Shown here one piece after another: positions 1 to 64,000 of a stretch of DNA of 64,000 nucleotides. Under the pieces are notes generated by a model. The model saw nothing but the letters and a program-made list of their open reading frames with translations, was not told the DNA's origin and searched no databases. This stretch comes from Arthrobacter sp. U41 (GTDB lineage: Bacteria > Actinomycetota > Actinomycetes > Actinomycetales > Micrococcaceae). Location of the stretch: positions 3,782,001 to 3,846,000 of the forward strand of contig NZ_CP015732.1 in the NCBI RefSeq assembly GCF_001750145.1, given 5' to 3'. The position numbers and the translations under genes were made by a program. Position 1 is the stretch's first letter. The number at the start of each line of letters is the position of its first letter.

Positions 1-2797
1 GCTGGATGCTTGGTTTGCTCAGCCGGGACCTGGCCCGCAGGTCCGCGAGCGAGTCATAGGGCTGTCCCGCCACAATCCTTTTCAGCTCGGTTCCGGAGAG
101 ACCGTAGATGCCGTTCAGGCTCAGCCGGATGCCCAGCCTGCCGCGGTCCGGGCCGGTGGCCACGCGTTCCACCCGGTACTCGGCCTGGCTCCGGTTGATA
201 TCCAGGGGCAGGATCGGGATCCCCAGCCGCCGGGCCTCGGACACGAGGAGACGCTTGGGATACATGCCCGGATCGTGTTCCCACAGCCCGGCGAGGAACG
301 CTTCCGGGTGGTGGGTCTTGAGCCAGGCTGACTGGTAGGTGGGCACGGCAAAGGCGGCGCCGTGCGCTTTGCAGAACCCGAAGCTGCCGAAGGCCTTGAG
401 CGTCCCCCAGACCTTGTCCACCACTGCGGGACTGTACCCCCGGGCGCGGGCCTCCTTCCGGAAGAACTCCTCCACCCGGCCTTCCAGCACCTCGTCGCCG
501 AGGGCGCGGCGGAATTCGTCAGCCCGCGCCAGCCCGCAGCCGGTCATGACGTCGAAAGTTTTCAGGATCTGCTCATGGAACACGGTGACGCCGTGGGTCT
601 CCTGGAGGACCGGTTTGAGGTCAGGGTGCGGATAGACCTCGGGGGCGAAGCCGTGCCGGTGTTCCAGGAAGGGCCGGACCATGTCCGATTTCATCGGGCC
701 CGGGCGGAAGAGGGAGATGTCGATGATGAGGTCGTTGAACTCCCGGGGGGCGAGTTTGCCGATGAGCTCCCGCTGCCCGGGTGATTCGATCTGGAAGCAG
801 CCCAGGGTGTGGGTGCTCCGGATCAGCTCATAGGTGGGTTCGTCGTCGAGCGGCACGGCATTGAGGTCGATCCGGCCGTCCTCGGCGATGTAGTCCGGGC
901 CCGTCCCGTCCGGCCCCGCCGGGTGGGCCCCGGCTGCCACCACCTCGGCTTTGGAGGGATGCAGGCGGATCACCTCGCGGACGGCGAAGGCCATGGCGCT
1001 TTGCATCCGGACGCCAAGGACATCGAGTTTGAGCATGCCCATCGGGTCCATGTCGTGCTTGTCGAACTGGCTCATCGGCAGGCCCAGTCCGCTGGGCTGC
1101 ACGGGGGTCCGGTCCAGCAGGGTGGCGTCCCCCAGGATGACCCCGCAGGGGTGCATGGAGATGTGGCGCGGCAGCCGGTCCAGCCGTTCGGTGAGGTCCA
1201 CCAGGAGGTCCAGCTGCTGGTTCCCGCTGATGTCCCGCTGCCCCACCCGGCCGGCGAATTCCTTCAGCTCAGGCTTCTCCACGAGGGCTTCGCGGAAGTT
1301 CCGGGCCGAGAACCGCCACAGCTGCTTGGCGATGTCCCCGATCTCGCCTTCCTCCATGCCCAGCGCCAGGCCGGCGTCCCGCACGGCACCGCGAGCGCGG
1401 TAGCCGTTTTGCATGCTCATGAGCGTGACGCGCCCGGAGCCGAAGCGCTCAAAGATCTTCCGGTACACGTTGTGCCGTTCGGCGCTTTCGACGTCGATGT
1501 CGATGTCCGGGAGGGTGGCGCGGTCCCGGGAGAGGAAGCGCTCGAAGATGAGGTCGTGCTGGAGCGGGTTCACCTGGCTGACATCGATCAGGTAGTTGAC
1601 CAGGCTGGAGGCGCCCGAGCCGCGCGCCGCTGCCCTTACCCCCATGTCCAGGATCATCCGGGAGACCTCGGCCACGGTCAGGAAGTACGCGGCGAAGCCC
1701 AGGCTGTCGATGATCCTCAGCTCGTGCTCCAGCCGCGAGCGGAGCTCCTTGGCGGGCTTGCCGGTGATCCCAGGGAACCGCCTGCTGATGCCCGCTTCGC
1801 AGCGCAGGGTGAGTTCAACGAGGGGGTCCCCGGCGATGCCGATCACCGAGGCTTCCGGCACTACGGGCTGTTTCCATCCCATGTCCGTCACCGGGTCCAT
1901 CCGGCAACGGTCCGCGAGCGCCGCGGTCTGCGCCATCAGGTTCTTGAGGTCCGCGGCGCCGTACCCGGCGGAGTGCATGATCTCCTTTCCCAGCTGGAGC
2001 ATCTGCGCCGCGGATTTGAGCCAGCCCTGCCCGTTGGGCTGGAGCAGCGGGGCGGCGGAGAGTTCGGGAAGCGATTTCAGCGCGCGGGCTGAATCCAGCA
2101 CGTCCGCGGTGGCCGCTCCGTCCTCGGCGACATACCGCACGGCATTGCTGAGCACGGCGGGAACCCCGTGTTCGGCGGCGAGCTTGAGCATCCGCACCGC
2201 GTGGGCGGTGCTGAGCGGTTCGCCCGGCGGGCTGAGCTGGCTGACCACCTCGGCGGCAATCGTTCCAGGCGGCATGGCATCGAGCCAGCGTTTGAACAGG
2301 GTGCGGGGGCGCAGGTAGCGCCTGCCGCCCATGGCACGTCCGACGTCGGAGTCCGGGCCGATCAGCACGGTCAGCACCGGCTTGAGGGTTTCCGGGTGCA
2401 GGGTGCGGGAGGCCAGCTCGGCCCGGGTCACGGCCGCGGGCACCGCTCCCCCGGCCTTGCCCGTGGTGCGGGCATGCGCGTCGGAGATCAGCCGGCACAG
2501 GGCCCGGTAGCCGGCGCCCCGGTTGTTCCCATGGGCCAGCACGAGGACGCGCCCCCCGACTTGGGTGCGGAGGTCGCCGTCGTCGTCAAAGACCGCAAGG
2601 TCCACCCCGACGATCGGGTCCAGCCCCGCAGCCATGCAGGCCAACAGGTGTTTGACCGTCCCGTAGAGGCCGTCGCGGTCCGTGCAGGCGAGCGCGGTCG
2701 CCCCGTCCGCGGCCGCGGCGGCCGCCAGTTCATCCGGCCAGGAGACCCCGTAGTGGGCACTGAAGGCGGTGGAGACATGCAGATGGGTAAAGCTCAT
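1..2797 (-). CDS. dnaE2: Error-prone DNA polymerase III alpha subunit, DnaE2 type (3' end outside window)
   Basis: C-family DNA polymerase, expected to act in lesion bypass and induced mutagenesis. The frame is open from the ATG at 2797 to the window edge (about 932 codons), so the C-terminus is missing. The N-terminus (MSFTHLHVSTAFSAHYG) is a PHP domain with His5 and His7. The polymerase core shows GSGASSLVNYLIDVSQVNPL and the catalytic Asp cluster PDIDIDVE near residue 430. The last visible stretch (GIYGLSGTELKRIV) looks like the start of the helix-hairpin-helix region. The start overlaps the DUF6504 stop by 4 bp (ATGA), so the two are translationally coupled. No imuA/imuB genes, the usual mutasome partners, lie upstream. 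DnaE2 rather than DnaE1 is judged from the DUF6504 neighbour and the SOS box. Confidence 0.93.
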   Translation of the reverse strand, partial: MSFTHLHVSTAFSAHYGVSWPDELAAAAAADGATALACTDRDGLYGTVKHLLACMAAGLDPIVGVDLAVFDDDGDLRTQVGGRVLVLAHGNNRGAGYRALCRLISDAHARTTGKAGGAVPAAVTRAELASRTLHPETLKPVLTVLIGPDSDVGRAMGGRRYLRPRTLFKRWLDAMPPGTIAAEVVSQLSPPGEPLSTAHAVRMLKLAAEHGVPAVLSNAVRYVAEDGAATADVLDSARALKSLPELSAAPLLQPNGQGWLKSAAQMLQLGKEIMHSAGYGAADLKNLMAQTAALADRCRMDPVTDMGWKQPVVPEASVIGIAGDPLVELTLRCEAGISRRFPGITGKPAKELRSRLEHELRIIDSLGFAAYFLTVAEVSRMILDMGVRAAARGSGASSLVNYLIDVSQVNPLQHDLIFERFLSRDRATLPDIDIDVESAERHNVYRKIFERFGSGRVTLMSMQNGYRARGAVRDAGLALGMEEGEIGDIAKQLWRFSARNFREALVEKPELKEFAGRVGQRDISGNQQLDLLVDLTERLDRLPRHISMHPCGVILGDATLLDRTPVQPSGLGLPMSQFDKHDMDPMGMLKLDVLGVRMQSAMAFAVREVIRLHPSKAEVVAAGAHPAGPDGTGPDYIAEDGRIDLNAVPLDDEPTYELIRSTHTLGCFQIESPGQRELIGKLAPREFNDLIIDISLFRPGPMKSDMVRPFLEHRHGFAPEVYPHPDLKPVLQETHGVTVFHEQILKTFDVMTGCGLARADEFRRALGDEVLEGRVEEFFRKEARARGYSPAVVDKVWGTLKAFGSFGFCKAHGAAFAVPTYQSAWLKTHHPEAFLAGLWEHDPGMYPKRLLVSEARRLGIPILPLDINRSQAEYRVERVATGPDRGRLGIRLSLNGIYGLSGTELKRIVAGQPYDSLADLRARSRLSKPSIQ

Positions 2798-3129
2798 GCT
2801 GATTCGGGCTCTTGGACTGGAAGCCTGCCGTCGTGGATCCGCAGCAGGCGCCAGCGTCCGCTGCCCACATGCCGGGTGAGGTCAAGGGTGATGGAGCTTT
2901 CGGTGCCGGGGGAATCCTCCGGGCGCACCTGCACCCGCCAGATCTCATGGTCCACCAGGCCCGGGCCGCTGCCCAGCGGCGCCCGCTGTTCTTCCGCCCA
3001 CCATTGGCGGCGCTCATACCAGCGGACCGGGTCCGCGCAGACGGTGTAGTGCCGGCCGGCCCAGTCGAGTTTCAAGGGCTGGCCTGAAGGCGTGCAGGCG
3101 ACGTCCACCGACTCGCTGAACATGCCCAT
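2794..3129 (-). CDS. DUF6504 family protein
   Basis: A 111-aa protein of unknown function with many aromatic and charged residues (WAGRHYTVCADPVRWYERRQWW) and no signal peptide or membrane segment. I recall DUF6504 proteins near DnaE2 and Y-family polymerases in actinobacteria, which suggests an accessory role in translesion synthesis; this is inference from context. It is the first gene of the dnaE2 transcript, overlaps dnaE2 by 4 bp, and has an SOS-box-like palindrome about 60 bp upstream. Confidence 0.8.
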   Translation of the reverse strand: MGMFSESVDVACTPSGQPLKLDWAGRHYTVCADPVRWYERRQWWAEEQRAPLGSGPGLVDHEIWRVQVRPEDSPGTESSITLDLTRHVGSGRWRLLRIHDGRLPVQEPESA

Positions 3130-3184
3130 CGTGCCTCCCGGTCCACACCATCTGTAAAACCGTCCGTAAACCGGCCAGTAACTA

Positions 3185-3202
3185 TTCGAACATATCTTCG
3201 AA
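3185..3202. promoter_or_regulatory. LexA/SOS-box-like palindrome
   Basis: The element has two TTCGAA arms around CATATC. Its core at 3187-3200, CGAACATATCTTCG, differs by one base from the Gram-positive SOS consensus CGAAC-N4-GTTCG. It lies about 60 bp upstream of the DUF6504-dnaE2 start, where an SOS operator is expected for damage-inducible polymerases. Confidence 0.7.
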
Positions 3203-3282
3203 CAACTCCAGTCTACGACGGTGCCGGGGCAAAACCTAGATCAGGGGTGGACGGACGCAGGCACAGGTAGCAGGATTGAGCC

Positions 3283-3669
3283 ATGAGCTCCCATAACGCA
3301 CTCCTGAAGCACGTAAGCATCGCCGCCGAGGACACGTCCTTGGTGGCGAAGTTCGATATAGACGGAAACATCCCAGGGCAGGGCGCCTACGTGGTGGGGC
3401 TGGTGGCAGCAACCCCGGACCATTCCCACCAGCGACGAATGGGGATCGAGTTCATGAACGGGGAGGCCGTGTCCTTCTACTGCTTCAGCCATGACGGCAC
3501 GGAGGAGAACTTTGACCTCAAGGGTGTGGAGCATTCCGGCAACACCATTACCGGGTACTTTCCGATCAGCACGATCATGGGCCTGGCCAAGGGCCACCTG
3601 ATGACGGCCTTCAGCGACTGTGACGGCCGCGGGTACCAGGCGAACGTCCCGGTGGAGGAAGCCCTCTAG
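3283..3669 (+). CDS. Conserved hypothetical protein, 128 aa
   Basis: Function not recognised. A soluble-looking protein of mixed alpha/beta composition with no signal peptide or membrane helix (MSSHNALLKHVSIAAEDTSL). Codon use resembles that of its neighbours. It is a single gene between the divergent SOS operon and the convergent chorismate mutase gene, with 11 bp between its stop and the chorismate mutase stop. Confidence 0.7.
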   Translation: MSSHNALLKHVSIAAEDTSLVAKFDIDGNIPGQGAYVVGLVAATPDHSHQRRMGIEFMNGEAVSFYCFSHDGTEENFDLKGVEHSGNTITGYFPISTIMGLAKGHLMTAFSDCDGRGYQANVPVEEAL

Positions 3670-3680
3670 GCCATAAACCC

Positions 3681-4007
3681 CTAGGAGCTGGCTTTGTAGA
3701 CTTCCAGCTCGAGCGTGATGAACGCGTCGATCATTGCCCGGTAGGTCTTCTCAACGAGTTCGACGTCGATGTCCTTCTGTTCCGCCGTGGCGCAGACGTG
3801 TTCGATAACCCGCTCCACGCGTCCGGGGGCACGCACCTCCGCGCTGTCGGCCTTCAGGGTTCCGGCGATCCGGATCAGGCGCTCGCGGCGGCCAATCAGC
3901 GACACGATCTGCTCGTCCACCTCGTCAACAGCCACCCGCACGGCGGCGAGCTGTTCCCGGTCGGCCTTGGCAGCTTTTTCGTCTTCGTGATTTGTGGACA
4001 TGTCCAT
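3681..4007 (-). CDS. Chorismate mutase, AroQ type
   Basis: Small all-helical chorismate mutase, converting chorismate to prephenate for Phe/Tyr synthesis. The first helix carries the family pattern VDEVDEQIVSLIGRRERLIR, followed by a loop (DSAEVRAPGRVERV) and helices ending ELVEKTYRAMIDAFITLE. About 108 aa, the normal size for a stand-alone AroQ domain. The ATG at 4007 (MDMSTNHEDE) is chosen; ATG 4001 is equally possible. The longer frame from 4049 would overlap the divergent VOC gene starting at 4022. Confidence 0.85.
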   Translation of the reverse strand: MDMSTNHEDEKAAKADREQLAAVRVAVDEVDEQIVSLIGRRERLIRIAGTLKADSAEVRAPGRVERVIEHVCATAEQKDIDVELVEKTYRAMIDAFITLELEVYKASS

Positions 4008-4021
4008 GACAGTATCGAAAG

Positions 4022-4444
4022 ATGCAGCCACGAGTCGATTTAATTTCACTGGGTGTCCGCAGCGTTGATGCCTCCCGCAGTTTCTATGTGGATGGCCTGG
4101 GCTGGCCCGTCCACCGGGAAGTCCGGGGAGAGGTCCTCTTCATCCAGGCCAATCACGGCCTCATCCTTACGCTCTGGGACGCCGGGCAGATGCAGGCCGA
4201 AGCCGGCACCGATCCTCCCACCGGCAGTCCGAGCATCACGCTGAGCCACAACCTGGGCAGCGCAGCGGAAGTCGACTCGGTGATGGCGGAGGCGGCGGCG
4301 GCCGGAGCGGCCATCATTGCAGCGCCGAAGACCCAGTCCTGGGGCGGCTACACCGGATACTTCGCCGATCCCGACGGCTACCGCTGGGAAGTTGCCTTCA
4401 ATCCCAGCTGGGCGGTCGACGGCGCCGGGAAAGTGACACTCTGA
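4022..4444 (+). CDS. VOC (glyoxalase/bleomycin-resistance fold) family protein
   Basis: A 140-aa protein with the two beta-alpha-beta-beta-beta halves of a vicinal-oxygen-chelate fold. The first begins LISLGVRSVDASRSFYVDGLGW; the second ends with the characteristic GYTGYFADPDGYRWEVAFNP. The C-terminal Glu metal ligand (YRWEVA) is present, but the usual first-strand His is not. The substrate cannot be deduced. The start is 15 bp from the divergent chorismate mutase start. Confidence 0.85.
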   Translation: MQPRVDLISLGVRSVDASRSFYVDGLGWPVHREVRGEVLFIQANHGLILTLWDAGQMQAEAGTDPPTGSPSITLSHNLGSAAEVDSVMAEAAAAGAAIIAAPKTQSWGGYTGYFADPDGYRWEVAFNPSWAVDGAGKVTL

Positions 4445-4508
4445 CAGCTCACCACGGGGCAGCCGACGGCCCTGCCCGCCTCCCGGGCCGGGGGTCCGGA
4501 GGGCTACG

Positions 4509-4591
4509 GCCATAAGGCCCTATTGAGGTGTCCGCCGGGGCGGCTACCGTGACTGGGGTACACGGCGGCACGCATATTCGAGCCGGTGTGC
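4509..4591 (+). repeat. Copy A of an 83-bp imperfect direct repeat, promoter-like leader
   Basis: Aligns without gaps to 6483-6565 at roughly three quarters identity. It contains a TTGAGG (-35-like, 4523-4528), a 16-bp spacer and TACCGT (-10-like, 4545-4550). Downstream is a strongly conserved block, GTACACGGCGGCACGC then TCGAGCCGGTGTGC, whose ends can pair as a bulged hairpin. It sits directly upstream of the CoA-disulfide reductase gene (ATG 4658) and probably contains its promoter and leader. Confidence 0.65.
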
Positions 4592-4657
4592 TTTGCTCCG
4601 CGAACCAAGGGTTGTGTATTTTCCATGGCCCGCACTCCCAGGGAGGCAGGGAGAAAG

Positions 4658-6391
4658 ATGAAGACAGTCATCGTTGGAGGAGTCGCGGCGGGCGCGTCGA
4701 CCGGCGCCCGTCTGAGGCGCCTCGACGAGTCGGCCGAGATCGTCATTCTCGAGCGGGACCACTACGTCTCGTTCGCCAACTGCGGCCTGCCCTACCACAT
4801 CGGCGGAATGATCCCCGAGCGTGAGAGCCTCCTGCTCCAGACACCCGAAAGCCTGGCTAAGAGCCTGGCGCTCGACGTGCGGACCGGACAAGAGGTCATG
4901 CGCATCGACCTGGCCGCCAAGGAGGTCGAGGTTCACGATAAGGAACAGGGGCGGACGTACCGGGAGTCCTACGACAAGCTTGTGCTGTGCACGGGGGCCG
5001 AGCCGGTCCGGCCCCCGATCCCCGGTGCGGACGACGCCCGGGTCGACGTGTTGCGCAACATCCCGGACATGGACCGGATCATTGCCCATCTGGACCGCGG
5101 GGCCTCCAGCGCCGTGGTCGTCGGCGGCAGCTACATCGGGCTGGAACTCACGGAGGCGTTCCGGGCACGGGGGCTGCAGACGACAGTCGTCGAGCGGACT
5201 GAACGGCTGATGCCGTGGCTGGACCCCGAGATGACCCAGATCCTGGACTACCACGTCAGCACCCAGGACGTGGACCTTAGACTCGGCATCTCCGCCACCG
5301 CGGTCCGCCGCACGGAGAACGACCGGCTGGTCCTCGACCTTTCCGACGGCACGGGCATCGAGACCGACGTCGTGGTCATGGCCTCCGGTGCACGTCCGAA
5401 CGTGGCCCTCGCCCGGGACGCCGGCCTGACGATCGGAGCCCGCGGGGGCATCGTGGTTGACCCGCAGATGCGCACATCGGCACCCGACGTCCTCGCCGCC
5501 GGTGACGCCGTGGAGACCGCTCACTTCCTCACGGGCCAGCCGGTGCTCTCGATGCTGGCGGGCCCGGCGAACCGGCAGGGCCGGATCGCCGCCGACACGA
5601 TCGCCGGCCGGAGCAGCGCGTACCGCGGTTCGCAGGGGACGGCCGTGGTCAAGGTGTTCGAGATGACCGCAGGCGGCACCGGGATGACCGAGACCGAGCT
5701 GCGTGCCGCGGGGATGGAGTACCGCAAGGTTTACACCCACCAGAACGGCCACGCGGCCTACTACCCCGGCACCTCGCCGCTGTTCCTGAAGGTGCTGTTC
5801 GCCCCGGGGGACGGGAAGCTGCTGGGTGGACAGGTGCTCGGCTGGGACGGCGTCGACAAACGCATCGACGTTCTTGCCGTTGCGCTGCGCGCCGGGATGT
5901 CGATTTACGACCTGGAGCATCTGGAGCTCGCCTACGCCCCGCCGTACGGTGCGGCGAAAGACCCCGTGAACATGGCGGGCTTCATCGGCGCCAACCTGCT
6001 GCGCGGCGACGTCGCCCTCTGGTATCCCGAGGAGTTCCCCGAATGCGCCGACCGGGTGACCCTTCTGGACACCCGTACCGAGGAGGAGTTCGCCGCCTGG
6101 CACCTCCCCGGGGCGATCCTGGTTCCCTACACGGAGCTGCGCCAGCGTCTCGACGAGGTGCCCCGCGACAAGCCCGTATACACCTACTGCCGCTCGGGCT
6201 TCCGCAGCTACATCGCCTACTGCGTGCTGAAGCAGAACGGGTTCGACGACGTGGCCCTGCTCTCCGGCGGGACGATGACCTACCACGGCTACCACCGGAC
6301 GCCACTGACCGTGGGCCACGGCGGGATGCCGATGGTGGCCCACGCTGAGGATGATCTTGCCCGGCTGCCCGGGGCCCTCGAGAACATTTGA
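4658..6391 (+). CDS. CoA-disulfide reductase / rhodanese fusion (FAD-dependent oxidoreductase)
   Basis: A 577-aa flavoprotein of the CoADR-RHD class, expected to reduce CoA disulfide, persulfide or polysulfide with NAD(P)H. The N-terminal FAD motif is GGVAAGASTGARLRR. The redox Cys42 lies in SFANCGLPYH. A second Rossmann motif (VVGGSYIGLELTEAF) binds NAD(P)H and ASGARPN is the FAD-adjacent segment. A dimerisation domain follows, then a C-terminal rhodanese domain (from about residue 470) with active Cys in YCRSGFRS. ATG 4658 is chosen because it follows a GGGAGG-type ribosome site and starts exactly at the FAD fold. The gene is monocistronic and flanked by the two 83-bp repeats. Confidence 0.9.
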   Translation: MKTVIVGGVAAGASTGARLRRLDESAEIVILERDHYVSFANCGLPYHIGGMIPERESLLLQTPESLAKSLALDVRTGQEVMRIDLAAKEVEVHDKEQGRTYRESYDKLVLCTGAEPVRPPIPGADDARVDVLRNIPDMDRIIAHLDRGASSAVVVGGSYIGLELTEAFRARGLQTTVVERTERLMPWLDPEMTQILDYHVSTQDVDLRLGISATAVRRTENDRLVLDLSDGTGIETDVVVMASGARPNVALARDAGLTIGARGGIVVDPQMRTSAPDVLAAGDAVETAHFLTGQPVLSMLAGPANRQGRIAADTIAGRSSAYRGSQGTAVVKVFEMTAGGTGMTETELRAAGMEYRKVYTHQNGHAAYYPGTSPLFLKVLFAPGDGKLLGGQVLGWDGVDKRIDVLAVALRAGMSIYDLEHLELAYAPPYGAAKDPVNMAGFIGANLLRGDVALWYPEEFPECADRVTLLDTRTEEEFAAWHLPGAILVPYTELRQRLDEVPRDKPVYTYCRSGFRSYIAYCVLKQNGFDDVALLSGGTMTYHGYHRTPLTVGHGGMPMVAHAEDDLARLPGALENI

Positions 6392-6482
6392 GCACCTGAT
6401 CCGGCCCGGGGGTACCGGGAGTCCCTGCAGGTGGGTCCGTCCTTCGATGATCCCCGAATCCCGGCACCCTGCGTGACCCAGG

Positions 6483-6565
6483 GCACAACGACCCTGTTGA
6501 GGTGTCGGTACGCGCCGCTAACGTGAATCGGGTACACGGCGGCACGCTTACTCGAGCCGGTGTGC
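6483..6565 (+). repeat. Copy B of the 83-bp repeat, orphan promoter-like copy
   Basis: Second copy of the leader found at 4509-4591, exactly 1974 bp downstream and in the same orientation. TTGAGG at 6497-6502, 16-bp spacer, TAACGT at 6519-6524, then the conserved GTACACGGCGGCACGC block. No gene follows on the plus strand: downstream is a hairpin (GGTGCCG ... CGGCACC, within 6583-6613) and the 3' end of the convergent SRAP gene. Either a small RNA or peptide is made, or the gene it once served has been lost. Confidence 0.6.
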
Positions 6566-6625
6566 AATAACGAAGGAAGCAGCGGTGGTGCCGGCGTCTG
6601 TCGGCGGCACCACGCAGCAATCCGG

Positions 6626-7372
6626 CTAGAACAGGCTCCCGACCGGCTGGATGAGTTCCGGGGAGTCGTTTTTCACGTTCCCAACGGCGGTGCCGACGGC
6701 GTCGATCGTCCACCCCTCCGCAACGTCGTGCGCCCCGGCCCGGACCAGGTCCACCAGCCCGGCTGCATCGTCGGCCTGCGGATCCAGCCACGCCTGCATC
6801 GTCCCGCGGTCCATCGGCAGCGGAACCCGGTCGTGCAGGGCCGTGAGTTCGGCCAGCATTCCCCCGGCGTAGCCTTCCGGCGGCGAGTCGGTGGTCATGA
6901 TCGACGTCGAGAGCAGCCAGCGCCCGGGATCATTCTCGGCCTTGGACGGGTCCTTCCACCATTCGTAGAGTCCGGCGAAGACAATCGGATGCCCGTCCCG
7001 CGGGTGGACGTAGTAGGGCTGCTTGGCCCGGCCCTCGCCCTTCCATTCGTAGTAGCCGTCGGCGGGAACGGCACAGCGCCGGGAACGGGTGGCCTTCCGG
7101 AACGCCGGTTTCTCCAGCACGCTTTCACTGCGGGCGTTGATCATCTTCGAGCCGATCCCGGGGTCCTTGGCCCAGGACGGCACCAGACCCCACCGGGCAA
7201 TGTGGAGCTGGCGGACCGGTTTCCCGTCCACCAGCCGTTCCAGCAGGACCGGCACATCGGCCGTCGGGGCCACGTTCCAGGACGGCGGAACCGCAATCTC
7301 GTCCTCAAGTTCGGCGTCAAACTCGGCCAGGAGATCTCCAACGGCCCGGGCCATCACATAGCGTCCACACAT
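6626..7372 (-). CDS. SOS response-associated peptidase (SRAP, HMCES/YedK family)
   Basis: A 248-aa SRAP protein that protects abasic sites in single-stranded DNA by forming a thiazolidine DNA-protein crosslink through Cys2. The start at 7372 gives MCGRYVM, exposing Cys2 after Met removal, as the family requires. Other family segments present are PPSWNVAPT, NARSES, AVPADGYYEW, FAGLYEWW and the HDRVPLPM histidine motif. A longer frame reaches 7474 but would bury Cys2. It is divergent from the mycoredoxin gene. A decayed relative of its 5' end lies at 58028-58145. Confidence 0.93.
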   Translation of the reverse strand: MCGRYVMARAVGDLLAEFDAELEDEIAVPPSWNVAPTADVPVLLERLVDGKPVRQLHIARWGLVPSWAKDPGIGSKMINARSESVLEKPAFRKATRSRRCAVPADGYYEWKGEGRAKQPYYVHPRDGHPIVFAGLYEWWKDPSKAENDPGRWLLSTSIMTTDSPPEGYAGGMLAELTALHDRVPLPMDRGTMQAWLDPQADDAAGLVDLVRAGAHDVAEGWTIDAVGTAVGNVKNDSPELIQPVGSLF

Positions 7373-7507
7373 GGCACCAGCATGCCACCGCCTCTGCCGT
7401 GCGGGAATAGGGGCCTGCGGGTTACGGTTGTGGGCAATGACGTACGACTTATTGTCGGCAACCGGCGCTGCCACCCAGCGCCGTCAATCAGCTTGAAGGA
7501 GAACTTC

Positions 7508-7765
7508 GTGGACTTCACCCCCGAATCCGGCACCATCACCATGTTTTCGACCACCTGGTGCGGCTACTGCAACCGTCTGAAGAAGCAGCTGGACGCCCAG
7601 GGCATCGGGTACACCGAGATCAACATCGAAGAAGTTGACGGCACCGCAGATCTCGTGGAGAAGCTCAACGGAGGCAACCGGACCGTACCCACCGTGCTGT
7701 TCCCGGACGGCACCGCAGCCACCAACCCCTCCGCCGCTGAGGTCAAGAGCCGCCTCGCGGCCTAG
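7508..7765 (+). CDS. mrx1: Mycoredoxin (glutaredoxin-like)
   Basis: An 85-aa thioredoxin-fold oxidoreductase that reduces mycothiol mixed disulfides in actinobacteria. The active site is CGYC (Cys18, Cys21), within TTWCGYCNRLKKQ; the cis-Pro loop TVPTVLF is present. The start is GTG 7508 behind GAAGGAG. It lies beside two other mycothiol/formaldehyde genes, although 160 bp separate it from mscR, so co-transcription is uncertain. Confidence 0.88.
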   Translation: MDFTPESGTITMFSTTWCGYCNRLKKQLDAQGIGYTEINIEEVDGTADLVEKLNGGNRTVPTVLFPDGTAATNPSAAEVKSRLAA

Positions 7766-7794
7766 GCGATCCGCCTTACGCACGACGACGACGA

Positions 7795-7813
7795 CGCGGC
7801 CACCCGAGGGCCG
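7795..7813 (+). terminator. Weak hairpin after mycoredoxin gene
   Basis: GCGGCC, a loop, then GGCCGC form a 6-bp GC stem 30 bp after the mycoredoxin stop. There is no U-tract, so this is only a possible terminator. Confidence 0.3.
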
Positions 7814-7926
7814 CGCCGCACCGCGTTGTGCGAGAGAATTTTACCGGGCCGAAATCCTGAGTGACAGAAGTCTGGCGATAAGAGTTTTGCGGCCTGAACC
7901 GCGACACGAGCAGAGGAGCTATTTCC

Positions 7927-9012
7927 ATGGTCCATAAAGTCAAAGGCGCAGTTGTCCGCTCCAAGGGAGCGCCCGTCACCCTGGAGACCATCCTGGTCCC
8001 GGATCCCGGACCCGGCGAGGCCCTGGTGGACATCCTGACCTGCGGTGTCTGCCACACCGACCTGCACTACAAGCAGGGCGCCATCAACGACGACTTTCCG
8101 TTCCTGCTCGGACACGAGGCCACCGGCGTCGTGAGCGCCGTTGGTCCGGACGTTACGCAGGTGGCCCCCGGCGACCGCGTGGTGCTGAACTGGCGCGCCG
8201 TCTGCGGCGAATGCCGCGCGTGCCGCCGCGGCCAGGGGCAGTACTGCTTCAACACCCACAACGCCACCCAGAAGATGACGCTCGAGGACGGTACCGAGCT
8301 CTCGGCTGCCCTGGGCATCGGAGCCTTCGCGGAGAAGACCCTCGTCGCCGCGGGCCAGTGCACCAAGGTTGACCCCGACGCCGATCCCGCCGCCATCGGC
8401 CTGCTCGGCTGCGGCGTGATGGCAGGCATCGGCGCGGCCATCAACACCGGCAACGTCAAGCGCGGCGATTCCGTCGCCGTCATCGGCTGCGGCGGCGTCG
8501 GCGTGGCTGCCATAGCCGGCGCCGCGCTCGCCGGCGCCACCACCGTCATCGCCGTCGACATTGACCCGAAGAAGCTCGAACGCGCCAAGGACCTCGGCGC
8601 CACCCACACCGTGGACTCCTCCGCCGTCGATCCGGTCGAGGCAATCCGGGAGCTGACCGGCGGTTTCGGCGCAGACGTCGTGATCGACGCCGTCGGGCGC
8701 CCGGAGACGTACAAGCAGGCGTTCTACGCCCGAGACCTCGCCGGCACCGTGGTGCTGGTCGGTGTTCCCAGCCCCGAGATGACTCTGGAACTGCCGCTGC
8801 TGGACGTGTTCGGCCGCGGCGGCTCGCTCAAGTCCTCGTGGTACGGCGACTGCCTCCCCTCGCGGGACTTCCCCATGCTGATCGACCTCTACCGGCAGGG
8901 CAGGCTGGACCTGGACGCCTTCGTCTCTGAGCGGATCACGATCGACCAGATCGAGGAAGCCTTCGAGAAGATGCACTCCGGCGCGGTGCTGCGCTCCGTG
9001 GTGGAACTGTGA
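7927..9012 (+). CDS. mscR: S-(hydroxymethyl)mycothiol dehydrogenase
   Basis: A 361-aa zinc-dependent class III-type alcohol dehydrogenase that oxidises the formaldehyde-mycothiol adduct with NAD; the same family reduces S-nitrosomycothiol. Catalytic zinc region [13 protein letters not shown] and GHEATG. The structural-zinc cysteines are in [18 protein letters not shown]-binding [17 protein letters not shown] is followed by an acidic strand end (VDID). The length is normal for the family. It starts with ATG behind GAGGAG, and its stop overlaps the next start (GTGA). Confidence 0.92.
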
Positions 9013-9653
9013 GCAGGCCCGCGGGCGGGCTGCGGATCGACCGGCTTATCACCTCGGGCACCTTCTCGCTCGACGGCGGCACCTGGGACGTCGACAACAA
9101 CGTCTGGATCGTGGGCAACGACGCCGAATGCATCGTGATCGACCCGGCGCACGACGCCGCCGCGGTCGAGGCGGCCGTCGCGGGCCGGACCGTGAAGGCG
9201 ATCCTGCTGACCCACGGCCACGATGACCACATCGCCGCCGTCGGCGAGTTCCGCGGCCGGGTCAACGCCCCGGTCTATCTCAACCGCGAGGACTGGATGC
9301 TCTGGAAGCGTGTGTTCCCCGGAACCGAACCGGATCACGCGATCGAGGACGGGGACACCTTCGACGTTGCCGGCGCACGGCTCGTGGCGCTGCACACCCC
9401 GGGACATTCCCCTGGCTCCATGTGCTTCTCGCTGCCGGGCGAAGGCACCGTCTTCAGCGGCGACACCCTGTTCCAGGGTGGTCCGGGCGCCACCGGACGG
9501 TCCTACAGCGACTTCCCCACCATCATCGAGTCCATCAGGGGCAGGCTGCTGACGCTCCCGGCGGATACCGTGGTGCGGACCGGTCACGGCGGCCCGACGA
9601 CGGTCGGCGCCGAAGCACCGCAGCTTGAGGACTGGATCGCCCGGGGCCACTAG
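9009..9653 (+). CDS. MBL-fold metallo-hydrolase, partner of MscR
   Basis: A 214-aa metallo-beta-lactamase-fold hydrolase with the metal motif THGHDDH, the later His in [10 protein letters not shown] and Asp in FSGDTLF. GTG start overlapping the mscR stop by 4 bp, so the two are co-translated. Context suggests it hydrolyses S-formylmycothiol, the product of MscR, to formate and mycothiol. That role is inferred; glyoxalase II-like activity is the alternative. Confidence 0.87.
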
Positions 9654-9669
9654 CACCGGGGCACCGGCC

Positions 9670-10419
9670 TCAGTCCAGCAGGCTGCCGAAATCGCCGTAG
9701 CCCAGGGCGGCGTAGCGGGCGTAGGTGCCGATCACGGCGTCCTCGATGGCGTCCACGTCCAGGTGCGGGACGAGGTCGTTGACGGCGCCGGCTGTGGCCG
9801 GGTCCCAGTCCAGGCCCAGGGCGGCGTAACTGGCCTCCAGCACCGCGCGGATCGGGGCCGAGTTCTCCACCACGATGACCGAGCTGAACAGCCAGCCTCC
9901 GGCCACCACACGCTGGGCCGTGCCGATGAGCTTGAGCTGGTGCAGTGGAAACTCCGGATCCTGGCCGTGGACGCTGAATTCACCGGGGCAGTATTCACCG
10001 GGGATCTCCCCCACCGCGGCGTCCACGCCGGCGCTCCGCAGCGCGGCGGCCAGCAGTTCGCCGAAGAAGGAGAAGCGTCCCTTGGCCCCGGCGATCGCAT
10101 CCGTGTCCGGTTCCAGGTGGTCGATCACCAGGGTCCCCTCGTGGTAGGCGGCGGCGCGACCCCCGGCCTTGCGGATCAGCGGTTCAAAGCCGAGCTCGCG
10201 GCAGGCCTGCGCCGCGGCGTCGAAGCCCGGCAGATGCGTGTCCCGCTGTCCGAAGGCCACGGTGGGCGCCGGGCGGTAGAGCCGGAGCATCGGCCCGACC
10301 TCGCCGGTTTTGACCTTCCGCAGCAGTTCGAGCGCGAGGTCCAGGTCCGCGGCGGCGCCCAGGGATTTCTCCTGCCGGAAAATCGTCAGCGTCCGTGGTG
10401 CGCCCGCGGCCTCCGGCAT
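9670..10419 (-). CDS. Lipoate-protein ligase A family protein
   Basis: A 249-aa protein of the biotin/lipoate ligase (BPL_LplA_LipB) fold. The family's nucleotide/lipoyl loop appears as RKAGGRAAAYHEGTLVIDH, with Gly-Arg instead of the more usual RRxSGGGAV. Also seen are LYRPAPTVAFGQRD near the N-terminus and PGEYCPGEFSV, resembling PNDxx substrate loops. The start at 10419 is preferred because AAGGGAG lies 9 bp upstream; further in-frame starts would run into the divergent gene. Whether it transfers lipoate, octanoate or another acyl group cannot be decided. Confidence 0.8.
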   Translation of the reverse strand: MPEAAGAPRTLTIFRQEKSLGAAADLDLALELLRKVKTGEVGPMLRLYRPAPTVAFGQRDTHLPGFDAAAQACRELGFEPLIRKAGGRAAAYHEGTLVIDHLEPDTDAIAGAKGRFSFFGELLAAALRSAGVDAAVGEIPGEYCPGEFSVHGQDPEFPLHQLKLIGTAQRVVAGGWLFSSVIVVENSAPIRAVLEASYAALGLDWDPATAGAVNDLVPHLDVDAIEDAVIGTYARYAALGYGDFGSLLD

Positions 10420-10424
10420 CTTGT

Positions 10425-10430
10425 TATGCT
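10425..10430 (+). promoter_or_regulatory. -10 element for a probable leaderless transcript
   Basis: TATGCT lies 5 bp before the ATG at 10436, so transcription would begin at or next to the start codon. No convincing ribosome site precedes this ATG on the plus strand. Confidence 0.5.
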
Positions 10431-10435
10431 CCCTT

Positions 10436-10819
10436 ATGGTCATCTTGCAGTTCCTCGTCGTAGCCGCCGCGTTCGCCGTCATCGATTCCGTCTGGCTCAA
10501 GTCGATGAGCAAGTTCTACCGGAACCATCTGGGCCACCTCATGGCGGACAAACCCAATCTAGGGTACGCCGTCGCCTTCTACGTCCTGTACATCGCAGGG
10601 ATCGTCTTCTTCGCCCTCCAGCCGGCGCTCGACGGCGGCAGCTGGCTCACGGCGCTCGGTTACGGCGCGGCGCTGGGCACCTTCGCCTACGCCACCTACG
10701 ACCTCACCAACGCCGCAACCCTGAAGAACTGGCCGCTGGTCATCGTGGTGGCGGACATCGCCTGGGGCGCGGTGCTGACCGGCCTGGCCACCGTCGTCGG
10801 CTGGCTGGTCTTCCACTAG
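10436..10819 (+). CDS. DUF2177 family membrane protein
   Basis: A 127-aa integral membrane protein with about four hydrophobic segments (VILQFLVVAAAFAVIDSVWL, then around residues 44-60, 70-90 and 100-125). The family signature DSVWLKS...FYRNHLGHLM near the N-terminus and ATYDLTNAATLKNWPL in the middle match DUF2177. Function unknown. Probably leaderless and divergent from the lipoate-ligase-like gene, with 16 bp between the start codons. Confidence 0.8.
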   Translation: MVILQFLVVAAAFAVIDSVWLKSMSKFYRNHLGHLMADKPNLGYAVAFYVLYIAGIVFFALQPALDGGSWLTALGYGAALGTFAYATYDLTNAATLKNWPLVIVVADIAWGAVLTGLATVVGWLVFH

Positions 10820-10898
10820 CGAGCCGTCCGCCGGAACCCGCCGCGGCACCGCCGGGCACCGCCTGCGGCGCCGGCCGGGTCCCGGGGTTTCCGGTGCG

Positions 10899-11702
10899 TC
10901 AGGACTTCCGGAGCGTCAGGATCTGCTCGGCCCGGCCGAACGGGCCCTTGAGGTCGTGCAGCACGGTCGAGGTCAGTCCAATCCCGTCCGTGCCGAAGGA
11001 AACCTCGTTGTCCAGCCCGAGCCAGTCCCCTTCGGGGAGCCGGTACATGTGGACCTGGAGGTCCAGGTTGGGGAAGGCGTAGCTGCCTTTGCCCGGCGGG
11101 ACCCGCGCCGCGATCCCGTTGGCCGTGTCCACCAGGCCGACCAGCCGGGCGAGGTCACTGCTGTCCTTGCGGTCCGTCAGCGGGTGTCCGGTGCGCAGCC
11201 ACACCGTGCCCGAGCCGGCCCGGTGCCCGTCGGCAATCCTCATCGTCAATGATGCGATGTAGCCGCCCGGCCAGACGGTCGAGGCGTCGTAGGGTGCGCA
11301 CTCCTCCGGCGCGGGAATCCCTGGATCCTCAAAGGCCGCGATGGCCGAGGTGTCGGAGGTGGCCATCCGCCAGGCCGTGGCGCGGATCGCGGTGCGGCCG
11401 CCGGCGACCAGTTCGGCCTGCACCAGCTCGATCGTCCTGCCGGGACGGAGGGTGGTGGTCACAACCTCGAACTCACCGCCGGGAATCAGACCGAGAATCT
11501 CATAGCTGAGGCGCGCCATCCGCATATCATCGCGCGGTTCATGCCGGTCCAGGCAGTCGGCCATGATGCCGGAGGCGGGGGCCATGTGCTGCTCGTGCAC
11601 GTTCCAGGCCCCCTGGGCGTGGATGGTGGAGCGGAAACGCCCGCCGCCCAATACCTCGTAGTAGAAATCGCCCTCGGCAAGCACCGGTAGTTCAGCGGTC
11701 AA
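10899..11702 (-). CDS. Thioesterase family protein (double hot-dog, TesB-like)
   Basis: About 267 aa. Two hot-dog halves can be recognised: the first around FYYEVLGGGRFRSTIHAQGAWNV and MARLSYEIL, the second around YDASTVWPGGYIASLTMRIADG and WLRTGHPLTD. Such proteins hydrolyse acyl-CoA esters; the substrate is unknown. The start is set at TTG 11702 because AAAGGG lies just upstream; an upstream in-frame Met at 11741 has no ribosome site. No partner gene is adjacent. Confidence 0.75.
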   Translation of the reverse strand: MTAELPVLAEGDFYYEVLGGGRFRSTIHAQGAWNVHEQHMAPASGIMADCLDRHEPRDDMRMARLSYEILGLIPGGEFEVVTTTLRPGRTIELVQAELVAGGRTAIRATAWRMATSDTSAIAAFEDPGIPAPEECAPYDASTVWPGGYIASLTMRIADGHRAGSGTVWLRTGHPLTDRKDSSDLARLVGLVDTANGIAARVPPGKGSYAFPNLDLQVHMYRLPEGDWLGLDNEVSFGTDGIGLTSTVLHDLKGPFGRAEQILTLRKS

Positions 11703-11795
11703 CGTCTGCCCTTTCGCGTGGCTGGTAGTCCCAGAACACACTATCGCTTCACAGCTTCCGCTGTACCGGCTCGGGAGGTCGCCGCGCGCTACGGT

Positions 11796-12080
11796 TCAGG
11801 CCTCGACGCGGACGCCCCGCCAGAAGGCCACGTGGTCTTTGATGTGCCCGGCGTCGGACTTCGGCTCAGCGTAGAACCACGCCGCATCCTGGTTCCGCCG
11901 GCCGTCGACCACCAGGCTGTAATAGCCCGCCCGGCCCTTCCAGTGGCAGACACTGCTGTGGCTGCTGTCCTCGAGGTACTCGGAATTCACCGAGGAACGG
12001 GGAAAATAATGGTTTCCCTCCACCATGACGGTGTTGTCACTCTCCGCGATGACCGCGCCGTTCCACATTGCCTTTGCCAT
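11796..12080 (-). CDS. DUF427 domain-containing protein
   Basis: A 94-aa protein with the DUF427 pattern: MAKAMWNGAVIAESDNTVMVEGNHYFP at the N-terminus, SVCHWKGRAGYYS in the middle, and AAWFYAEP...IKDHVAFWRG near the end. This compact beta fold is common in actinobacteria; its biochemical function is not established. Confidence 0.88.
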   Translation of the reverse strand: MAKAMWNGAVIAESDNTVMVEGNHYFPRSSVNSEYLEDSSHSSVCHWKGRAGYYSLVVDGRRNQDAAWFYAEPKSDAGHIKDHVAFWRGVRVEA

Positions 12081-12296
12081 GATGATGTCTCCTGCTCGTA
12101 GCCGGGAAGTGCATTACGACGGCGGCCGCGGCCGCGCGTTACCCGCCCAACGTCCGGGAACACCCATTGATTCCGATTTCCTCCCGGCCGGGCCCGTTTT
12201 CGCCGCCGGACCCGCGGTCTTAGTTCCCCCCGGATTCGCTGGACTGGGTAGACTCAGAACCAGACTTTCCGCGACTACCACCGAAGAGGTGCTCCC

Positions 12297-13010
12297 CTGA
12301 TTCGAGTCATCAGCTACAACCTGCGCAAGCACCATGCCAGCGGTGAACTGGCTGCGCTGGCCCGAGATTTTGAGATTGATGCGCTGTGCCTTCAGGAGTG
12401 CGACACCAACGACCTTCCGGACACCATTGGCGATCTCCACCTTGCCGACGCCACCAAGGGCAACCGGCTGGGCCTGGCGATCTATTACCGCATGGACCGG
12501 TTCACGGCCTACGAAACCAAGACGTTCGCCCTGAAGAAGTCCCTGCATGACCGCATCCTGTCCCCCGCCCACGAGCGGCTCATCGGAACCCGGGTGATCG
12601 ATAACGAGACGGACCACGACCTGGTCATCGCTTCCTTCCACGCGGCCCCCCTCACGGCGTCGAACTCACTGCGCCGGAACCAGATCCACGCCGCTCACGC
12701 TGAACTGCTGAGCATGGGCGGCGGCCTCATGACCCTGATGGTCGGTGACTTCAACTATCCGTTCTTCACCGAGTACCTCACCCAACAGATGAAGGACGCA
12801 GGCTACGACCTGACCCTCAGCGACCGCCGGACCTACACGCGGTACAAGGTCTTCAAGGGCCACTTCGACTTCGCCACCTCGCAGGGCCTCAACATCGAGA
12901 GTGTCGAAACGCTACCGCGTGGCGCCTCCGACCACCTCCCCATCCTTATTTCGGCGGAGTACGGCCAGGACGCTCCGGCGGCCGACGGCTCCGCCTCCCC
13001 TGCTGCGTAG
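12297..13010 (+). CDS. Endonuclease/exonuclease/phosphatase (EEP) family protein with non-standard start
   Basis: About 237 aa of an EEP-fold hydrolase. It begins IRVISYNLRKHHASGE, matching the family's first strand with Asn. Then comes LCLQECD, with the metal-binding Glu, then HAAPLTASNSLRRNQI, VGDFNYPF, and a final GASDHLPILI with the catalytic Asp-His. The frame is open from a TAG at 12249 and contains no ATG, GTG or TTG until codon 66, which lies inside the domain. The best start is CTG 12297 (then ATT), about 8 bp after AGAGG. The substrate is unknown. Confidence 0.82.
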   Translation: MIRVISYNLRKHHASGELAALARDFEIDALCLQECDTNDLPDTIGDLHLADATKGNRLGLAIYYRMDRFTAYETKTFALKKSLHDRILSPAHERLIGTRVIDNETDHDLVIASFHAAPLTASNSLRRNQIHAAHAELLSMGGGLMTLMVGDFNYPFFTEYLTQQMKDAGYDLTLSDRRTYTRYKVFKGHFDFATSQGLNIESVETLPRGASDHLPILISAEYGQDAPAADGSASPAA

Positions 13011-13022
13011 CCCGGGGCCCCG

Positions 13023-14717
13023 GTGCGCGGAACGAGGGCACTGAGACTCCCGCCCGGCCTCAGGATGATGCGGGACTATGAACGCCCCTGGCTGAAATCC
13101 GATCTGGCCGCCGGCGCCGCCCTCAGCGCGTTCCTCATTCCGGCCGGCATGGCCTATGCCGAAGCCGCCGGGCTGCCGGCCGTCACCGGCCTGTACGCCT
13201 CGATCATCCCGTTGCTCGCCTACGCCGTCTTCGGGCCCTCCCGGGTGTTGATCATCGGCCCGGATTCCAGCCTGGCCCCGATGATCGCCGCCGCCATCCT
13301 GCCTCTTGCCGGCAAGGATCCGGACCATGCGGTGGCCCTCGCCGGCCTGCTGGCGCTGCTGATCGGCGGCCTTCTCCTGGCCGGCAGGGTCTTCAAACTG
13401 GGGTTCGTCACGGGGCTGCTGTCCAAACCCATCCGCGTTGGCTACCTCAACGGAATCGCCATTGTCATCATGCTGAGCCAGCTGCCCAAGCTGCTCGGCA
13501 TCCCGGGCACGGGCGGCTCGCTGGTCAACACCGCCGCCGGCACGGCACAGGCGGTGGCCCAGGGAGCCACCAATCCTTTGGCGTTGCTGTTCGGTGCCGG
13601 CACCATCGCCGTGATCGTGGCCTGCCGCTTCCTGCCGTGGAAGCTCCCCGGCGTGCTGATCGCCGTTGTGGCAGCCACGGCGGCGACGGCTGCCCTGAAC
13701 CTCACCGCCGCCCTTCCCACCGTAGGTGCCCTGCCCCACGGCCTGCCCGCGCCCGCCCTCGGCGGAATCAGCCTGGAGGACGTCATTGCCCTGCTCGGCC
13801 CGGCGGCCGGCATCGCCCTGATTGCCTTTGCCGACACCTCGGTGCTCTCCAAGAGCTTCGCCGCCCGGAGCGGGGTGCGGGTCGACGGGAACGAGGAGAT
13901 GGGCGCCATCGGCGTTGCAAACGTGGCCAGCGGCCTCTTTGGCGGTTTTCCGATCTCCGGCAGCACGTCGCGCACACCGATCGCCGTCGAGGCCGGAGCC
14001 AAGAGCCCCCTGAGCGGGGCCGTTGCCGCCGCCTTTGTGGTGCTGTTCATGATCCTGGCGCCCGGGCTGACGATGTTCCTGCCCTCCAGCGTGCTGGCGG
14101 GCGTTGTGATGGTTGCGGCGGCGTCCATCCTTGACGTGAAAACGCTCTTCCGGCTGCTCAGGATGAGCCGCACGGAGGCCGCCCTGCTGGTAGCCACCTT
14201 CCTGGGGGTCGCGTTTGTGGGTGTGCTCGAAGGCATCGTGGTCGCCATCAGCCTGTCCCTGATCGCCTTTGTGCTCCGCGCCCTGGACCCGTACCGCACC
14301 GAACTGGGCAGCGTGGGAGACATCCCCGGCTACCACGACCTGAGCCGGCACCCCGAGGGCCAGCGCGTCCCCGGGCTCGTGATCGCACGCTTCGACGCCC
14401 CGCTGTTCTTCGCCAACGGCGCCGTCTTCACCGAACACATCAGGACGCTCGTGGCCAACGCCCCGGAACCGGTGCGGTGGGTCATTGTGGCATCGGAGGC
14501 CATCACCGGTCTGGACACCACCGCGCTGGATGACCTCGTGGCCCTCGACGATGAACTGGCCAAACACGGCATTAATCTCGTCTTCGCCGAGATGAAAGGA
14601 CCCATCAAGGACCGCCTGATCCGGTTCGGCGTCAGCAGCCGGTTTGGCCCGGACCACTTCTTCCCCACCGTCAACAACGCGGTGAGGCACTACAAGAGGA
14701 CCTTCGACCTGGCGTAA
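13023..14717 (+). CDS. SulP family inorganic anion transporter with STAS domain
   Basis: A 564-aa SLC26/SulP-type membrane transporter for anions such as sulfate or bicarbonate. The N-terminal transport domain has many membrane segments (about residues 28-425). It includes the family stretch AALSAFLIPAGMAYAEAAGLP and, further on, NVASGLFGGFPISGSTSRTP. The C-terminal STAS domain (about residues 440-560) shows VPGLVIARFDAPLFFANG and SEAITGLDTTALDDL. The start is GTG 13023, 12 bp after the EEP stop, so co-transcription is likely. The anion cannot be named. Confidence 0.9.
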   Translation: MRGTRALRLPPGLRMMRDYERPWLKSDLAAGAALSAFLIPAGMAYAEAAGLPAVTGLYASIIPLLAYAVFGPSRVLIIGPDSSLAPMIAAAILPLAGKDPDHAVALAGLLALLIGGLLLAGRVFKLGFVTGLLSKPIRVGYLNGIAIVIMLSQLPKLLGIPGTGGSLVNTAAGTAQAVAQGATNPLALLFGAGTIAVIVACRFLPWKLPGVLIAVVAATAATAALNLTAALPTVGALPHGLPAPALGGISLEDVIALLGPAAGIALIAFADTSVLSKSFAARSGVRVDGNEEMGAIGVANVASGLFGGFPISGSTSRTPIAVEAGAKSPLSGAVAAAFVVLFMILAPGLTMFLPSSVLAGVVMVAAASILDVKTLFRLLRMSRTEAALLVATFLGVAFVGVLEGIVVAISLSLIAFVLRALDPYRTELGSVGDIPGYHDLSRHPEGQRVPGLVIARFDAPLFFANGAVFTEHIRTLVANAPEPVRWVIVASEAITGLDTTALDDLVALDDELAKHGINLVFAEMKGPIKDRLIRFGVSSRFGPDHFFPTVNNAVRHYKRTFDLA

Positions 14718-14734
14718 CGGCAGCGTCCGGCACC

Positions 14735-16405
14735 TCAGCCCAGCAGCGGAATCACGTCGATCCTGCCGTCCGGGCTGACCGTCACGACCACCCGGGTGCC
14801 GGTGACCCCCTCCAGTTCCCCCGCCAGCCGGCCGGCCAGCTGGCCGTCTTCGGCAGCCGGGCCAGCCCCGACGTCGGCCCGTCTCCAAACGGTCACGCCG
14901 GCCCCGGTGACGTCCTCGATGACCCGGTGCAGCGGCGCCGGGTCGGATCCGGTGACCAGGACGACGTGCCCGATGGTCCGCTTCCGGGCAGGTCCGGCGG
15001 CCGCGAGGAGAGCACGCTCGTGGCGCCAGACCGCAAAGTGGTAGCCGGCCACCAGGCCCGTGGCCACGAGCAATCCGAGCGGGGCACGGACCCTCTCCAC
15101 CAGGCTGCCGCCGGAGACGTCTCCCAGGAAGAACTCGAACATCCGGTACCCGATGACCAACAGGGTGATGACGGCTACCACGGCGCTGAGGCCAAACACC
15201 ACGATCAGGTAGACGCGCCGGGCATTCTGCCACGTCCAGGAACCGCCGGCCGGGCCGGGCTGCGCCACGGAGCTGCGCTGGAGCGGCTTCCAGGTGAGCC
15301 ACCAGACCGGGGCGCCGACCAGGAGCGAACTGATGCCGCCGAGCAGGAGCGTGCGCGTCCCGGATCCCACAAATGGGGTGGCGGCCATGGCAAGGGCTGC
15401 GTTGACGATCACGCCGATGCCGGAGGCAGCAGCAACCAGGGCGACGCCGGAGGTCACCAGCCGGCTCCCCTGCCGGATGGTTTCCGAACTCCCGCGCGCC
15501 AGCCCGCGGTGGTACACCCAGACGAGCAAGCCGATGGCGGCGGCGGCGAGCGCCGGAGCCAGGGGCTCCAGCAGCAGGTCCATCGATTCCGTGCGGTCGA
15601 AGGCGAGCCGCAGCAGCACGAACAATGTCAGGCCCGCACCACCGAGTGTCAGCACACCGGCGCCAAGGACGCCGACGGCGATGAGGCCAACGCTGGCGAG
15701 CCCGCCACGAAGTTGCCGGCCGCCGTCGTGCTTCCAGTGCCACCACCACACCATCGCGCCGCCCACGGCCCAGACGAGGGACTGCAGCACGGAAACCCAC
15801 CAGGGCTTTCCCACCGCAGCGGCCGCCAGCGCCCCGCGCAGGGCGGCATCCAGCAGGGTGGACAAGGCGGCGACGGCACCGCTGACTGCCATCACCAGGC
15901 CGATGTAGCTGGCGAGCGCGGTGGAGATGTCAGCGACCTCCCGGGGCCCCTTGCGCGGATGCCTCCACATCCACCGGTGCCACACCCAGACGGCTGCCCA
16001 CACCAGCCCGGAGGCCAGGGACGCGCGCCACTGCAGCGACTGGCCGCCGATCAGCGTGGTCAGGGTACTCAACAGGTTGCTCACCGCCAGAATCAGGGTC
16101 AGCACATACGCGCCGGTCACATACAGGCCCCAGCCCACGGATGCCCGTTCCGTCTCGTCACCCAGCCGCCGCCAGACAACCCACCACAGCAGCGCGGCAA
16201 GGGGTCCGCCGATCAGGGCGAAGGCGAGCGAACGGGCCAGCCCGGTCACGTCGCCCGTCGCCAGTTCGGTGCCCGCCACGAGAAGTCGTTCCAGTAGGCC
16301 GCTGAATCCGATGGCGGCGATGATCACCAGGGCGAAAAGCAGCAGGTACGTGATCACGCGCCGGACGGTCCGCTGGGCCGAGCCCACGGCTGATTCAATA
16401 CTCAT
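14735..16405 (-). CDS. DUF5671 domain-containing membrane protein
   Basis: A 556-aa polytopic membrane protein with repeated units of about four helices, each containing a Trp-rich motif (LLWWVVWRR, AVWVWHRWMWR, MVWWWHWKHD, PVWWLTWKPL) typical of DUF5671. A small soluble C-terminal domain follows (about residues 480-556). The start at 16405 forms TGATG with the upstream stop, a tight coupling; an upstream in-frame Met lies within the neighbouring gene. Function unknown. Confidence 0.83.
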   Translation of the reverse strand: MSIESAVGSAQRTVRRVITYLLLFALVIIAAIGFSGLLERLLVAGTELATGDVTGLARSLAFALIGGPLAALLWWVVWRRLGDETERASVGWGLYVTGAYVLTLILAVSNLLSTLTTLIGGQSLQWRASLASGLVWAAVWVWHRWMWRHPRKGPREVADISTALASYIGLVMAVSGAVAALSTLLDAALRGALAAAAVGKPWWVSVLQSLVWAVGGAMVWWWHWKHDGGRQLRGGLASVGLIAVGVLGAGVLTLGGAGLTLFVLLRLAFDRTESMDLLLEPLAPALAAAAIGLLVWVYHRGLARGSSETIRQGSRLVTSGVALVAAASGIGVIVNAALAMAATPFVGSGTRTLLLGGISSLLVGAPVWWLTWKPLQRSSVAQPGPAGGSWTWQNARRVYLIVVFGLSAVVAVITLLVIGYRMFEFFLGDVSGGSLVERVRAPLGLLVATGLVAGYHFAVWRHERALLAAAGPARKRTIGHVVLVTGSDPAPLHRVIEDVTGAGVTVWRRADVGAGPAAEDGQLAGRLAGELEGVTGTRVVVTVSPDGRIDVIPLLG

Positions 16406-16965
16406 CACTTCACCGCCGTGGGCTGGCAGACCGTCAGTTGCCACGGAGCTCTTTCGATCAGCCATTTGTCCCCTGTCTTCACCAGGTCGAAGGCGTCCTC
16501 CATCTGATACTCAGCGCTTCCAAACGGTCCTCCGCCCTCGGAGACGGTGATCAGCACCCTGACGTCCGCGGATCCAGGGCGCTCGGTCGTGGAGACGAGC
16601 GTGACGCGCAGGTTCTCCCCTCCCGACCGTGGCATCTCTTTGATGCAGCCGGCCTTGGCGGCGTCAGTCAGGTAGGCCGCCGCGGCCGTCTCGTCGCCTG
16701 CGATCACGGCGGCGGAGTAGCGCTGGACCACCCCGGCGGGGGTGGCCTCGTCCAGCGGCGCGGGCTCTCCCCGGGTGAACACCACGATCAGGGCGACAAT
16801 CACCAGCACGGCAATGGCGGCGATTATGGCGAGCAGGGTCCGTTCCGGCCTGTGCAGCGTGGCGGCCGGTTCTTTCGTCGCCGGTGCGGACGGTTCTGCT
16901 GCGGCCGGTTTTGCTTCGTTCGGCTCGGGCTCTTTCGGCCCTGGTTCATTCGGCTCTGGACTCAT
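16405..16965 (-). CDS. Membrane-anchored hypothetical protein with Pro/Glu-rich N-tail
   Basis: A 186-aa protein. Residues 1-40 are Pro, Glu, Lys and Ala rich (MSPEPNEPGPKEPEPNE). One membrane helix follows (about 45-65, LLAIIAAIAVLVIVALIVVF), then a compact extracytoplasmic domain resembling NTF2-like or DUF4878-type folds (ATPAGVVQRYSAAVIAGDETAAAAYLTD ... KWLIE). Its stop overlaps the DUF5671 start by one base, so the two are an operon and may form one membrane complex (inference). Confidence 0.75.
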   Translation of the reverse strand: MSPEPNEPGPKEPEPNEAKPAAAEPSAPATKEPAATLHRPERTLLAIIAAIAVLVIVALIVVFTRGEPAPLDEATPAGVVQRYSAAVIAGDETAAAAYLTDAAKAGCIKEMPRSGGENLRVTLVSTTERPGSADVRVLITVSEGGGPFGSAEYQMEDAFDLVKTGDKWLIERAPWQLTVCQPTAVK

Positions 16966-17007
16966 GTGGTCAGTATGGAGCAGACCGGGAGTGCCGTCAT
17001 GGTGTCT

Positions 17008-17664
17008 TTAGGCCCCAGTGCGCCCTGACCTGCTGTTTCTTCGCCGCCGGAAGCCCCTCACAATGAGCGAGCCGACGACGAGCGCGAGTGCGGAGTACAC
17101 GGCAAAGTTGAGGAAGCGCGAATATTCGTCGATGAGCCGGTACTGCGCCCCGAGCATGGCCCCCAGCCCGATCAGCAGCCCGTTCCAGAGCCCGCTGCCC
17201 GCAACCGTGAACGCGCTGAACGTGCCAAGGTGCATCCTCTGGGCACCTGCCGGCAGCGAGATCAGGCTGCGCACGCCCGGCAGCAGCCTGCCGACGAAGA
17301 CTGCAGACCGGCCGTAGCGGCTGAACCAGCCGGCGGCCTTTTCAAAGTCTTCGCGGTCCATGAGCGGGAGCCTCGACAACCACCGGATCGACCGCTCCAG
17401 TCCCAGCCGCGCCCCGAGCCAATACAGCAGCAGCGCGCCCAGGTAGGCCCCCAGCGTGCTGGTAACCAGCACAAGGGCCAGGTTCATGGTCCCCTGCCGT
17501 GTGAGGAAACCGGCCAGGGGAAGGATGACCTCGCTGGGAATGGGCGGGAAGACGGTCTCCGTCAGGGTGAACAGCCCCACGCCCCACTCGCCGAGCGCGT
17601 CGACGGCGCGCGCGGCAAAACCGACCAGGCCGCCCATCTCGTCGATCGGGGTGGCGGATGTCAT
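17008..17664 (-). CDS. DedA family (VTT domain) membrane protein
   Basis: A 218-aa DedA protein. Family members act in lipid scrambling and membrane homeostasis. Seen are the re-entrant region ETVFPPIPSEVILPLAGFL, the segment LGAYLGALLLYWLGARLG, and the conserved basic motif FVGRLLPGVRSLISLPAG. ATG 17664 (MTSATP) is preferred over GTG 17670. The C-terminus ends in an Arg-rich tail. Confidence 0.9.
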   Translation of the reverse strand: MTSATPIDEMGGLVGFAARAVDALGEWGVGLFTLTETVFPPIPSEVILPLAGFLTRQGTMNLALVLVTSTLGAYLGALLLYWLGARLGLERSIRWLSRLPLMDREDFEKAAGWFSRYGRSAVFVGRLLPGVRSLISLPAGAQRMHLGTFSAFTVAGSGLWNGLLIGLGAMLGAQYRLIDEYSRFLNFAVYSALALVVGSLIVRGFRRRRNSRSGRTGA

Positions 17665-17803
17665 GGCCACCCCGGCCCTTCAGCATCCTCGAGCACTGGT
17701 GCTCCCCTTCCCCGTCAATCGTGGCCAGCCTAACCGAAAACAGGGGCGCCCGGGGCGGCATGGGTTCGTCGACGCCGCCCGCGGCAGGCACTACGCTCGG
17801 GAA

Positions 17804-19261
17804 ATGCGAATCGTGCGGAAAGTTCTTGGCCTCATTGGGCTGGTGGTGATCGGGCTGGTGGGTTCCGGGCCGGCAGCACTGGCCGTCACGCCGGTCGACA
17901 TTGTCGTGGAGGACCGGGCCGGGGTGCTGGACCGGAACACCCTCCTGCCGGCAGTCCAGGCGATCGAGTTCTACGAGCCCACCAAGGTGGCCGTGTACAC
18001 CTACAACGGCTCGGCCTCGGACAACCTCAACGAGGAGGTCCTGCGTTTTGCCCGGACCGAGCATCCGGAGTGGATCAGCGAGGACGGCCAGAAGTGGGCG
18101 AACGGGCTCTTCATCTTCGCCGTGGACCCGGTGGGCCGGCATGTGGGGACCTACATGGGTGAGGACCGGAAGGTTTCCCCCGAAACGCGGGCGGAGATCC
18201 AGAACGCCGCGAAGGACCTCCTTGCCGATGCCCAGTGGACGGACGGCACCGTCGCCGGGATCCAGCGCGGCGCGGAGCTGATCAACCAGCCGTGGTACCG
18301 GTCGACGGCCTTCCTCGTTACTGCCTGGACCAGCGCGGGGACTGCCGTCGCGGGCGCCGCCACCTGGCTGATCGTGCGCTGGCGGACCAGGGTCAGCAGC
18401 CGCCGGGAACTGGCCCGCGGCGATGCCAGCTACTCCAACGTGAGCATGGATCTCCAGGTCACTGAGCTCAACGCCAGCACTATTCCGGAAACGTCCCGGT
18501 ACGGCAGCACCGTGCTGGAGAAGCACCGGACCTTCATGGCCAAGTACAACACCGCCACCGGTCTCGCCAACCAGGTCCATGCCCTCTCGCCCAAGGAACT
18601 TAGCAGGCGGAAAAACCTGAAGCTGGTCAGGAGATACGCGGACGCCGCTACCGAACTGGACGCCCTCGACGACGTCATCGCGGACACCAACGCCCTGCTC
18701 AACCGGGGCTCCGCCTGGGCTCCCGCCTGGGACCGGCAGCTGGCCCCCTTCCGCGCCGACCTGGCCGCGATCGAACAGATGCTGAGCAAGCGCAACGCCC
18801 AGGGCGATTCAGCAACTGCGGCGGCCCTGCGCTCCTTCCGTGACGAAAGCCACCGGGACATCGAACGCTGGACCGCGGAACTCTCGGACGGCACGATCAC
18901 CCCGGAGACGACGCTTGACCGGCTGCGGGACGCCCGCACCCACCTGTCCGAGCTGCTCAAGAACCACGCCGATACCGTCATAGACGGCTTCGCCAAGAAC
19001 GAGAAGGAAGCCTCGCTGATGCGCCAGGAGATGGAGAGTGCGCAGGCCGGAAGCAAGGACAAGTACGGGCGCACGTACGAGCCCAGCATCCTGGGCACCG
19101 TCTACCCCGCGTACTACTTCTTCTCCGTCCCCACCTTCAACTCCGGCTTCAACACCGGGGTCAGCAGCGTCAGCAGCGCCCGGGGCGGCGGCGGCAGTAC
19201 CACCGGCTACGGCGGCAGCGGTGGCAGCTTCTCCGGCTCCGGCAGTTCCTCGAGCTTCTGA
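17804..19261 (+). CDS. DUF5129 domain-containing secreted/membrane protein
   Basis: A 485-aa protein with an N-terminal signal peptide (about residues 1-28, VRKVLGLIGLVVIGLVGSGPAALA). A TPM-like DUF5129 domain follows (about 30-160), containing TKVAVYTYNGSASDNLNEEVL and NGLFIFAVDPVGRHVGTYMGEDR. A membrane helix lies near residue 170, then a long helical cytoplasmic region (about 200-430). The tail of about 30 residues is almost only Gly and Ser and ends SSSSF. The layout resembles other actinobacterial TPM-domain proteins; the role is unknown. Confidence 0.82.
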   Translation: MRIVRKVLGLIGLVVIGLVGSGPAALAVTPVDIVVEDRAGVLDRNTLLPAVQAIEFYEPTKVAVYTYNGSASDNLNEEVLRFARTEHPEWISEDGQKWANGLFIFAVDPVGRHVGTYMGEDRKVSPETRAEIQNAAKDLLADAQWTDGTVAGIQRGAELINQPWYRSTAFLVTAWTSAGTAVAGAATWLIVRWRTRVSSRRELARGDASYSNVSMDLQVTELNASTIPETSRYGSTVLEKHRTFMAKYNTATGLANQVHALSPKELSRRKNLKLVRRYADAATELDALDDVIADTNALLNRGSAWAPAWDRQLAPFRADLAAIEQMLSKRNAQGDSATAAALRSFRDESHRDIERWTAELSDGTITPETTLDRLRDARTHLSELLKNHADTVIDGFAKNEKEASLMRQEMESAQAGSKDKYGRTYEPSILGTVYPAYYFFSVPTFNSGFNTGVSSVSSARGGGGSTTGYGGSGGSFSGSGSSSSF

Positions 19262-19266
19262 CGGAA

Positions 19267-19458
19267 TCAGACGCTCTTGCTGCGTTCGACGACGAAATCA
19301 CCGCCGGGGAACAGTATGGTCTCGTGGCCGTCGTCGAACCTGACGTGATACGGCGGGGCCCCGTCTGCCCCCTTCACCTCCAGGATTTCCCCGTGCCGGT
19401 CCGCTGACTCAACTGTGGTGCCACGGATGATGATCCGGTCTCCCTGGGCTGCTTTCAT
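19267..19458 (-). CDS. DUF1918 domain-containing protein
   Basis: A 63-aa SH3-like small protein beginning MKAAQGDRIIIRG, with LEVKGADGAPPYHVRFDDGHE and ending FPGGDFVVE. This is the usual length and pattern of stand-alone DUF1918. ATG 19458 has a GGAGG-type site upstream and is the conserved start; longer in-frame options are not supported. Function unknown. Confidence 0.87.
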   Translation of the reverse strand: MKAAQGDRIIIRGTTVESADRHGEILEVKGADGAPPYHVRFDDGHETILFPGGDFVVERSKSV

Positions 19459-19517
19459 GGCATTCACCTCCGTTCTCCAGCGTACGAGCCTGCGTCCGTT
19501 TGGGGAACGGACACCCG

Positions 19518-20543
19518 TCAATAAAGCCCGTCGGTGACTGTGCCGGTGAGCTGGTGGATGACGCGCGTCCGGGCGGCCATGTCGGACATCTCCCGGCCCA
19601 GCGTGTAGACAACAAACACGAAAGCGCGATCCCCCTGCACCAGGACGCTCGCGTCGTGAAGGTTGCCGTTGAGCAGCCCGTACTTGTGGAAGACGCTGAC
19701 CCCGGGGGGTGTGGCGGCCGGGATCAGCTCTTCGTAATTGGTCTGCTGCATGTAGGAGAGCAGCTGGGCGGTGTTTTCGGCGTTGAGCAGCCGGCCGCTG
19801 TACAGCTCGGACAAGGTTCTGGCCATCTCCGCCGGAGTCAATGCGTTCACCGTCCGGTCATAGGGGATGCCGATCGAGGCGGCATAGTCGGTCAGTCCCT
19901 TCTGCCCGACGGCGGCCAGGATCGCCGCCCACGACTCGTTGTTGCTTTGCTGGACCATCAGCCGGATCTGCTGGCCGGCGGTGGACGCCCCCATCCGTGC
20001 CCCGAGCGAGGCCTTGCCGGTTTCCACGAGGTGGTAGTAGGCGGCGGCGGCGAGGATTTTCCCGGTACTGGCGGCAACAAACTTGGTCTTAACCCCGTAC
20101 TCGTGGACTTCACCGTCCTGCACATCAATCAGGGCCACACCCACCCGATAGGCGCTGTTGGCTTTGATGACCGCATTGATCTCGGCGTCGAGCGCCGGTC
20201 CGATGGTTCCGCCGGGAGGAGACGCCGAGGGTGTCGGGGACGGCGTTGAGGCCGGGGGTTCTGACGGCGGCGTTCCGGTGCCGGGCAGCGGGTCGGCGGC
20301 TGCGGTGTCAGCTGGTGCGGACGCCGACGTCGGAGCCGGCGCGCCGGCGTCGAGCGGGACCCGGGTCTGCATGGTGGCGTAGACGGTCGCGGCCGAGACC
20401 AGGCCAAGGACGGCAATCAGTGCAATCAGGAACTGGGGGCGGATCCCGCCGATGAGCGCCAGCAGGTGCCACCCGGCTCCCCGGGTTGACTCATGTGTAT
20501 GCCGGCCGCTGCTGAAATGACGGCCAGGTCCCCAGGATTCCAT
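19518..20543 (-). CDS. Class A beta-lactamase-like serine hydrolase, membrane anchored
   Basis: A 341-aa protein. It has a short cytoplasmic tail, a membrane helix (about 33-55, PQFLIALIAVLGLVSAATVY), a Pro/Thr/Ser/Ala-rich linker (about 60-115), then a penicillin-recognising serine hydrolase domain. The catalytic S-x-x-K is STGK (AASTGKILAAA). An SNN motif is in QQSNNESW. The third motif is KYG (VFHKYGLLNG) instead of KTG. It may be a beta-lactamase or a cell-wall amidohydrolase/D,D-peptidase. The long linker suggests a role in the wall rather than a soluble resistance enzyme. Confidence 0.82.
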   Translation of the reverse strand: MESWGPGRHFSSGRHTHESTRGAGWHLLALIGGIRPQFLIALIAVLGLVSAATVYATMQTRVPLDAGAPAPTSASAPADTAAADPLPGTGTPPSEPPASTPSPTPSASPPGGTIGPALDAEINAVIKANSAYRVGVALIDVQDGEVHEYGVKTKFVAASTGKILAAAAYYHLVETGKASLGARMGASTAGQQIRLMVQQSNNESWAAILAAVGQKGLTDYAASIGIPYDRTVNALTPAEMARTLSELYSGRLLNAENTAQLLSYMQQTNYEELIPAATPPGVSVFHKYGLLNGNLHDASVLVQGDRAFVFVVYTLGREMSDMAARTRVIHQLTGTVTDGLY

Positions 20544-20715
20544 CAGGTCCTAGCGCCGGAACGTCGGCGGAGACGCAACGACGGCTGACGCCACAGGCAA
20601 GTTTGCAGGCATGCTTGTCCTTCTAAAGGTTCAGAACCGCGGCACGGCTTCAAATCTCCCCATTCTGCCCCGGGCACCGACCAAGCGCAAGCGGCGGCGC
20701 CCGCAGAACCCCGGG

Positions 20716-21909
20716 TCAGCCCTCCAGCTCCCGGCGACGGAAGCGGAGTTCACGCTGCGCCCCGCGCAGCGGAGAGCCTGTGAAGGGCAGGTCCTCAAGC
20801 CGGATTGCTGCCGCCGCGGCAAGCGCGATCCGGTTCGCGGCGGCGGCGGCCCGCTCCGGCAGTCCCAGGGAACCGGCCAGCTCGGCCCAGTGCCTGGCCT
20901 TGAGGTGCCGCGTTTTGCCGGCGACCGGCAGCGCCAGCGTCTCGTCCCCGTACAGCAGGGTGCAGGGAACATCAAAGACAGGGGCCATCACAAATCCGCG
21001 CGGGCTGCCCAGGACTGCAAGGTTCTTGGCGTGCAGGTCTCCGTTGCCGGTCAGCCAGGCAAAAAGGAACTGCAGGTACAGGTTGCGGCTCGCGAGCAGC
21101 GGAGCGGTACACGCGGAGGCGAGCGCCCTGGCCACGTCCTCGGAGCTGACGCCGTATTTGGACGCGGGCGGCAGGCCCAGAACCTGGGTCCCGTCCTCCA
21201 ACGGCAGCCGGACCCAGGCCCCGGCCGGGCCTTTGACCCGGTCGAACCGTTCCACCAGCAGCCCCCGCAGACCGTTCCGGTCCTCGATAACCGAGCATTT
21301 GGCCACCGGGATCTTCAGCGCCCTGGCACCCTGCAGGTGCACGGCCTCGTTCTCCACGAGGTGGGGATGTTCCGGCGGATCCAGTTTGAGCAGGTAGCGG
21401 TGTCCTTTGACGGCCAGCGGCGTGGTCAGCATCGAGGCGCTGGTTTTGCGCTGGACTCCCGGCAGCCCGTGCAGGTCCACGGTGTTGACCAGGAGGGAGA
21501 AGTCCAGTGTTTCCGGCCTTGAGGTATCGGCGAGGGTGGGCGGTTCCACCGGGACTTCGCCGGCCGGGACCACCTGGACGTCACCGGGGACATCGGCCCC
21601 TACGGCCAGCAGCAGGGTCATTTCATCGTCAAAGCTGGTTTTGGTCGCGTTCTTCAGGACCGTCAGCCGATGGCCCTCGGGAAGCAGGCCGGCGAAGAAG
21701 GCCGGCAGCGCTCCCCCCGGAGTCTCCACCGCAGCCCCGGACAGCGGCAGGGAGAGTGCAACGGCAGGGCCGCCGCCCGCGAGGTACTCCGGTGCGTAGC
21801 TGAACCGGATCCCGCCGTAGCCGGTCCTGCTGAGGTGCCCGGCGAGAATCCCGCCCTTGTAGACGTCCGCATCCCGGACGAACTTCAAGTCCTGCAGTTC
21901 GGCCGGCAT
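20716..21909 (-). CDS. hipA: HipA family serine/threonine kinase (toxin)
   Basis: A 397-aa HipA-like kinase. In E. coli, HipA inactivates glutamyl-tRNA synthetase by phosphorylation and induces persistence. The N-terminal subdomain includes GALPAFFAGLLPEGHRLTVL. The ATP-binding core contains KTSASMLTTPL (Ser-loop region) and YLLKLDPPEHPHLVENE. The catalytic loop is TGNGDLHAKNLAVL and the metal-binding segment is PVFDVPCTLLYGD. The start overlaps the hipB stop by one base. The length is somewhat below that of E. coli HipA (440 aa). Confidence 0.88.
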   Translation of the reverse strand: MPAELQDLKFVRDADVYKGGILAGHLSRTGYGGIRFSYAPEYLAGGGPAVALSLPLSGAAVETPGGALPAFFAGLLPEGHRLTVLKNATKTSFDDEMTLLLAVGADVPGDVQVVPAGEVPVEPPTLADTSRPETLDFSLLVNTVDLHGLPGVQRKTSASMLTTPLAVKGHRYLLKLDPPEHPHLVENEAVHLQGARALKIPVAKCSVIEDRNGLRGLLVERFDRVKGPAGAWVRLPLEDGTQVLGLPPASKYGVSSEDVARALASACTAPLLASRNLYLQFLFAWLTGNGDLHAKNLAVLGSPRGFVMAPVFDVPCTLLYGDETLALPVAGKTRHLKARHWAELAGSLGLPERAAAAANRIALAAAAAIRLEDLPFTGSPLRGAQRELRFRRRELEG

Positions 21910-22106
21910 CAGCGCGCCGTCAGCCGCAGGCCCAGGACATCGCTCACAGCCACCACAGCGTGCAGCGAGGGGTTGCCGGTTCCGGTCTCGATGGCCCGGA
22001 CCGTGCGCACCGAGACCCCGGCGAGGTGGGCGAGGTCCTCCTGCGTGATCCCGGCATCCTTGCGGGCGCTCCGGATGCTGGCCCCGATCGACAGCACATC
22101 ACCCAT
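21909..22106 (-). CDS. hipB: HipB-like helix-turn-helix antitoxin
   Basis: A 65-aa XRE-type repressor with HTH region RKDAGITQEDLAHLAGVS VRTVRAIETG and no C-terminal extension. First gene of the hipBA operon, with a one-base TGATG overlap. It probably binds HipA and represses its own operon through the CGGCA-N6-TGCCG palindromes upstream. Confidence 0.87.
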   Translation of the reverse strand: MGDVLSIGASIRSARKDAGITQEDLAHLAGVSVRTVRAIETGTGNPSLHAVVAVSDVLGLRLTAR

Positions 22107-22134
22107 TGAACTGCTTCATTTGAACTGCTCCATT

Positions 22135-22150
22135 CGGCAGAATGCTGCCG
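22135..22150. promoter_or_regulatory. hip operator-like palindrome 1
   Basis: CGGCA-GAATGC-TGCCG, 29 bp upstream of the hipB start. First of three identical-arm palindromes. Confidence 0.65.
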
Positions 22151-22194
22151 GTCGCGTCATCCAGTCCCGCCATCATGCCGTGATTTCCAGCTTT

Positions 22195-22210
22195 CGGCAA
22201 GATCCTGCCG
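22195..22210. promoter_or_regulatory. hip operator-like palindrome 2
   Basis: CGGCA-AGATCC-TGCCG, 60 bp beyond palindrome 1, with the same arms and the same 6-bp centre length. Confidence 0.65.
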
Positions 22211-22255
22211 GTACGACTCTGTTCGGCACTCCGGCCCGCGGCGGGAGGCGCGCAC

Positions 22256-22271
22256 CGGCAATAAGCTGCCG
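22256..22271. promoter_or_regulatory. hip operator-like palindrome 3
   Basis: CGGCA-ATAAGC-TGCCG, 61 bp beyond palindrome 2. The three sites are spaced at nearly six helical turns, which suits cooperative or looped binding by HipB. Confidence 0.6.
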
Positions 22272-22359
22272 ACCGGCGTCGGGCTTTCCCTCCCTGCCCC
22301 GGCGGCGGAACGCGGCGTACGCTGGAACCCCGGCTGGAGTGAGCAGTGAGGGGCCCGTC

Positions 22360-22637
22360 ATGCGCAAGCTCATCCTGATGATGCAGGTATCCCTGGACGG
22401 ATTTTTCGAGGGCCCGGAGCATGACACGAGCTGGCACCGGGTCGATGAGGAACTGCACCGCCTCCAGGACCCTGGCCTCGGCCGGCTGGAAGACCGAGGC
22501 GGTCCACGACGTCGTCGCCGAGGAGGTGGCCAGGCTCAAGGCCGCTCCGGCTGCAGGAGAGCCGCACCTTCGGCAACGGTGTGGTGCTGCTGCGGTATTC
22601 CGTGGAACCGGACACCGGACAAGCAGAAGACCGGTGA
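22360..22637 (+). pseudogene. Dihydrofolate-reductase-family (RibD C-terminal fold) pseudogene
   Basis: It begins with an intact family N-terminus (MRKLILMMQVSLDGFFEGPEHDTSW). The rest is found only by switching frames: VAEEVARLKAAP in a second frame and SRTFGNGVVLLRYSVEP in a third, ending at 22637. Typical family members are about 180-190 aa; only about half is left, with internal deletions and at least two frame changes. Original substrate unknown. Confidence 0.75.
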
Positions 22638-22694
22638 TCTGCTGCCCCCAAGGCAACCGATCGACCGGCCTTCCGTGCGCTGCTGGCGGTGCTG

Positions 22695-23429
22695 CTAGCC
22701 GGCGCGGACGAACGTCATGGGGCCGGTGGCGGTCAGCCAGGACAGCGGGTGCGTCACGGTGGAGTTGACGCCGTTCATGCCGCCGCTGATGGCCTGGCCG
22801 TTGCCGGCGTAGATGGCGACGTGGCCGGACTGGACGATCATGTCGCCGGGCTGCGGGTCGCCGACAACCTTGCCGTAGTTCAGGAAGGCCTGCGGTCCGA
22901 TGTCACCGACCGGGATGCCGGCCGCGTTCAGGGCCTTCTCCACGACGGCGGTGCAGTCCTGCGTGATGCCGATCTGGCCATAGGCCACGGCCAGCAGGGT
23001 GGCGTTCACTCCGCCGGCGGCAGGGGCGGCAGCGGGGGCAGGCGCGGGAGCGGCCTGGACCTTTACGGTCGCCTTGGCAGCGGCGGGTGCCGCGGGGGCC
23101 GGGACGGCGGGGGCCTTCGGAGCGGCTACCGGCTTGGGTGCCTCCACCACGGGAGCCGGGGCAGTCTCAACGGCCGGGCGCTCGAAGGTGATCTGGACGG
23201 CTGAGTCCGCCAGGACCGGCGCGGAGACCTGGCCCTGGACGTCCACGGACGACGCCGGTGCGGAGTCGCGCTCGGTCGGTGCATCGGCTGCGTTGGCGGC
23301 CATGGCGCCGCTAAGCACCATTCCGGAAGCGGCGACGAGTACCGCGGCCTGGCGGCCGATGGTGCCGGCGGTGCGGCGCTTGCTGCGAAGGTCGGCGCGT
23401 TTGGGCGCACGGGTATTGCTAAAAGTCAT
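22695..23429 (-). CDS. Secreted NlpC/P60-type cell-wall hydrolase
   Basis: A 244-aa exported protein. A long basic N-region leads into a signal sequence (IGRQAAVLVAASGMVLSGAMAANA), then a Pro/Ala-rich linker (about 85-140), then a C-terminal domain with the NlpC/P60 plan: DCTAVVEKALNAAG (catalytic Cys region), PGDMIV and SGHVAIYAG (catalytic His). Family enzymes cleave peptidoglycan stem peptides. The start at 23429 follows the riboswitch; upstream in-frame Met codons lie inside the RNA element. C-di-AMP probably controls expression. Confidence 0.85.
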   Translation of the reverse strand: MTFSNTRAPKRADLRSKRRTAGTIGRQAAVLVAASGMVLSGAMAANAADAPTERDSAPASSVDVQGQVSAPVLADSAVQITFERPAVETAPAPVVEAPKPVAAPKAPAVPAPAAPAAAKATVKVQAAPAPAPAAAPAAGGVNATLLAVAYGQIGITQDCTAVVEKALNAAGIPVGDIGPQAFLNYGKVVGDPQPGDMIVQSGHVAIYAGNGQAISGGMNGVNSTVTHPLSWLTATGPMTFVRAG

Positions 23430-23435
23430 TAAAGA

Positions 23436-23632
23436 AGCCTCTCCCAATGCCTGCGAGGTGAGCTGTCGGATTCGGATGGGAGGCACCCGGCCGCACGCTG
23501 GCCCGATCATTGCGGGCCGTGCGGCTTCACCCCAAGACCCCTGGAGAAAAGCGGGTCAAAAGTGGTTTCCCCGTCTCTGCCGGACGTTGCTGCGGGTTAT
23601 CCCCGCGCCGCGGCAGAGTTAGGCAATCGGCT
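23436..23632 (-). ncRNA. ydaO/yuaA c-di-AMP riboswitch
   Basis: The leader on the minus strand contains the hallmark conserved pieces of this class in order. First GATTGCCTAACTCTG, then GGGGATAACCC, then ACGGGGAAACCA, GGGGTGAA in the centre, and the 3' signature CCGAATCCGACAGCTCACC followed by TCGCAGGCATTGGGAGAGGC. It ends just before the start of an exported NlpC/P60 hydrolase, the typical target of this riboswitch in actinobacteria. High c-di-AMP usually switches such genes off. Confidence 0.88.
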
Positions 23633-23777
23633 GGGGAGAGCCTGTCTCGGAAACAACAGGCACCTAACAACGGTAACGGAATGATTACGACAAGTCACAT
23701 TGCGGTAACGGCATGAGGATGCGGCCCCAGGCATAGGATGATGCCATCACCGTTCCCCCGAAGCGGAGGCCCGAAAA

Positions 23778-24059
23778 ATGAACAGCCCCGAAATCACCCG
23801 GCACTGCGTCGCGATCTGCCAGCTGAGCAATCAGCCGCAGGAGGACTTCAACGTCAACACCGAACTGGTGGTGCTGGAAAACGGGGAGGTTCACGTGGCC
23901 ACGTGGGACGCTGAGCCGCGCGACGGAGGCTTCGACGTGCACGTCCTGAACGACCGCGTGGACGCCCTCGGCTTTATGGTGATCACCGACTGGGAGTTCT
24001 TCGACGAAAAGGCCTACGCCGTAGTGGAACGGCGGCCCAACCAGGGCAAGGCCCGCTGA
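23778..24059 (+). CDS. Hypothetical protein, 93 aa
   Basis: Not recognised. A soluble acidic protein (MNSPEITRHCVAICQLSNQPQEDFNVNTELVV) without signal or membrane segment. A purine-rich stretch precedes the ATG. It converges with the AlkD-like gene, with 14 bp between the stops. Confidence 0.65.
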   Translation: MNSPEITRHCVAICQLSNQPQEDFNVNTELVVLENGEVHVATWDAEPRDGGFDVHVLNDRVDALGFMVITDWEFFDEKAYAVVERRPNQGKAR

Positions 24060-24073
24060 CCAGGGCGGGCCGG

Positions 24074-24751
24074 TCAGAATTCCAGCTCCGGCCGGCGCTT
24101 GGCCATTTCGGTAAGCACCACGGAGACCGCTTCGGCTGCGACACCGCGGTCGTCGTCCGGCCCGTCGTCGGCGCCGTCGTCGTCCGGGCCGTTTGACCGG
24201 GCCGGCTCAGCCAGGAGTGCGCGGGCGCGGCGCACGAACCGGGACCAGTCCCCTGCGCCGGCACGGAGCTCGCGCAGCGGGGACAGCAGGGCAGCTCGGC
24301 GCAGCCAGCCGTCGGGATCCCGCACCCAACGGTCCAGGACGCTGTCCGCGCGCACCCTGCCGACAGCGTCGAGTCCCGCGATCAGGGGCCCGACGACGTC
24401 GATGGCGAGCGGATCGACAAGGGCGGCCAGGCGTGCGCTCCGCACGAAGCCCTCGATCCGGGTAAGGTCTGTGTTGGACAGGCGGGGGACGCTGGATTGC
24501 AGGAGGACGACGGCGGCAAGGCGGCGTTCGAAGACGGGCTCCTCCCACAACTCGGAGCTGAGGGCGGTGATGTCATCGCGGGTCAGTTCCGGGTGCCGGC
24601 GGAGGGCGTCGCGGACTGTTCCGCGCACGGCTCCGACGGACGCGCCGTAGTAGCGGTGGCGGCTGCCGTGCCTTGCTTCGGCTTCCTCGGCGCGGCTCCA
24701 TGATGACTCACGCTGGAGCGCCACGTCTATGAATTCGCCGGCATCGCTCAT
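24074..24751 (-). CDS. AlkD-like/HEAT-repeat DNA alkylation repair family protein
   Basis: A 225-aa all-helical protein. HYYGASVGAVRGTVRDALRRH and ELWEEPVFERRLAAVVLLQ match the N-terminal HEAT-like helices of AlkD-type glycosylases, and RWVRDPDGWLRRAALL matches the later Trp/Arg helix. Such enzymes excise alkylated purines. The Asp-rich stretch near residue 200 (DDDGADDGPDDDRG) is a low-complexity insertion. ATG 24751 is chosen; ATG 24769 is also in frame. Confidence 0.75.
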   Translation of the reverse strand: MSDAGEFIDVALQRESSWSRAEEAEARHGSRHRYYGASVGAVRGTVRDALRRHPELTRDDITALSSELWEEPVFERRLAAVVLLQSSVPRLSNTDLTRIEGFVRSARLAALVDPLAIDVVGPLIAGLDAVGRVRADSVLDRWVRDPDGWLRRAALLSPLRELRAGAGDWSRFVRRARALLAEPARSNGPDDDGADDGPDDDRGVAAEAVSVVLTEMAKRRPELEF

Positions 24752-24908
24752 GGGGTCATTCTGTCGCATGCCGCGGCGCGCTAAATGTCGCAGGTGACCG
24801 GTGGCGTGTTTTTATGGACGCCCCGCGGCCACGGAAACCTGACCTACCCCAGCTTGCGGCGCCATTACCGGGGTCCAATAATTGACCCCGGGGGGCTCGA
24901 ACGGAGGA

Positions 24909-25062
24909 ATGACCGTGGACGACCCTAACGAATTCCTGGCGGCCGTTATGCCCCGGCTGGCGGAAGCACGGCGATGCCCTGCCGGACGGTGACAGCAGCT
25001 CGACCCTCCAACAGCTCGGCCGGCTTGGACAAAACAGCAGCAATCCCGAAAAGGCCGGATAG
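24909..25062 (+). pseudogene. Remnant of a small gene (N- and C-terminal pieces joined)
   Basis: A well-spaced GGAGG precedes an ATG giving MTVDDPNEFLAAVMPRLAEA, which then meets a stop. A second frame continues GDALPDGDSSSTLQQLGRLG and ends at 25062. The N-terminal piece resembles SnoaL/NTF2-like proteins from memory only. This looks like a gene with an internal deletion. The rest of 24770-25124 holds nothing I can identify. Confidence 0.4.
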
Positions 25063-25124
25063 CTCCCAGCCCGGTTTCCCCCGCACCTCACCTGGTGGAT
25101 CCGTGCGGGGCGGCTGAAGCTGCC

Positions 25125-25445
25125 CTACTGCCCGGGGGCCCGGTAGGAAGGCGTCTTCTTTGCCGCTTCGTCAAGATCTTCCGGGGTCATCAGGGGTTTC
25201 AGACGCACGTTCACGGAGCCTGTCGAATTGATCATGAGCGAGAGCGCGGCGGCGTCGGCCGCCCCCGGCACCTCGAAGACCCCCAGCACGTCGGTGTCCC
25301 CGAAGGCATAGTAGAAACATTCAAGTGAGCCGCCGACAGATTTGAGGGCTTCAACGAGGGCATCACGGCGCTTCGTGCCCCCTTCGCGCATGAGGCCCTT
25401 GATGCCCTCGCCCACGTAGTTCGCTTCGAACAAATATTTGGCCAT
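25125..25445 (-). CDS. GYD domain-containing protein
   Basis: A 106-aa protein (MAKYLFEANYVGEGIKGLMREGGTKRRDAL) with the GYD-type ferredoxin-like fold: CFYYAFGDTDVLGVFEVP in the middle and LMTPEDLDEAAKKTPSYRAPG at the end. Complete length for the family; function unknown. The start at 25445 fits the conserved N-terminus. Confidence 0.9.
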   Translation of the reverse strand: MAKYLFEANYVGEGIKGLMREGGTKRRDALVEALKSVGGSLECFYYAFGDTDVLGVFEVPGAADAAALSLMINSTGSVNVRLKPLMTPEDLDEAAKKTPSYRAPGQ

Positions 25446-25618
25446 GGCCGTTCCCGTCCCGTGATGTCCAGGACTGGGGCAAACCGAAAGAGTGTCCGAC
25501 TCTTCCGGGGCAGGTCCCGGAGTGGTCCCCAGAGTGGGGCTGTGGGCACATCGTAGGCCGTCCCCTTCGCCCTTACAACGGTTGCCGCATGTGCTTGCGC
25601 CGCGCTGCGGTTCACACC

Positions 25619-26077
25619 CTACGAGGCCTTGGGCCGGACGACCAGGACGGGGCACGGCGCATGGCTGACGACCTGGGCGGAAACCGAGCCCAGGCGCAGA
25701 GCGGGAAACCCGCCATGCCCTCGGGAGCCAACCACGACGAGATCCGCGCCCCTGGCGGCGTCGAGCAGTGCTGACGCCGCTGAGTCATTGTGAACGACCT
25801 GGCCGGTGGCGGCCACCCCCTCAGCTTCCGCGGTCTTCAGAGCGGCGGCCAGGAGTGACTCAGCTATTTGTTGGGGCGAATCCTCAGCCACGATTTCACC
25901 GACGGCCGTTTCCAGCACGGCCGGATACCAGGCGAGCGGCGGTTTACTCCAGGCCGTGACGAGACGGATCTGGCCGCCGCGCTGCTTGGCCTCGTCCACA
26001 GCCCACGCCAGGGCATTTTGAGAACTCTCCGAACCGTCAAAACCCACCACAATCACGAACGAACCTGTAACGGTCAT
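25619..26077 (-). CDS. Universal stress protein (UspA family)
   Basis: A 152-aa single Usp domain. The N-terminal strand is FVIVVGFDGSESSQNALAWA. The ATP-binding motif G-2x-G-9x-S is seen as VVGSRGHGGFPALRLGSVS, so it is probably an ATP-binding type, ending with HAPCPVLVVRP. Cytoplasmic stress-related function. Monocistronic. Confidence 0.92.
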   Translation of the reverse strand: MTVTGSFVIVVGFDGSESSQNALAWAVDEAKQRGGQIRLVTAWSKPPLAWYPAVLETAVGEIVAEDSPQQIAESLLAAALKTAEAEGVAATGQVVHNDSAASALLDAARGADLVVVGSRGHGGFPALRLGSVSAQVVSHAPCPVLVVRPKAS

Positions 26078-26333
26078 TGTCTTTCCATTCCCTAGCTGCA
26101 GTAAGCCCTGGACTTTTCAGTCTCTGTGTCCGGGAAAGTCAGTGTCAAGGTCCGCCCGGTATACCCGGCCGCCCCACGATCCCGGGAGCCGACGACGGGT
26201 GGACTCTATGACAACATGCCCCCAACCACTATTCTCGTGCCATGAGAGATGGGGGCGCTTTGCGGCGAGGGGCCTCGCGCCAGCCTGGCCGCGACCGTCC
26301 ACGCGGTTCGGCGCCACGGTCTGCGGCTGCCCC

Positions 26334-26891
26334 ATGAACGACACCGGCGCCCCGGCTCATGACAATTACGACGCCTTCCTGGCGAGGCTGGACGCTGCGA
26401 CAACAAGCCTCAGCACACGGGCGGCGTCGCTGGACCGGGCGTTTGCCGCCGTCGCGTTGCTCCTGGGCCCCTACGAATCCGCCGTCCGGAGCTGGGAACG
26501 ACGGCGGCATTACGTCAGCGGGCAGCTCGCCCGGCACTGCGGATCGGCAAAGTCCTACACCGCGCTGAGCGATCTCCACGACGTGGCAGCAAAAATGGAA
26601 TCGATGCTTCGCGGCCGCGTCCAGAGCGTCTCGGAGAAGTTGTCGGTTATGCAGGGCCGTCGGGAGGCGATCGACAATTCCCTGCTGGAGCTTGAACTGA
26701 GCAGGGTGAAGCTGAATGCGTCCCGGTTGCTGGCACAGGACCGCGAAAGGTTGAGCAGCATCTTTTCTGCACTCACCGGCTCAACTTCTGCCACCCCGGC
26801 CCTGCCGGACCTGGGTCTGCTGAGCGATCTCAAAGAAGCACGCGAGGCAGTCATTCTGGCCGAAGCACTGATGGAAGTGAAGGGGTACTAA
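26334..26891 (+). CDS. Hypothetical coiled-coil protein, 185 aa
   Basis: Not recognised. Almost entirely helical, with long amphipathic stretches (AAKMESMLRGRVQSVSEKLS and REAIDNSLLELELSRVKLNA). ATG 26334 (MNDTGAPAHDNYDAF) is preferred because the longer frame upstream is unlike protein. It lies 2 bp before the next gene, so the pair is an operon. Confidence 0.65.
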   Translation: MNDTGAPAHDNYDAFLARLDAATTSLSTRAASLDRAFAAVALLLGPYESAVRSWERRRHYVSGQLARHCGSAKSYTALSDLHDVAAKMESMLRGRVQSVSEKLSVMQGRREAIDNSLLELELSRVKLNASRLLAQDRERLSSIFSALTGSTSATPALPDLGLLSDLKEAREAVILAEALMEVKGY

Positions 26892-26893
26892 CC

Positions 26894-27442
26894 ATGGAAA
26901 GTTTACCGCACGCCCAGCCCCGCAAGAGCACCGTGGCAGTTGTCCGTTGGTCAAAGAGGCCAGCGGAAAATCCCGTGGTCAGGTTCATCCTGCTGAGCAT
27001 CTTCGGTTTGATCCTCTGCCTGTTCCTGATGATCTTTATGCCAGGCCTCAGGAGCGGCGGCACCGTGGCCCTGTTCACGCTCGCCTTCGCGACACTGCTC
27101 ACAATTCCCACGATCTCGGGTCAGCGGACGTTCATGCGGGGGCTCACCAGGAGAGTCAACGACACCATCGCCGAGGTGACAGACTCCCCGGGCGACCACT
27201 TGTCGGTCAGGGATTTCCGGAGGATGGTCAAGAGCGGCGAACAGCTACCGCTCCTCGTCGGCGGGGTGGCCGGGTTGAACCTGCAGGTGGAACGGCTTGC
27301 AGTGGTGGAGCCGAATGCCCCGCAGAAGTGGCTGGCCGTCTTCACTGTGGTCGCGCCCGAGAACGGGGCCGCAAGTTTCGATCGGTTGGTTGCCGCAGCC
27401 ATCGACGCCGACCCCGGCGCTGCCGGCACCACTGCGTCCTAG
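26894..27442 (+). CDS. Hypothetical membrane protein, 182 aa
   Basis: Two hydrophobic helices (about residues 28-50, VVRFILLSIFGLILCLFLMI, and 55-75). A soluble domain follows, with RDFRRMVKSGEQLPLLVGGVAG and QKWLAVFTVVAPENGAASFDRLV. Function unknown. It follows the coiled-coil gene by 2 bp and probably works with it at the membrane (inference). Its stop overlaps the DinB gene's stop by 4 bp. Confidence 0.7.
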   Translation: MESLPHAQPRKSTVAVVRWSKRPAENPVVRFILLSIFGLILCLFLMIFMPGLRSGGTVALFTLAFATLLTIPTISGQRTFMRGLTRRVNDTIAEVTDSPGDHLSVRDFRRMVKSGEQLPLLVGGVAGLNLQVERLAVVEPNAPQKWLAVFTVVAPENGAASFDRLVAAAIDADPGAAGTTAS

Positions 27443-27951
27443 GCCGGGCGGGCGGGGTTCAGGCCCTTGGCATACGCGGCCTGTCCGACGTGTTGGAGGC
27501 AGTCGGCAATCGTGCTGACCAGGCGCACTCCCAGCGTTACGGGCGGGTCCCAGCGGGTGTCGACGATGCGGTCGAAGTCCTCGTCGCCGAGGGTTGCCAG
27601 GAACTCCGCCGTCTGCCGGTGAACGGCGTCGTAGTATTCGAGCAACAGCTCCGGGGTGGCCTTCACTTTGTCGACTTTGTCCGAAGAATGGCCATAGCCG
27701 GTGTCTCGTTCGGGCAGCGGCAGATTGAAGCGTACGGCGAACCCCTGCGAGGTCCAGACCTGTTTCAGGCCGGCGGCCGAGGCGAGCTGCGCATCCTCCA
27801 CCCGGCTCAGATGCCAAATCAGCCAGGCAATGGAGTTCCCGTTTCCTGAGGGCCGTCGGAGCAGCGCCTCCTCCCGGGCCCCGTCAAGAGTGTCGGCGAC
27901 GGCCTCGCGGATGCGGGCGAAGGCGTCCAGCAGAAATTCGTTGGATTTCAT
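27439..27951 (-). CDS. DinB family / mycothiol-transferase-type (DUF664) protein
   Basis: A 170-aa four-helix-bundle protein with the metal-site histidines of the family in IAWLIWHLSRVED and DCLQHVGQAAY. DUF664 members are annotated as mycothiol-dependent transferases. A likely role in thiol-linked detoxification fits the mycothiol chemistry elsewhere in the window. Substrate unknown. Confidence 0.85.
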   Translation of the reverse strand: MKSNEFLLDAFARIREAVADTLDGAREEALLRRPSGNGNSIAWLIWHLSRVEDAQLASAAGLKQVWTSQGFAVRFNLPLPERDTGYGHSSDKVDKVKATPELLLEYYDAVHRQTAEFLATLGDEDFDRIVDTRWDPPVTLGVRLVSTIADCLQHVGQAAYAKGLNPARPA

Positions 27952-28068
27952 CGGGTCCCCTCACGGCGTATTTACGGTGAGCCCCCATGCTTGCATGGAT
28001 GCAGCACCACGAGATAGGGCGCTCGCCCCGCTTCCCGTGCTGCAGCACAGGGCGCGCCCCGTGGCGTT

Positions 28069-29913
28069 TCACGGCTTCGGCGACGGCTTGAGCACCATCG
28101 CCGAGCCGCCACCGCGCCTCACGGGCTCGGCGGCTGCGACCATGCGCCCGTCGGGCAGGAACTCGATGGCGGTCGCGGCACCGATCTCTGCCGCCGAGGT
28201 GAATGCGTCGCCGGACGGCGTGAACTGATGGCGGTACGGCGCGAGCTCGCCGCCATACGCGTCGATGAATTCCGGCTCGGCCGTGACGTTTTTGGTGTTC
28301 CGTTGCGAGGCCCGCGGTGCCGCGATCGCCTCCGAAATGCTCATGCCCAGGTCCACCCGGTTCAGGATCGTCTGCAGGACGGTGGTGATGATCGTCGAAC
28401 CGCCGGGCGATCCCAGCGCGAAAAACGGCTCATCATCCTTGAGCACGATGGTGGGAGACATGGACGAGCGTGGGCGTTTCCCCGGCTCGATCCGGTTCGG
28501 GTCGCTCGGGTCGTAGACCGTGGAGAAGTCGGTCAGTTCGTTGTTGAGCAGGAAGCCGCGGCCGGGGACCACGATGCCGGACCCGCCGGTCTGCTCGATC
28601 GTGAGCGTGTACTCGACAACGTTTCCCCACTTGTCCGCGACCGTCAGATTGGTCGTGGAGATGTTCTCCGTGTCCTTCTCGTCGGCGGGCGCCGCGGCGG
28701 GAGCAGGGCACACGCCGTCGTAGGTGGACACGTCACCCGGCAGGACGGGCTTATCAGCCGCCTGCAGCGGGTCAATCCGGCAGGCACGCTCCTTGCCGAA
28801 CAGCGGATCCGTGAGCGCTCCGGTGGGGACGTCGCCGAACGCGGGGTCGCCCACGTACTTACCGCGGTCCGCAAAGGCCAGCGCGCTCGCCTCAAGGTAA
28901 TGATGCAGGGCGCCGGGTCTGGACATCTCGGAAAGGTTGAACGTGTCAAGGATGTTCAGCGCCTCGCCGGCCGTGGTGCCGCCGCTGCTCGAGGGAGCCA
29001 TGCCGTAGACGTCCAGGCCGCGGTACTCGACGTGCGTGGGGGCCTGATCCAAGGCGCGGTAGTCGGCGAGGTCATCCGTTGTCAGAAAGCCGACCGGGAC
29101 GGGCAGCGTTGTGCCGGCAGTCTTGGGCGGCGCCTGCACCGTGGCCGCGATCTCGGCCGCAAGGGCGCCGCCGTAGAAGCCGTCCGTGCCCTGCTTCGCA
29201 AGGAGCCGGTAGGTAGCGGCCAGGTCGTGGTTCTGGAAGACACTGCCGACGGCGGGCGCGTCGCCGCCCGGGAGGAAGAGCGAGCTCGTCGAGGTGAAGG
29301 CCCCGAACCGGACCTCGTTGTCGAGGGTCTGCTGGCGGAATGTTTCGTCGACGACGAAGCCACGGGTCGCTACCTTGATCGCAGGTTTGAGCGCAGGTTT
29401 GAGCGCATCGCCCAGGCTCAGCGTGCCCCACCGGTCGAGGGCGCGCTCCCACGTGGCCGGCGTGCCGGGGACCCCCACGGAGACGCCGCTCGTGACGAGG
29501 TCGGGCGTGAAGCGGTAGGGCTGGCCAGTCATTGGGTCGATAAACGCGTCGGTCGGCATGTCTGCCGGCGCGGTCTCGCGCCCGTCGATTGTGCCGACCT
29601 CCCCGGTCTTCGCGTCGTAGAACACGAAGTAGCCTCCGCCGCCAATCCCGGCGCTGTACGGCTCGGTCACGCCGAGTGTCGCGGCTGCGGCGACGGCGGC
29701 GTCCGCCGCGTTGCCGCCCTTGCGGAGGACCTCGATCGCCGCTGCGGATGCCTCCGGGTCCACGGTGCTGACAGCGCCGCCGTACCCGGTGGCGGTCGAC
29801 TCCTTGAAGGTCTCCCGCGGATCGGCGAACGCGGGAGCGGCGACGGCGCCGCCCGTCACGCTCAGGGCCAGAGCGGCAGTAACGGCCGCCAGCCCACGTG
29901 TCACAGATGCCAT
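28069..29913 (-). CDS. ggt: Gamma-glutamyltransferase
   Basis: A 614-aa secreted N-terminal nucleophile hydrolase that transfers or hydrolyses gamma-glutamyl groups. Signal peptide at residues 1-30 (LAAVTAALALSVTGGAVAAPAFA). The large subunit begins with AVSTVDPEASAAAIEVLRKGGNAADAAVA. The autoprocessing Thr is in the ISTTNLTVAD segment that begins the small subunit. Later glycine-rich LGSPGGSTIITTVLQ and FLLNNELTDFS match the family. ATG 29913 is chosen because it begins the signal peptide and follows GGGAGC. Confidence 0.92.
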   Translation of the reverse strand: MASVTRGLAAVTAALALSVTGGAVAAPAFADPRETFKESTATGYGGAVSTVDPEASAAAIEVLRKGGNAADAAVAAAATLGVTEPYSAGIGGGGYFVFYDAKTGEVGTIDGRETAPADMPTDAFIDPMTGQPYRFTPDLVTSGVSVGVPGTPATWERALDRWGTLSLGDALKPALKPAIKVATRGFVVDETFRQQTLDNEVRFGAFTSTSSLFLPGGDAPAVGSVFQNHDLAATYRLLAKQGTDGFYGGALAAEIAATVQAPPKTAGTTLPVPVGFLTTDDLADYRALDQAPTHVEYRGLDVYGMAPSSSGGTTAGEALNILDTFNLSEMSRPGALHHYLEASALAFADRGKYVGDPAFGDVPTGALTDPLFGKERACRIDPLQAADKPVLPGDVSTYDGVCPAPAAAPADEKDTENISTTNLTVADKWGNVVEYTLTIEQTGGSGIVVPGRGFLLNNELTDFSTVYDPSDPNRIEPGKRPRSSMSPTIVLKDDEPFFALGSPGGSTIITTVLQTILNRVDLGMSISEAIAAPRASQRNTKNVTAEPEFIDAYGGELAPYRHQFTPSGDAFTSAAEIGAATAIEFLPDGRMVAAAEPVRRGGGSAMVLKPSPKP

Positions 29914-30070
29914 GATCGCTCCCGAGTCCTTGTGATGCGTGTTGACAGTGATTGTCACGCTACTACGCCGCGGTGCGACACTCAACAGCGCGGGCCGATA
30001 GGACGGGATGAGAATTCCTCCCCGGAAATTGGATTCGTAGCCGGTTGGCGTGCCTTGGCTGCTCCCGGGT

Positions 30071-31090
30071 TCAGGGGCGTGCTGATCCGATTGGGCCGAG
30101 GGCCGCCTGCCGGCAGGCGGCCGCCAGGGCGTCCCGGTGCCCGTCCAGCCAGGCGAGCCGGTGGTCCTCCAGGCGGATCTTTTCGTGGTCGTTGTCGGAC
30201 AGGGTTTCCCCGTCCCGTATCCGGCTGCGCCGCCCGAGGCCCCGCTTCAGCCGTTTGGCCTCGAGCAGCAGCGGCAGGGCTTCGACTTCTGCCGCTGTGG
30301 GTGGCGTCTCCCGGCTGTAGGCGGCGAGCAGCTCCGTGACGCGGTTGAGATCCAGCGCGACCTTGTGGTCGGCCTGGCCGGTGCGGGTGTAGACCTTGCC
30401 GGCGTCGTGAACGGCGACGGCGAGATCGAGCACCCGGATGTCCGGGTGGGAGCTGTCGAAGTCCAGGACCCCCACCACCTGGTCGCCGCGGAAGACGAGG
30501 CTGCCGCGGCGGGCGCCGCCGTGCACGACCACCCGGGGAAGGTCCGGGAGCAGGCCGGTCAGTCGCTCCACCAGGTGCGCGGTCCTGTCCTGGAGGGCGG
30601 GATCCACCTCCGGTTCAGCGGCCCGGCTGCGCAACTCGCCGAGCACGGCCGGCTCGGCCGCCGGCGCGGGCTGATCGGCGACGACCCGGTGGTAGCGGGC
30701 GAGCGTCCGGCCCAGAGCATGCAGGTGCGCCCGCGAGCCGTCGTCGAACGGCTCCCCCTCGACGCCGCGGGTTGCGATCCAGAACCGGCCGAAGAGCTCG
30801 ACATGGTCGGCGCCGGTGCTGGCCGGGACCACCTCCGGTGCCGGGAACCCGCGGCTTCGGAGCAGCCGCATGAGGGCCAACTGGCCAGCGAGCTCCTCCA
30901 GCGGCTTGGACCGGTAGGACCGGCGCAGATAGTGGACGCCGGCCGCGGTTGCCAGGCGCAGGTGTTCGTTTTTGCCGCCCGGCACCGGGCTGACCGAGGT
31001 CCAGCCGCCCAGCGGCCACTGGATGGCGAGCTCGGCCAGCGGGAGCTCCTGACCGGCGCGGTCCAACAGTGTCCCCCCGGATAGCATCAT
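30071..31090 (-). CDS. APH-fold phosphotransferase-like protein, catalytic Asp missing
   Basis: A 339-aa protein of the aminoglycoside/choline kinase fold. The N-lobe is around KNEHLRLATAAGVHYLRRSY; the C-lobe has VVVHGGARRGSLVF where active kinases have HGDxxxxN, so both the catalytic Asp (now Gly) and the Asn (now Ser) are replaced. The later metal-binding DFD is intact (VGVLDFDSSHPD). Last gene of the glucan/ABC operon, overlapping the previous gene by 4 bp. It may be a pseudokinase or sugar-binding partner. Confidence 0.8.
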   Translation of the reverse strand: MMLSGGTLLDRAGQELPLAELAIQWPLGGWTSVSPVPGGKNEHLRLATAAGVHYLRRSYRSKPLEELAGQLALMRLLRSRGFPAPEVVPASTGADHVELFGRFWIATRGVEGEPFDDGSRAHLHALGRTLARYHRVVADQPAPAAEPAVLGELRSRAAEPEVDPALQDRTAHLVERLTGLLPDLPRVVVHGGARRGSLVFRGDQVVGVLDFDSSHPDIRVLDLAVAVHDAGKVYTRTGQADHKVALDLNRVTELLAAYSRETPPTAAEVEALPLLLEAKRLKRGLGRRSRIRDGETLSDNDHEKIRLEDHRLAWLDGHRDALAAACRQAALGPIGSARP

Positions 31091-32112
31091 GCCCCGGCCC
31101 TTCCTTCTGCCACCCGGTAGAACTCGTCCCGGTACAGCCTGAATTCGGCGTCGCCGTCATCACGCCAGTCCGCCTCCCCTGTCTTGACGCTGCGGTTGAG
31201 GCTGTGCAGGATGTGGCGCGCCCAGTGGAAACGCAGGTTCGCCAGCCGGTCGCCGCCCGCGGCTTCCCGGTAGGCGCCCAGGAACGCCGCACTCGCCTGG
31301 TTGGCCCGGCTGACATCACCGGTGGCGTCATGCACGCCCACCCGCAGCCGGTGCAGGAACTCGGCAACATCGCGTGCGGGGTCCGCCGGTGCGCTGCGGT
31401 CGAGGTCAATCACGGTCACGATGTCCTCGGTCAGGAAGACGTGGATCGGCCGGTACTGCCCGTGGCTCTGGGCCAGGACGCCGTCCACGGTGTCGCGGGT
31501 GAGGTCGTCCAGTCGGTCGAGCATGGCCAATCCCGTGTCCAGGTAGCCGGGGCGCTCGGCTGCCACCTTTGCCAGACGCTTGGCCATACTGGTCAGCTCG
31601 CCCGTGACCAGGAGGGATTGCGGGAGCCCGACTCGAAGGTCCGCCCCGTTCAGGTGTGCCAGCCATGCCCCGGCCCGGGCACAGGCCGCTGCGAGCTCCG
31701 CGCCGTCGCTGCCGAGCAGGTCCGACAGCGGCCTGCCCGGCGCGCCGCGGCAGAGCAGGACCTTCTCCTCCCCGTACCAGGCCAGCGGCTCGACCGCCTG
31801 GAACGGGGCTCCGGCGCCCAGTCCCGCGGCGCGGAGCGCCTGCAGCTTCGTGTGCACCGCAGGGCCGTCCTCGAACGGGAACAGTTTGGCGAACACGGGG
31901 GCGCCGCCGTCGAGCTCGATCCGCACGGTGGCGGCCCCGGTACCGTCCAGCTGGATCACCTCTGTGGCCCACGATCCCCCGGCCGGCGCGTCCGCGCCCA
32001 GGTGGGGGCGGACATAGCGCTCGAGGAATTCCGTGCTGCGGACCCGTTCGGCACGGTCGGCCTGCTGCTCCTTCACGTGGCGGTACTGCGTGTGGTTCTG
32101 GGTACGGTCCAT
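31087..32112 (-). CDS. APH-fold phosphotransferase-like protein, catalytic Asp missing (second)
   Basis: A 341-aa protein of the APH/maltokinase-like fold. VFAKLFPFEDG carries the N-lobe Lys. The catalytic loop reads SHGQYRPIHVFL, with Gln and His in place of the Asp and Asn of HGDxxxxN; the later motif is VTVIDLDRS. ATG 32112 is chosen; upstream in-frame starts would overlap the ABC gene, which ends 11 bp away. It overlaps the next gene by 4 bp. Confidence 0.8.
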   Translation of the reverse strand: MDRTQNHTQYRHVKEQQADRAERVRSTEFLERYVRPHLGADAPAGGSWATEVIQLDGTGAATVRIELDGGAPVFAKLFPFEDGPAVHTKLQALRAAGLGAGAPFQAVEPLAWYGEEKVLLCRGAPGRPLSDLLGSDGAELAAACARAGAWLAHLNGADLRVGLPQSLLVTGELTSMAKRLAKVAAERPGYLDTGLAMLDRLDDLTRDTVDGVLAQSHGQYRPIHVFLTEDIVTVIDLDRSAPADPARDVAEFLHRLRVGVHDATGDVSRANQASAAFLGAYREAAGGDRLANLRFHWARHILHSLNRSVKTGEADWRDDGDAEFRLYRDEFYRVAEGRAGA

Positions 32113-32122
32113 ACGTCCTCCG

Positions 32123-34075
32123 TTACGGGGAAGGGGTTGTCGGCTTCGAAAGGCGGGTTGTGGGCTGGTCCATTCCGACGTCGCGGGGTGGGGCCGCGTG
32201 GCGGCCATAGCCTGCCGCGCTGTGGTCCAGGAGCGCCCGGTGGTCGGTGATCCCCTGGAGCAGGCACATCTCCGCGTAGAGGCCGCCCGCCGCAATCAGC
32301 CTCCGGTGCGTACCGCGTTCCACCACCCGCCCCGCGTCCAGGACCACGATCTCGTCCGCGGTCATTGCCGCCGCCATCCGGTGGGTGATGATCACCGTGG
32401 TCCGTCCGGAGCTGACCTGCCGAAGGGCGCGCAGTACGGCGTCCTCGGACCGGGCGTCCAGGCCGGTCGTCGGTTCATCGAGCACCAGGATCGGGCAGCC
32501 CTGCAGGACCGCCCGGGCCAGTGCTAGCCGCTGCCGTTGCCCGCCGGACAGTGTCGCACCGCGTTCGGCCAGGACCGTCTCGTAGCCCTCAGGCAACGCC
32601 TGCACGAAGTCGTGGGCCTGGGCCGCGCGGGCGGCGAACTCGACCTCTTCCGCGGAGGCGCCGGGACGGGCGTATGCGATGTTGTCCCGGACGGAGGCCC
32701 GAAACAGCAGGGCATCCTGGGTGACCAGCCCGACCTGGGTGTGCAGGCTGGCGCCGGTGAGATCGCGCAGGTCCGCATCGTCGAGGAGGACACGGCCGCT
32801 GGTGGGGTCCTGCAGCCGGCACAGCAGGGCAGCGATCGTCGACTTCCCCGCCCCGGTGGGCCCGACGACAGCGAGGGTGGTGCCCACCGGTACCGTCAGG
32901 TTGACGTCCCGCAGGACGGGCTGGCCCGCCGTGTAGGCGAACCCGACCCCGTCCAGGCTGAGCCCCTCCCGTGGCCGGCCGGCCGTGCGGGCATCGGGCT
33001 TGTCCTCCACCTCCGGCCGCCGCTGGAGGGTGTCGGCGATGCGGGCAGCGCGGACGCCGGCGCGGGTCAGTTGGGCGGGAAGCTTGGACAGCGCCCGGGT
33101 GGGTCCGAAGAAGTCACGCAGATATGACGTGAAGATCACCAGGTCACCCGGAGTGAGGACACCGGCCAGCACGCGCTCGGCCCCGAGCCAGACCAGGCCC
33201 GCGATCGCCACGGCGACCACCGAGTCCACGGCGGCCACGAACGCGGCGCTGGTGCGGGCGGAGCGGAGCACAGCGGCGACGGCAGCGTCCGAACGGCTCC
33301 GGAAGCGACAGGACTCGTGTCCTTCCCGCCCGGTGGCCTTGACCAGTTTGACCGCCACCAGCGATTCCTGCGCCACCGCCGCAAGATCCCCCTCGATCGC
33401 GCGCGAATCCTCCTCGACCGCCCTGATCCGGGCGCGGAAGCTGGCCACTGTCAGCAGGAGCAGGGGCAGCACCAGCAGCAGCGCCGCGCTGAGCTCCCAG
33501 TCCAGGACCAGCAGCACCCCCGCCATGCCGGCCAGCGTGAGCACGTTGGTCGCGGCGTCGACGAGCGTCACGGTCAGCAGCGCGCGCACCTTGTCGATGT
33601 CCCCGGTCAGGCGGGTCGTCAGCTCACCGGTCGGTGTCCGCTCGTGGTACGCGAGCGGCAACCGCTGCAGATGGTCGTACAGCTTCGTGCGGAGCGCGGC
33701 GGCCACCCGCTCGCCGACCACGGTCTGGGTGTAACTACGTGCCGCCCCCACGAGGGAGTCCAGGACGGTGATGCCAGCCAGCGCCAGGACGACGAAGACG
33801 AGGATCTGTTGTACGTTCCGGCCGGCCGAATCGCCGGTGGGGAGCAATACCTCGTCGAAGAGAAATTTCAGCGGCCACGGCTTGAGCAGTGCAACGCCCG
33901 TCCCGACGACTGCCAGCAGCCCGGCCAGCAGGCAACCGGCCCATTGCGGCCGCAGGAAGGGGCCGAAGGTCCGCACAATCGCGCCGGCGCTCATGACCGG
34001 CCTGCCGGAGGCGCCCCCCGTCCGGGGAGCCGACCGACGGTGATGAGGCGTGATCCAGGTGCCGGCTCCACTCAT
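32123..34075 (-). CDS. ABC exporter, fused permease and ATPase
   Basis: A 650-aa type IV (MsbA-like) half transporter. Six-helix membrane domain (about residues 30-330, e.g. GCLLAGLLAVVGTGVALL and LELSAALLLVLPLLLL). The ATPase domain has Walker A GPTGAGKST, signature LSGGQRQR, Walker B ILVLDEPT and the switch His in IITHRM. It probably forms a homodimer and exports a lipid, glycan or peptide. The start at 34075 overlaps the upstream stop by 4 bp; ATG 33994 is an alternative. Confidence 0.9.
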   Translation of the reverse strand: MSGAGTWITPHHRRSAPRTGGASGRPVMSAGAIVRTFGPFLRPQWAGCLLAGLLAVVGTGVALLKPWPLKFLFDEVLLPTGDSAGRNVQQILVFVVLALAGITVLDSLVGAARSYTQTVVGERVAAALRTKLYDHLQRLPLAYHERTPTGELTTRLTGDIDKVRALLTVTLVDAATNVLTLAGMAGVLLVLDWELSAALLLVLPLLLLTVASFRARIRAVEEDSRAIEGDLAAVAQESLVAVKLVKATGREGHESCRFRSRSDAAVAAVLRSARTSAAFVAAVDSVVAVAIAGLVWLGAERVLAGVLTPGDLVIFTSYLRDFFGPTRALSKLPAQLTRAGVRAARIADTLQRRPEVEDKPDARTAGRPREGLSLDGVGFAYTAGQPVLRDVNLTVPVGTTLAVVGPTGAGKSTIAALLCRLQDPTSGRVLLDDADLRDLTGASLHTQVGLVTQDALLFRASVRDNIAYARPGASAEEVEFAARAAQAHDFVQALPEGYETVLAERGATLSGGQRQRLALARAVLQGCPILVLDEPTTGLDARSEDAVLRALRQVSSGRTTVIITHRMAAAMTADEIVVLDAGRVVERGTHRRLIAAGGLYAEMCLLQGITDHRALLDHSAAGYGRHAAPPRDVGMDQPTTRLSKPTTPSP

Positions 34076-35103
34076 CGGTATCCGCCTCCCGCCGCGGCCT
34101 CCACAGCAGATTCCCAGCCGACGAGCCAGTCCGGCACGAACGACGCGTTCCCGACCGGGCGGACCACGAGGCGGTAGAAGAGGACCTCGGCGAAGGTTCG
34201 GGCCACGTACGCCGGGGCGGACCGGACGGCATCGGCTCCGCCGCCGGCGTCGGCGTAGCCGTCCAGGAAGGCCTCCACCCAGGGCGCGGCGGCGTCCAGT
34301 CCCCCGTGCCGTGCGGCGCCCATGGTCAGGGCCTGCCCGATGAAGTGGCCGAGGTCCCGGGCGGCCGGAGCCCGGGCGGCCCGGTCGAAGTCGATCACAA
34401 CGACGCGGTGTTGGTCCAGATGGATGTTCTTGGGCTGGAAGTCCCCATGGGTCACCACCCGGGAGCCAACGGCGCCGGCCAGGCCCGCCAGGGTCGCCTC
34501 GGTCAGCTCGTCCAGCCGGCCGGCAGCCTGCGGCAGCAGCTTGGCAAGCGCCCCGGCGTACTCGGTGAGCTTGGTCCGCTCAAAGTCCGCCGGCAGCTCC
34601 GGCACCTGCACGCCGCGGACGCCGTGCAGGCGCGCCAGCCAGCGGCCGGCCCGCGCGGCCTCGGGTGCGGCTGTCCCCGGGTCGCCGTCCAGGAGCGAGT
34701 GGAGCGTGGCGGCCGGCGCCTCCTCCATCGCGAGGAGCTGCCGTTCCGGGTCGAAGCCATAAGGCGCCGGGACCTGGTGCTCGACGCCGTCGAGGCCCGC
34801 CTGACGCAGCTCGCCCAGCAACCGCCACGCCTGCTCGCCGCCTCCGGCCCGGTACCCCTTGCCGATCACCGCCAGCGGGGCCCGGGGGCCCTGCCCGGTG
34901 TCGAAGGTGACCGTCCACCTGACGACCGGCCGGCTGCGGGAGGCGTGCACCACCGAGCGGGTGACCACCTGCACCTGCCCGGGGGGCAGGGCATCCAGCG
35001 GTGGCGGCGTGACCAGCAGCGACTCGGCGATTGCGAGCCGTACAGCCCGCGGCGCCGTTGCAGCCGTGGCCGTGACCGAAACGGCGCCGGCGCCGGCGCT
35101 CAC
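34072..35103 (-). CDS. APH-fold phosphotransferase with intact catalytic motif
   Basis: A 343-aa kinase of the aminoglycoside/choline/maltokinase fold. The catalytic loop is THGDFQPKNIHL (Asp and Asn present), the metal motif VVVIDFDRAAR, and the N-lobe contains APLAVIGKGY. Among the three related proteins of the operon it is the only one with complete active-site residues, so it should supply the real phosphotransferase activity. Substrate unknown; a sugar or glucan is inferred from the neighbouring GT5-GH57 gene. Four-base overlaps on both sides. Confidence 0.87.
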   Translation of the reverse strand: MSAGAGAVSVTATAATAPRAVRLAIAESLLVTPPPLDALPPGQVQVVTRSVVHASRSRPVVRWTVTFDTGQGPRAPLAVIGKGYRAGGGEQAWRLLGELRQAGLDGVEHQVPAPYGFDPERQLLAMEEAPAATLHSLLDGDPGTAAPEAARAGRWLARLHGVRGVQVPELPADFERTKLTEYAGALAKLLPQAAGRLDELTEATLAGLAGAVGSRVVTHGDFQPKNIHLDQHRVVVIDFDRAARAPAARDLGHFIGQALTMGAARHGGLDAAAPWVEAFLDGYADAGGGADAVRSAPAYVARTFAEVLFYRLVVRPVGNASFVPDWLVGWESAVEAAAGGGYR

Positions 35104-38100
35104 CCCCGGCCTCCAGCCTGGCCGCGGGCGGTCAGGCCGGCGAGCCGTTCCCGACCCGTCTGGAGGGCCCGCGCCGCGGTGTCGTCGTCGATCTCACCCA
35201 CGCCGATGAGCAGATGGAAGGACCGCGCTCCGGCGCGCACCCGCACGAGCACGCCATGCCCCGGGTCGGGCCCGGAGGAGTCATCCCAGGCGGTGTCCTC
35301 GTCGTCGGCCAGGGCGATCCAGACCCCCGCCCCGCGGTTGCAGGCGCCGCGCCAGCTCCGTCCCCGCTGGCGCTGCAGCCCGGCCACACCGTGGCGGAGC
35401 AGCCGGTAGTAGTCCGGCGAGAGGCAGGCCTCGACGGTGAGCCCGGGTGCCGCCGCGGGCAGGTCATAGGCGACCAGCAGCGAGGGACTCGCGTCGTCAA
35501 GGACGATCCGCTTGCGGAGCCCCAGCAGCGGACTGCCCTCCTGCGCGTTCGCCAGCTCCACCCGAATGGCCCCGTCCGCGGCATGGATGGCCACCTCGTG
35601 CCGGTCATGAACGCCCCCAGCGTCGGCGAGCGCACCGGGGTGGTTGCCCGGGACGTCCATATAGCTGTTCAACTCCTCCTGACGGTTCCAGTCATCGGTG
35701 GGGTTCCCGATCACCAGCACACCGCCGTCCGGGCCGCGGCATGCCAGGTAGACCAGGCGCCCGCCGCACGCCGGGGCCAGCACGGCGAAGAGGTGCTCGC
35801 TCCTCAGGACCAGCTCCTCCGTGCCGTCGTCGTCGATGTCGACCAGTTCGGCACCGAGCTCTCGGGCCGGGCCGCCGAACCACCGGGCCGCGGCCGCCAG
35901 CACTTCGGTGGCGCGCCCATGGCTTGCCACCGCCTTGGCCCAGGCGGCCGGGGGACGCTCCGGCAGGTTTGTGTCGTGCCAGGCCGTCTCGTACCCCGAA
36001 GCCAGCAGGTGTTTCCAGGCCAGCGCGGTCAGCCGCGGTTCGGCGCCGGCACTTTCCGCGACGGCGACGGCGCGGCGGGCCCGGGTGAGATGCTCCTGAT
36101 ACGGGCGCCAGGCCTGGTCCTGGCCCCAGCCGCGGTAGTCCTCCCCCGCGTGCCAGTCCTGTGCCAGTTCCACGAAGGTGCCGCGCTCCACTTCGCGGAC
36201 GCCGGGGACCCGACGGCGCTCGCGGAGCCACGAGGGCAGATCCACCGGTATCAGGTGCGGCTGGGTGGCCAGCCAGCGCAGGAACTCCTCGTACCGCCCG
36301 AGCGCACTGGGGTGCCACGGACCCACCCCGGCGCTCTTCTCCATGTCGTCGGCGTACACCAGGACGGTGTCATCGCCAGGGGCGGTCGGCAGTTCGGCCG
36401 CGCGGGAGAGGCTGCGCCAGTGCCTCCGGTCCTCCGGGGGAATCCAGTAGCGCAGCCGGGTCGACATCGGCACAACCTGCAGGCCGTTGCCGCCTTCGAT
36501 GCGGTACGGGCGCAGCGCATCGGCCGGCGGAGGACTGGCCGGATCGGCCCCGTCGAAGTCCGCACGGTCGCTGCCCCCGTGGGCGCCGTCGGTGGGATAG
36601 AGCAGCCGGTCGTCGAGCAGGACGTACCGGTAGCCTCCGTTGGGCAGGGCCGGGTTTGTCAGGGTCCCGGCCAGGCGTTCGGTGTCCCACACCCGTTCTG
36701 GGACCCAGCAGATCTCCAGGTCCTCCGGCGCGCACCCCAGGTGACGCCGGTAGAGCCAGAACAGCTCGTGCAGCTGCCGCCGGTTGTACTCCGCGTCGAA
36801 GGCGGTCAGGACGTTTTCGGAGTAGGTTCCGCCGACGAGCGAGAGCAGGCCGATGTCGCGAAGCCGGCGGACGTCGTCGAGAAACCAGGGGTGGTGCCAG
36901 GCGACCGCTTCAACCATGGTTCCGGACAGGTGGATGGCGACCGGGGTGCGGTACTTCTCGTGCAGCTTCAGCAGCGCCGCGTAACCGGTCACGATCTGGG
37001 TGAGGCCCTCCCGGTCCTGATAGCCGTCTGTGACCAGATACTGGTTGGCGTGGTGGACAAGGGCCAGGGGAAGCGGGGCCGGGCGCGGCCTCGACCGGGG
37101 CGCCGGGGCGCCAGTCCGCGGGGCGCCGGGCCGCACCGCGCCGGGAACGACGACGTCGGCGGCGCGGGCGACGTCGGCACCGCACCGCGAGCGCACAGCC
37201 TCGTCGTAGAGGGCGACGTATTCACTGGCGGGCGCCCGCCAGGAGAAGTCCGCCGCCATCACCCGCTGCTGCAGCCGACGCCACTCGGGCTCGCGCCGGT
37301 AGACCGCGAGCGCGCTGTCGACCGCCGACAGCATCGACGCGACACGGCGCTGGACGAACACGAACCCCAGTCCCGCGGCCGGATCCTCGGCGTAATCCGT
37401 CACCGTGTCCGCGAGGCCCCCGGTACGTCGGACGACGGGGACGGTGCCGTACCGCAGGGCGATCAGCGGTGTCAGCCCGCACGGTTCAAAGACGGAGGGT
37501 GCCAGGAAGAAATCCGAGCCTGCGTAGACCTGCCGGGCCAGGGATTCGCGCGAGTCGGGGTGGTACGCCACATTGCCGGGGAGACGCCGGGCCGCGGCCT
37601 GCAGCTCACGCCGGTACCGGAGCGCACCCTCGCCCATCACCACCACCTGGGCTCCCCGGGCCACTATCTGGTCCAGTGCCGAGGACAGCAGTCCGACCCC
37701 CTTCTGCGACACCAGCCGGGCCACCATGCCGAAGAGCGGACGCTCCGGGGCGCGCTCCAGCTTGCTGATCCGCTGCAGGGCCTCCTTGTTCGAGGCCTTT
37801 CCGGCGATGAAGGAGCCGTCATAGCGGGTGTCGATCCACGGGTCCCGCTCGGGGTCGAATTCCTCGTAGTCGACACCGTTGAGGATGCCCCGTGCGGTAT
37901 CCCCCCGGGCGCGCAGCAGTCCGTCCATTCCGGCCCCCTGGGCCGGCGTGAGGATCTCCTGCATATAGCGCGGGCTGACGGTGTTGACCCGATCGGCGAA
38001 GGCGATGCCCCGCTCAAGCAGGGTCCCGGCCGGCGGCAGTCCTATCAACTGGTCGGTGGCAGCCCCGACCCGCCCCTGGTAGGCGATGTTGTGGATCGTG

Positions 38101-38663
38101 AAAACGATCCCGGTGCGCTCCAGTGCACGCCGGTGCGGTCCCTGCCGGGCGTCCTGGGCCACCAGCCCGCAGTGCCAGTCGTTGCAGTGGATGAGGTGGG
38201 GACGCCACGAGTCCTGCGCCGCCAGCGTCGTGACGGCCTTTGAGAACAGCACGAATGGCATGACGTCGTCGTCCTGGTAGCTGTAGGGGACCTCACGGTC
38301 GAACCACCCCGGAAGGTCCAGGGTGACGACGTCCACTCCGCCCAGCGGCGGCAGACGGCGGACCACGACGCGCTCGGCGACCGGGCCGAACGGCACCTCG
38401 AACGCCAGCACCTTGCTCCCGCCGAGCCCCCGATACCCCGGGATCACCAGGCGGACGTCGAAGCCGAGATTGGCCAGCCTCTTCGGCAGCGCACTGCTGA
38501 CGTCGGCCAGCCCGCCCACCTTAACGAACGGATAAGCCTCCGCGCTGGCGAACAGCACGCGCTGAGTCTTTGGCGGCGGGCTGTGGCCGCCATCAAGCAC
38601 GGTGTCCATCACGGGGTCCGCGAGTATTCGAATGGAGCCGGAATCGGCATTTTCCCACCTCAC
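35100..38663 (-). CDS. GT5 glucan synthase fused to GH57 glycoside hydrolase
   Basis: A 1187-aa cytoplasmic fusion. Residues about 30-495 are a glycogen/starch synthase (GT5): YPFVKVGGLADVSSALPK, HCNDWHCGL, FTIHNIAYQG, GILNGVDY, ARLVSQKGVG and PSVFEPCGLTPLIALRYG. Residues about 528-880 are GH57: LALVHHANQYL, the nucleophile segment EICWVPERVWD (near 653) and the acid segment VYADDMEKSAG (near 771). About 300 further residues are beta-rich and resemble the C-terminal part of GH57 alpha-glucanotransferases. The start is GTG 38663; ATG 38609 is possible. First gene of a five-gene operon. A dual synthase plus branching/transferase enzyme is inferred. Confidence 0.87.
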   Translation of the reverse strand: MRWENADSGSIRILADPVMDTVLDGGHSPPPKTQRVLFASAEAYPFVKVGGLADVSSALPKRLANLGFDVRLVIPGYRGLGGSKVLAFEVPFGPVAERVVVRRLPPLGGVDVVTLDLPGWFDREVPYSYQDDDVMPFVLFSKAVTTLAAQDSWRPHLIHCNDWHCGLVAQDARQGPHRRALERTGIVFTIHNIAYQGRVGAATDQLIGLPPAGTLLERGIAFADRVNTVSPRYMQEILTPAQGAGMDGLLRARGDTARGILNGVDYEEFDPERDPWIDTRYDGSFIAGKASNKEALQRISKLERAPERPLFGMVARLVSQKGVGLLSSALDQIVARGAQVVVMGEGALRYRRELQAAARRLPGNVAYHPDSRESLARQVYAGSDFFLAPSVFEPCGLTPLIALRYGTVPVVRRTGGLADTVTDYAEDPAAGLGFVFVQRRVASMLSAVDSALAVYRREPEWRRLQQRVMAADFSWRAPASEYVALYDEAVRSRCGADVARAADVVVPGAVRPGAPRTGAPAPRSRPRPAPLPLALVHHANQYLVTDGYQDREGLTQIVTGYAALLKLHEKYRTPVAIHLSGTMVEAVAWHHPWFLDDVRRLRDIGLLSLVGGTYSENVLTAFDAEYNRRQLHELFWLYRRHLGCAPEDLEICWVPERVWDTERLAGTLTNPALPNGGYRYVLLDDRLLYPTDGAHGGSDRADFDGADPASPPPADALRPYRIEGGNGLQVVPMSTRLRYWIPPEDRRHWRSLSRAAELPTAPGDDTVLVYADDMEKSAGVGPWHPSALGRYEEFLRWLATQPHLIPVDLPSWLRERRRVPGVREVERGTFVELAQDWHAGEDYRGWGQDQAWRPYQEHLTRARRAVAVAESAGAEPRLTALAWKHLLASGYETAWHDTNLPERPPAAWAKAVASHGRATEVLAAAARWFGGPARELGAELVDIDDDGTEELVLRSEHLFAVLAPACGGRLVYLACRGPDGGVLVIGNPTDDWNRQEELNSYMDVPGNHPGALADAGGVHDRHEVAIHAADGAIRVELANAQEGSPLLGLRKRIVLDDASPSLLVAYDLPAAAPGLTVEACLSPDYYRLLRHGVAGLQRQRGRSWRGACNRGAGVWIALADDEDTAWDDSSGPDPGHGVLVRVRAGARSFHLLIGVGEIDDDTAARALQTGRERLAGLTARGQAGGRG

Positions 38664-38801
38664 TCCAAGTCGCTGGAAAGTCCATCAGCGTTTGTTGTGT
38701 GGAGACAGTCTTGTCCCGTCCGAAGAGGAGTGTCAACATCAAAGCCAAAGGTGATGACGCCGGCGGAATACCGGGCGGCGGAATACCGCTAGGAGCAAGA
38801 G
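38664..38801. promoter_or_regulatory. Divergent promoter region between glucan operon and PBP gene
   Basis: 138 bp separate the two start codons. Just before the PBP ribosome site (AGGAG) the motif GCGGAATACCG occurs twice, 14-15 bp apart (about 38762-38792). No clear -35/-10 pair can be assigned by eye. Confidence 0.35.
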
Positions 38802-40985
38802 ATGGCTCGATCCGGATCGCGGCTGGCCAAGGCCCTCCGAAGGGTGCTCGGGTACTTCACGGTGAGCGCGGTCTGCGGCGTACTGGCCGCCAGCCTCGTG
38901 GTTCCTGCCGTCGCCGGGGCGGCTGTCGCGCTGCGGGAATCGATCGTGTTCTTCAATGGCCTGCCGTCCGAATTGAGAGTCGATTCGCCGTCGCAGTCGA
39001 CCACGGTTTTGACCTCGGACGGGAAGCTGATCGCCACGTTTTACGCGGAGAACCGGGTGAAGATCAGCCTGGACCAGATGTCCCCCCACATCAAGGACGC
39101 CATTGTCGCCGTCGAGGACCGCCGCTTCTACGAACACGCAGGGATAGACCCCCAGGGGATTCTTCGCGCCCTGACATCGAACCTGACCAGTGGCAGCAGG
39201 CAGGGAGCCTCAACCCTGACCCAGCAGTATGTCACCAACATTCTCAATGAGTCCCTGATGTCGGCGGACAAGGGAGACCGGATCGTCCTCAGCGGGCAGA
39301 AGAGCGTCGGCGACAAGGTCCGCGAAATAAAGCTCGCGCTCGAACTGGAGAAGAAGTACACGAAGGACCAGATCCTCGAGGGCTACCTGAACATCGTGTT
39401 CTTCAGCCGGGATGCCTACGGAATCGAAGCCGCGTCGCGCCACTTCTTCAGCACCACAGCCAAGGACCTGACCCTGCCGCAGGCAGCCCTCCTCGCCGGC
39501 ATGGTGAAAAGCCCCAGCTTCTACAATCCGGCCGTCTACCCCGACAACGCCCTCGCCCGGCGCAACCAGGTCCTCGACGCAATGCTCGAGGTCGGCCACA
39601 TCTCCCAGGCAGAACACGATGCCGCCGCCGCCGCCGGGGTGGAGCTCAACATCACGCCGGGGAAACAGGGGTGCGCCGGTGCGGAGATGGCACCGTACTT
39701 TTGCGACTACGTTTCGCACCTCATTCTCAACAACCCGGCCTACGGCGTCGACCTGGCCACCCGGGTCAGCAGTCTGTACCGCGGCGGTCTGACCATCACC
39801 ACCACGCTGGACAGCCGGCTGCAGCTGGCAGCGCAAGCGCAGGTTGATGCCACGGCGGGCGCTAACCCGGACAAGTGGGGCGCGTCGCTGGTCTCCATCG
39901 GTCCGGGCACGGGGAAGATCCTGGCGATGGCGCAGAACACCGTGTTCCTCCCGGAACCCGGGAAATTCGATACCCAGCTGAACTTCAACGTGGATTCCAA
40001 GGACGCCAAGGGAAATGACCTGAACGGCGCCGGCGGATTCCAGCCCGGATCCACCATGAAACCGTTCACTTTGGCGCAATGGCTCAACGAGGGCAGGTCC
40101 CTGGCTGACACGGTGGATGCCTCCCGGCGGACGTATCCCCTCGATTTCCCTTGGAAGTCCAGCTGCGGCGAGGTGCTCGGTGCCTACAACACGAAGGAGA
40201 AGAACCGCGGCGCGGCGGACGACCTGCAGAACAACGACGACGGTTACTACCACAAAATGCGCGTCGACTACGGGTTGTACAACTCCATCAACACCGCCAC
40301 CTTCGCGGAGGCCGCCCAGCTGGACTTTTGCGGCATCCAGAAGATGGTGGATGCCGCTGGAATCCACAGCGGTCTGGATCACGCACCGGTCAACATGCAT
40401 CAACTCGGCAACCTGCTGGGGGCGACTGGCGTGGCGCCCCTCGTTTTGGCCAATGCCTTTGCCACCTTCGCCAACGACGGCACGTACTGCGAGCCCGTCG
40501 CCATTGTGGCAGTGACCGACTCGGCGGGACAGCAGTTCCCGGCCCAGACCACATCCTGCCGTGAGGCCATCAAGCCCGACGTCGCCCGGGGCGTGAACTC
40601 CGTGCTCCAGGACGTGCTGAAAAAGGGGTCAGGCATCTACATCAAACCCAAGGTCCACACCCGCTTCCCGGTGGCGGCTAAGACCGGCACCTCAAACACC
40701 AACGGCGCCACCTGGGTGGTCGGCTACACCAGCGGCCTGGCCACAGCATCCTTCTTCGGGGACGCCCTGGAAGGTCAAAAGCGGCCCGGCCAGAACATCA
40801 CCGTCAACGGCAAGTTCTACAAAAGCATTGACGGCTATATGCTCGCCGGCCCGCAGTGGGCGAACTACATGCTCGAGGCCGGCGGACTCTATCCGGCGGA
40901 GCGATTCCCGCCGCCGCCGGAGGCGATGACCCAGAAACCTGATCGGGACGACGATGACGATGACGACGACGACGACCGGGACTGA
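38802..40985 (+). CDS. Class A penicillin-binding protein (transglycosylase/transpeptidase)
   Basis: A 727-aa bifunctional peptidoglycan synthase. One N-terminal membrane helix (about 16-43). GT51 domain with AIVAVEDRRFYEHAGID, STLTQQYV and GYLNIVFFSRDAYGIEAA. Transpeptidase domain with active Ser in GSTMKPF, SxN equivalent YNSINTA and KTGTSNTN. The C-terminus ends in a short tail with ten consecutive Asp. Divergent from the GT5-GH57 operon; ATG after AGGAG. Confidence 0.93.
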   Translation: MARSGSRLAKALRRVLGYFTVSAVCGVLAASLVVPAVAGAAVALRESIVFFNGLPSELRVDSPSQSTTVLTSDGKLIATFYAENRVKISLDQMSPHIKDAIVAVEDRRFYEHAGIDPQGILRALTSNLTSGSRQGASTLTQQYVTNILNESLMSADKGDRIVLSGQKSVGDKVREIKLALELEKKYTKDQILEGYLNIVFFSRDAYGIEAASRHFFSTTAKDLTLPQAALLAGMVKSPSFYNPAVYPDNALARRNQVLDAMLEVGHISQAEHDAAAAAGVELNITPGKQGCAGAEMAPYFCDYVSHLILNNPAYGVDLATRVSSLYRGGLTITTTLDSRLQLAAQAQVDATAGANPDKWGASLVSIGPGTGKILAMAQNTVFLPEPGKFDTQLNFNVDSKDAKGNDLNGAGGFQPGSTMKPFTLAQWLNEGRSLADTVDASRRTYPLDFPWKSSCGEVLGAYNTKEKNRGAADDLQNNDDGYYHKMRVDYGLYNSINTATFAEAAQLDFCGIQKMVDAAGIHSGLDHAPVNMHQLGNLLGATGVAPLVLANAFATFANDGTYCEPVAIVAVTDSAGQQFPAQTTSCREAIKPDVARGVNSVLQDVLKKGSGIYIKPKVHTRFPVAAKTGTSNTNGATWVVGYTSGLATASFFGDALEGQKRPGQNITVNGKFYKSIDGYMLAGPQWANYMLEAGGLYPAERFPPPPEAMTQKPDRDDDDDDDDDDRD

Positions 40986-41040
40986 ACCGCGCACGGGCAG
41001 GCACCGCGCCGACGCCGCCATCGGCGCCGGCCGGCCTCCT

Positions 41041-41113
41041 GCACCCGTAGCTCAGCGGGCAGAGCAGTGGATTTTTGATCCTCGGGTCATGGGTTCGAAT
41101 TCCACCGGGTGCA
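41041..41113 (+). tRNA. tRNA-Lys (anticodon TTT)
   Basis: 73 nt with standard geometry. The acceptor GCACCCG pairs with CGGGTGC, D-stem GCTC/GAGC, anticodon loop TTTTTGA (anticodon 41074-41076), T-loop TTCGAAT, discriminator A; CCA is not encoded. Two oddities: a T-T mismatch in the anticodon stem (GTGGA/TCCTC) and imperfect T-stem pairing (ATGGG/TCCAC). G rather than A follows the anticodon. The identity rests on the anticodon only. Confidence 0.8.
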
Positions 41114-41135
41114 CCCCAACTTCGTGGCGGATGGA

Positions 41136-41477
41136 CTAGGTAGTTCCGGGTTCAGGCCCTGACGGGGACGATTTCCCCTCGCTCTGGGGGTTGATAAGGA
41201 ACCCGGGCCCATCGAGCGGGCGGTAGCCGCTGAGGAACCAGTGGGCGCCGGCGCCCATCAGGAGAAAGCCGATGACGCCGATGATTGTGAGCTGGGTGAT
41301 GATCCCCGCGATTATCAGTGCGAAACCGGCCAAAGCGGCCAGGATACCGAAGACTGCGCGGGCAGCCATCCCGCGCGGATGTCCGGACTGCAATTCGAGG
41401 TTGAGGTCCGGGTCGCTTGCGGCCAGGTCCTGTTCGAGCATTTCAAGTCGTCTGCGCTCTTCATCCGACAGCGGCAC
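41136..41477 (-). CDS. DUF3040 domain-containing membrane protein
   Basis: A 113-aa protein beginning MPLSDEERRRLEMLEQDLAASDP, the DUF3040 signature, followed by two membrane helices (about residues 38-58 and 60-82). The start is GTG 41477, 7 bp after GGAGGAAGGA. Common small actinobacterial membrane protein of unknown function. Confidence 0.85.
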   Translation of the reverse strand: MPLSDEERRRLEMLEQDLAASDPDLNLELQSGHPRGMAARAVFGILAALAGFALIIAGIITQLTIIGVIGFLLMGAGAHWFLSGYRPLDGPGFLINPQSEGKSSPSGPEPGTT

Positions 41478-41643
41478 GGGATCCTTCCTCCCCGAAAGTG
41501 CGGCCGGAAACCCAGAGCCGGAACCATGGCGCCGACTCCCCGGCCATGGGCACGGGACGTGCTTGCGTCTATTATCTGCCTGTTTCCGGACACTATCCAG
41601 AGGCCCGCCCACGGATCGCCCCCGGGCACCCACGAGGTATTAT

Positions 41644-42954
41644 TCAAGGTTCCTCCGGATGCGAATTCGTGGCGGTCACCCGGATCCGGGCAACGCGCAG
41701 GCCGCCCCCGCCCATCGCGACCACCGTCAACACGTGGTCGCTCACTTCCACCCGATCCCCCCTGCGGGGCAGGCGGCCCAACCGATCCATGACAAATCCG
41801 GCGACTGTCTCGTAGTGACCGTCTGGCAGTGCAATGCCGGTCACCGACTCAAACTCCTGCAGAATCAGTCCGCCGTCGACGTCGACGGATCCGTTGGCCA
41901 CGCTGACGCGATCCTCGTGGTCGGCCCCGGTGTCGTACTCGTCGTAGATTTCACCCACCAGTTCCTCGACCAGATCTTCCAGGGTGACGATGCCGTCCGT
42001 GCCGCCGTACTCGTCAACCACCAGCGCGATGTGATGACCCAGCCTGCGCATTCTGGCCAGTGAAGGCAGGACCCTGTTCGTTCCCGGCAGCGGAAGGATT
42101 TCCCGAACAATTTCGTTCACGGTCCGCTCGTCAAAGTCTTCTTCATGCCGGGGCATCAGGTCTCGAATGTGGACGAATCCGAGGACGTCATCGGCGGTCC
42201 GGCCAATCACCGGATAGCGCGAGTACGGGCCGTCCTTGACCATGCTGCGTGCGGCCGCAATGCTCAGTGTGCCGTCGATGAAGGCCACCTCCGTGCGGGG
42301 GCGCATGACTTCCTGCAGCGAACGGTCCCCCGCCCCAAACACGTCCTTGAGGATGCTTCGGCTGTTTTCCTCCAGCATGTCGCTCTGTGCAACCATGTCC
42401 CAAAGTTCCTCGGAGCTGACACTGTCCTGTTTGGCGTTGGGATCCCCGCCAAATAGCTTGACCAGGGCATTGGTTGACACGGACAGAATCCAGATGACGG
42501 GTCGCATGATTTCCGAAAGCATGATCAGCGGAGGGGCCAGAACCTTCGTGAAGCCAACAGCGTTCTGCATCGCCAATCTCTTGGGCACCAGCTCACCCAG
42601 CACCAGGGACAGATATGCCACCAGCAACGTCATGCCGATAAAGGACGCCGGCTCGGCCGCAGGACCCAACCCCAGACCTGCCAGGAGGGGCTCTATGTCG
42701 GGTGCAATCGTGGAAGCACCGTAAGCGGCTGAGAAAAAGCCCGAAAGCGTCACACCAATCTGGACGGTGGAGAGGAATCGGTTGGGGTTCCGCGCCAAGG
42801 CGGCAGTCTTGGCCCCGCCCCTCCCCGCCTTCTCTATCAGGCGCACCTGACTTTCGCGAAGCGACACCAACGCCATTTCCGTACCTGCGAAGACCCCTCC
42901 CAACAGCACAAAAAAGAGAACCAGGAAGAAATTGCCCAAGGTGCCGCTGTCCAT
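41644..42954 (-). CDS. CorC/CNNM hemolysin-family membrane protein
   Basis: A 436-aa protein. A CNNM/DUF21 membrane domain (about 1-190) has several hydrophobic segments and the GTEMALVSLRESQV motif. A CBS pair (about 205-335) follows, with VMRPRTEVAFIDG and DVLGFVHIRDLM. A CorC/HlyC C-terminal domain (about 345-430) has HYETVAGFVMDRLGRLPRRGD. The family is linked to Mg/Co efflux in bacteria. Monocistronic. Confidence 0.9.
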   Translation of the reverse strand: MDSGTLGNFFLVLFFVLLGGVFAGTEMALVSLRESQVRLIEKAGRGGAKTAALARNPNRFLSTVQIGVTLSGFFSAAYGASTIAPDIEPLLAGLGLGPAAEPASFIGMTLLVAYLSLVLGELVPKRLAMQNAVGFTKVLAPPLIMLSEIMRPVIWILSVSTNALVKLFGGDPNAKQDSVSSEELWDMVAQSDMLEENSRSILKDVFGAGDRSLQEVMRPRTEVAFIDGTLSIAAARSMVKDGPYSRYPVIGRTADDVLGFVHIRDLMPRHEEDFDERTVNEIVREILPLPGTNRVLPSLARMRRLGHHIALVVDEYGGTDGIVTLEDLVEELVGEIYDEYDTGADHEDRVSVANGSVDVDGGLILQEFESVTGIALPDGHYETVAGFVMDRLGRLPRRGDRVEVSDHVLTVVAMGGGGLRVARIRVTATNSHPEEP

Positions 42955-43034
42955 GAACCGACCCTACCGAACCCCACAGATAGCTGGCAGCCCGAGGGGC
43001 ACCCAATCTACAGGCATCGGCCAGTCGGCAGTGA

Positions 43035-44966
43035 TCAGAAAATGACGTCGGCGAGGTCCTCGTTGGCTTCTTCCACGTCAAAGGCCGTGGGGTCCAGCGT
43101 GTCTCCCGGCAGCATTCCGAGCCATTCCCGGTATTCCTTGTGGTCTTCGTGGCGGGGATCATTGACCGCCTGGACAATGTTCGCCCACCCCGCGGTGCCG
43201 CCGCTGTCCTCCACCGGCGCCGCGCCGCGTCCCGAGGTGCACCGCGGAAGCTGCCCGCCGCCGTCGTCGTCCGCCAGAACTTTCTCTACCTTGAGGGCGA
43301 GCACCCAGTTGTCGCCAAAGTCGTAGGTGTAGCTCATGGTGCTTCCCACAGCAGGCATCAGTTCACCGACTGTCGCCTTCGATTCGTCGCGGGATGCATG
43401 ACCGTAGAAATCGTCCTCGCCGTCCGGATTCAACGGCGCATACGCCCGTCCGCGGAATCCTCCGATCCGGAACTCGTGCAGGTGATAGTCGAGCCAGCCG
43501 AACAGTGCCTGGATCGCCTGGTGCAGTTGAGGGAGCGGCATGCCGGCCGGAACCAGGATGCGCCGCCAAACGGGCGGTTTCGAATCGTTGAGCGTGATCT
43601 TCAGCTGAAGAATTGGCGTAGCGGCAGGCCGCGCTGCTTCCCGGGCCGGGGACATTGCCGGGGCCGGAGCTGTCGGCTCCTGAGCTGCATGGCTGTGCCC
43701 GGTCGGTTCGACCTCGATATCGTCCGGGTCCGACCCGAGGCCCAGGTCAGCCAGCACCCAGTCGTCGTCGAAGACATTCGCAACGCACCGGATGAGGGCC
43801 GGCGGGACCCGGAAGTGGGTGTCGATGGTCAGCAGCCCCAGCTCCGCGAGCTCCTCCATCCGGGTCAGGGCCACGCCGGTCAACAGGCCCGCCATGGCCC
43901 GTTCCGCGGGCGGCGCGTGGTCCGGGGCGGCAAGAACCCGTGCCTTCTCCGGCGGGTCCGCCGTTGCCGCGGCGAGCAGGATCGATGCCTGCAGCCCCGC
44001 TACCATCCTTTCCCACGGCTGCGCCGGATCCCATCCGAGCACGGCTCTGTCCAGGAACTGGTCAACGAAGAACACCATTTCCTCCAGCCGCTCCGAAGGC
44101 CCCCCGGTCAGGAAGACGCCGGCATCGGCCAAGGGAGTTGCCTTCGTCGGCTTGATCTCAATGAGCTCGGCCGCTTCCAGCGCGTTCCAGAGCTGCGCCA
44201 GCAGCGGCACCTCGTACATGCTCCGGACCGTCGGCACGGGGCCATCGGTACCCGCTGTGCCCGGAAGCGGGAAGCCGGACCGCTGCCTGCCACCCCTAAC
44301 GGCGACGCCGACACAGGCAGCGGCCGCTTCAACGTCGCGCAGGCGGAGGGCGCCGGTGGCCGTGACGGGTTTCCCCTCTCCGATCCACTGGAGCAACGCG
44401 GTGGCCCGCCGGATGAGCGGCAGCCCGGCGAAGGCAGCCAGGGCCTCCCGGTCGGGGACGTCCGGTACGTCGATGAAACCCTGGCCGCCCTCATCCTCCG
44501 CGGTGGTGTCCAGGAAGGCGAGCACTGCCGCCAGTTGATCCTCGGAGCCGCTCCACCGGCCGGTGTCGACGAGGAATTCGACGAAGGCGCCAACGGAGTG
44601 AACGACGTACGTGGTGCCATCGAAGCCACCCGTTTCGCCAGCCGGGGCGCTGCCGTCGTCCAACGCGGCCTCGATCTCCTCCGAGACGGCGACCGACAAA
44701 CCGGCAGGTTCCAGGCTCGTCACGTCGGCCGCGGCCATGCATTCCATATAGCGGCCCATGACTGCCTTTATCGGCACCAGGCTCTCCAGGGCGGCAGCAG
44801 CCGAGCCGGGTGATACCTCCTCGAACCACCGGACAAATGCCGGAGTGAGCACGTCCACGGCACGGCCGGCCCGGAACGTGCTCAGGGATTGGGGTGCGGA
44901 GGACCGGGCGCCGGAGCCTCCCGCCCCGCCCGCGCCCTGATGCCGGTTCCTGCTGTTTTTACTCAT
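43035..44966 (-). CDS. pRiA4b ORF-3-like domain protein
   Basis: A 643-aa protein. The C-terminal part (about residues 480-625) is a PRiA4_ORF3 domain: LQLKITLNDSKPPVWRRI, PLPQLHQAIQALFGWLDYHLHEF, SMSYTYDFGDNWVL and NDPRHEDHKEYREWLG. The N-terminal 450 residues are helical and of unknown type. A Gly/Ser/Ala-rich stretch follows the N-terminal Met (KNSRNRHQGAGGAGGSGARS). ATG 44966 after AGGGAAC. Function unknown; such domains often accompany mobile DNA, but no element ends are seen here. Confidence 0.83.
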   Translation of the reverse strand: MSKNSRNRHQGAGGAGGSGARSSAPQSLSTFRAGRAVDVLTPAFVRWFEEVSPGSAAAALESLVPIKAVMGRYMECMAAADVTSLEPAGLSVAVSEEIEAALDDGSAPAGETGGFDGTTYVVHSVGAFVEFLVDTGRWSGSEDQLAAVLAFLDTTAEDEGGQGFIDVPDVPDREALAAFAGLPLIRRATALLQWIGEGKPVTATGALRLRDVEAAAACVGVAVRGGRQRSGFPLPGTAGTDGPVPTVRSMYEVPLLAQLWNALEAAELIEIKPTKATPLADAGVFLTGGPSERLEEMVFFVDQFLDRAVLGWDPAQPWERMVAGLQASILLAAATADPPEKARVLAAPDHAPPAERAMAGLLTGVALTRMEELAELGLLTIDTHFRVPPALIRCVANVFDDDWVLADLGLGSDPDDIEVEPTGHSHAAQEPTAPAPAMSPAREAARPAATPILQLKITLNDSKPPVWRRILVPAGMPLPQLHQAIQALFGWLDYHLHEFRIGGFRGRAYAPLNPDGEDDFYGHASRDESKATVGELMPAVGSTMSYTYDFGDNWVLALKVEKVLADDDGGGQLPRCTSGRGAAPVEDSGGTAGWANIVQAVNDPRHEDHKEYREWLGMLPGDTLDPTAFDVEEANEDLADVIF

Positions 44967-45137
44967 GGTTCCCTGCCTGGTCGCGAACTTTTTTCCTACG
45001 ACGACGGTACTGAGCCTGCGGGCGGCATGCCAGTGCCGTTCGTGAATGCCCCGCAACTTTTCAGGAGGCCGCCACCCGCGGGGAACTCAGCAAGCGACAG
45101 GCCACGTCTGGGACACGTCGCCCCTGGACCTCAGCGG

Positions 45138-45872
45138 TCAGTCGCGCGGCCGCATGAGCGGTGGGTTGAGCACGGCCCGCGTCGGCTGACCGGCGGCCGG
45201 GCGGGCGGCCCCGGCCAGCCGGAAAAGCGCCGCAGGGCGGCCGGTCTCGCCCGTCGTCATCCGTCCCGTGTCTTCCAGAAAACCGGGCGTTCCCGTGGCC
45301 TTGCGGTGGAAATTCCGGGCGTCCAGACGCACGCCCCAGACGGCCTCGTACACAGCCCGGAGCTGGGCGACGGTGAACTCCTCGCCGCAAAAGGCCGCCC
45401 CCAGCGGCGAGTATTCGAGCTTTGACTTTGCCCGCTCCAAGGCGTCGGCGAGGATCCGCTCGTGATCGAAAGCGAGCTGAAGGTCGCCATCTTGGACCTG
45501 GCCCACCGGGTACCAGGCGGCGTGCTCGGCGTCGCTCCCGGCGGACAGGACGGGAAAGTTGGGTGCCAGCAGCAGGTGGGCCACCGTGAGCACATCCCCG
45601 CGCGGGTCGCGCCCCCTCGGGCCGTAGCTCCCCAGCTGTTCCAGGTGGCCCGGGACCTGCTCGACGCCGGTTTCCTCCGCCAGTTCGCGGCACGCCGCCG
45701 TCACCAGGTCCTCGCCGGGCAGCACGAAACCTCCCGGCAGTGCGAGCATTCCGCGGAAAGGCTCGATCAGGCGGGTGACAAGCAGGACGTTCAGGACGTT
45801 GTTGGCCACGGTGAGGGCGACGACGTCGACCGTCACCGGGAAGCGAGCGGGCGCCGGGTGGGATTCAGGCAT
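45138..45872 (-). CDS. NUDIX hydrolase / NrtR-like transcriptional regulator
   Basis: A 244-aa protein. The N-terminal NUDIX domain has a perfect Nudix box (GFVLPGEDLVTAACRELAEE then TGV), so catalysis may be retained. The C-terminal winged-helix-like part (about 150-215) has FTVAQLRAVYEAVWGVRLDARNFHRK, the arrangement of NrtR NAD-biosynthesis regulators, which sense ADP-ribose-type ligands. Divergent from an SPFH plus NAD-kinase-like pair, with two palindromes in between. Ligand and targets are inferred. Confidence 0.83.
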   Translation of the reverse strand: MPESHPAPARFPVTVDVVALTVANNVLNVLLVTRLIEPFRGMLALPGGFVLPGEDLVTAACRELAEETGVEQVPGHLEQLGSYGPRGRDPRGDVLTVAHLLLAPNFPVLSAGSDAEHAAWYPVGQVQDGDLQLAFDHERILADALERAKSKLEYSPLGAAFCGEEFTVAQLRAVYEAVWGVRLDARNFHRKATGTPGFLEDTGRMTTGETGRPAALFRLAGAARPAAGQPTRAVLNPPLMRPRD

Positions 45873-45888
45873 GAACCCATAGTAGGTA

Positions 45889-45911
45889 GTTATCGTCACC
45901 TTGACAATAAC
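45889..45911. promoter_or_regulatory. NrtR-type operator 1
   Basis: 23-bp palindrome GTTATCGTCA-N3-TGACAATAAC, 17 bp upstream of the regulator start. The GTCA...TGAC core is like known NrtR sites. Placement suggests autoregulation. Confidence 0.7.
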
Positions 45912-45933
45912 GATGAGCGGGCCCTAGGGTTTG

Positions 45934-45956
45934 GTTATCGTCAACCTGACGACAAC
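45934..45956. promoter_or_regulatory. NrtR-type operator 2
   Basis: 23-bp palindrome GTTATCGTCA-N3-TGACGACAAC, 45 bp from operator 1 and 26 bp upstream of the SPFH start. It shares the left arm exactly with operator 1. Confidence 0.7.
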
Positions 45957-45981
45957 ATCGAACGGTTTAGGAGTATCCCAA

Positions 45982-47043
45982 ATGGCCAGCATCAAGCGCT
46001 ACCCCTGGATCAGCCACTTCCTTGGCAGCCCCACCGGCCACGTCGTCCACCTGCAGAAAGGCACGGTCAGGCACCAGGGTGTTGGCCAGGCCTTCTGGTT
46101 CCGGCCGGCGAATTCGGTGCTCAGCGAGGTTCCCGTGGATGACCAGGAACTGCCGACGCTCTTCCACGCCATCACCCGTGATCACCAGGACGTGAGCGTC
46201 CAGGCAAACGTCACCTACCGCTTCATCGACCCGGTGTCCGTCTCCACCCGGCTCGACTTCGGCCTCCAGCCGGCCGGCTCGGCCCAGGCGGCCGGGAAGG
46301 AGCAGGTCGCCACCATCATCGGCCAGCTGTGCCAGAGCCACGCCATCGACCAGATCGCCACCACCACGCTCGCCGAAGCCCTGGAGCGCGGGGTCAGCCA
46401 GCTCCGCAGCGTTCTCACCGCAGCACTCCGCGCGGACACCCGGCTCCTGTCCACCGGTATCGAGATCCTTGCGGTGCAGGTTCTGGCGGTCCGGCCGGAG
46501 GCCGACGTCGAGAGGGCACTGCAGACGCCGGTCCGGGAGCAGCTCCAGGCCGAAGCGGACCGGGCCGTGTACGAGCGGCGGGCCGTCGCCGTCGAGCGGG
46601 AACGGACCATCTCCGAGAACGAAATGGCAAGCCAGATCGAACTGGCGACTCGTCGCGAAAACCTGGTCGCCCAGGAAGGCGCCAACGCCCGGCGCCACGC
46701 CGAGGAAAGGGCCGCGGCGGGACTCATCGAGGCACAGGCCTCGGCCGAACGCTCGGGCATCAGCGCCTCCGCCGAGGCGAACCAGATCCGGCTCGTCGGC
46801 GAGGCAGCCGCGGCGCGCGAGGCCGCCACCATGGAGGTTTACCGGGGCGTGGAACAGGCCACCCTGCTGGCCCTGGCACTCCGCGACGCAGCCGGATCAC
46901 TGCCCAACATCGGCAACCTCACCATCACCCCGGACCTGCTTAGCGGGGCACTTGCCGGGCTGTTCCGGGAGCCCGCAGGCGGCCCGGTCCCGGCTGCGGC
47001 AGCCGGCGTCAGCGCTGCGGCAGCCACCCGGGCCGGGAAGTAG
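45982..47043 (+). CDS. SPFH/band-7 domain protein (slipin-like)
   Basis: A 353-aa protein with an SPFH core (about residues 20-190: GVGQAFWFRPANSVLSEVPVDDQE, DVSVQANVTYRFIDP) followed by a long charged coiled coil (about 190-290: EQLQAEADRAVYERRAVAVE). It has an Ala/Gly-rich end. No N-terminal membrane helix is visible. Probably oligomeric scaffold. ATG 45982 after GGAG. Nine bp separate it from the next gene; regulation by the adjacent NUDIX protein is inferred. Confidence 0.85.
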   Translation: MASIKRYPWISHFLGSPTGHVVHLQKGTVRHQGVGQAFWFRPANSVLSEVPVDDQELPTLFHAITRDHQDVSVQANVTYRFIDPVSVSTRLDFGLQPAGSAQAAGKEQVATIIGQLCQSHAIDQIATTTLAEALERGVSQLRSVLTAALRADTRLLSTGIEILAVQVLAVRPEADVERALQTPVREQLQAEADRAVYERRAVAVERERTISENEMASQIELATRRENLVAQEGANARRHAEERAAAGLIEAQASAERSGISASAEANQIRLVGEAAAAREAATMEVYRGVEQATLLALALRDAAGSLPNIGNLTITPDLLSGALAGLFREPAGGPVPAAAAGVSAAAATRAGK

Positions 47044-47052
47044 GATCCGGAG

Positions 47053-47952
47053 ATGGCAACCCCCCGTCTCGTCATCGTCCACCGGCGGACCGAGCTCCAG
47101 GAACTCCTGGACCGGCACGCCACCCGCGGCCAGGCCGAATTCTTCCTCCGCACCCGCGGCCGCACCCTCCAGGATGTCCAGGAGCGCCACGACGGGCTCA
47201 CCGCGGCCCTGGCGACCATCCGCTCCGCGGTTCCTGCCGAGTGGCGCCACGCCGAGGTGGAGCGCGCGGACCTGAGCCGCTTCCTGCTCACCCCGGAGGA
47301 CATCATCGCGGTGGTGGGCCAGGACGGGCTGGTGGCCAACGCGGCGAAGTATCTCAACGGCCAGCCCGTCATCGGGATTGATCCCGAGCCGGGAGCGAAT
47401 CCGGGCGTGCTGGTCAGACACACGCCCGGCGCGGGGGCAAAGCTGCTGCAGGCGGCCGGACAGGCCGGCCCGGCGGAGCGGCTGCGCTGCCAGGAACTCG
47501 CCACCGTGACGGCACGGCTCGACGACGGGCAGGAACTCTCTGGGCTCAACGAGGTTTACATCGGGCACGCCTCGCACCAGTCGGCCCGGTACCTGCTCAC
47601 CGCCCCGGACGGCCGGGCCGAGCGCCACTCCTCTTCGGGCCTGATCGTCTCCACGGGCACGGGCGCGACCGGCTGGTGCGCCTCGATCGCCCTGGAACGC
47701 GGAGGACGCGCCTTGCCGGCACCCACGGATCCCCGGCTCGCGTGGTTCGTCCGCGAGGCCTGGCCCTCCCCCATCACCGGAACCGCGCTGACCGAGGGTG
47801 TGCTGGGCGCGGGCGAAACACTCCGCGTCACGGTGGCATCCGACCAGCTCGTGGTGTTCGGGGACGGCATGGAAGAGGACCGCCTCACCGCCTCCTGGGG
47901 CCAGGAAATCACGGTCCGGTTGGGCGCACGGCCGCTGCGGCTGGTGGGGTAG
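47053..47952 (+). CDS. NAD-kinase-like protein
   Basis: A 299-aa protein of the NAD/diacylglycerol kinase fold. The second conserved block is clear (SSSGLIVSTGTGATGWCASIA, cf. the TGSTAY motif of NAD kinases). The first, normally GGDGT, reads VVGQDGLVANAAKYL. ADP-ribose- or NAD-related nucleotides are plausible substrates. Start ATG 47053, 9 bp after the SPFH stop. Confidence 0.82.
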   Translation: MATPRLVIVHRRTELQELLDRHATRGQAEFFLRTRGRTLQDVQERHDGLTAALATIRSAVPAEWRHAEVERADLSRFLLTPEDIIAVVGQDGLVANAAKYLNGQPVIGIDPEPGANPGVLVRHTPGAGAKLLQAAGQAGPAERLRCQELATVTARLDDGQELSGLNEVYIGHASHQSARYLLTAPDGRAERHSSSGLIVSTGTGATGWCASIALERGGRALPAPTDPRLAWFVREAWPSPITGTALTEGVLGAGETLRVTVASDQLVVFGDGMEEDRLTASWGQEITVRLGARPLRLVG

Positions 47953-48006
47953 GTCATCCAGCCCGCTGAAAGTCGCCTTGCCCTAGAGCGTTTCGCGGAG
48001 CCGTGA

Positions 48007-48825
48007 TCAGTACAGAAAGATCGGCAGCCAGTCGCGATTGTGCGCGTGCACCAGCGCGAGGAACAGCACGAAGTCAAAGAGCAGGTGCACCGTCACGACG
48101 TAGGTGAATGACTTTGTCAGCTTGAACGTGTAGCCCTGCAGCAGCGCGAACGGGAACGTCAGCAGCGGGCCCCAGGCCTGGTAGCCGATTTCCCACAGGA
48201 AAGACGAAAAGATCACGGCCTGCAGGATGTTGGCGAGCCAGTCCGGGAAGTGCCGCCGGAGCAGGGTGAAGGTGGTGCAGATGAAGAACAGCTCATCCCA
48301 GATTCCAACCGCGTTTACGCCGAGGAAGAGCCGCCAGAAGATGGTGGGTTCGGAGGCGTCCGGCCAGTTTTGATACACCCCCGTGCGGATCAGGTAGGCA
48401 GGCAGGATCAGGTAGGCGAGTGCCACGACACCGAGCAGGTACACCTTCGCCGCCAACGGCCATTTGTGTCCCGTTTTCACCGGGAAGGTGATGAGCTTCT
48501 CGCGGTAGGCGAACCGCGACACCAGCCACGGCACGAGCACGGCCAACGCAAGGACTCCACCCATCAGCGCCATGTGCGTCAGGCTCAAATCAGCGTTCAG
48601 GGGAACCACGCTGATGACAACCATTCCCACCGCCACCAGCGCAAGGTGCCGCAGGAATTCGCGGTCGATCAGAGCGGCAGAGACCACGCTCGACGCGAGC
48701 ATGCCGTAGCCGGCGAGGTCATTTTCGACGCCGAAAAGCAGCACTCCGGAGACCGAGAGCAACACTGCCGGCACAAGCTTCCGGGTCAGCGCGGTGCGCG
48801 GCGGTTCCGTCGAGATCGTTCTCAC
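48007..48825 (-). CDS. CPBP-like intramembrane protease homologue with divergent motifs
   Basis: A 272-aa polytopic membrane protein (about eight helices) similar to CPBP/Abi proteases. The expected EExxxR motif reads WDELFFICTTF and the FxxxH motif reads FSSFLWE; only the last motif (HLLFD) is near normal. Proteolytic activity is therefore doubtful. Function unknown. Confidence 0.7.
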   Translation of the reverse strand: MRTISTEPPRTALTRKLVPAVLLSVSGVLLFGVENDLAGYGMLASSVVSAALIDREFLRHLALVAVGMVVISVVPLNADLSLTHMALMGGVLALAVLVPWLVSRFAYREKLITFPVKTGHKWPLAAKVYLLGVVALAYLILPAYLIRTGVYQNWPDASEPTIFWRLFLGVNAVGIWDELFFICTTFTLLRRHFPDWLANILQAVIFSSFLWEIGYQAWGPLLTFPFALLQGYTFKLTKSFTYVVTVHLLFDFVLFLALVHAHNRDWLPIFLY

Positions 48826-48932
48826 CCCACAAGCATGTCAGCGCCGGCCCCCGAGCGAAACGCTTACCTGCCGGCTCGGTGACTGTGCTTCCTAGTAGGC
48901 TCAAGCCCACATGTGACTGACAGGAGGCTGCA

Positions 48933-49616
48933 GTGGCCGAAACACTGACTGAGACAACGGTGGCCGAGGTGATGGCCGAGCTGGCCGGGCTTGAGGATCC
49001 GAGGGCACGCGCGGTGAACGAGAAACACGGTGACGATCACGGCGTGAACCTCAGCAAACTGCGCGCGCTCGCGAAACGGCTGAAGACGCAGCCCGTCCTC
49101 GCGCGCCGGCTCTGGGCGACGGGTGACACCGCGGCGAGACTGCTGGCGATCCTGATCTGCCGCCCGAAGGCGCTTGGGCGTGACGAGCTGGACGGCATGC
49201 TGCGCGAGGCGCGGTCCCCCAAGGTGCACGACTGGCTGGTGAACTACGTGGTGAAGAAGAACCCGCACTCCGAAGAGCTGCGCCGGGTGTGGTCCGCCGA
49301 TCCGGATCCGGTGGTGGCGAGCGCCGGCTGGGCGCTGACCACCGAACGCGTGGCGAAAGAGCCCGAGGGCCTCGACCTGCCAGGACTGCTCGACGTCATC
49401 GAGGCGGAGATGAAAAACGCCCCGGACCGTTTGCAGTGGGCGATGAACCACTGCCTGGCGCAGATCGGAATCGAGCATGCCGGGCTGCGTGCCCGCGCAC
49501 TCGACATCGGCGAGCGCCTGGAAGTGCTCAAGGACTATCCGACTCCCCCGGGCTGCACGTCCCCATTCGCGCCTGCCTGGATAAACGAGATGGTGCGGCG
49601 GCAGGAGGATAAATAG
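48933..49616 (+). CDS. DNA alkylation repair (AlkD-like HEAT) protein
   Basis: A 227-aa HEAT-repeat protein. VNLSKLRALAKRLKTQPVLARRLWATGDTAARLLAI and VHDWLVNYVVKKNPH match AlkD-like families, as does WALTTERVAKE in the middle. The C-terminus (KDYPTPPGCTSPFAPAWINEMVRRQ) has a Cys-containing motif common in a subset of these proteins. GTG start behind AGGAGG. A second AlkD-like gene lies at 24074-24751. Confidence 0.82.
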   Translation: MAETLTETTVAEVMAELAGLEDPRARAVNEKHGDDHGVNLSKLRALAKRLKTQPVLARRLWATGDTAARLLAILICRPKALGRDELDGMLREARSPKVHDWLVNYVVKKNPHSEELRRVWSADPDPVVASAGWALTTERVAKEPEGLDLPGLLDVIEAEMKNAPDRLQWAMNHCLAQIGIEHAGLRARALDIGERLEVLKDYPTPPGCTSPFAPAWINEMVRRQEDK

Positions 49617-49776
49617 GGAGACGTTCGCGTTCGGGGTTCGTGCCGGACAGTGCGAGGTGACGGCGGGAATCTGCGCCGATGAGTATGCGATAGCCGTCAG
49701 TGTCCTCGAGCGCGCGAGTGACGATGCCGACCGGCGAATAACGTCCCGGGCAGACCCGACGTTGCAGGCCGCGGCG

Positions 49777-49908
49777 CTATTCCTCGACGGAGCGGAGGAT
49801 CCAGCTGGTGCGTGCGGGTATTTTGTAGACGGCGCCTGCATGGACCCTTGTCGGGGCCGGGCCGTCCCAGCTTGTCAGGGCAACTTCCCACTGCGCCGGA
49901 AAGTACTC
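49777..49908 (-). pseudogene. glgX: C-terminal fragment of glgX, cut off by IS30 insertion
   Basis: 43 codons, E-YFPAQWEVALTSWDG to ILRSVEE and stop, matching the end of GlgX-type debranching enzymes. It has no start of its own. It joins in frame to the glgX body at 51001 if the IS and one copy of the CTC duplication are removed. The region 49617-49776 downstream holds nothing recognisable. Confidence 0.85.
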
Positions 49909-49915
49909 GGCGGTG

Positions 49916-50956
49916 TCAACCCGTCTTAGCAACGTCGTCGTTGAGTAGCTTGGTGAATACTTCCCTCGGTGTGAAGTAGCCCAGGACGGCGCGTGGTCTG
50001 TCGTTGAGTTCATCGGCGATGGAGTCCAGGAACGGCTGGTGGCTGGGAAGGACTTCGCCTTTGGGCAGGTATTCCCGGATGAGGCCGTTGGTGTTTTCGT
50101 TGCTGGGCCGCTCCCACGGTGAGTGCGGGTGGGCGAAGTACACGGGCAGGTCCGTGGCGAGTGTCAGCTGGGCGTGGCGGGCCATTTCGGTGCCCTGGTC
50201 CCAGGTCAGGGATCCGCGCATCAGTGCCGGCAGGTCATTGACTTTCTCGATCAGCACATCGGCCAGTCCTGCAGACTTTTTGCCGTCGGGAAGGCCGAGC
50301 ATGATCAGGAATCTGCTGTTCCGCTCCACCAGCGTGGCCACAGCGGTCCTGCCGGCCTTGCCGACCACGAGATCCCCTTCCCACGCCCCTGGAACCCGCC
50401 GGTCCGCGGCCTCTTCCGGGCGGTCATCGATGCTGACCATGCCGATGATCCTCCCGCCTGTCCGCTCACCCAACGGCTTGCGGGTTTTTCGCTTGGTTCG
50501 TTTGGACTGCAGCAGGATCCCGGACTTCGCCAGCTCGCCCTTGGGCAGGGCGTAGATCCACCGGTAGATGGCCTCGTGGGAGACGGTCCGGCCTTGCGCG
50601 TCAGGAGATTTAACCATGGTCTCAACGCTGGTCTCCGTGGCTTCCAAACGCAAGCGCCCGGCGATCTGCCGCGGCGTCCTGGACCGGAACAGGTCAGCCT
50701 TCACCCGTGCCGCGAGGACAGGATCGGTGTCCATCTTCCGGGCCTGCGGACGGCTGCGTTTCCGCTCCGCCCTCACGTCTGCGGTGACAGGGCGGTAGCC
50801 ACGGGTCTTGGTGGAATTCCGCCGCCGTTCACGCCACACGATCGTGTGGTCCCGGCCGATATCGGACCCGATCTGCCGGTCCGTTTTACCGGCCTGAAGC
50901 CCCACCGCGATATCCGCCCGATCCGAAAAAGTCAACGCCCTGCGCGCCACCGGCAA
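49916..50956 (-). CDS. IS30 family transposase
   Basis: A 346-aa DDE transposase. N-terminal helix-turn-helix region (RALTFSDRADIAVGLQAGKTDRQIGSDIGR). The catalytic triad is visible as WEGDLVVG, LTWDQGTEMARH and PWERPSNENTNGLIREYLPKG. Apparently intact, so the element may be active. Its stop lies within the left terminal repeat, as is usual for IS30. Confidence 0.93.
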   Translation of the reverse strand: MPVARRALTFSDRADIAVGLQAGKTDRQIGSDIGRDHTIVWRERRRNSTKTRGYRPVTADVRAERKRSRPQARKMDTDPVLAARVKADLFRSRTPRQIAGRLRLEATETSVETMVKSPDAQGRTVSHEAIYRWIYALPKGELAKSGILLQSKRTKRKTRKPLGERTGGRIIGMVSIDDRPEEAADRRVPGAWEGDLVVGKAGRTAVATLVERNSRFLIMLGLPDGKKSAGLADVLIEKVNDLPALMRGSLTWDQGTEMARHAQLTLATDLPVYFAHPHSPWERPSNENTNGLIREYLPKGEVLPSHQPFLDSIADELNDRPRAVLGYFTPREVFTKLLNDDVAKTG

Positions 50957-50961
50957 CCCCT

Positions 50962-52974
<2,013 letters not shown>

Positions 52975-53145
52975 GGCGCCATGCTACGTGGCAACGGCGA
53001 ACATCAGGGGCGCGGGAGCTTGTTCCTGGAGCGTGTCGGGTTAACTTGATGCCCCCGGTAGCCGGGCGCTGCGAAAGGCCTCGATTGTGAAACCTTGTCC
53101 GCAGGATTGGTTGACGCCGGTTCTGCCCCGGGTAACACTGTCGAG

Positions 53146-53370
53146 GTGAGCGAATCGGAAAAAGAAACCATTGTCCGCGCGGTTGTCGACCGGCTGTCAG
53201 CCCGTTTTCCGGAGGCGCCGCGGCCGCATATCGCCGGTGTCGTGGGAGAAGAGTATGAGTCCTTGGCCAACGGTCGAATCAGGAGTTACATCCCCACCCT
53301 GGTGGAGCATGAGGCGAGGACCCGGCTTCAACGGGAATTTTCCTTCGAGTCCCCTGACGGCCACTTTTAG
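53146..53370 (+). CDS. Small hypothetical protein with predicted three-helix domain
   Basis: A 74-aa protein (MSESEKETIVRAVVDRLSARFP...HIAGVVGEEYESLANGRIRSYIPTLVEHEARTRLQ). The pattern fits small three-helix-bundle proteins of actinobacteria; function unknown. GTG 53146 is preferred; TTG 53095 would add 17 residues unlike the rest. Confidence 0.6.
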   Translation: MSESEKETIVRAVVDRLSARFPEAPRPHIAGVVGEEYESLANGRIRSYIPTLVEHEARTRLQREFSFESPDGHF

Positions 53371-53561
53371 GCTGTGATCCCCGCATCAGCCGGCAACGGC
53401 TGAGCCGTCACGTGGGACTCCGCGCGCTTTGATCCCGAGCCCTGGAAACCGCCAGGGTCATGCCCTTTGAATCCTCGGGCTTTGTTGAATCCGTCCTTTG
53501 CCGAGCCGCCGGGAAGCTGGCGAATGCTTGCCGCGAGGGCCTTGCGTTCAGAGTGTTTGGC

Positions 53562-54359
53562 TTAGGTCAGAGTCCATGAGCGTTTTGACAGGCCGAACCA
53601 GAACCCTTCGATGGCGGTTTTGGCGTGCAGGTCGCCGGAGCCGTAGGCTGCGCCGAGCGCCACATACAGCGGGGCCCAGTGTTCGCTGCGAGGGTGCGCC
53701 TCGCGGGCTGCCGGGGCCTTGTGGAGGAAATCCAGGATGGAGTCGACGTCGCCGCGCGCCATTGCTTCCTCCGCCCATTGATCGAACTCACGGGAGACCG
53801 AGGGCGGGGCACTGTCGGGTCCGCCGGCGGGGTTGAACCAGCGCAGATTGTGCGTGGTGAACCCCGAACCGACAATCAGCGTGCCGCGGTCGCGCAACGG
53901 CGCCAGCGACTTGCCCAGATCAAACAGGCCCTGCGGATCAAGGGTGGGCATGGACATTTGCACGACCGGTACATCCGCGTCCGGGAACATCTCCTTGAGC
54001 GGGACGTAGGCGCCGTGGTCCAAGCCGCGGTTCTCGTCGCGCTCGACATGGTGGCCATGGCCGCCCACGAGCTTCTCCACCTCGGCAGCCAGCCCGGGAG
54101 CCTGCGGGGCGTCGTAGGTGACGTCGTAGTACTTCTGGGGGAAACCGCCGAAGTCATAGACGAGACCCGGTTTGCGCCCGGTGGCGCTGAGCGTGACCGG
54201 GGCGTTTTCCCAGTGGGCGGACACCATGAGGATGTCCCTGGGCTTGTCAAAGGTGCCGGCCCAATCGTTGAGTTCGCGGGTCCAGGTGCTGTCGTCAGCC
54301 AGCGGCGGCGCACCATGGCTGAGGAAGAGTACTGGAGGGCGGTCGAGTGTCGTTGTCAT
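53562..54359 (-). CDS. Class III extradiol ring-cleavage dioxygenase (DODA/YgiD type)
   Basis: A 265-aa LigB-fold dioxygenase acting on catecholic or DOPA-like compounds. PPVLFLSHGAPPL carries the first metal His. VSAHWENAPVTLS carries the second, and RGTLIVGSGFTTHNLRWF and HPRSEHWAPLYVALGAA carry the others. The length agrees with the YgiD family (about 260). The frame continues past its TAA, see findings. Confidence 0.9.
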   Translation of the reverse strand: MTTTLDRPPVLFLSHGAPPLADDSTWTRELNDWAGTFDKPRDILMVSAHWENAPVTLSATGRKPGLVYDFGGFPQKYYDVTYDAPQAPGLAAEVEKLVGGHGHHVERDENRGLDHGAYVPLKEMFPDADVPVVQMSMPTLDPQGLFDLGKSLAPLRDRGTLIVGSGFTTHNLRWFNPAGGPDSAPPSVSREFDQWAEEAMARGDVDSILDFLHKAPAAREAHPRSEHWAPLYVALGAAYGSGDLHAKTAIEGFWFGLSKRSWTLT

Positions 54360-54418
54360 GACAGCATTCTATCCGGTTTTACTTGAAGGTTCAAGCGTCC
54401 GAGCTTGCTCCTTGCCAA

Positions 54419-54757
54419 TCAGACGCACCAGCTGCCAGCAGATAGCCGGCACCGAAAACGGGCCCCGCACGTGGGCCGGGCCGGGCCGGGACCGAGAACC
54501 ACCAGCACGGGGTCACGATCACCAGGTGCTCGCACCAGCGCATCGTCGCGGGCGTTCGCCAGCGGCGGCTCCAGCGGCTGGGGGTGGGTGAAACCGCCGG
54601 GAAGGACCGGGGCGAAGTCCATCTCCCTCAGCATCAGGTGCTCGACCTCGTGACCGGCAGCGCGGGCACCTTCCACCTAGGCCCGTGCCAGAGCGTCGCA
54701 GTAGCTGCCGGCGTCGGGATGACCGTCGATCGCCAGAACCCGCGTATCGTCCTCCAA
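54419..54757 (-). pseudogene. NAD(P)H oxidoreductase (flavodoxin-like fold) pseudogene
   Basis: From TTG 54757: LEDDTRVLAIDGHPDAGSYCDALARA, then an in-frame TAG where relatives have Tyr, then VEGARAAGHEVEHLMLREMDFAPVLPGGF and PLEPPLANARDDAL in the same frame. The rest, including the conserved Pro/Trp core, is missing or scrambled. It therefore has a nonsense mutation and a lost C-terminus. Confidence 0.75.
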
Positions 54758-54795
54758 ACTGCATCCTTCGCTCCGGGGCGTCAGCACATCCCGGG

Positions 54796-55332
54796 TCACG
54801 AGTGGTCGGTGGCGGCTCTGGGGTCCCCTGCCAGCTGCGCGGCGATGTCCCGGGCCCATCCCTCGATCTCCCCCCATTCCCGGTAGTCACCGAAATGGAT
54901 GCCCAGGGCCCGGACCAGCATCCCGGATGAGCGCGGGAACTGTTCAGGCCAGGCGGTCCCGGAGAACAGGTGGTGGCCCCGCGTGCGGACGAGCTCCCGC
55001 AGCGCTTGGGCGATCCGCCGGTCCTGCGCCGCACGCCCTGGCTTGCGTAACCACCGGGGCAGTCCGGCGGACATTCCCACGCTGAACAACCACACCGGCC
55101 GGGCCCGCAGAGCATCCTGGTGCCGGTGGACGAACTCGGTGGCCTCAGGCAGCCACGCCTGGCCGTGGATCGCACTGCCCAGCACGACCGCAACATAGGT
55201 ACCGGGATCGGCAATCTCCTGCACCGCCACGACGTCGACCGCCCAGTTCGAGTGCTGCAGGGCACCGGCGATCCAGCGGGCGATCTCCGCCGTCGATCCG
55301 TGTGCACTGGCATATCCGACCAGGATCCGCAT
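54796..55332 (-). CDS. Flavodoxin domain-containing protein
   Basis: A 178-aa flavodoxin. FMN phosphate loop YASAHGSTAEIA near the N-terminus, then VVLGSAIHGQAWLPEATEFV and VWLFSVGMSAGLP. It resembles the HemG-like flavodoxins of actinobacteria; electron transfer partner unknown. ATG 55332 (MRILVGYAS) is chosen; three more in-frame codons upstream add MAC. Confidence 0.87.
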   Translation of the reverse strand: MRILVGYASAHGSTAEIARWIAGALQHSNWAVDVVAVQEIADPGTYVAVVLGSAIHGQAWLPEATEFVHRHQDALRARPVWLFSVGMSAGLPRWLRKPGRAAQDRRIAQALRELVRTRGHHLFSGTAWPEQFPRSSGMLVRALGIHFGDYREWGEIEGWARDIAAQLAGDPRAATDHS

Positions 55333-55595
55333 GCAAGCCACTCCCTTTGTGGGCCATGGTAGTACGGACTAGTGGACGGCAGTAGAGGACCGTTCATAAC
55401 ATTGCCGGCTGGGAACCCAACAGCCGGGTTGACTCGCGCCGGACCCGTTGACGGTTGCGTGTATCGTTCTCCGGCGTCATGCCGCGCCGTTGTAGGGCGC
55501 GCCATGCGCCGCTAGCCTTGAAGCCAGCACACCGCACCACCGGCGCGCCAGGCCGTGCGCCGGTTCCACCGAAGAACCCGGGAAGGGTGCCAGCT

Positions 55596-56333
55596 GTGGA
55601 ACAACACATGATCCGGCGGCTCACTGGGTGGGCCGCCGTCGGAATGGTGGTTTTCTGGGCGGCCCAGTTCCCGTTGTACCTGGTGAATGCCGTCCGTGGA
55701 AATTTACGACGGCGTCGGCGGCGCGGCGGAGGCCTACCGGATCCGTAACATCATCTTCACCAGGATATTGCTTGATCTGGGTCTCTACGTGGCTGCGATG
55801 GTCTTCGCTGCCGGACTGGGCCACCTCATTAGTCGAGCCAATCCGGACTACGGGTGGGCGGGGTCGCTGGTGGTTGCTTCCATGGCCGTGTGGGTCGGCG
55901 TGACCCTGGTGGCCAACGGATTAGAGGGGGGTCTTGCCCTGGATGCCATGGCACCGGACCCGGACCCGTCAGTGAACCGCGCGCTGACGCTGGCCTACAT
56001 CCTGATTTACAACAGCTCCATCGCGTTTACAACAGCTCCATCGCGTTCGCCATCACCGGCCTCTTTCTGGGTGCTGCCGGCTGGGCGGCCGCCGCTACCG
56101 GCGTCCTTCCGCGTTGGACCCGGTGGGTCGCCTACTTTGGGGTCCTGTTGTGTGCGGCGGCGGTGCCATCCATGTATGGCGGGCCGCTGGACCGGGGCGG
56201 TTTCTACAACGCCGCCGGCTGGGGCCCGGTGATTATCGCCAACCCCCCGCCGGCGCTCTGGGTGGTGATCGCGGCGGTGCTGCTGTTGCGTCGGCCTGCC
56301 ACGCCGCCGGCCGGAGAGGCAGGCAGACGGTGA
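55596..56333 (+). pseudogene. DUF4386-type membrane protein gene with two frameshifts
   Basis: GTG 55596 after GGAAGG starts MEQHMIRRLTGWAAVGMVVFWAAQFPLYLVN. Near 55690 the reading moves to a second frame (PSVEIYDGVGGAAEAYRIRNIIFTRILLDLGLYV), then to a third at about 56015-56055. There a 20-bp unit (TTACAACAGCTCCATCGCGT) is tandemly duplicated. The third frame continues AITGLFLGAAGWAAAATG to a stop at 56333. With one unit removed, the last two parts join in frame. Hydrophobic segments fit DUF4386. Confidence 0.83.
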
Positions 56334-56399
56334 AGGTTGTGGTGGCTTCTGTGTCCGGACACGGATCCACCTGGGAACCGGGCATGACGTAAGCACATC

Positions 56400-56836
56400 C
56401 TTACGGTGATTGAGGCTGGATTGGGGGCGTTGTAAGCTCTCGACCAACCCAGGGGTGCCGGGTATGGCTAAAAGCTAAACGGCTGGACTTTGCGTCACGG
56501 CTCCGAAGGAATGGCCGCCCGGACACCCCGCGATGGCTCGACCGCTAATTGAGAGAAGCGATCCGATCGCGATGTAAGGACACGACGGCGCGGCCATCCG
56601 CTTGGGCCCTAACAGGACAACGCGATGGAGGCATACATGCCTGAACTCTGGGCCGGCATCGACGCCGGAAAAGCTCATCAAAAACAGGCGCCAAAGACGC
56701 GGCAGTCATCGCCGACCAAGCAAGGATGCGACGGGACCTGCAATCCATCCGCAGCGGCGACCAGATCAGCACCGATCCGCGCCTACTCACCTCACGCCGC
56801 AAAGGCCTGGTCTGCGACCGAACACGCGCCCTCGAA
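56400..56836 (+). pseudogene. IS110-family element remnant (left end and transposase start)
   Basis: ATG 56637 begins MPELWAGIDAGKAH, the RuvC-like N-terminus of IS110 transposases. After a deletion a second frame gives KDAAVIADQARMRRDLQSI, RLLTSRRKGLVCDRTRALEA, an internal segment of the same family; then it decays. The 200-plus bp before the ATG match no gene and correspond in position to the IS110 non-coding end that encodes the bridge RNA. Element boundaries cannot be set. Confidence 0.65.
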
Positions 56837-56982
56837 GCATCCGGATGCACAGTGTGCACCATGGGCGCCGGCCCTGGAAGTTGGCACTAGGACCGCGCCC
56901 GAAGACGGGGTACCGGTGTCGGTTTCCGCCGCCGCAGAATTTGTCACTTGAATTGAAAAAGCCCGAGATACTATCTCCATAC

Positions 56983-57018
56983 GCGCCCCGATGTATCCCC
57001 CAATAACATCGGGGGCGC
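56983..57018. terminator. Strong hairpin in non-coding stretch
   Basis: GCGCCCCGATGT pairs with ACATCGGGGGCGC (one bulged G) around an 11-nt loop, followed on the plus strand by a pyrimidine-rich TTCCACGCTCTT. It may terminate the remnant or, read in reverse, the GAF-ANTAR gene. Nothing else is recognisable in 56840-57128. Confidence 0.45.
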
Positions 57019-57128
57019 TTCCACGCTCTTAGACGATGTCCAACCCCTGAGAACCGCCGGTCCCGACTACACAGGAGGCCGAAAGTCGGTCAACGCGCCC
57101 CGCCGCGCCGTAGCCCTCGGCACCGCCT

Positions 57129-57884
57129 TCATCGAACCGGTCGTTTTACTCCGGCGATTTCTCCGCTGATCGTCAGATCTTCTGCCACCTCACGCAGTTT
57201 CCTGTTGGAGCTGGAGCTGGCGCGGGTAAGGACAAGAAAGGCCTGCTGGGCGCTTAATTTGTAGCGTTCCATCAGGATGCCCTCCGCCTGGCCGATGAGC
57301 TGGCGGGACATCAGAGCTTCCTTGAGCTGACTGATTTTCTGGGAGTCGGCGAAAGCCACGGCTGCATGGGCGGCAACGAGCAGCCCAATCTGCTCGGACT
57401 CGAGATCAAAAGCGTCCGGCCTGGCTCCGAACAGGTTCAACGCCCCCATCCGGTCGCCTTCGACGAACAACTGGAGTGAAAGCATGCTGCGCGCCCCAAG
57501 CTCAACGGCGCCACTGCAGAACGCCGGCCAACGGGTCTCAGTGCTGAGGTCGGGCACCCGCACAATCCGGTGCTCGTAGGCCGCATCCAGGCAAGGCCCT
57601 TGCCCGGTGGAACTTTGCAAAGCATCAACCCTGCGGGGGAGGACTCCCGAAGCGATTTTTGCCTCAATCGTCCGACCGGTGACCAAGCTAATGGACGCAT
57701 CGGCGGCGCCGGGGATGAGCTCGACGGCGGCCTGGACTATTCCGGCCAGGACGGTGTCGAGGTCATCTTCCTGCTGCAGCTCCCTGGCCAGCTCGCCGAG
57801 CTGAGCGGCCAGGTCACCGCTGACACCCCCACTCTGTCCTGACGTCCCGGAGGGACCATCCATCTCTGACGCGTCGATGCTCAT
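57129..57884 (-). CDS. GAF and ANTAR domain-containing RNA-binding antiterminator
   Basis: A 251-aa regulator. The GAF sensor domain (about 45-175) has VTGRTIEAKIASGVLPRRVD and ALQSSTGQGPCLDAAY. The C-terminal ANTAR domain (about 185-245) has KEALMSRQLIGQAEGILMERY, then QQAFLVLTRASSSSNRKLREVAEDL. ANTAR proteins bind paired hairpins in leader RNAs to control termination. ATG 57884 follows GAGGTGGG. Confidence 0.92.
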   Translation of the reverse strand: MSIDASEMDGPSGTSGQSGGVSGDLAAQLGELARELQQEDDLDTVLAGIVQAAVELIPGAADASISLVTGRTIEAKIASGVLPRRVDALQSSTGQGPCLDAAYEHRIVRVPDLSTETRWPAFCSGAVELGARSMLSLQLFVEGDRMGALNLFGARPDAFDLESEQIGLLVAAHAAVAFADSQKISQLKEALMSRQLIGQAEGILMERYKLSAQQAFLVLTRASSSSNRKLREVAEDLTISGEIAGVKRPVR

Positions 57885-58027
57885 CGACCCACCTCGTTCT
57901 TCCGTTACCTCTGAGCCTATGCCCGACATCCGGCAATAGATCCATCCCGTACCGGACTTATTCTCCAGCGCGGCCAGCACAGTCCCGCTGTCCACAAAAG
58001 GGGACACTTCTTGCGGGTTATCCACCG

Positions 58028-58145
58028 CTACGACTGCGCGACATTCCAGCTGGGCGGGGGCGGGGTACCCTCGACCTCCCTGGCCTCGAAGTGGCTCAGA
58101 AGATCGCCAGTGGCCTTCGCCATTACATACCAGGCGTTTTGGCTA
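58028..58145 (-). pseudogene. Remnant of a second SRAP gene (5' end)
   Basis: NAWYVMAKATGDLLSHFEA ... PPPPSWNVAQS and stop. This matches the first 38 residues of SRAP (compare MCGRYVMARAVGDLLAEFD ... PPSWNVAPT at 6626-7372), but the MCGR start with catalytic Cys2 is mutated and the rest is absent. Confidence 0.7.
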
Positions 58146-58160
58146 CTAAGGGATCCAGCC

Positions 58161-58197
58161 TCTGGGGGCGGCCGGTGTAGTGGTGGCCGCCCCCAGA
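58161..58197 (-). terminator. Terminator-like hairpin downstream of phoD
   Basis: Perfect 13-bp stem: TCTGGGGGCGGCC with GGCCGCCCCCAGA, loop of 11 nt, beginning 10 bp after the phoD stop. No U-tract, as is common for actinobacterial terminators. Confidence 0.65.
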
Positions 58198-58206
58198 CTG
58201 CCGGTC

Positions 58207-59742
58207 TCAGGCTCGCTGGGCCCCGGGCTGGCCGTTCCGGACCACGAAGGAAGCGTCGACGACGGCTGGCGAAGTGGTATCTGCGGCCGACGCCACCACG
58301 AGGTAATCGCTGCGGAACTCGTCCGGGGTCACGGTGCAGCGGGTCCAACCTCGCTTGTCGGGGTTGATGTAGTGGGTGTGCGGGTTGGCTGGCAGGCCAT
58401 TCTTGATTGCCTGGGCCCAGCCGCAACCGGAGCTGATGGAGGTTCCGACGAACTCTGCGGCGACCACTTTCGAACCCGGGTCCGCGTGGTCGAGCAGGAC
58501 ATCGTTGACGAACGCGGAGTGCCAGTCGCCGCTCAGGATGACGGGGTTAGCCGGGTTCTGCTGGTTGATGAAGTTCGTGAGGCGGTTGCGGGAGACGACG
58601 TAGCCGTCCCACTGGTCGTGGTTGACCGAGAGGGTTTCGGACGGGTCATAGTCGTACTGAGCCATCATTGTCTGCTGGGCGATGACGTTCCAACGGGCGG
58701 ACGATGACGCGAGCCCCTGGAAAAGCCACTGTTCCTGCGCATCACCCATCAGGGTGCGTGAGGGGTCGTAGACGCCGGGGTGCTGCGGTCCGCCCGGGAA
58801 GTTATCGGTCAGCTGGTCCGAGCGGTACTGGCGCGTGTCCAGGACGTGAAATCTTGCCAGGTTGCCGTAGTCCAGCCCTCGGTACAGGACCATGTCCGGG
58901 CCTGTGGGCCGTTGCGGGCGGCGAAGCGGAAGGTGCTCGTAGTAGGCCTGGAAAGCGTTGGCGCGCAGCTGGAGGAAACGCTGCGGTTCGTTGGAAGCCT
59001 CGTTGTCGGCCTGGGACACACCGTCAGCCCAGTTGTTCTCGATTTCGTGGTCATCGAAGGTGACGACGAAAGGGAACCTCGCGTGCGCGGCCTGCAGGTC
59101 GGGCGAGCTCTTGTACTTGGCTTGGTTGTTGCGGAAATCGGCCAGCGTCTCGTGGTTTTTGCCCTCGTAGGTGTAGTCGCCCACATGCACGACGAGGTCG
59201 AGGTCCTCCTGCGCCATGGTGCGGTAGGCGGCGTAGCGGCCGCCGGCCCACGACTGGCATGAGGCCAATCCGAAGGTGATCCGCCCCGGATCCGATCCGG
59301 CCGCCGGTGCAGTGCGGGTGTGCCCGACCGGGCTTTCCTCGCTGCCGACGCGGAAACGGAACCAGTAGTCCGCGGACGGGCGCAGCCCCTCGACCTCGGC
59401 GTGCACGGAGTGGGCCAGTTCGGGGATCGCGCTCTCAGTACCTGCTTTGACGACAGTGCGGAATTCCGGGTCGGCGGCAATCTGCCAGTTCACCTGGACC
59501 TTATACGGTGGCATGCCGCCCAGCCCGTCTGCTGCCAGGGGCTCGGGTGCCAGACGGGTCCACAACACGATGCCATCGGGGGTAGGGTCACCCGACGCGA
59601 CGCCCAGGGTGAAGGGGTTCTGCGGAAATTGGGGTTCAGCCCAGGCGGGTGCCGTGGAGAAGCCGTAGATGGCAGCTGTCGCGGCCGCGCCCCCGGACAG
59701 GGCGAGGAAACGGCGGCGGGACGTGGCAAAGGTACGGGACAA
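58207..59742 (-). CDS. phoD: Alkaline phosphatase D (PhoD), Tat-exported
   Basis: A 511-aa secreted phosphodiesterase/phosphatase. Twin-arginine signal SRRRFLALSGGAAATAAI (residues about 8-40). PhoD N-domain FTLGVASGDPTPDGIVLWTRLAP. Metallophosphatase motifs are VVHVGDYTYEGK, FVVTFDDHEIENNWADG, AQQTMMAQYD and VILSGDWHSAFVNDV. The start is TTG 59742 after GGAGAC, placing the Tat motif correctly. A Pho box lies 63 bp upstream, so phosphate starvation control is very likely. Confidence 0.93.
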   Translation of the reverse strand: MSRTFATSRRRFLALSGGAAATAAIYGFSTAPAWAEPQFPQNPFTLGVASGDPTPDGIVLWTRLAPEPLAADGLGGMPPYKVQVNWQIAADPEFRTVVKAGTESAIPELAHSVHAEVEGLRPSADYWFRFRVGSEESPVGHTRTAPAAGSDPGRITFGLASCQSWAGGRYAAYRTMAQEDLDLVVHVGDYTYEGKNHETLADFRNNQAKYKSSPDLQAAHARFPFVVTFDDHEIENNWADGVSQADNEASNEPQRFLQLRANAFQAYYEHLPLRRPQRPTGPDMVLYRGLDYGNLARFHVLDTRQYRSDQLTDNFPGGPQHPGVYDPSRTLMGDAQEQWLFQGLASSSARWNVIAQQTMMAQYDYDPSETLSVNHDQWDGYVVSRNRLTNFINQQNPANPVILSGDWHSAFVNDVLLDHADPGSKVVAAEFVGTSISSGCGWAQAIKNGLPANPHTHYINPDKRGWTRCTVTPDEFRSDYLVVASAADTTSPAVVDASFVVRNGQPGAQRA

Positions 59743-59804
59743 GTTGTCTCCTGAGGGGGTTCGGCTGATACCCAGCCCATTCAGCCAGTGGGAGCTATGG
59801 GGAG

Positions 59805-59833
59805 TGTGAACCCGTAGTGAACGCACCACGAAC
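59805..59833 (-). promoter_or_regulatory. Pho box (PhoP-type direct repeats)
   Basis: Read on the minus strand: GTTCGTG, GTTCACT and GTTCACA, each separated by 4 bp, an exact 11-bp period (59827-59833, 59816-59822, 59805-59811). This is the actinobacterial PhoP-binding pattern, upstream of phoD. Confidence 0.8.
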
Positions 59834-60040
59834 CTTGGCGGGAGTCTTGGTCAGGGCCCTTCAGGACGCGTTTGCCACACGAAGTCGGCCGGGGCCCGCA
59901 CCTGCGTAGCGGGGTGTTTTCTTGTGCGGCACTGCTGCGTCGGTCCTGGTTCATTTGCCCCCCGTACCGTCAGTCCGGGGGCGCCCCCGGCACAAGGCTC
60001 AGGCTGGCTAATCAGCCCCCCATAAACAAAGGAATCACGG

Positions 60041-60979
60041 ATGCGCATCCCCACACGACCCTTCATCCCCGCTGTTGCAGCCACGTTGGCTCTTGGCGTG
60101 GCAGCGTCCGCGCTGTCCCTGTCCCCGGCCACGGCGGCCCCGGCGTCCGGCGAGGGCAAGCCTCTCTTCGAGTTCGGTGTCGTCGCCGACGTCCAGTACT
60201 GCGACTGCGACACGAAGGGAAGCCGCAACTACCGGGGGTCGCTGCAAAAGCTGTCCGAGGCGGCCACCACCTTCAACAGTGCAGACCTGGCCTTCACCAT
60301 CCAGACCGGTGACCTCATCGACAGGAACAAGGAAAGCTTCGACCAGATCCTTCCCGTTTGGGAGCAGATCCAAGGTCCACGGCACCACATTCTGGGCAAC
60401 CACGACTTCCCCGTCTACACCGACGAAGTAGAGAGCCTTCTGGGAATGCCAAACCAGTACTACGACTTCAGCCGGGACGGCTTCCGGTTCGTTGCCCTCG
60501 ACACCAACGACATCAGCACCTACGCGAACGCTCCTGAGTCCCCCAAGCGCGGACAGGCGGAGACCATCCTGGCCGCGAAGACGTGGGAGGGCGACAGCAA
60601 CGCCCAGTCCTGGAACGGCGGAGTCGGCGAGGAGCAGATGCGCTGGTTCGAGAGCGTGCTCAGTGACGCAGAAGCGAAGGGCGAAAAAACTGTCGTCCTG
60701 GGCCACATGCCGGTCGCTCCCCTGAACGAACATAATGCCTGGAACGACTCGGCCATCATCGCAACCATGGAGAAGCACCGTAGCGTTGTTGCCTACCTCA
60801 ACGGACACAACCATATGGGCAATTACGAAGAGCGCAACGGCATCCACTACGTGAACCTTGAAGGCATGGTGGAGCAGGACACCAACGCCTACTCAGTAAT
60901 CAAAGTCCACGAGGACCGACTGGTCATCGACGGTTACGGCCGCGAGCCCGACCGCCAGTTGAAATTCGCCTCCAAGTAG
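60041..60979 (+). CDS. Secreted metallophosphoesterase, ADPRM-like
   Basis: A 312-aa exported enzyme with signal peptide (1-33, VAATLALGVAASALSLSPATAA). GVVADVQYCDCDTKGSRNYRG (metal Asp, His-less variant typical of the ADP-ribose/CDP-alcohol diphosphatase ADPRM group). Then FTIQTGDLID, HHILGNHDFPV, VVLGHMPVAP and VAYLNGHNHMGNY. It may release phosphate from nucleotide diphosphate compounds outside the cell. AAAGGA precedes the ATG. Divergent from phoD; no clear second Pho box on its side. Confidence 0.87.
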   Translation: MRIPTRPFIPAVAATLALGVAASALSLSPATAAPASGEGKPLFEFGVVADVQYCDCDTKGSRNYRGSLQKLSEAATTFNSADLAFTIQTGDLIDRNKESFDQILPVWEQIQGPRHHILGNHDFPVYTDEVESLLGMPNQYYDFSRDGFRFVALDTNDISTYANAPESPKRGQAETILAAKTWEGDSNAQSWNGGVGEEQMRWFESVLSDAEAKGEKTVVLGHMPVAPLNEHNAWNDSAIIATMEKHRSVVAYLNGHNHMGNYEERNGIHYVNLEGMVEQDTNAYSVIKVHEDRLVIDGYGREPDRQLKFASK

Positions 60980-61059
60980 GCCAGGGCCGCTCCGCACGTT
61001 GACGTTGCCTTGTTCGCGGGAAGTGACCTTGTGTATGTCAGCAGTTCGCAGGGGCGGGT

Positions 61060-61776
61060 AATCGCAGTCGCGGGTGAGTGGGAGGAGGTCCTGCTCGTCA
61101 GGGGTCAGGGAGTCGAGCAGGGCATCGTCCCAAAGCTCGACGCCCCCAGAGCTGCACGAAATCCGGATAGCCTTCCACGTCGTCCATTACGGCACTAAGG
61201 AGCTCCTCCGTAGCCTCTTTCCCGGTGCCATCCAACGGGCGGCTGGAGTGTGTTGACTGCGGCGACGGGCAGTGACAGCGGATGCTGTCCGTCGCGGCCT
61301 TTGTCGTCCCCGAGTACCTGCGCCTCGTCGCGCATCAGGACAAGCCCGGCCCTTCCGGATTTCACCGCAATGCGAGCTGTGTCCAGGAGGTCGGCTGCCA
61401 GGTTGGCTTCCTTCGAATTTGCCGAGCCCCCCAGAGGCACGGTGACATCTTCAAATTCAAATGTCACGGTCGCCAGCGACCGCGCACCGATGATGACGGC
61501 CTCCGTCTTCTGCCGAAGGTTCTCGGCCCGCGAAACCTGGGTCTGAACGTCCAGGAGAACATCGTGGAGCACTCCGACGGTCGCGTCTTCGCGGTTGTGT
61601 CGAGGCTCCAGCTGCAGCCTGCCGACGGCCCAGTTGAGCTCCCCCTTCGTCACTTCTTCAGAGTGCTTGAGCAACACCGTCTTCCCTACCCCGCGGAGAC
61701 AGGTAATGCGATAGTTGGCGGGGATCTTGGGTGCTCCCCTGAAACAGAAATTCTTTAGAACTGAATAGCCGGGCAG
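61060..61776 (-). pseudogene. Decayed AAA ATPase (ORC/CDC6-like) gene
   Basis: The first part contains the Walker A region RITCLRGVGKTVLLKHSEE, EDVTVPLGGSANSKEANLAA, and Walker B-like RAGLVLMRDEAQVLGDDKG. After NTLQ the reading jumps into GTGKEATEELLSAVMDDVEGY and FVQLWG, then shifts frame again to ELWDDALLDSLTPDEQDLL. This fits a protein whose middle is deleted and whose C-terminus is frameshifted. No start codon is obvious. The 930-bp interval 60980-61910 holds nothing else. Confidence 0.75.
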
Positions 61777-61910
61777 CTAAGGACTGGTTTGCCCGGCAGC
61801 CTCGTCCTGGTTGCCAAAGAGTTCAAGGAGACGCAGTGCCTGGCCGGGCGACTACGGGTTCAGCGCGCTATCCCGGACGCCGATCCGATCTGCCGGGATA
61901 GGCTCGCACC

Positions 61911-62330
61911 ATGAAGCGTCGGGGGTTACTTCTTGTGCTGCTGGGTGCGGTGGCCGTTGTGCTGGCTCTGGTGATGTTCAGCCGCGGATCCGGCAGCACC
62001 GTCTGCCCGGCCATCGGGTACGCCTACGTCGGCGACGTGGAGTTGGTCTTCCCGCAGGATCCGGTGTCGGTCGCGGCCTGTTTCGGGGAGGGCTGCACTG
62101 CCGCCGCCGTGACCAGGAGCCCTGACGGCAAGTGGCTGGTGCCGCAGTCACAGCCCTATCTGGTCCCGCCTGTCAGCGTCACGTCTGTCTACGTTGAAGC
62201 GGCGGACTCTTCAGGTGCCCGCATCGCCAGCGCGCTGCCCATCGTGACGGAGCCGACTGGGGAATATCCCTATGGGCGAGAATGCGGAGGACCGGTCAGG
62301 TTCAAACCTGTACAGGTGCCGTTCGGCTGA
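61911..62330 (+). CDS. Hypothetical membrane-anchored protein, 139 aa
   Basis: N-terminal hydrophobic segment (about 5-23, LLLVLLGAVAVVLALVMF), then an extracytoplasmic region with four Cys (VCPAIGYAYVG, ACFGEGCTAAAV, RECGG). Function unknown. Its 3' end overlaps the convergent XRE gene by about 60 bp. Confidence 0.65.
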   Translation: MKRRGLLLVLLGAVAVVLALVMFSRGSGSTVCPAIGYAYVGDVELVFPQDPVSVAACFGEGCTAAAVTRSPDGKWLVPQSQPYLVPPVSVTSVYVEAADSSGARIASALPIVTEPTGEYPYGRECGGPVRFKPVQVPFG

Positions 62331-62674
62331 GGCATCATGCACCGATGCCGTGCCGCCAGATGGGCATCCATCTCGGGGAACTGTGTCAGCTTCGTTTTGA
62401 CCGGGGCAATATCTGCAGTGGATTTATTTGCGTGGCTGGCCACGAGGACGCGGTCCCGGACAGGGTTCTCGTCCAGGATGGCTTCGACAGGGCAGCCCAA
62501 AGCCCGGGCAATGGAGATGACATCGTCCATCCTGGCCGCGTGGCTCCCGCTCTCGAGGCGATTCAAGGTGGGCAGCGAGATGCCGGTGAGGGTCTCAAGA
62601 TTCCGCTGGCTTAGGCCTGCTTCAATGCGGGGTTCGGCGATGGAACATCTCCCCCGATCTCTGAGCCAGTCCAT
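62270..62674 (-). CDS. XRE-family helix-turn-helix regulator
   Basis: A 134-aa protein with an HTH (PRIEAGLSQRNLETLTGISLPTLNRLESGSHAARMDDVISIARALG) at residues about 15-62 and a Lys/His-rich C-terminus of unknown role. ATG 62674 follows AGGAG on the minus strand. Divergent from a small leaderless gene; the start codons are 24 bp apart, so it may control that promoter. Confidence 0.8.
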   Translation of the reverse strand: MDWLRDRGRCSIAEPRIEAGLSQRNLETLTGISLPTLNRLESGSHAARMDDVISIARALGCPVEAILDENPVRDRVLVASHANKSTADIAPVKTKLTQFPEMDAHLAARHRCMMPQPNGTCTGLNLTGPPHSRP

Positions 62675-62686
62675 GCCGAATGCTCC

Positions 62687-62692
62687 TAGAAT
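62687..62692 (+). promoter_or_regulatory. -10 element for probable leaderless small gene
   Basis: TAGAAT, 6 bp before the GTG at 62699, which places the transcription start on the start codon. Confidence 0.5.
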
Positions 62693-62698
62693 GACGCC

Positions 62699-62872
62699 GT
62701 GGACACCATCACCCCGGCATACGCCCGTCTCCGCAGCGCCGTCACGGAACGCCTCAACGCCCATGACCTGCCCGGCGTCATGGACCACGGGGCGCCGGAG
62801 CCGCCCAGCGCCAAGATGGCTGCCCTGGCCGCTGGCCTGCAGGCCATTCACAGCGGTTTCGTGCAGTCCTAA
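62699..62872 (+). CDS. Small hypothetical protein, 57 aa (leaderless)
   Basis: GTG start, MDTITPAYARLRSAVTERLNAHDLP ... KMAALAAGLQAIHSGFVQS. Helical and soluble, typical codon use for the region. Divergent from the XRE regulator. Function unknown. Its stop overlaps that of a weaker minus-strand frame by 4 bp. Confidence 0.55.
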   Translation: MDTITPAYARLRSAVTERLNAHDLPGVMDHGAPEPPSAKMAALAAGLQAIHSGFVQS

Positions 62873-63129
62873 CCAGCTCTCAGCGCAGTCATTATCGACA
62901 CCCAGAGTGGCCGCCTGCTCAGAGCCGCCCACACAGCGGAACCCGCGAATGCTAGGGATCCGGGAAAGATCAGGCCGCGCCCTTCCGCGTCTGTGGGTGA
63001 GCGGACGATGAAGCTGAAGTTTAGGGCCGGTCCGCATGCGACGCCGGCGGCAACATAGGCCAATGACGGACCAATCTCGCGCAGGATTGGTGAGCGCCAT
63101 GCCGTCCATACCATCGGGCATCTGGCCAC
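62869..63129 (-). CDS. Possible small membrane protein or remnant
   Basis: 86-codon frame. Residues about 20-85 have two hydrophobic segments (IGPSLAYVAAGVACGPALNF and GLIFPGSLAFAGSAVWAALS), and the C-terminus is protein-like. No ribosome site, and its 5' part overlaps the start of the TrlF-like gene, so it may be a truncated membrane-protein gene. Confidence 0.35.
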   Translation of the reverse strand: MARCPMVWTAWRSPILREIGPSLAYVAAGVACGPALNFSFIVRSPTDAEGRGLIFPGSLAFAGSAVWAALSRRPLWVSIMTALRAG

Positions 63130-64000
63130 TCGATTCTGCTAGCGTCTACCTTGAAGAAGTCAGAAAGACCCTCGAAGACGTCTTTGGAGCTGACGAATCT
63201 TGGAGAGGACTTGTCTTTCCTGTGGTGCCAGCGGGTAACGACGGCATCAGACCGGAGGGCAAACTTTCCGGAGCGCGACGCAAGAGAGTTCTCGCCGATA
63301 ATCTAGATTTATTTACATCAGGGATCTTCGGGAACCCCAATGACGTCGCCTACTATCAAAATGAAGTCGAAGGTTCTAATCGAAAGGAGGACCTTCCTCC
63401 AAGGCCAGTGTTTGCCGGATGTGACGCTCACAGCTTCGATGAACTGGAGAGCTGGCTGGGACGCGAATCACGCGGAGCGACCCACAAAAACGTTACATGG
63501 ATTAAAGCCGACCCAACATTTGAAGGGCTTTTACAAACTGCCATCGAGCCATCGGAGAGGGTCCGGCTTCAGGCAACCAAACCAGACCGAAAGCAGCCGT
63601 ACCAAGTCATAACTTCGGTCAGCTTCACGGACTCGGCTAACTTTCCGTCCACCGTGACTCTTAATTCGAATCTAGTTTCCATCATTGGAAGCCGTTCCTC
63701 AGGAAAGTCGTCCTTACTTGCTCATATTGCCCACGCGGTGGATAGCAAGTATACGAAGAAACAACAACTCGAAAGCGGATTCTTCGGCTCGCTGGAAGAG
63801 ACTGGGCCGGCAGCCGGCAGAACATGGAAGGACACACCACCGGGGCTATGCGAGGTTACCTGGGGAGACTCTGCGGGCACAATGGGGAAGGTCATCTACA
63901 TTCCGCAGAATTCTCTCTTCAATCTCAATGAGCGTTCTTCAGAAATTACCGCAAGGATCGAGCCCATCCTCTTTAGAGCCCGCGGTGATTTTGAAATAGC
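63099..64000 (+). CDS. trlF: TrlF family AAA-like ATPase (PHP plus ABC-type ATPase), N-terminus short, 3' end outside window
   Basis: 300 codons are visible from ATG 63099. FAGCDAHSFDELESWLG and NVTWIKADPTFEGLLQTAIEPSERVRL are family hallmarks (end of the PHP-type domain). Then comes a Walker A, IIGSRSSGKSSLLAHIAHA, with IYIPQNSLFNL further on. Related proteins, as I recall, begin with a metal-binding HVHT motif and about 100 more residues, absent here, so the start of the gene may be lost. Clearly AT-richer than the rest of the window, indicating acquisition by transfer. TrlF-type proteins occur in defence islands (recalled, not tested). Confidence 0.75.
   Translation, partial: MPSIPSGIWPLDSASVYLEEVRKTLEDVFGADESWRGLVFPVVPAGNDGIRPEGKLSGARRKRVLADNLDLFTSGIFGNPNDVAYYQNEVEGSNRKEDLPPRPVFAGCDAHSFDELESWLGRESRGATHKNVTWIKADPTFEGLLQTAIEPSERVRLQATKPDRKQPYQVITSVSFTDSANFPSTVTLNSNLVSIIGSRSSGKSSLLAHIAHAVDSKYTKKQQLESGFFGSLEETGPAAGRTWKDTPPGLCEVTWGDSAGTMGKVIYIPQNSLFNLNERSSEITARIEPILFRARGDFEI

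Follow-up and report, generated by a model that had tools for sequence, protein, structure and literature searches.

What would a bacterium make with an operon that joins a glucan synthase and a GH57 enzyme in one polypeptide and sets three proteins of APH fold and an ABC exporter beside it? The question is raised by a locus of Arthrobacter sp. U41 situated within the 64,000-nucleotide stretch of DNA that was analysed here as a whole (the window). A preliminary description of the locus saw in it a set of genes that act together in synthesis, tailoring, phosphorylation and export of an alpha-glucan or oligosaccharide.

Organization of the operon

The operon is formed by five ORFs of the minus strand, running from 38663 to 30071 in the order GT5-GH57 fusion, APH1, ABC exporter, APH2 and APH3 (ORF coordinates and Pfam); all five were found where the preliminary description had placed a five-gene block (30071..38663). 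The mapping of Pfam domains suggested there revealed Glyco_transf_5, Glycos_transf_1 and Glyco_hydro_57 within a single protein, APH in three proteins, and ABC_membrane together with ABC_tran. The 4-bp overlaps described earlier occur at three junctions. The remaining junction, between the ABC stop and the APH2 start, is a gap of 10 bp and not of 11 bp if APH2 begins with ATG at 32112; this is probably its start, giving 341 aa, a length as in the homologues.

The fusion gene occupies 35100..38663 of the minus strand. The frame of its GTG at 38663 differs from that of the leader common to L024 and L034, and for this reason the ATG at 38609 is preferred as the probable start, with some uncertainty. 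The fusion stands as one protein; the 1187 residues attributed to it before are doubtful and 1169 aa is the preferred length; the database copy of the protein from the same genome has 1152 aa. The plus-strand ORF 35214-38243 (1009 aa), which lies opposite the fusion, was taken for a putative GC-rich artefact. Upstream of the operon, at approximately 38684..38738 of the minus strand, there is a promoter-like stretch (TTGACA-17 bases-CAAGACT). When 16 upstream regions were compared by a search for exact TTGACA alone, this stretch was common to the window, L024 and L034 only.

The fusion protein

The domains of the fusion were assigned from Pfam, TIGR02095, conserved residues and PDB alignments. 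Numbered from 38663, the GT5 part spans residues ~35-490 and is followed by a linker of ~39 residues (~493-531), by the GH57 part from residue 532 and by a C-terminal domain from residue ~940. The GT5 part exceeds the cut-off of the GlgA model TIGR02095 (447.8 vs 328.45 bits), and the alignment with E. coli GlgA extends along its whole length. His191, Arg316, Lys321 and Glu393 (H191, R316, K321, E393) are kept in 70/70 homologues longer than 850 aa, drawn from the 120 listed of 737 fusion relatives, and Lys48 (K48) in 68 of these 70; we take these five to be the catalytic residues of GT5.

In the GH57 part E656 is kept in 120/120 of the relatives listed (out of 737), and the Asp pair of motif 4, D772 and D773, in 118/120, with gaps in the other 2. 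Up to E 0.01, one PDB entry alone matches the GH57 profile: the 4-alpha-glucanotransferase of T. litoralis (1k1w, E 6.7e-18). Its alignment falls into three segments, of which the first alone is significant (i-E 1.1e-9; 0.65 and 0.27 for the others), and the acid/base Asp motif of 1k1w aligns inside one of the weak segments. The nucleophile Glu and acid/base Asp motifs of GH57 4-alpha-glucanotransferases are both present in the fusion, and we infer a 4-alpha-glucanotransferase-like character for this part. GH57 enzymes of this type can make cycloamylose, so a cyclic product is possible.

The APH-fold proteins and the exporter

A reading of all three APH-fold proteins as kinases is not supported, since the catalytic Asp and the metal Asn are kept in APH1 alone. 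APH1 (34072..35103, minus strand; Pfam APH 57.1 bits; structure model with pLDDT 93.9) has its HGD, N and DFD motifs intact in 23/23 aligned rows. Among 120 of its 122 homologues the catalytic Asp is found in 117, and the HGD, N and DxD motifs in 116 to 118. In APH2 (31087..32112, minus strand; 34.9 bits; model pLDDT 94.4) HGQ takes the place of HGD and the Asn is replaced by His, while Lys and DLD are kept; Gln stands for the catalytic Asp in all 119 rows with a letter (120 of 193 homologues listed). APH3 (30071..31090, minus strand; 90.4 bits) shows HGG, with Gly for the catalytic Asp, in 14/14 aligned rows, keeps DFD and matches the homoserine kinase 2ppq (E 3.2e-9). Judged by these residues, APH2 and the homoserine-kinase-like APH3 are predicted pseudokinases. 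For the motif alignments over-long ORFs were trimmed to their last 350 or 400 residues, and L033, which is frame-shifted throughout, was omitted; L031 is without APH2. The structure alignments comprised 54 and 51 sequences picked from the listed homologues and loci.

Among the matches of the APH folds are kinases acting on many unrelated substrates. The maltokinase 4u94 is found among the structural matches, and no maltokinase model among the profile matches of APH1. A third pseudo-APH is seen in many relatives.

The ABC exporter (32123..34075, minus strand; Pfam ABC_membrane and ABC_tran) is of the MsbA/half P-glycoprotein type. It resembles multidrug, lipid and glucan exporters alike, all far below cut-off: none of the exporter models among the 25 NCBIfam matches listed was passed. 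The models of the cyclic glucan exporters NdvA/ChvA, PRK13657 and TIGR01192, gave 315.4 vs 733 and 234.3 vs 585.4 bits, respectively.

Gene order and distribution

A protein search with E up to 1e-30 gave 737 proteins related to the fusion, and among the names in the 120 listed are Arthrobacter, Pseudarthrobacter, Geodermatophilus, Modestobacter, Nocardioides, Cellulomonas and Rubrobacter. The scan of a species-level genome collection with a GH57 alignment yielded 28 loci. GT5, GH57, APH1, ABC and APH3 follow in the same order in all 14 fusion-bearing loci (L021-L034), and APH2 is present in 13 of them, being absent from L031; Pseudonocardia, Geodermatophilus, Nocardioides and Cellulomonas are among the carriers. 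Compared in frame, APH2 matches at 57.6 to 80.6% for 12 loci, and in pieces in L033. Frame shifts break up the fusion in L032 and L033; the latter locus is shifted throughout, its GGT included, probably because of poor assembly. The same gene order is found in L068 and L069, with a break in GT5 of L069. In a more distant actinobacterium (G419) the order is kept with insertions: GT5-GH57, a separate ORF for the C-terminal domain, ABC, sulfatase (PF00884), phosphodiesterase (PF01663), an unknown protein, APH1, APH2 and APH3 stand consecutively. Recurrence in 14/14 loci, with APH2 missing from one, means that the arrangement is not due to chance, and the co-inheritance expected in the preliminary description is borne out by this search through other actinobacteria.

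The neighbours of the operon are not conserved. Comparison of the flanks of 13 loci (L002, L068 and L069 being excluded) demonstrated that the 25 largest shared families join close relatives only (L022/L023, L025/L027/L028, L024/L034), save one ABC-ATPase-like family and unrelated ORFs. GGT adjoins the operon in just three cases: the window, L024 and L033. The divergent PBP gene (38802-40985; Pfam Transgly and Transpeptidase), from which a link to the cell envelope had been surmised, is its neighbour at no more than three of the loci examined, namely the window, L024 and L034. The envelope hint is therefore unsupported, and we rejected such a link as a general feature.

The operon is rare: its GH57 part was detected in 14/206 genomes of the genus (13/195 of the good ones) and in 2/396 genomes drawn from the phylum, namely the window's own and G419. 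The Pseudonocardia fusion shares 71-77% identity with its counterparts in Arthrobacter and Pseudarthrobacter, against 74-96% among these counterparts. This identity, together with the patchy distribution and the unlike flanks, suggests that the operon was transferred as a block, a reading which the trees, being unrooted, do not prove. Pairwise identities of the five proteins correlate with r 0.88-0.98 across 12 operons, which shared descent alone could yield; this set, also used for the trees, omits L031, L032, L033, L002, L068 and L069.

Other alpha-glucan genes of the genome

Pfam assigned none of glgB, glgP, glgX, glgC, GlgE and TreS to the genes of the operon. Elsewhere in the genome glgC (446.9 vs 424.9 bits) and an adjoining glgM-type synthase (560.6 vs 302.4 bits) lie near 3.466 Mb, and a GlgE domain lies at 1.985 Mb. 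No second GH57 was found in the genome, and the whole fusion had no other match there at E up to 0.001. On the evidence of this separate set and of the single GH57 and fusion, the operon is a predicted second alpha-glucan system besides the glgC/glgM-type/GlgE set, and the preliminary statement that it is unlike the glg and GlgE operons holds.

Simpler relatives

In Bacillota (L035, L036, L037, L040 and L041) there is a 4-bp overlap between an APH1-like gene and a GH57 gene that stands alone; the two are likewise present in L038, L042 and L039, the last being a Chloroflexota MAG. A glycosyltransferase-like gene is found just upstream in L035, L036, L040, L041 and L042; that of L036 is of GT4 type by Pfam, the others having been recognised by eye. 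In L036 there is also a HipA_2 protein downstream, with RIO-like proteins (below the RIO cut-off) nearby. In the Bacillus and Paenibacillus genomes that were tested, GT5 is encoded separately, on other contigs. No such exporter stands next to the Bacillota forms in the loci seen, where L040 has one unrelated ABC ATPase. From these simpler loci, kinase plus GH57 looks like the older core, and the GT5 fusion, the exporter and the pseudokinases like the actinobacterial form of it. As endospore formers, these Bacillota bring to mind the CotS/YtaA clusters of spores.

Proposed function

Domains and gene order support a co-inherited unit around synthesis and remodelling of an alpha-glucan with an exporter, as the preliminary description had it; at the level of the product its function would be as follows. 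With a probability of about one half, we read the operon as a self-contained cassette of patchy distribution whose product, a modified alpha-1,4-glucan (maltooligosaccharide or cyclic glucan), is made and exported apart from storage glycogen. As its conserved residues suggest, GT5 would use ADP-glucose, provided through the distant glgC, to elongate an alpha-1,4 chain; the tethered GH57 of 4-alpha-glucanotransferase type would cut and rejoin this chain and so fix its length or close it to a ring. APH1 may phosphorylate the glucan, its primer or a carrier. APH2 and APH3, with the third pseudo-APH where present, would be pseudokinases under constraint; they would bind nucleotide or glucan and serve as scaffolds for, or regulators of, APH1 and the synthase. 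The ABC exporter would carry the product out. Tolerance of drying or radiation is a known trait of some carriers (Geodermatophilus, Modestobacter and Rubrobacter); it fits a protective role but is no test of one. A bolder version, which we find unlikely, makes the operon an alpha-glucan counterpart of NdvB/NdvA: a one-protein synthase/cyclase would produce cyclic alpha-1,4-glucans, phosphorylated by APH1 and exported by the ABC protein as an osmotic or desiccation protectant, and the HGQ and HGG folds would perform other nucleotide-dependent chemistry or have an obligatory allosteric role.

The kinase folds might instead recruit or hold the glycosyltransferase in a surface module of CotS/YtaA kind, the glucan being attached to a surface protein or lipid and not released. 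The YtaA fold is the same as the APH fold here, yet its match is no better than those of many other kinases, and scores with the CotS model TIGR02906 are far below the cut-off of 172.7 bits (19.2 for APH1 and 45.0 for an extra paralogue). To our knowledge, Arthrobacter forms no endospores either, and such a module appears rather unlikely. Similarly doubtful is a different cargo for the exporter, some lipid or small molecule given a short glucan, with a glycolipid or secondary metabolite as the product. MsbA-type models are among the best matches of the exporter, sulfatase- and phosphodiesterase-type genes lie inside the G419 operon, and a set of glycosyltransferase and APH-type kinase is known from actinobacterial gene clusters, as far as described in the available part of PMC6520443; however, the conserved operon contains no gene of polyketide, peptide or lipid synthesis, and its flanks vary.

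That GT5 passes the glycogen synthase model would also suit a second glycogen system, for storage or stress and confined to the cell interior, with the exporter linked by position only. Yet the exporter keeps its position in 14/14 loci, the operon lacks glgB, glgP, glgX and glgC, and the genome has its separate glgC/glgM-type/GlgE set, which leaves this version distinctly improbable. Least credible, indeed very hard to sustain, is a peptide-modifying cluster like those of class V lanthipeptides with APH1 as a LxmK-like kinase: APH1 reaches 41.7 bits against a cut-off of 315 (NF038156), the scores of homoserine, methylthioribose and tryptamine kinases differ from that of LxmK by no more than 1, and between the tightly joined genes of the window operon there is no space for a precursor gene.

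If the export of a modified alpha-glucan is the true function, some soil actinobacteria carry a complete and movable pathway from ADP-glucose to the exported product beside an ordinary GlgE-type set. The operon would then also offer a small defined gene set for testing directly what pseudokinases do in the assembly of bacterial polysaccharides, a long-open question.

Comparison with known systems

We know of no described system with this make-up, the families themselves being known. The preliminary description named a published pathway for this exact operon as evidence against it, and our literature searches found neither such a pathway nor any description of the operon. The available part of a 2024 review of prokaryotic alpha-glucan enzymes (PMC11046441) has no mention of such a GT5-GH57 fusion.

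The classical glg operon (GlgC, GlgA, GlgB) shares with this one a GT5 that passes the GlgA model, but here GlgA is fused to GH57, GlgC and GlgB are lacking, and kinase folds and an exporter are added. The GlgE pathway with maltokinase likewise combines alpha-glucan enzymes with an APH-fold kinase, 4u94 being among the structural matches, whereas the present operon is without GlgE or TreS. The GH57 part aligns with 1k1w at the nucleophile and acid/base motifs and at the start of the C-domain; in contrast to 1k1w it is fused behind a glycogen synthase, similarity is low and a shared activity is only predicted. The cyclic beta-glucan system NdvB/NdvA is alike on paper, with one large synthase and one ABC exporter, but the families here are those of alpha-glucans and the exporter stays far below the NdvA-type cut-off. 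The mycobacterial genes Rv3030-Rv3032 for methylglucose lipopolysaccharide also pair an alpha-glucan glycosyltransferase with GH57, yet they include GT4 and a methyltransferase and are not known to have such kinases or exporter.

The spore clusters belong to spore formers, the APH proteins here fail the CotS model, and no GT5-GH57 fusion or exporter is described for these clusters in the available part of PMC2860764. According to the same part of this source, the clusters (ytaA/cotI, cotS, cotSA, ytcC) nevertheless hold kinase-fold proteins, some without the catalytic Asp, beside glycosyltransferases, just as the operon does, and by analogy these sets of kinase, pseudokinase and glycosyltransferase appear to be its closest counterpart.

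Genes around the operon

The gene directly downstream of the operon encodes a gamma-glutamyltranspeptidase (minus strand, 28069-29985 of the window) and is present too at L024 and L033, fusion-bearing loci of other genomes. Immediately past the divergent PBP gene there is a plus-strand tRNA-Lys (ttt) gene (41040-41116), a possible insertion point. A minus-strand gene for a 670-aa protein of the CBM48 plus alpha-amylase type (50962-52974) is located ~12 kb from the operon and shows no link to it; the protein is perhaps a debranching or trehalose enzyme. The window also contains a c-di-AMP riboswitch on the minus strand (23434-23629; 53 bits against a cut-off of 38), which is positioned upstream of an ORF with an NlpC/P60 domain (22695-23510) and overlaps it.

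Variants of the operon in other genomes

At the fusion-bearing locus of Cellulomonas aerilata (L031), the plus-strand frame of the predicted pseudokinase APH3 is extended (~15043-17316) and continues into sequence that, inspected by eye, resembles a nucleotide-sugar dehydrogenase, forming a putative fusion. Remnants of an extra pseudo-APH gene are found between the ABC and APH2 genes of L021 (plus strand, 14988-15438). This paralogue seems to be lost occasionally, because its fragments persist there.

In the more distant actinobacterial genome G419 (locus L067, minus strand), the interval between the ABC and APH1 genes harbors genes for a sulfatase, a phosphodiesterase and an unknown 556-aa protein (1248-6164), perhaps enzymes decorating or trimming the product. 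The C-terminal domain of the fusion is here encoded by its own ORF, overlapping the 3' end of the GT5-GH57 gene (8125-11600 together), and among the matches listed several homologues of ~895-915 aa have the same ending as this GT5-GH57 protein.

The Bacillus cluster (L036, 7160-13440) comprises RIO-like, GT4, APH, GH57 and HipA_2 genes, so that a glycosyltransferase and a GH57 protein are surrounded by several distinct kinase-like proteins.
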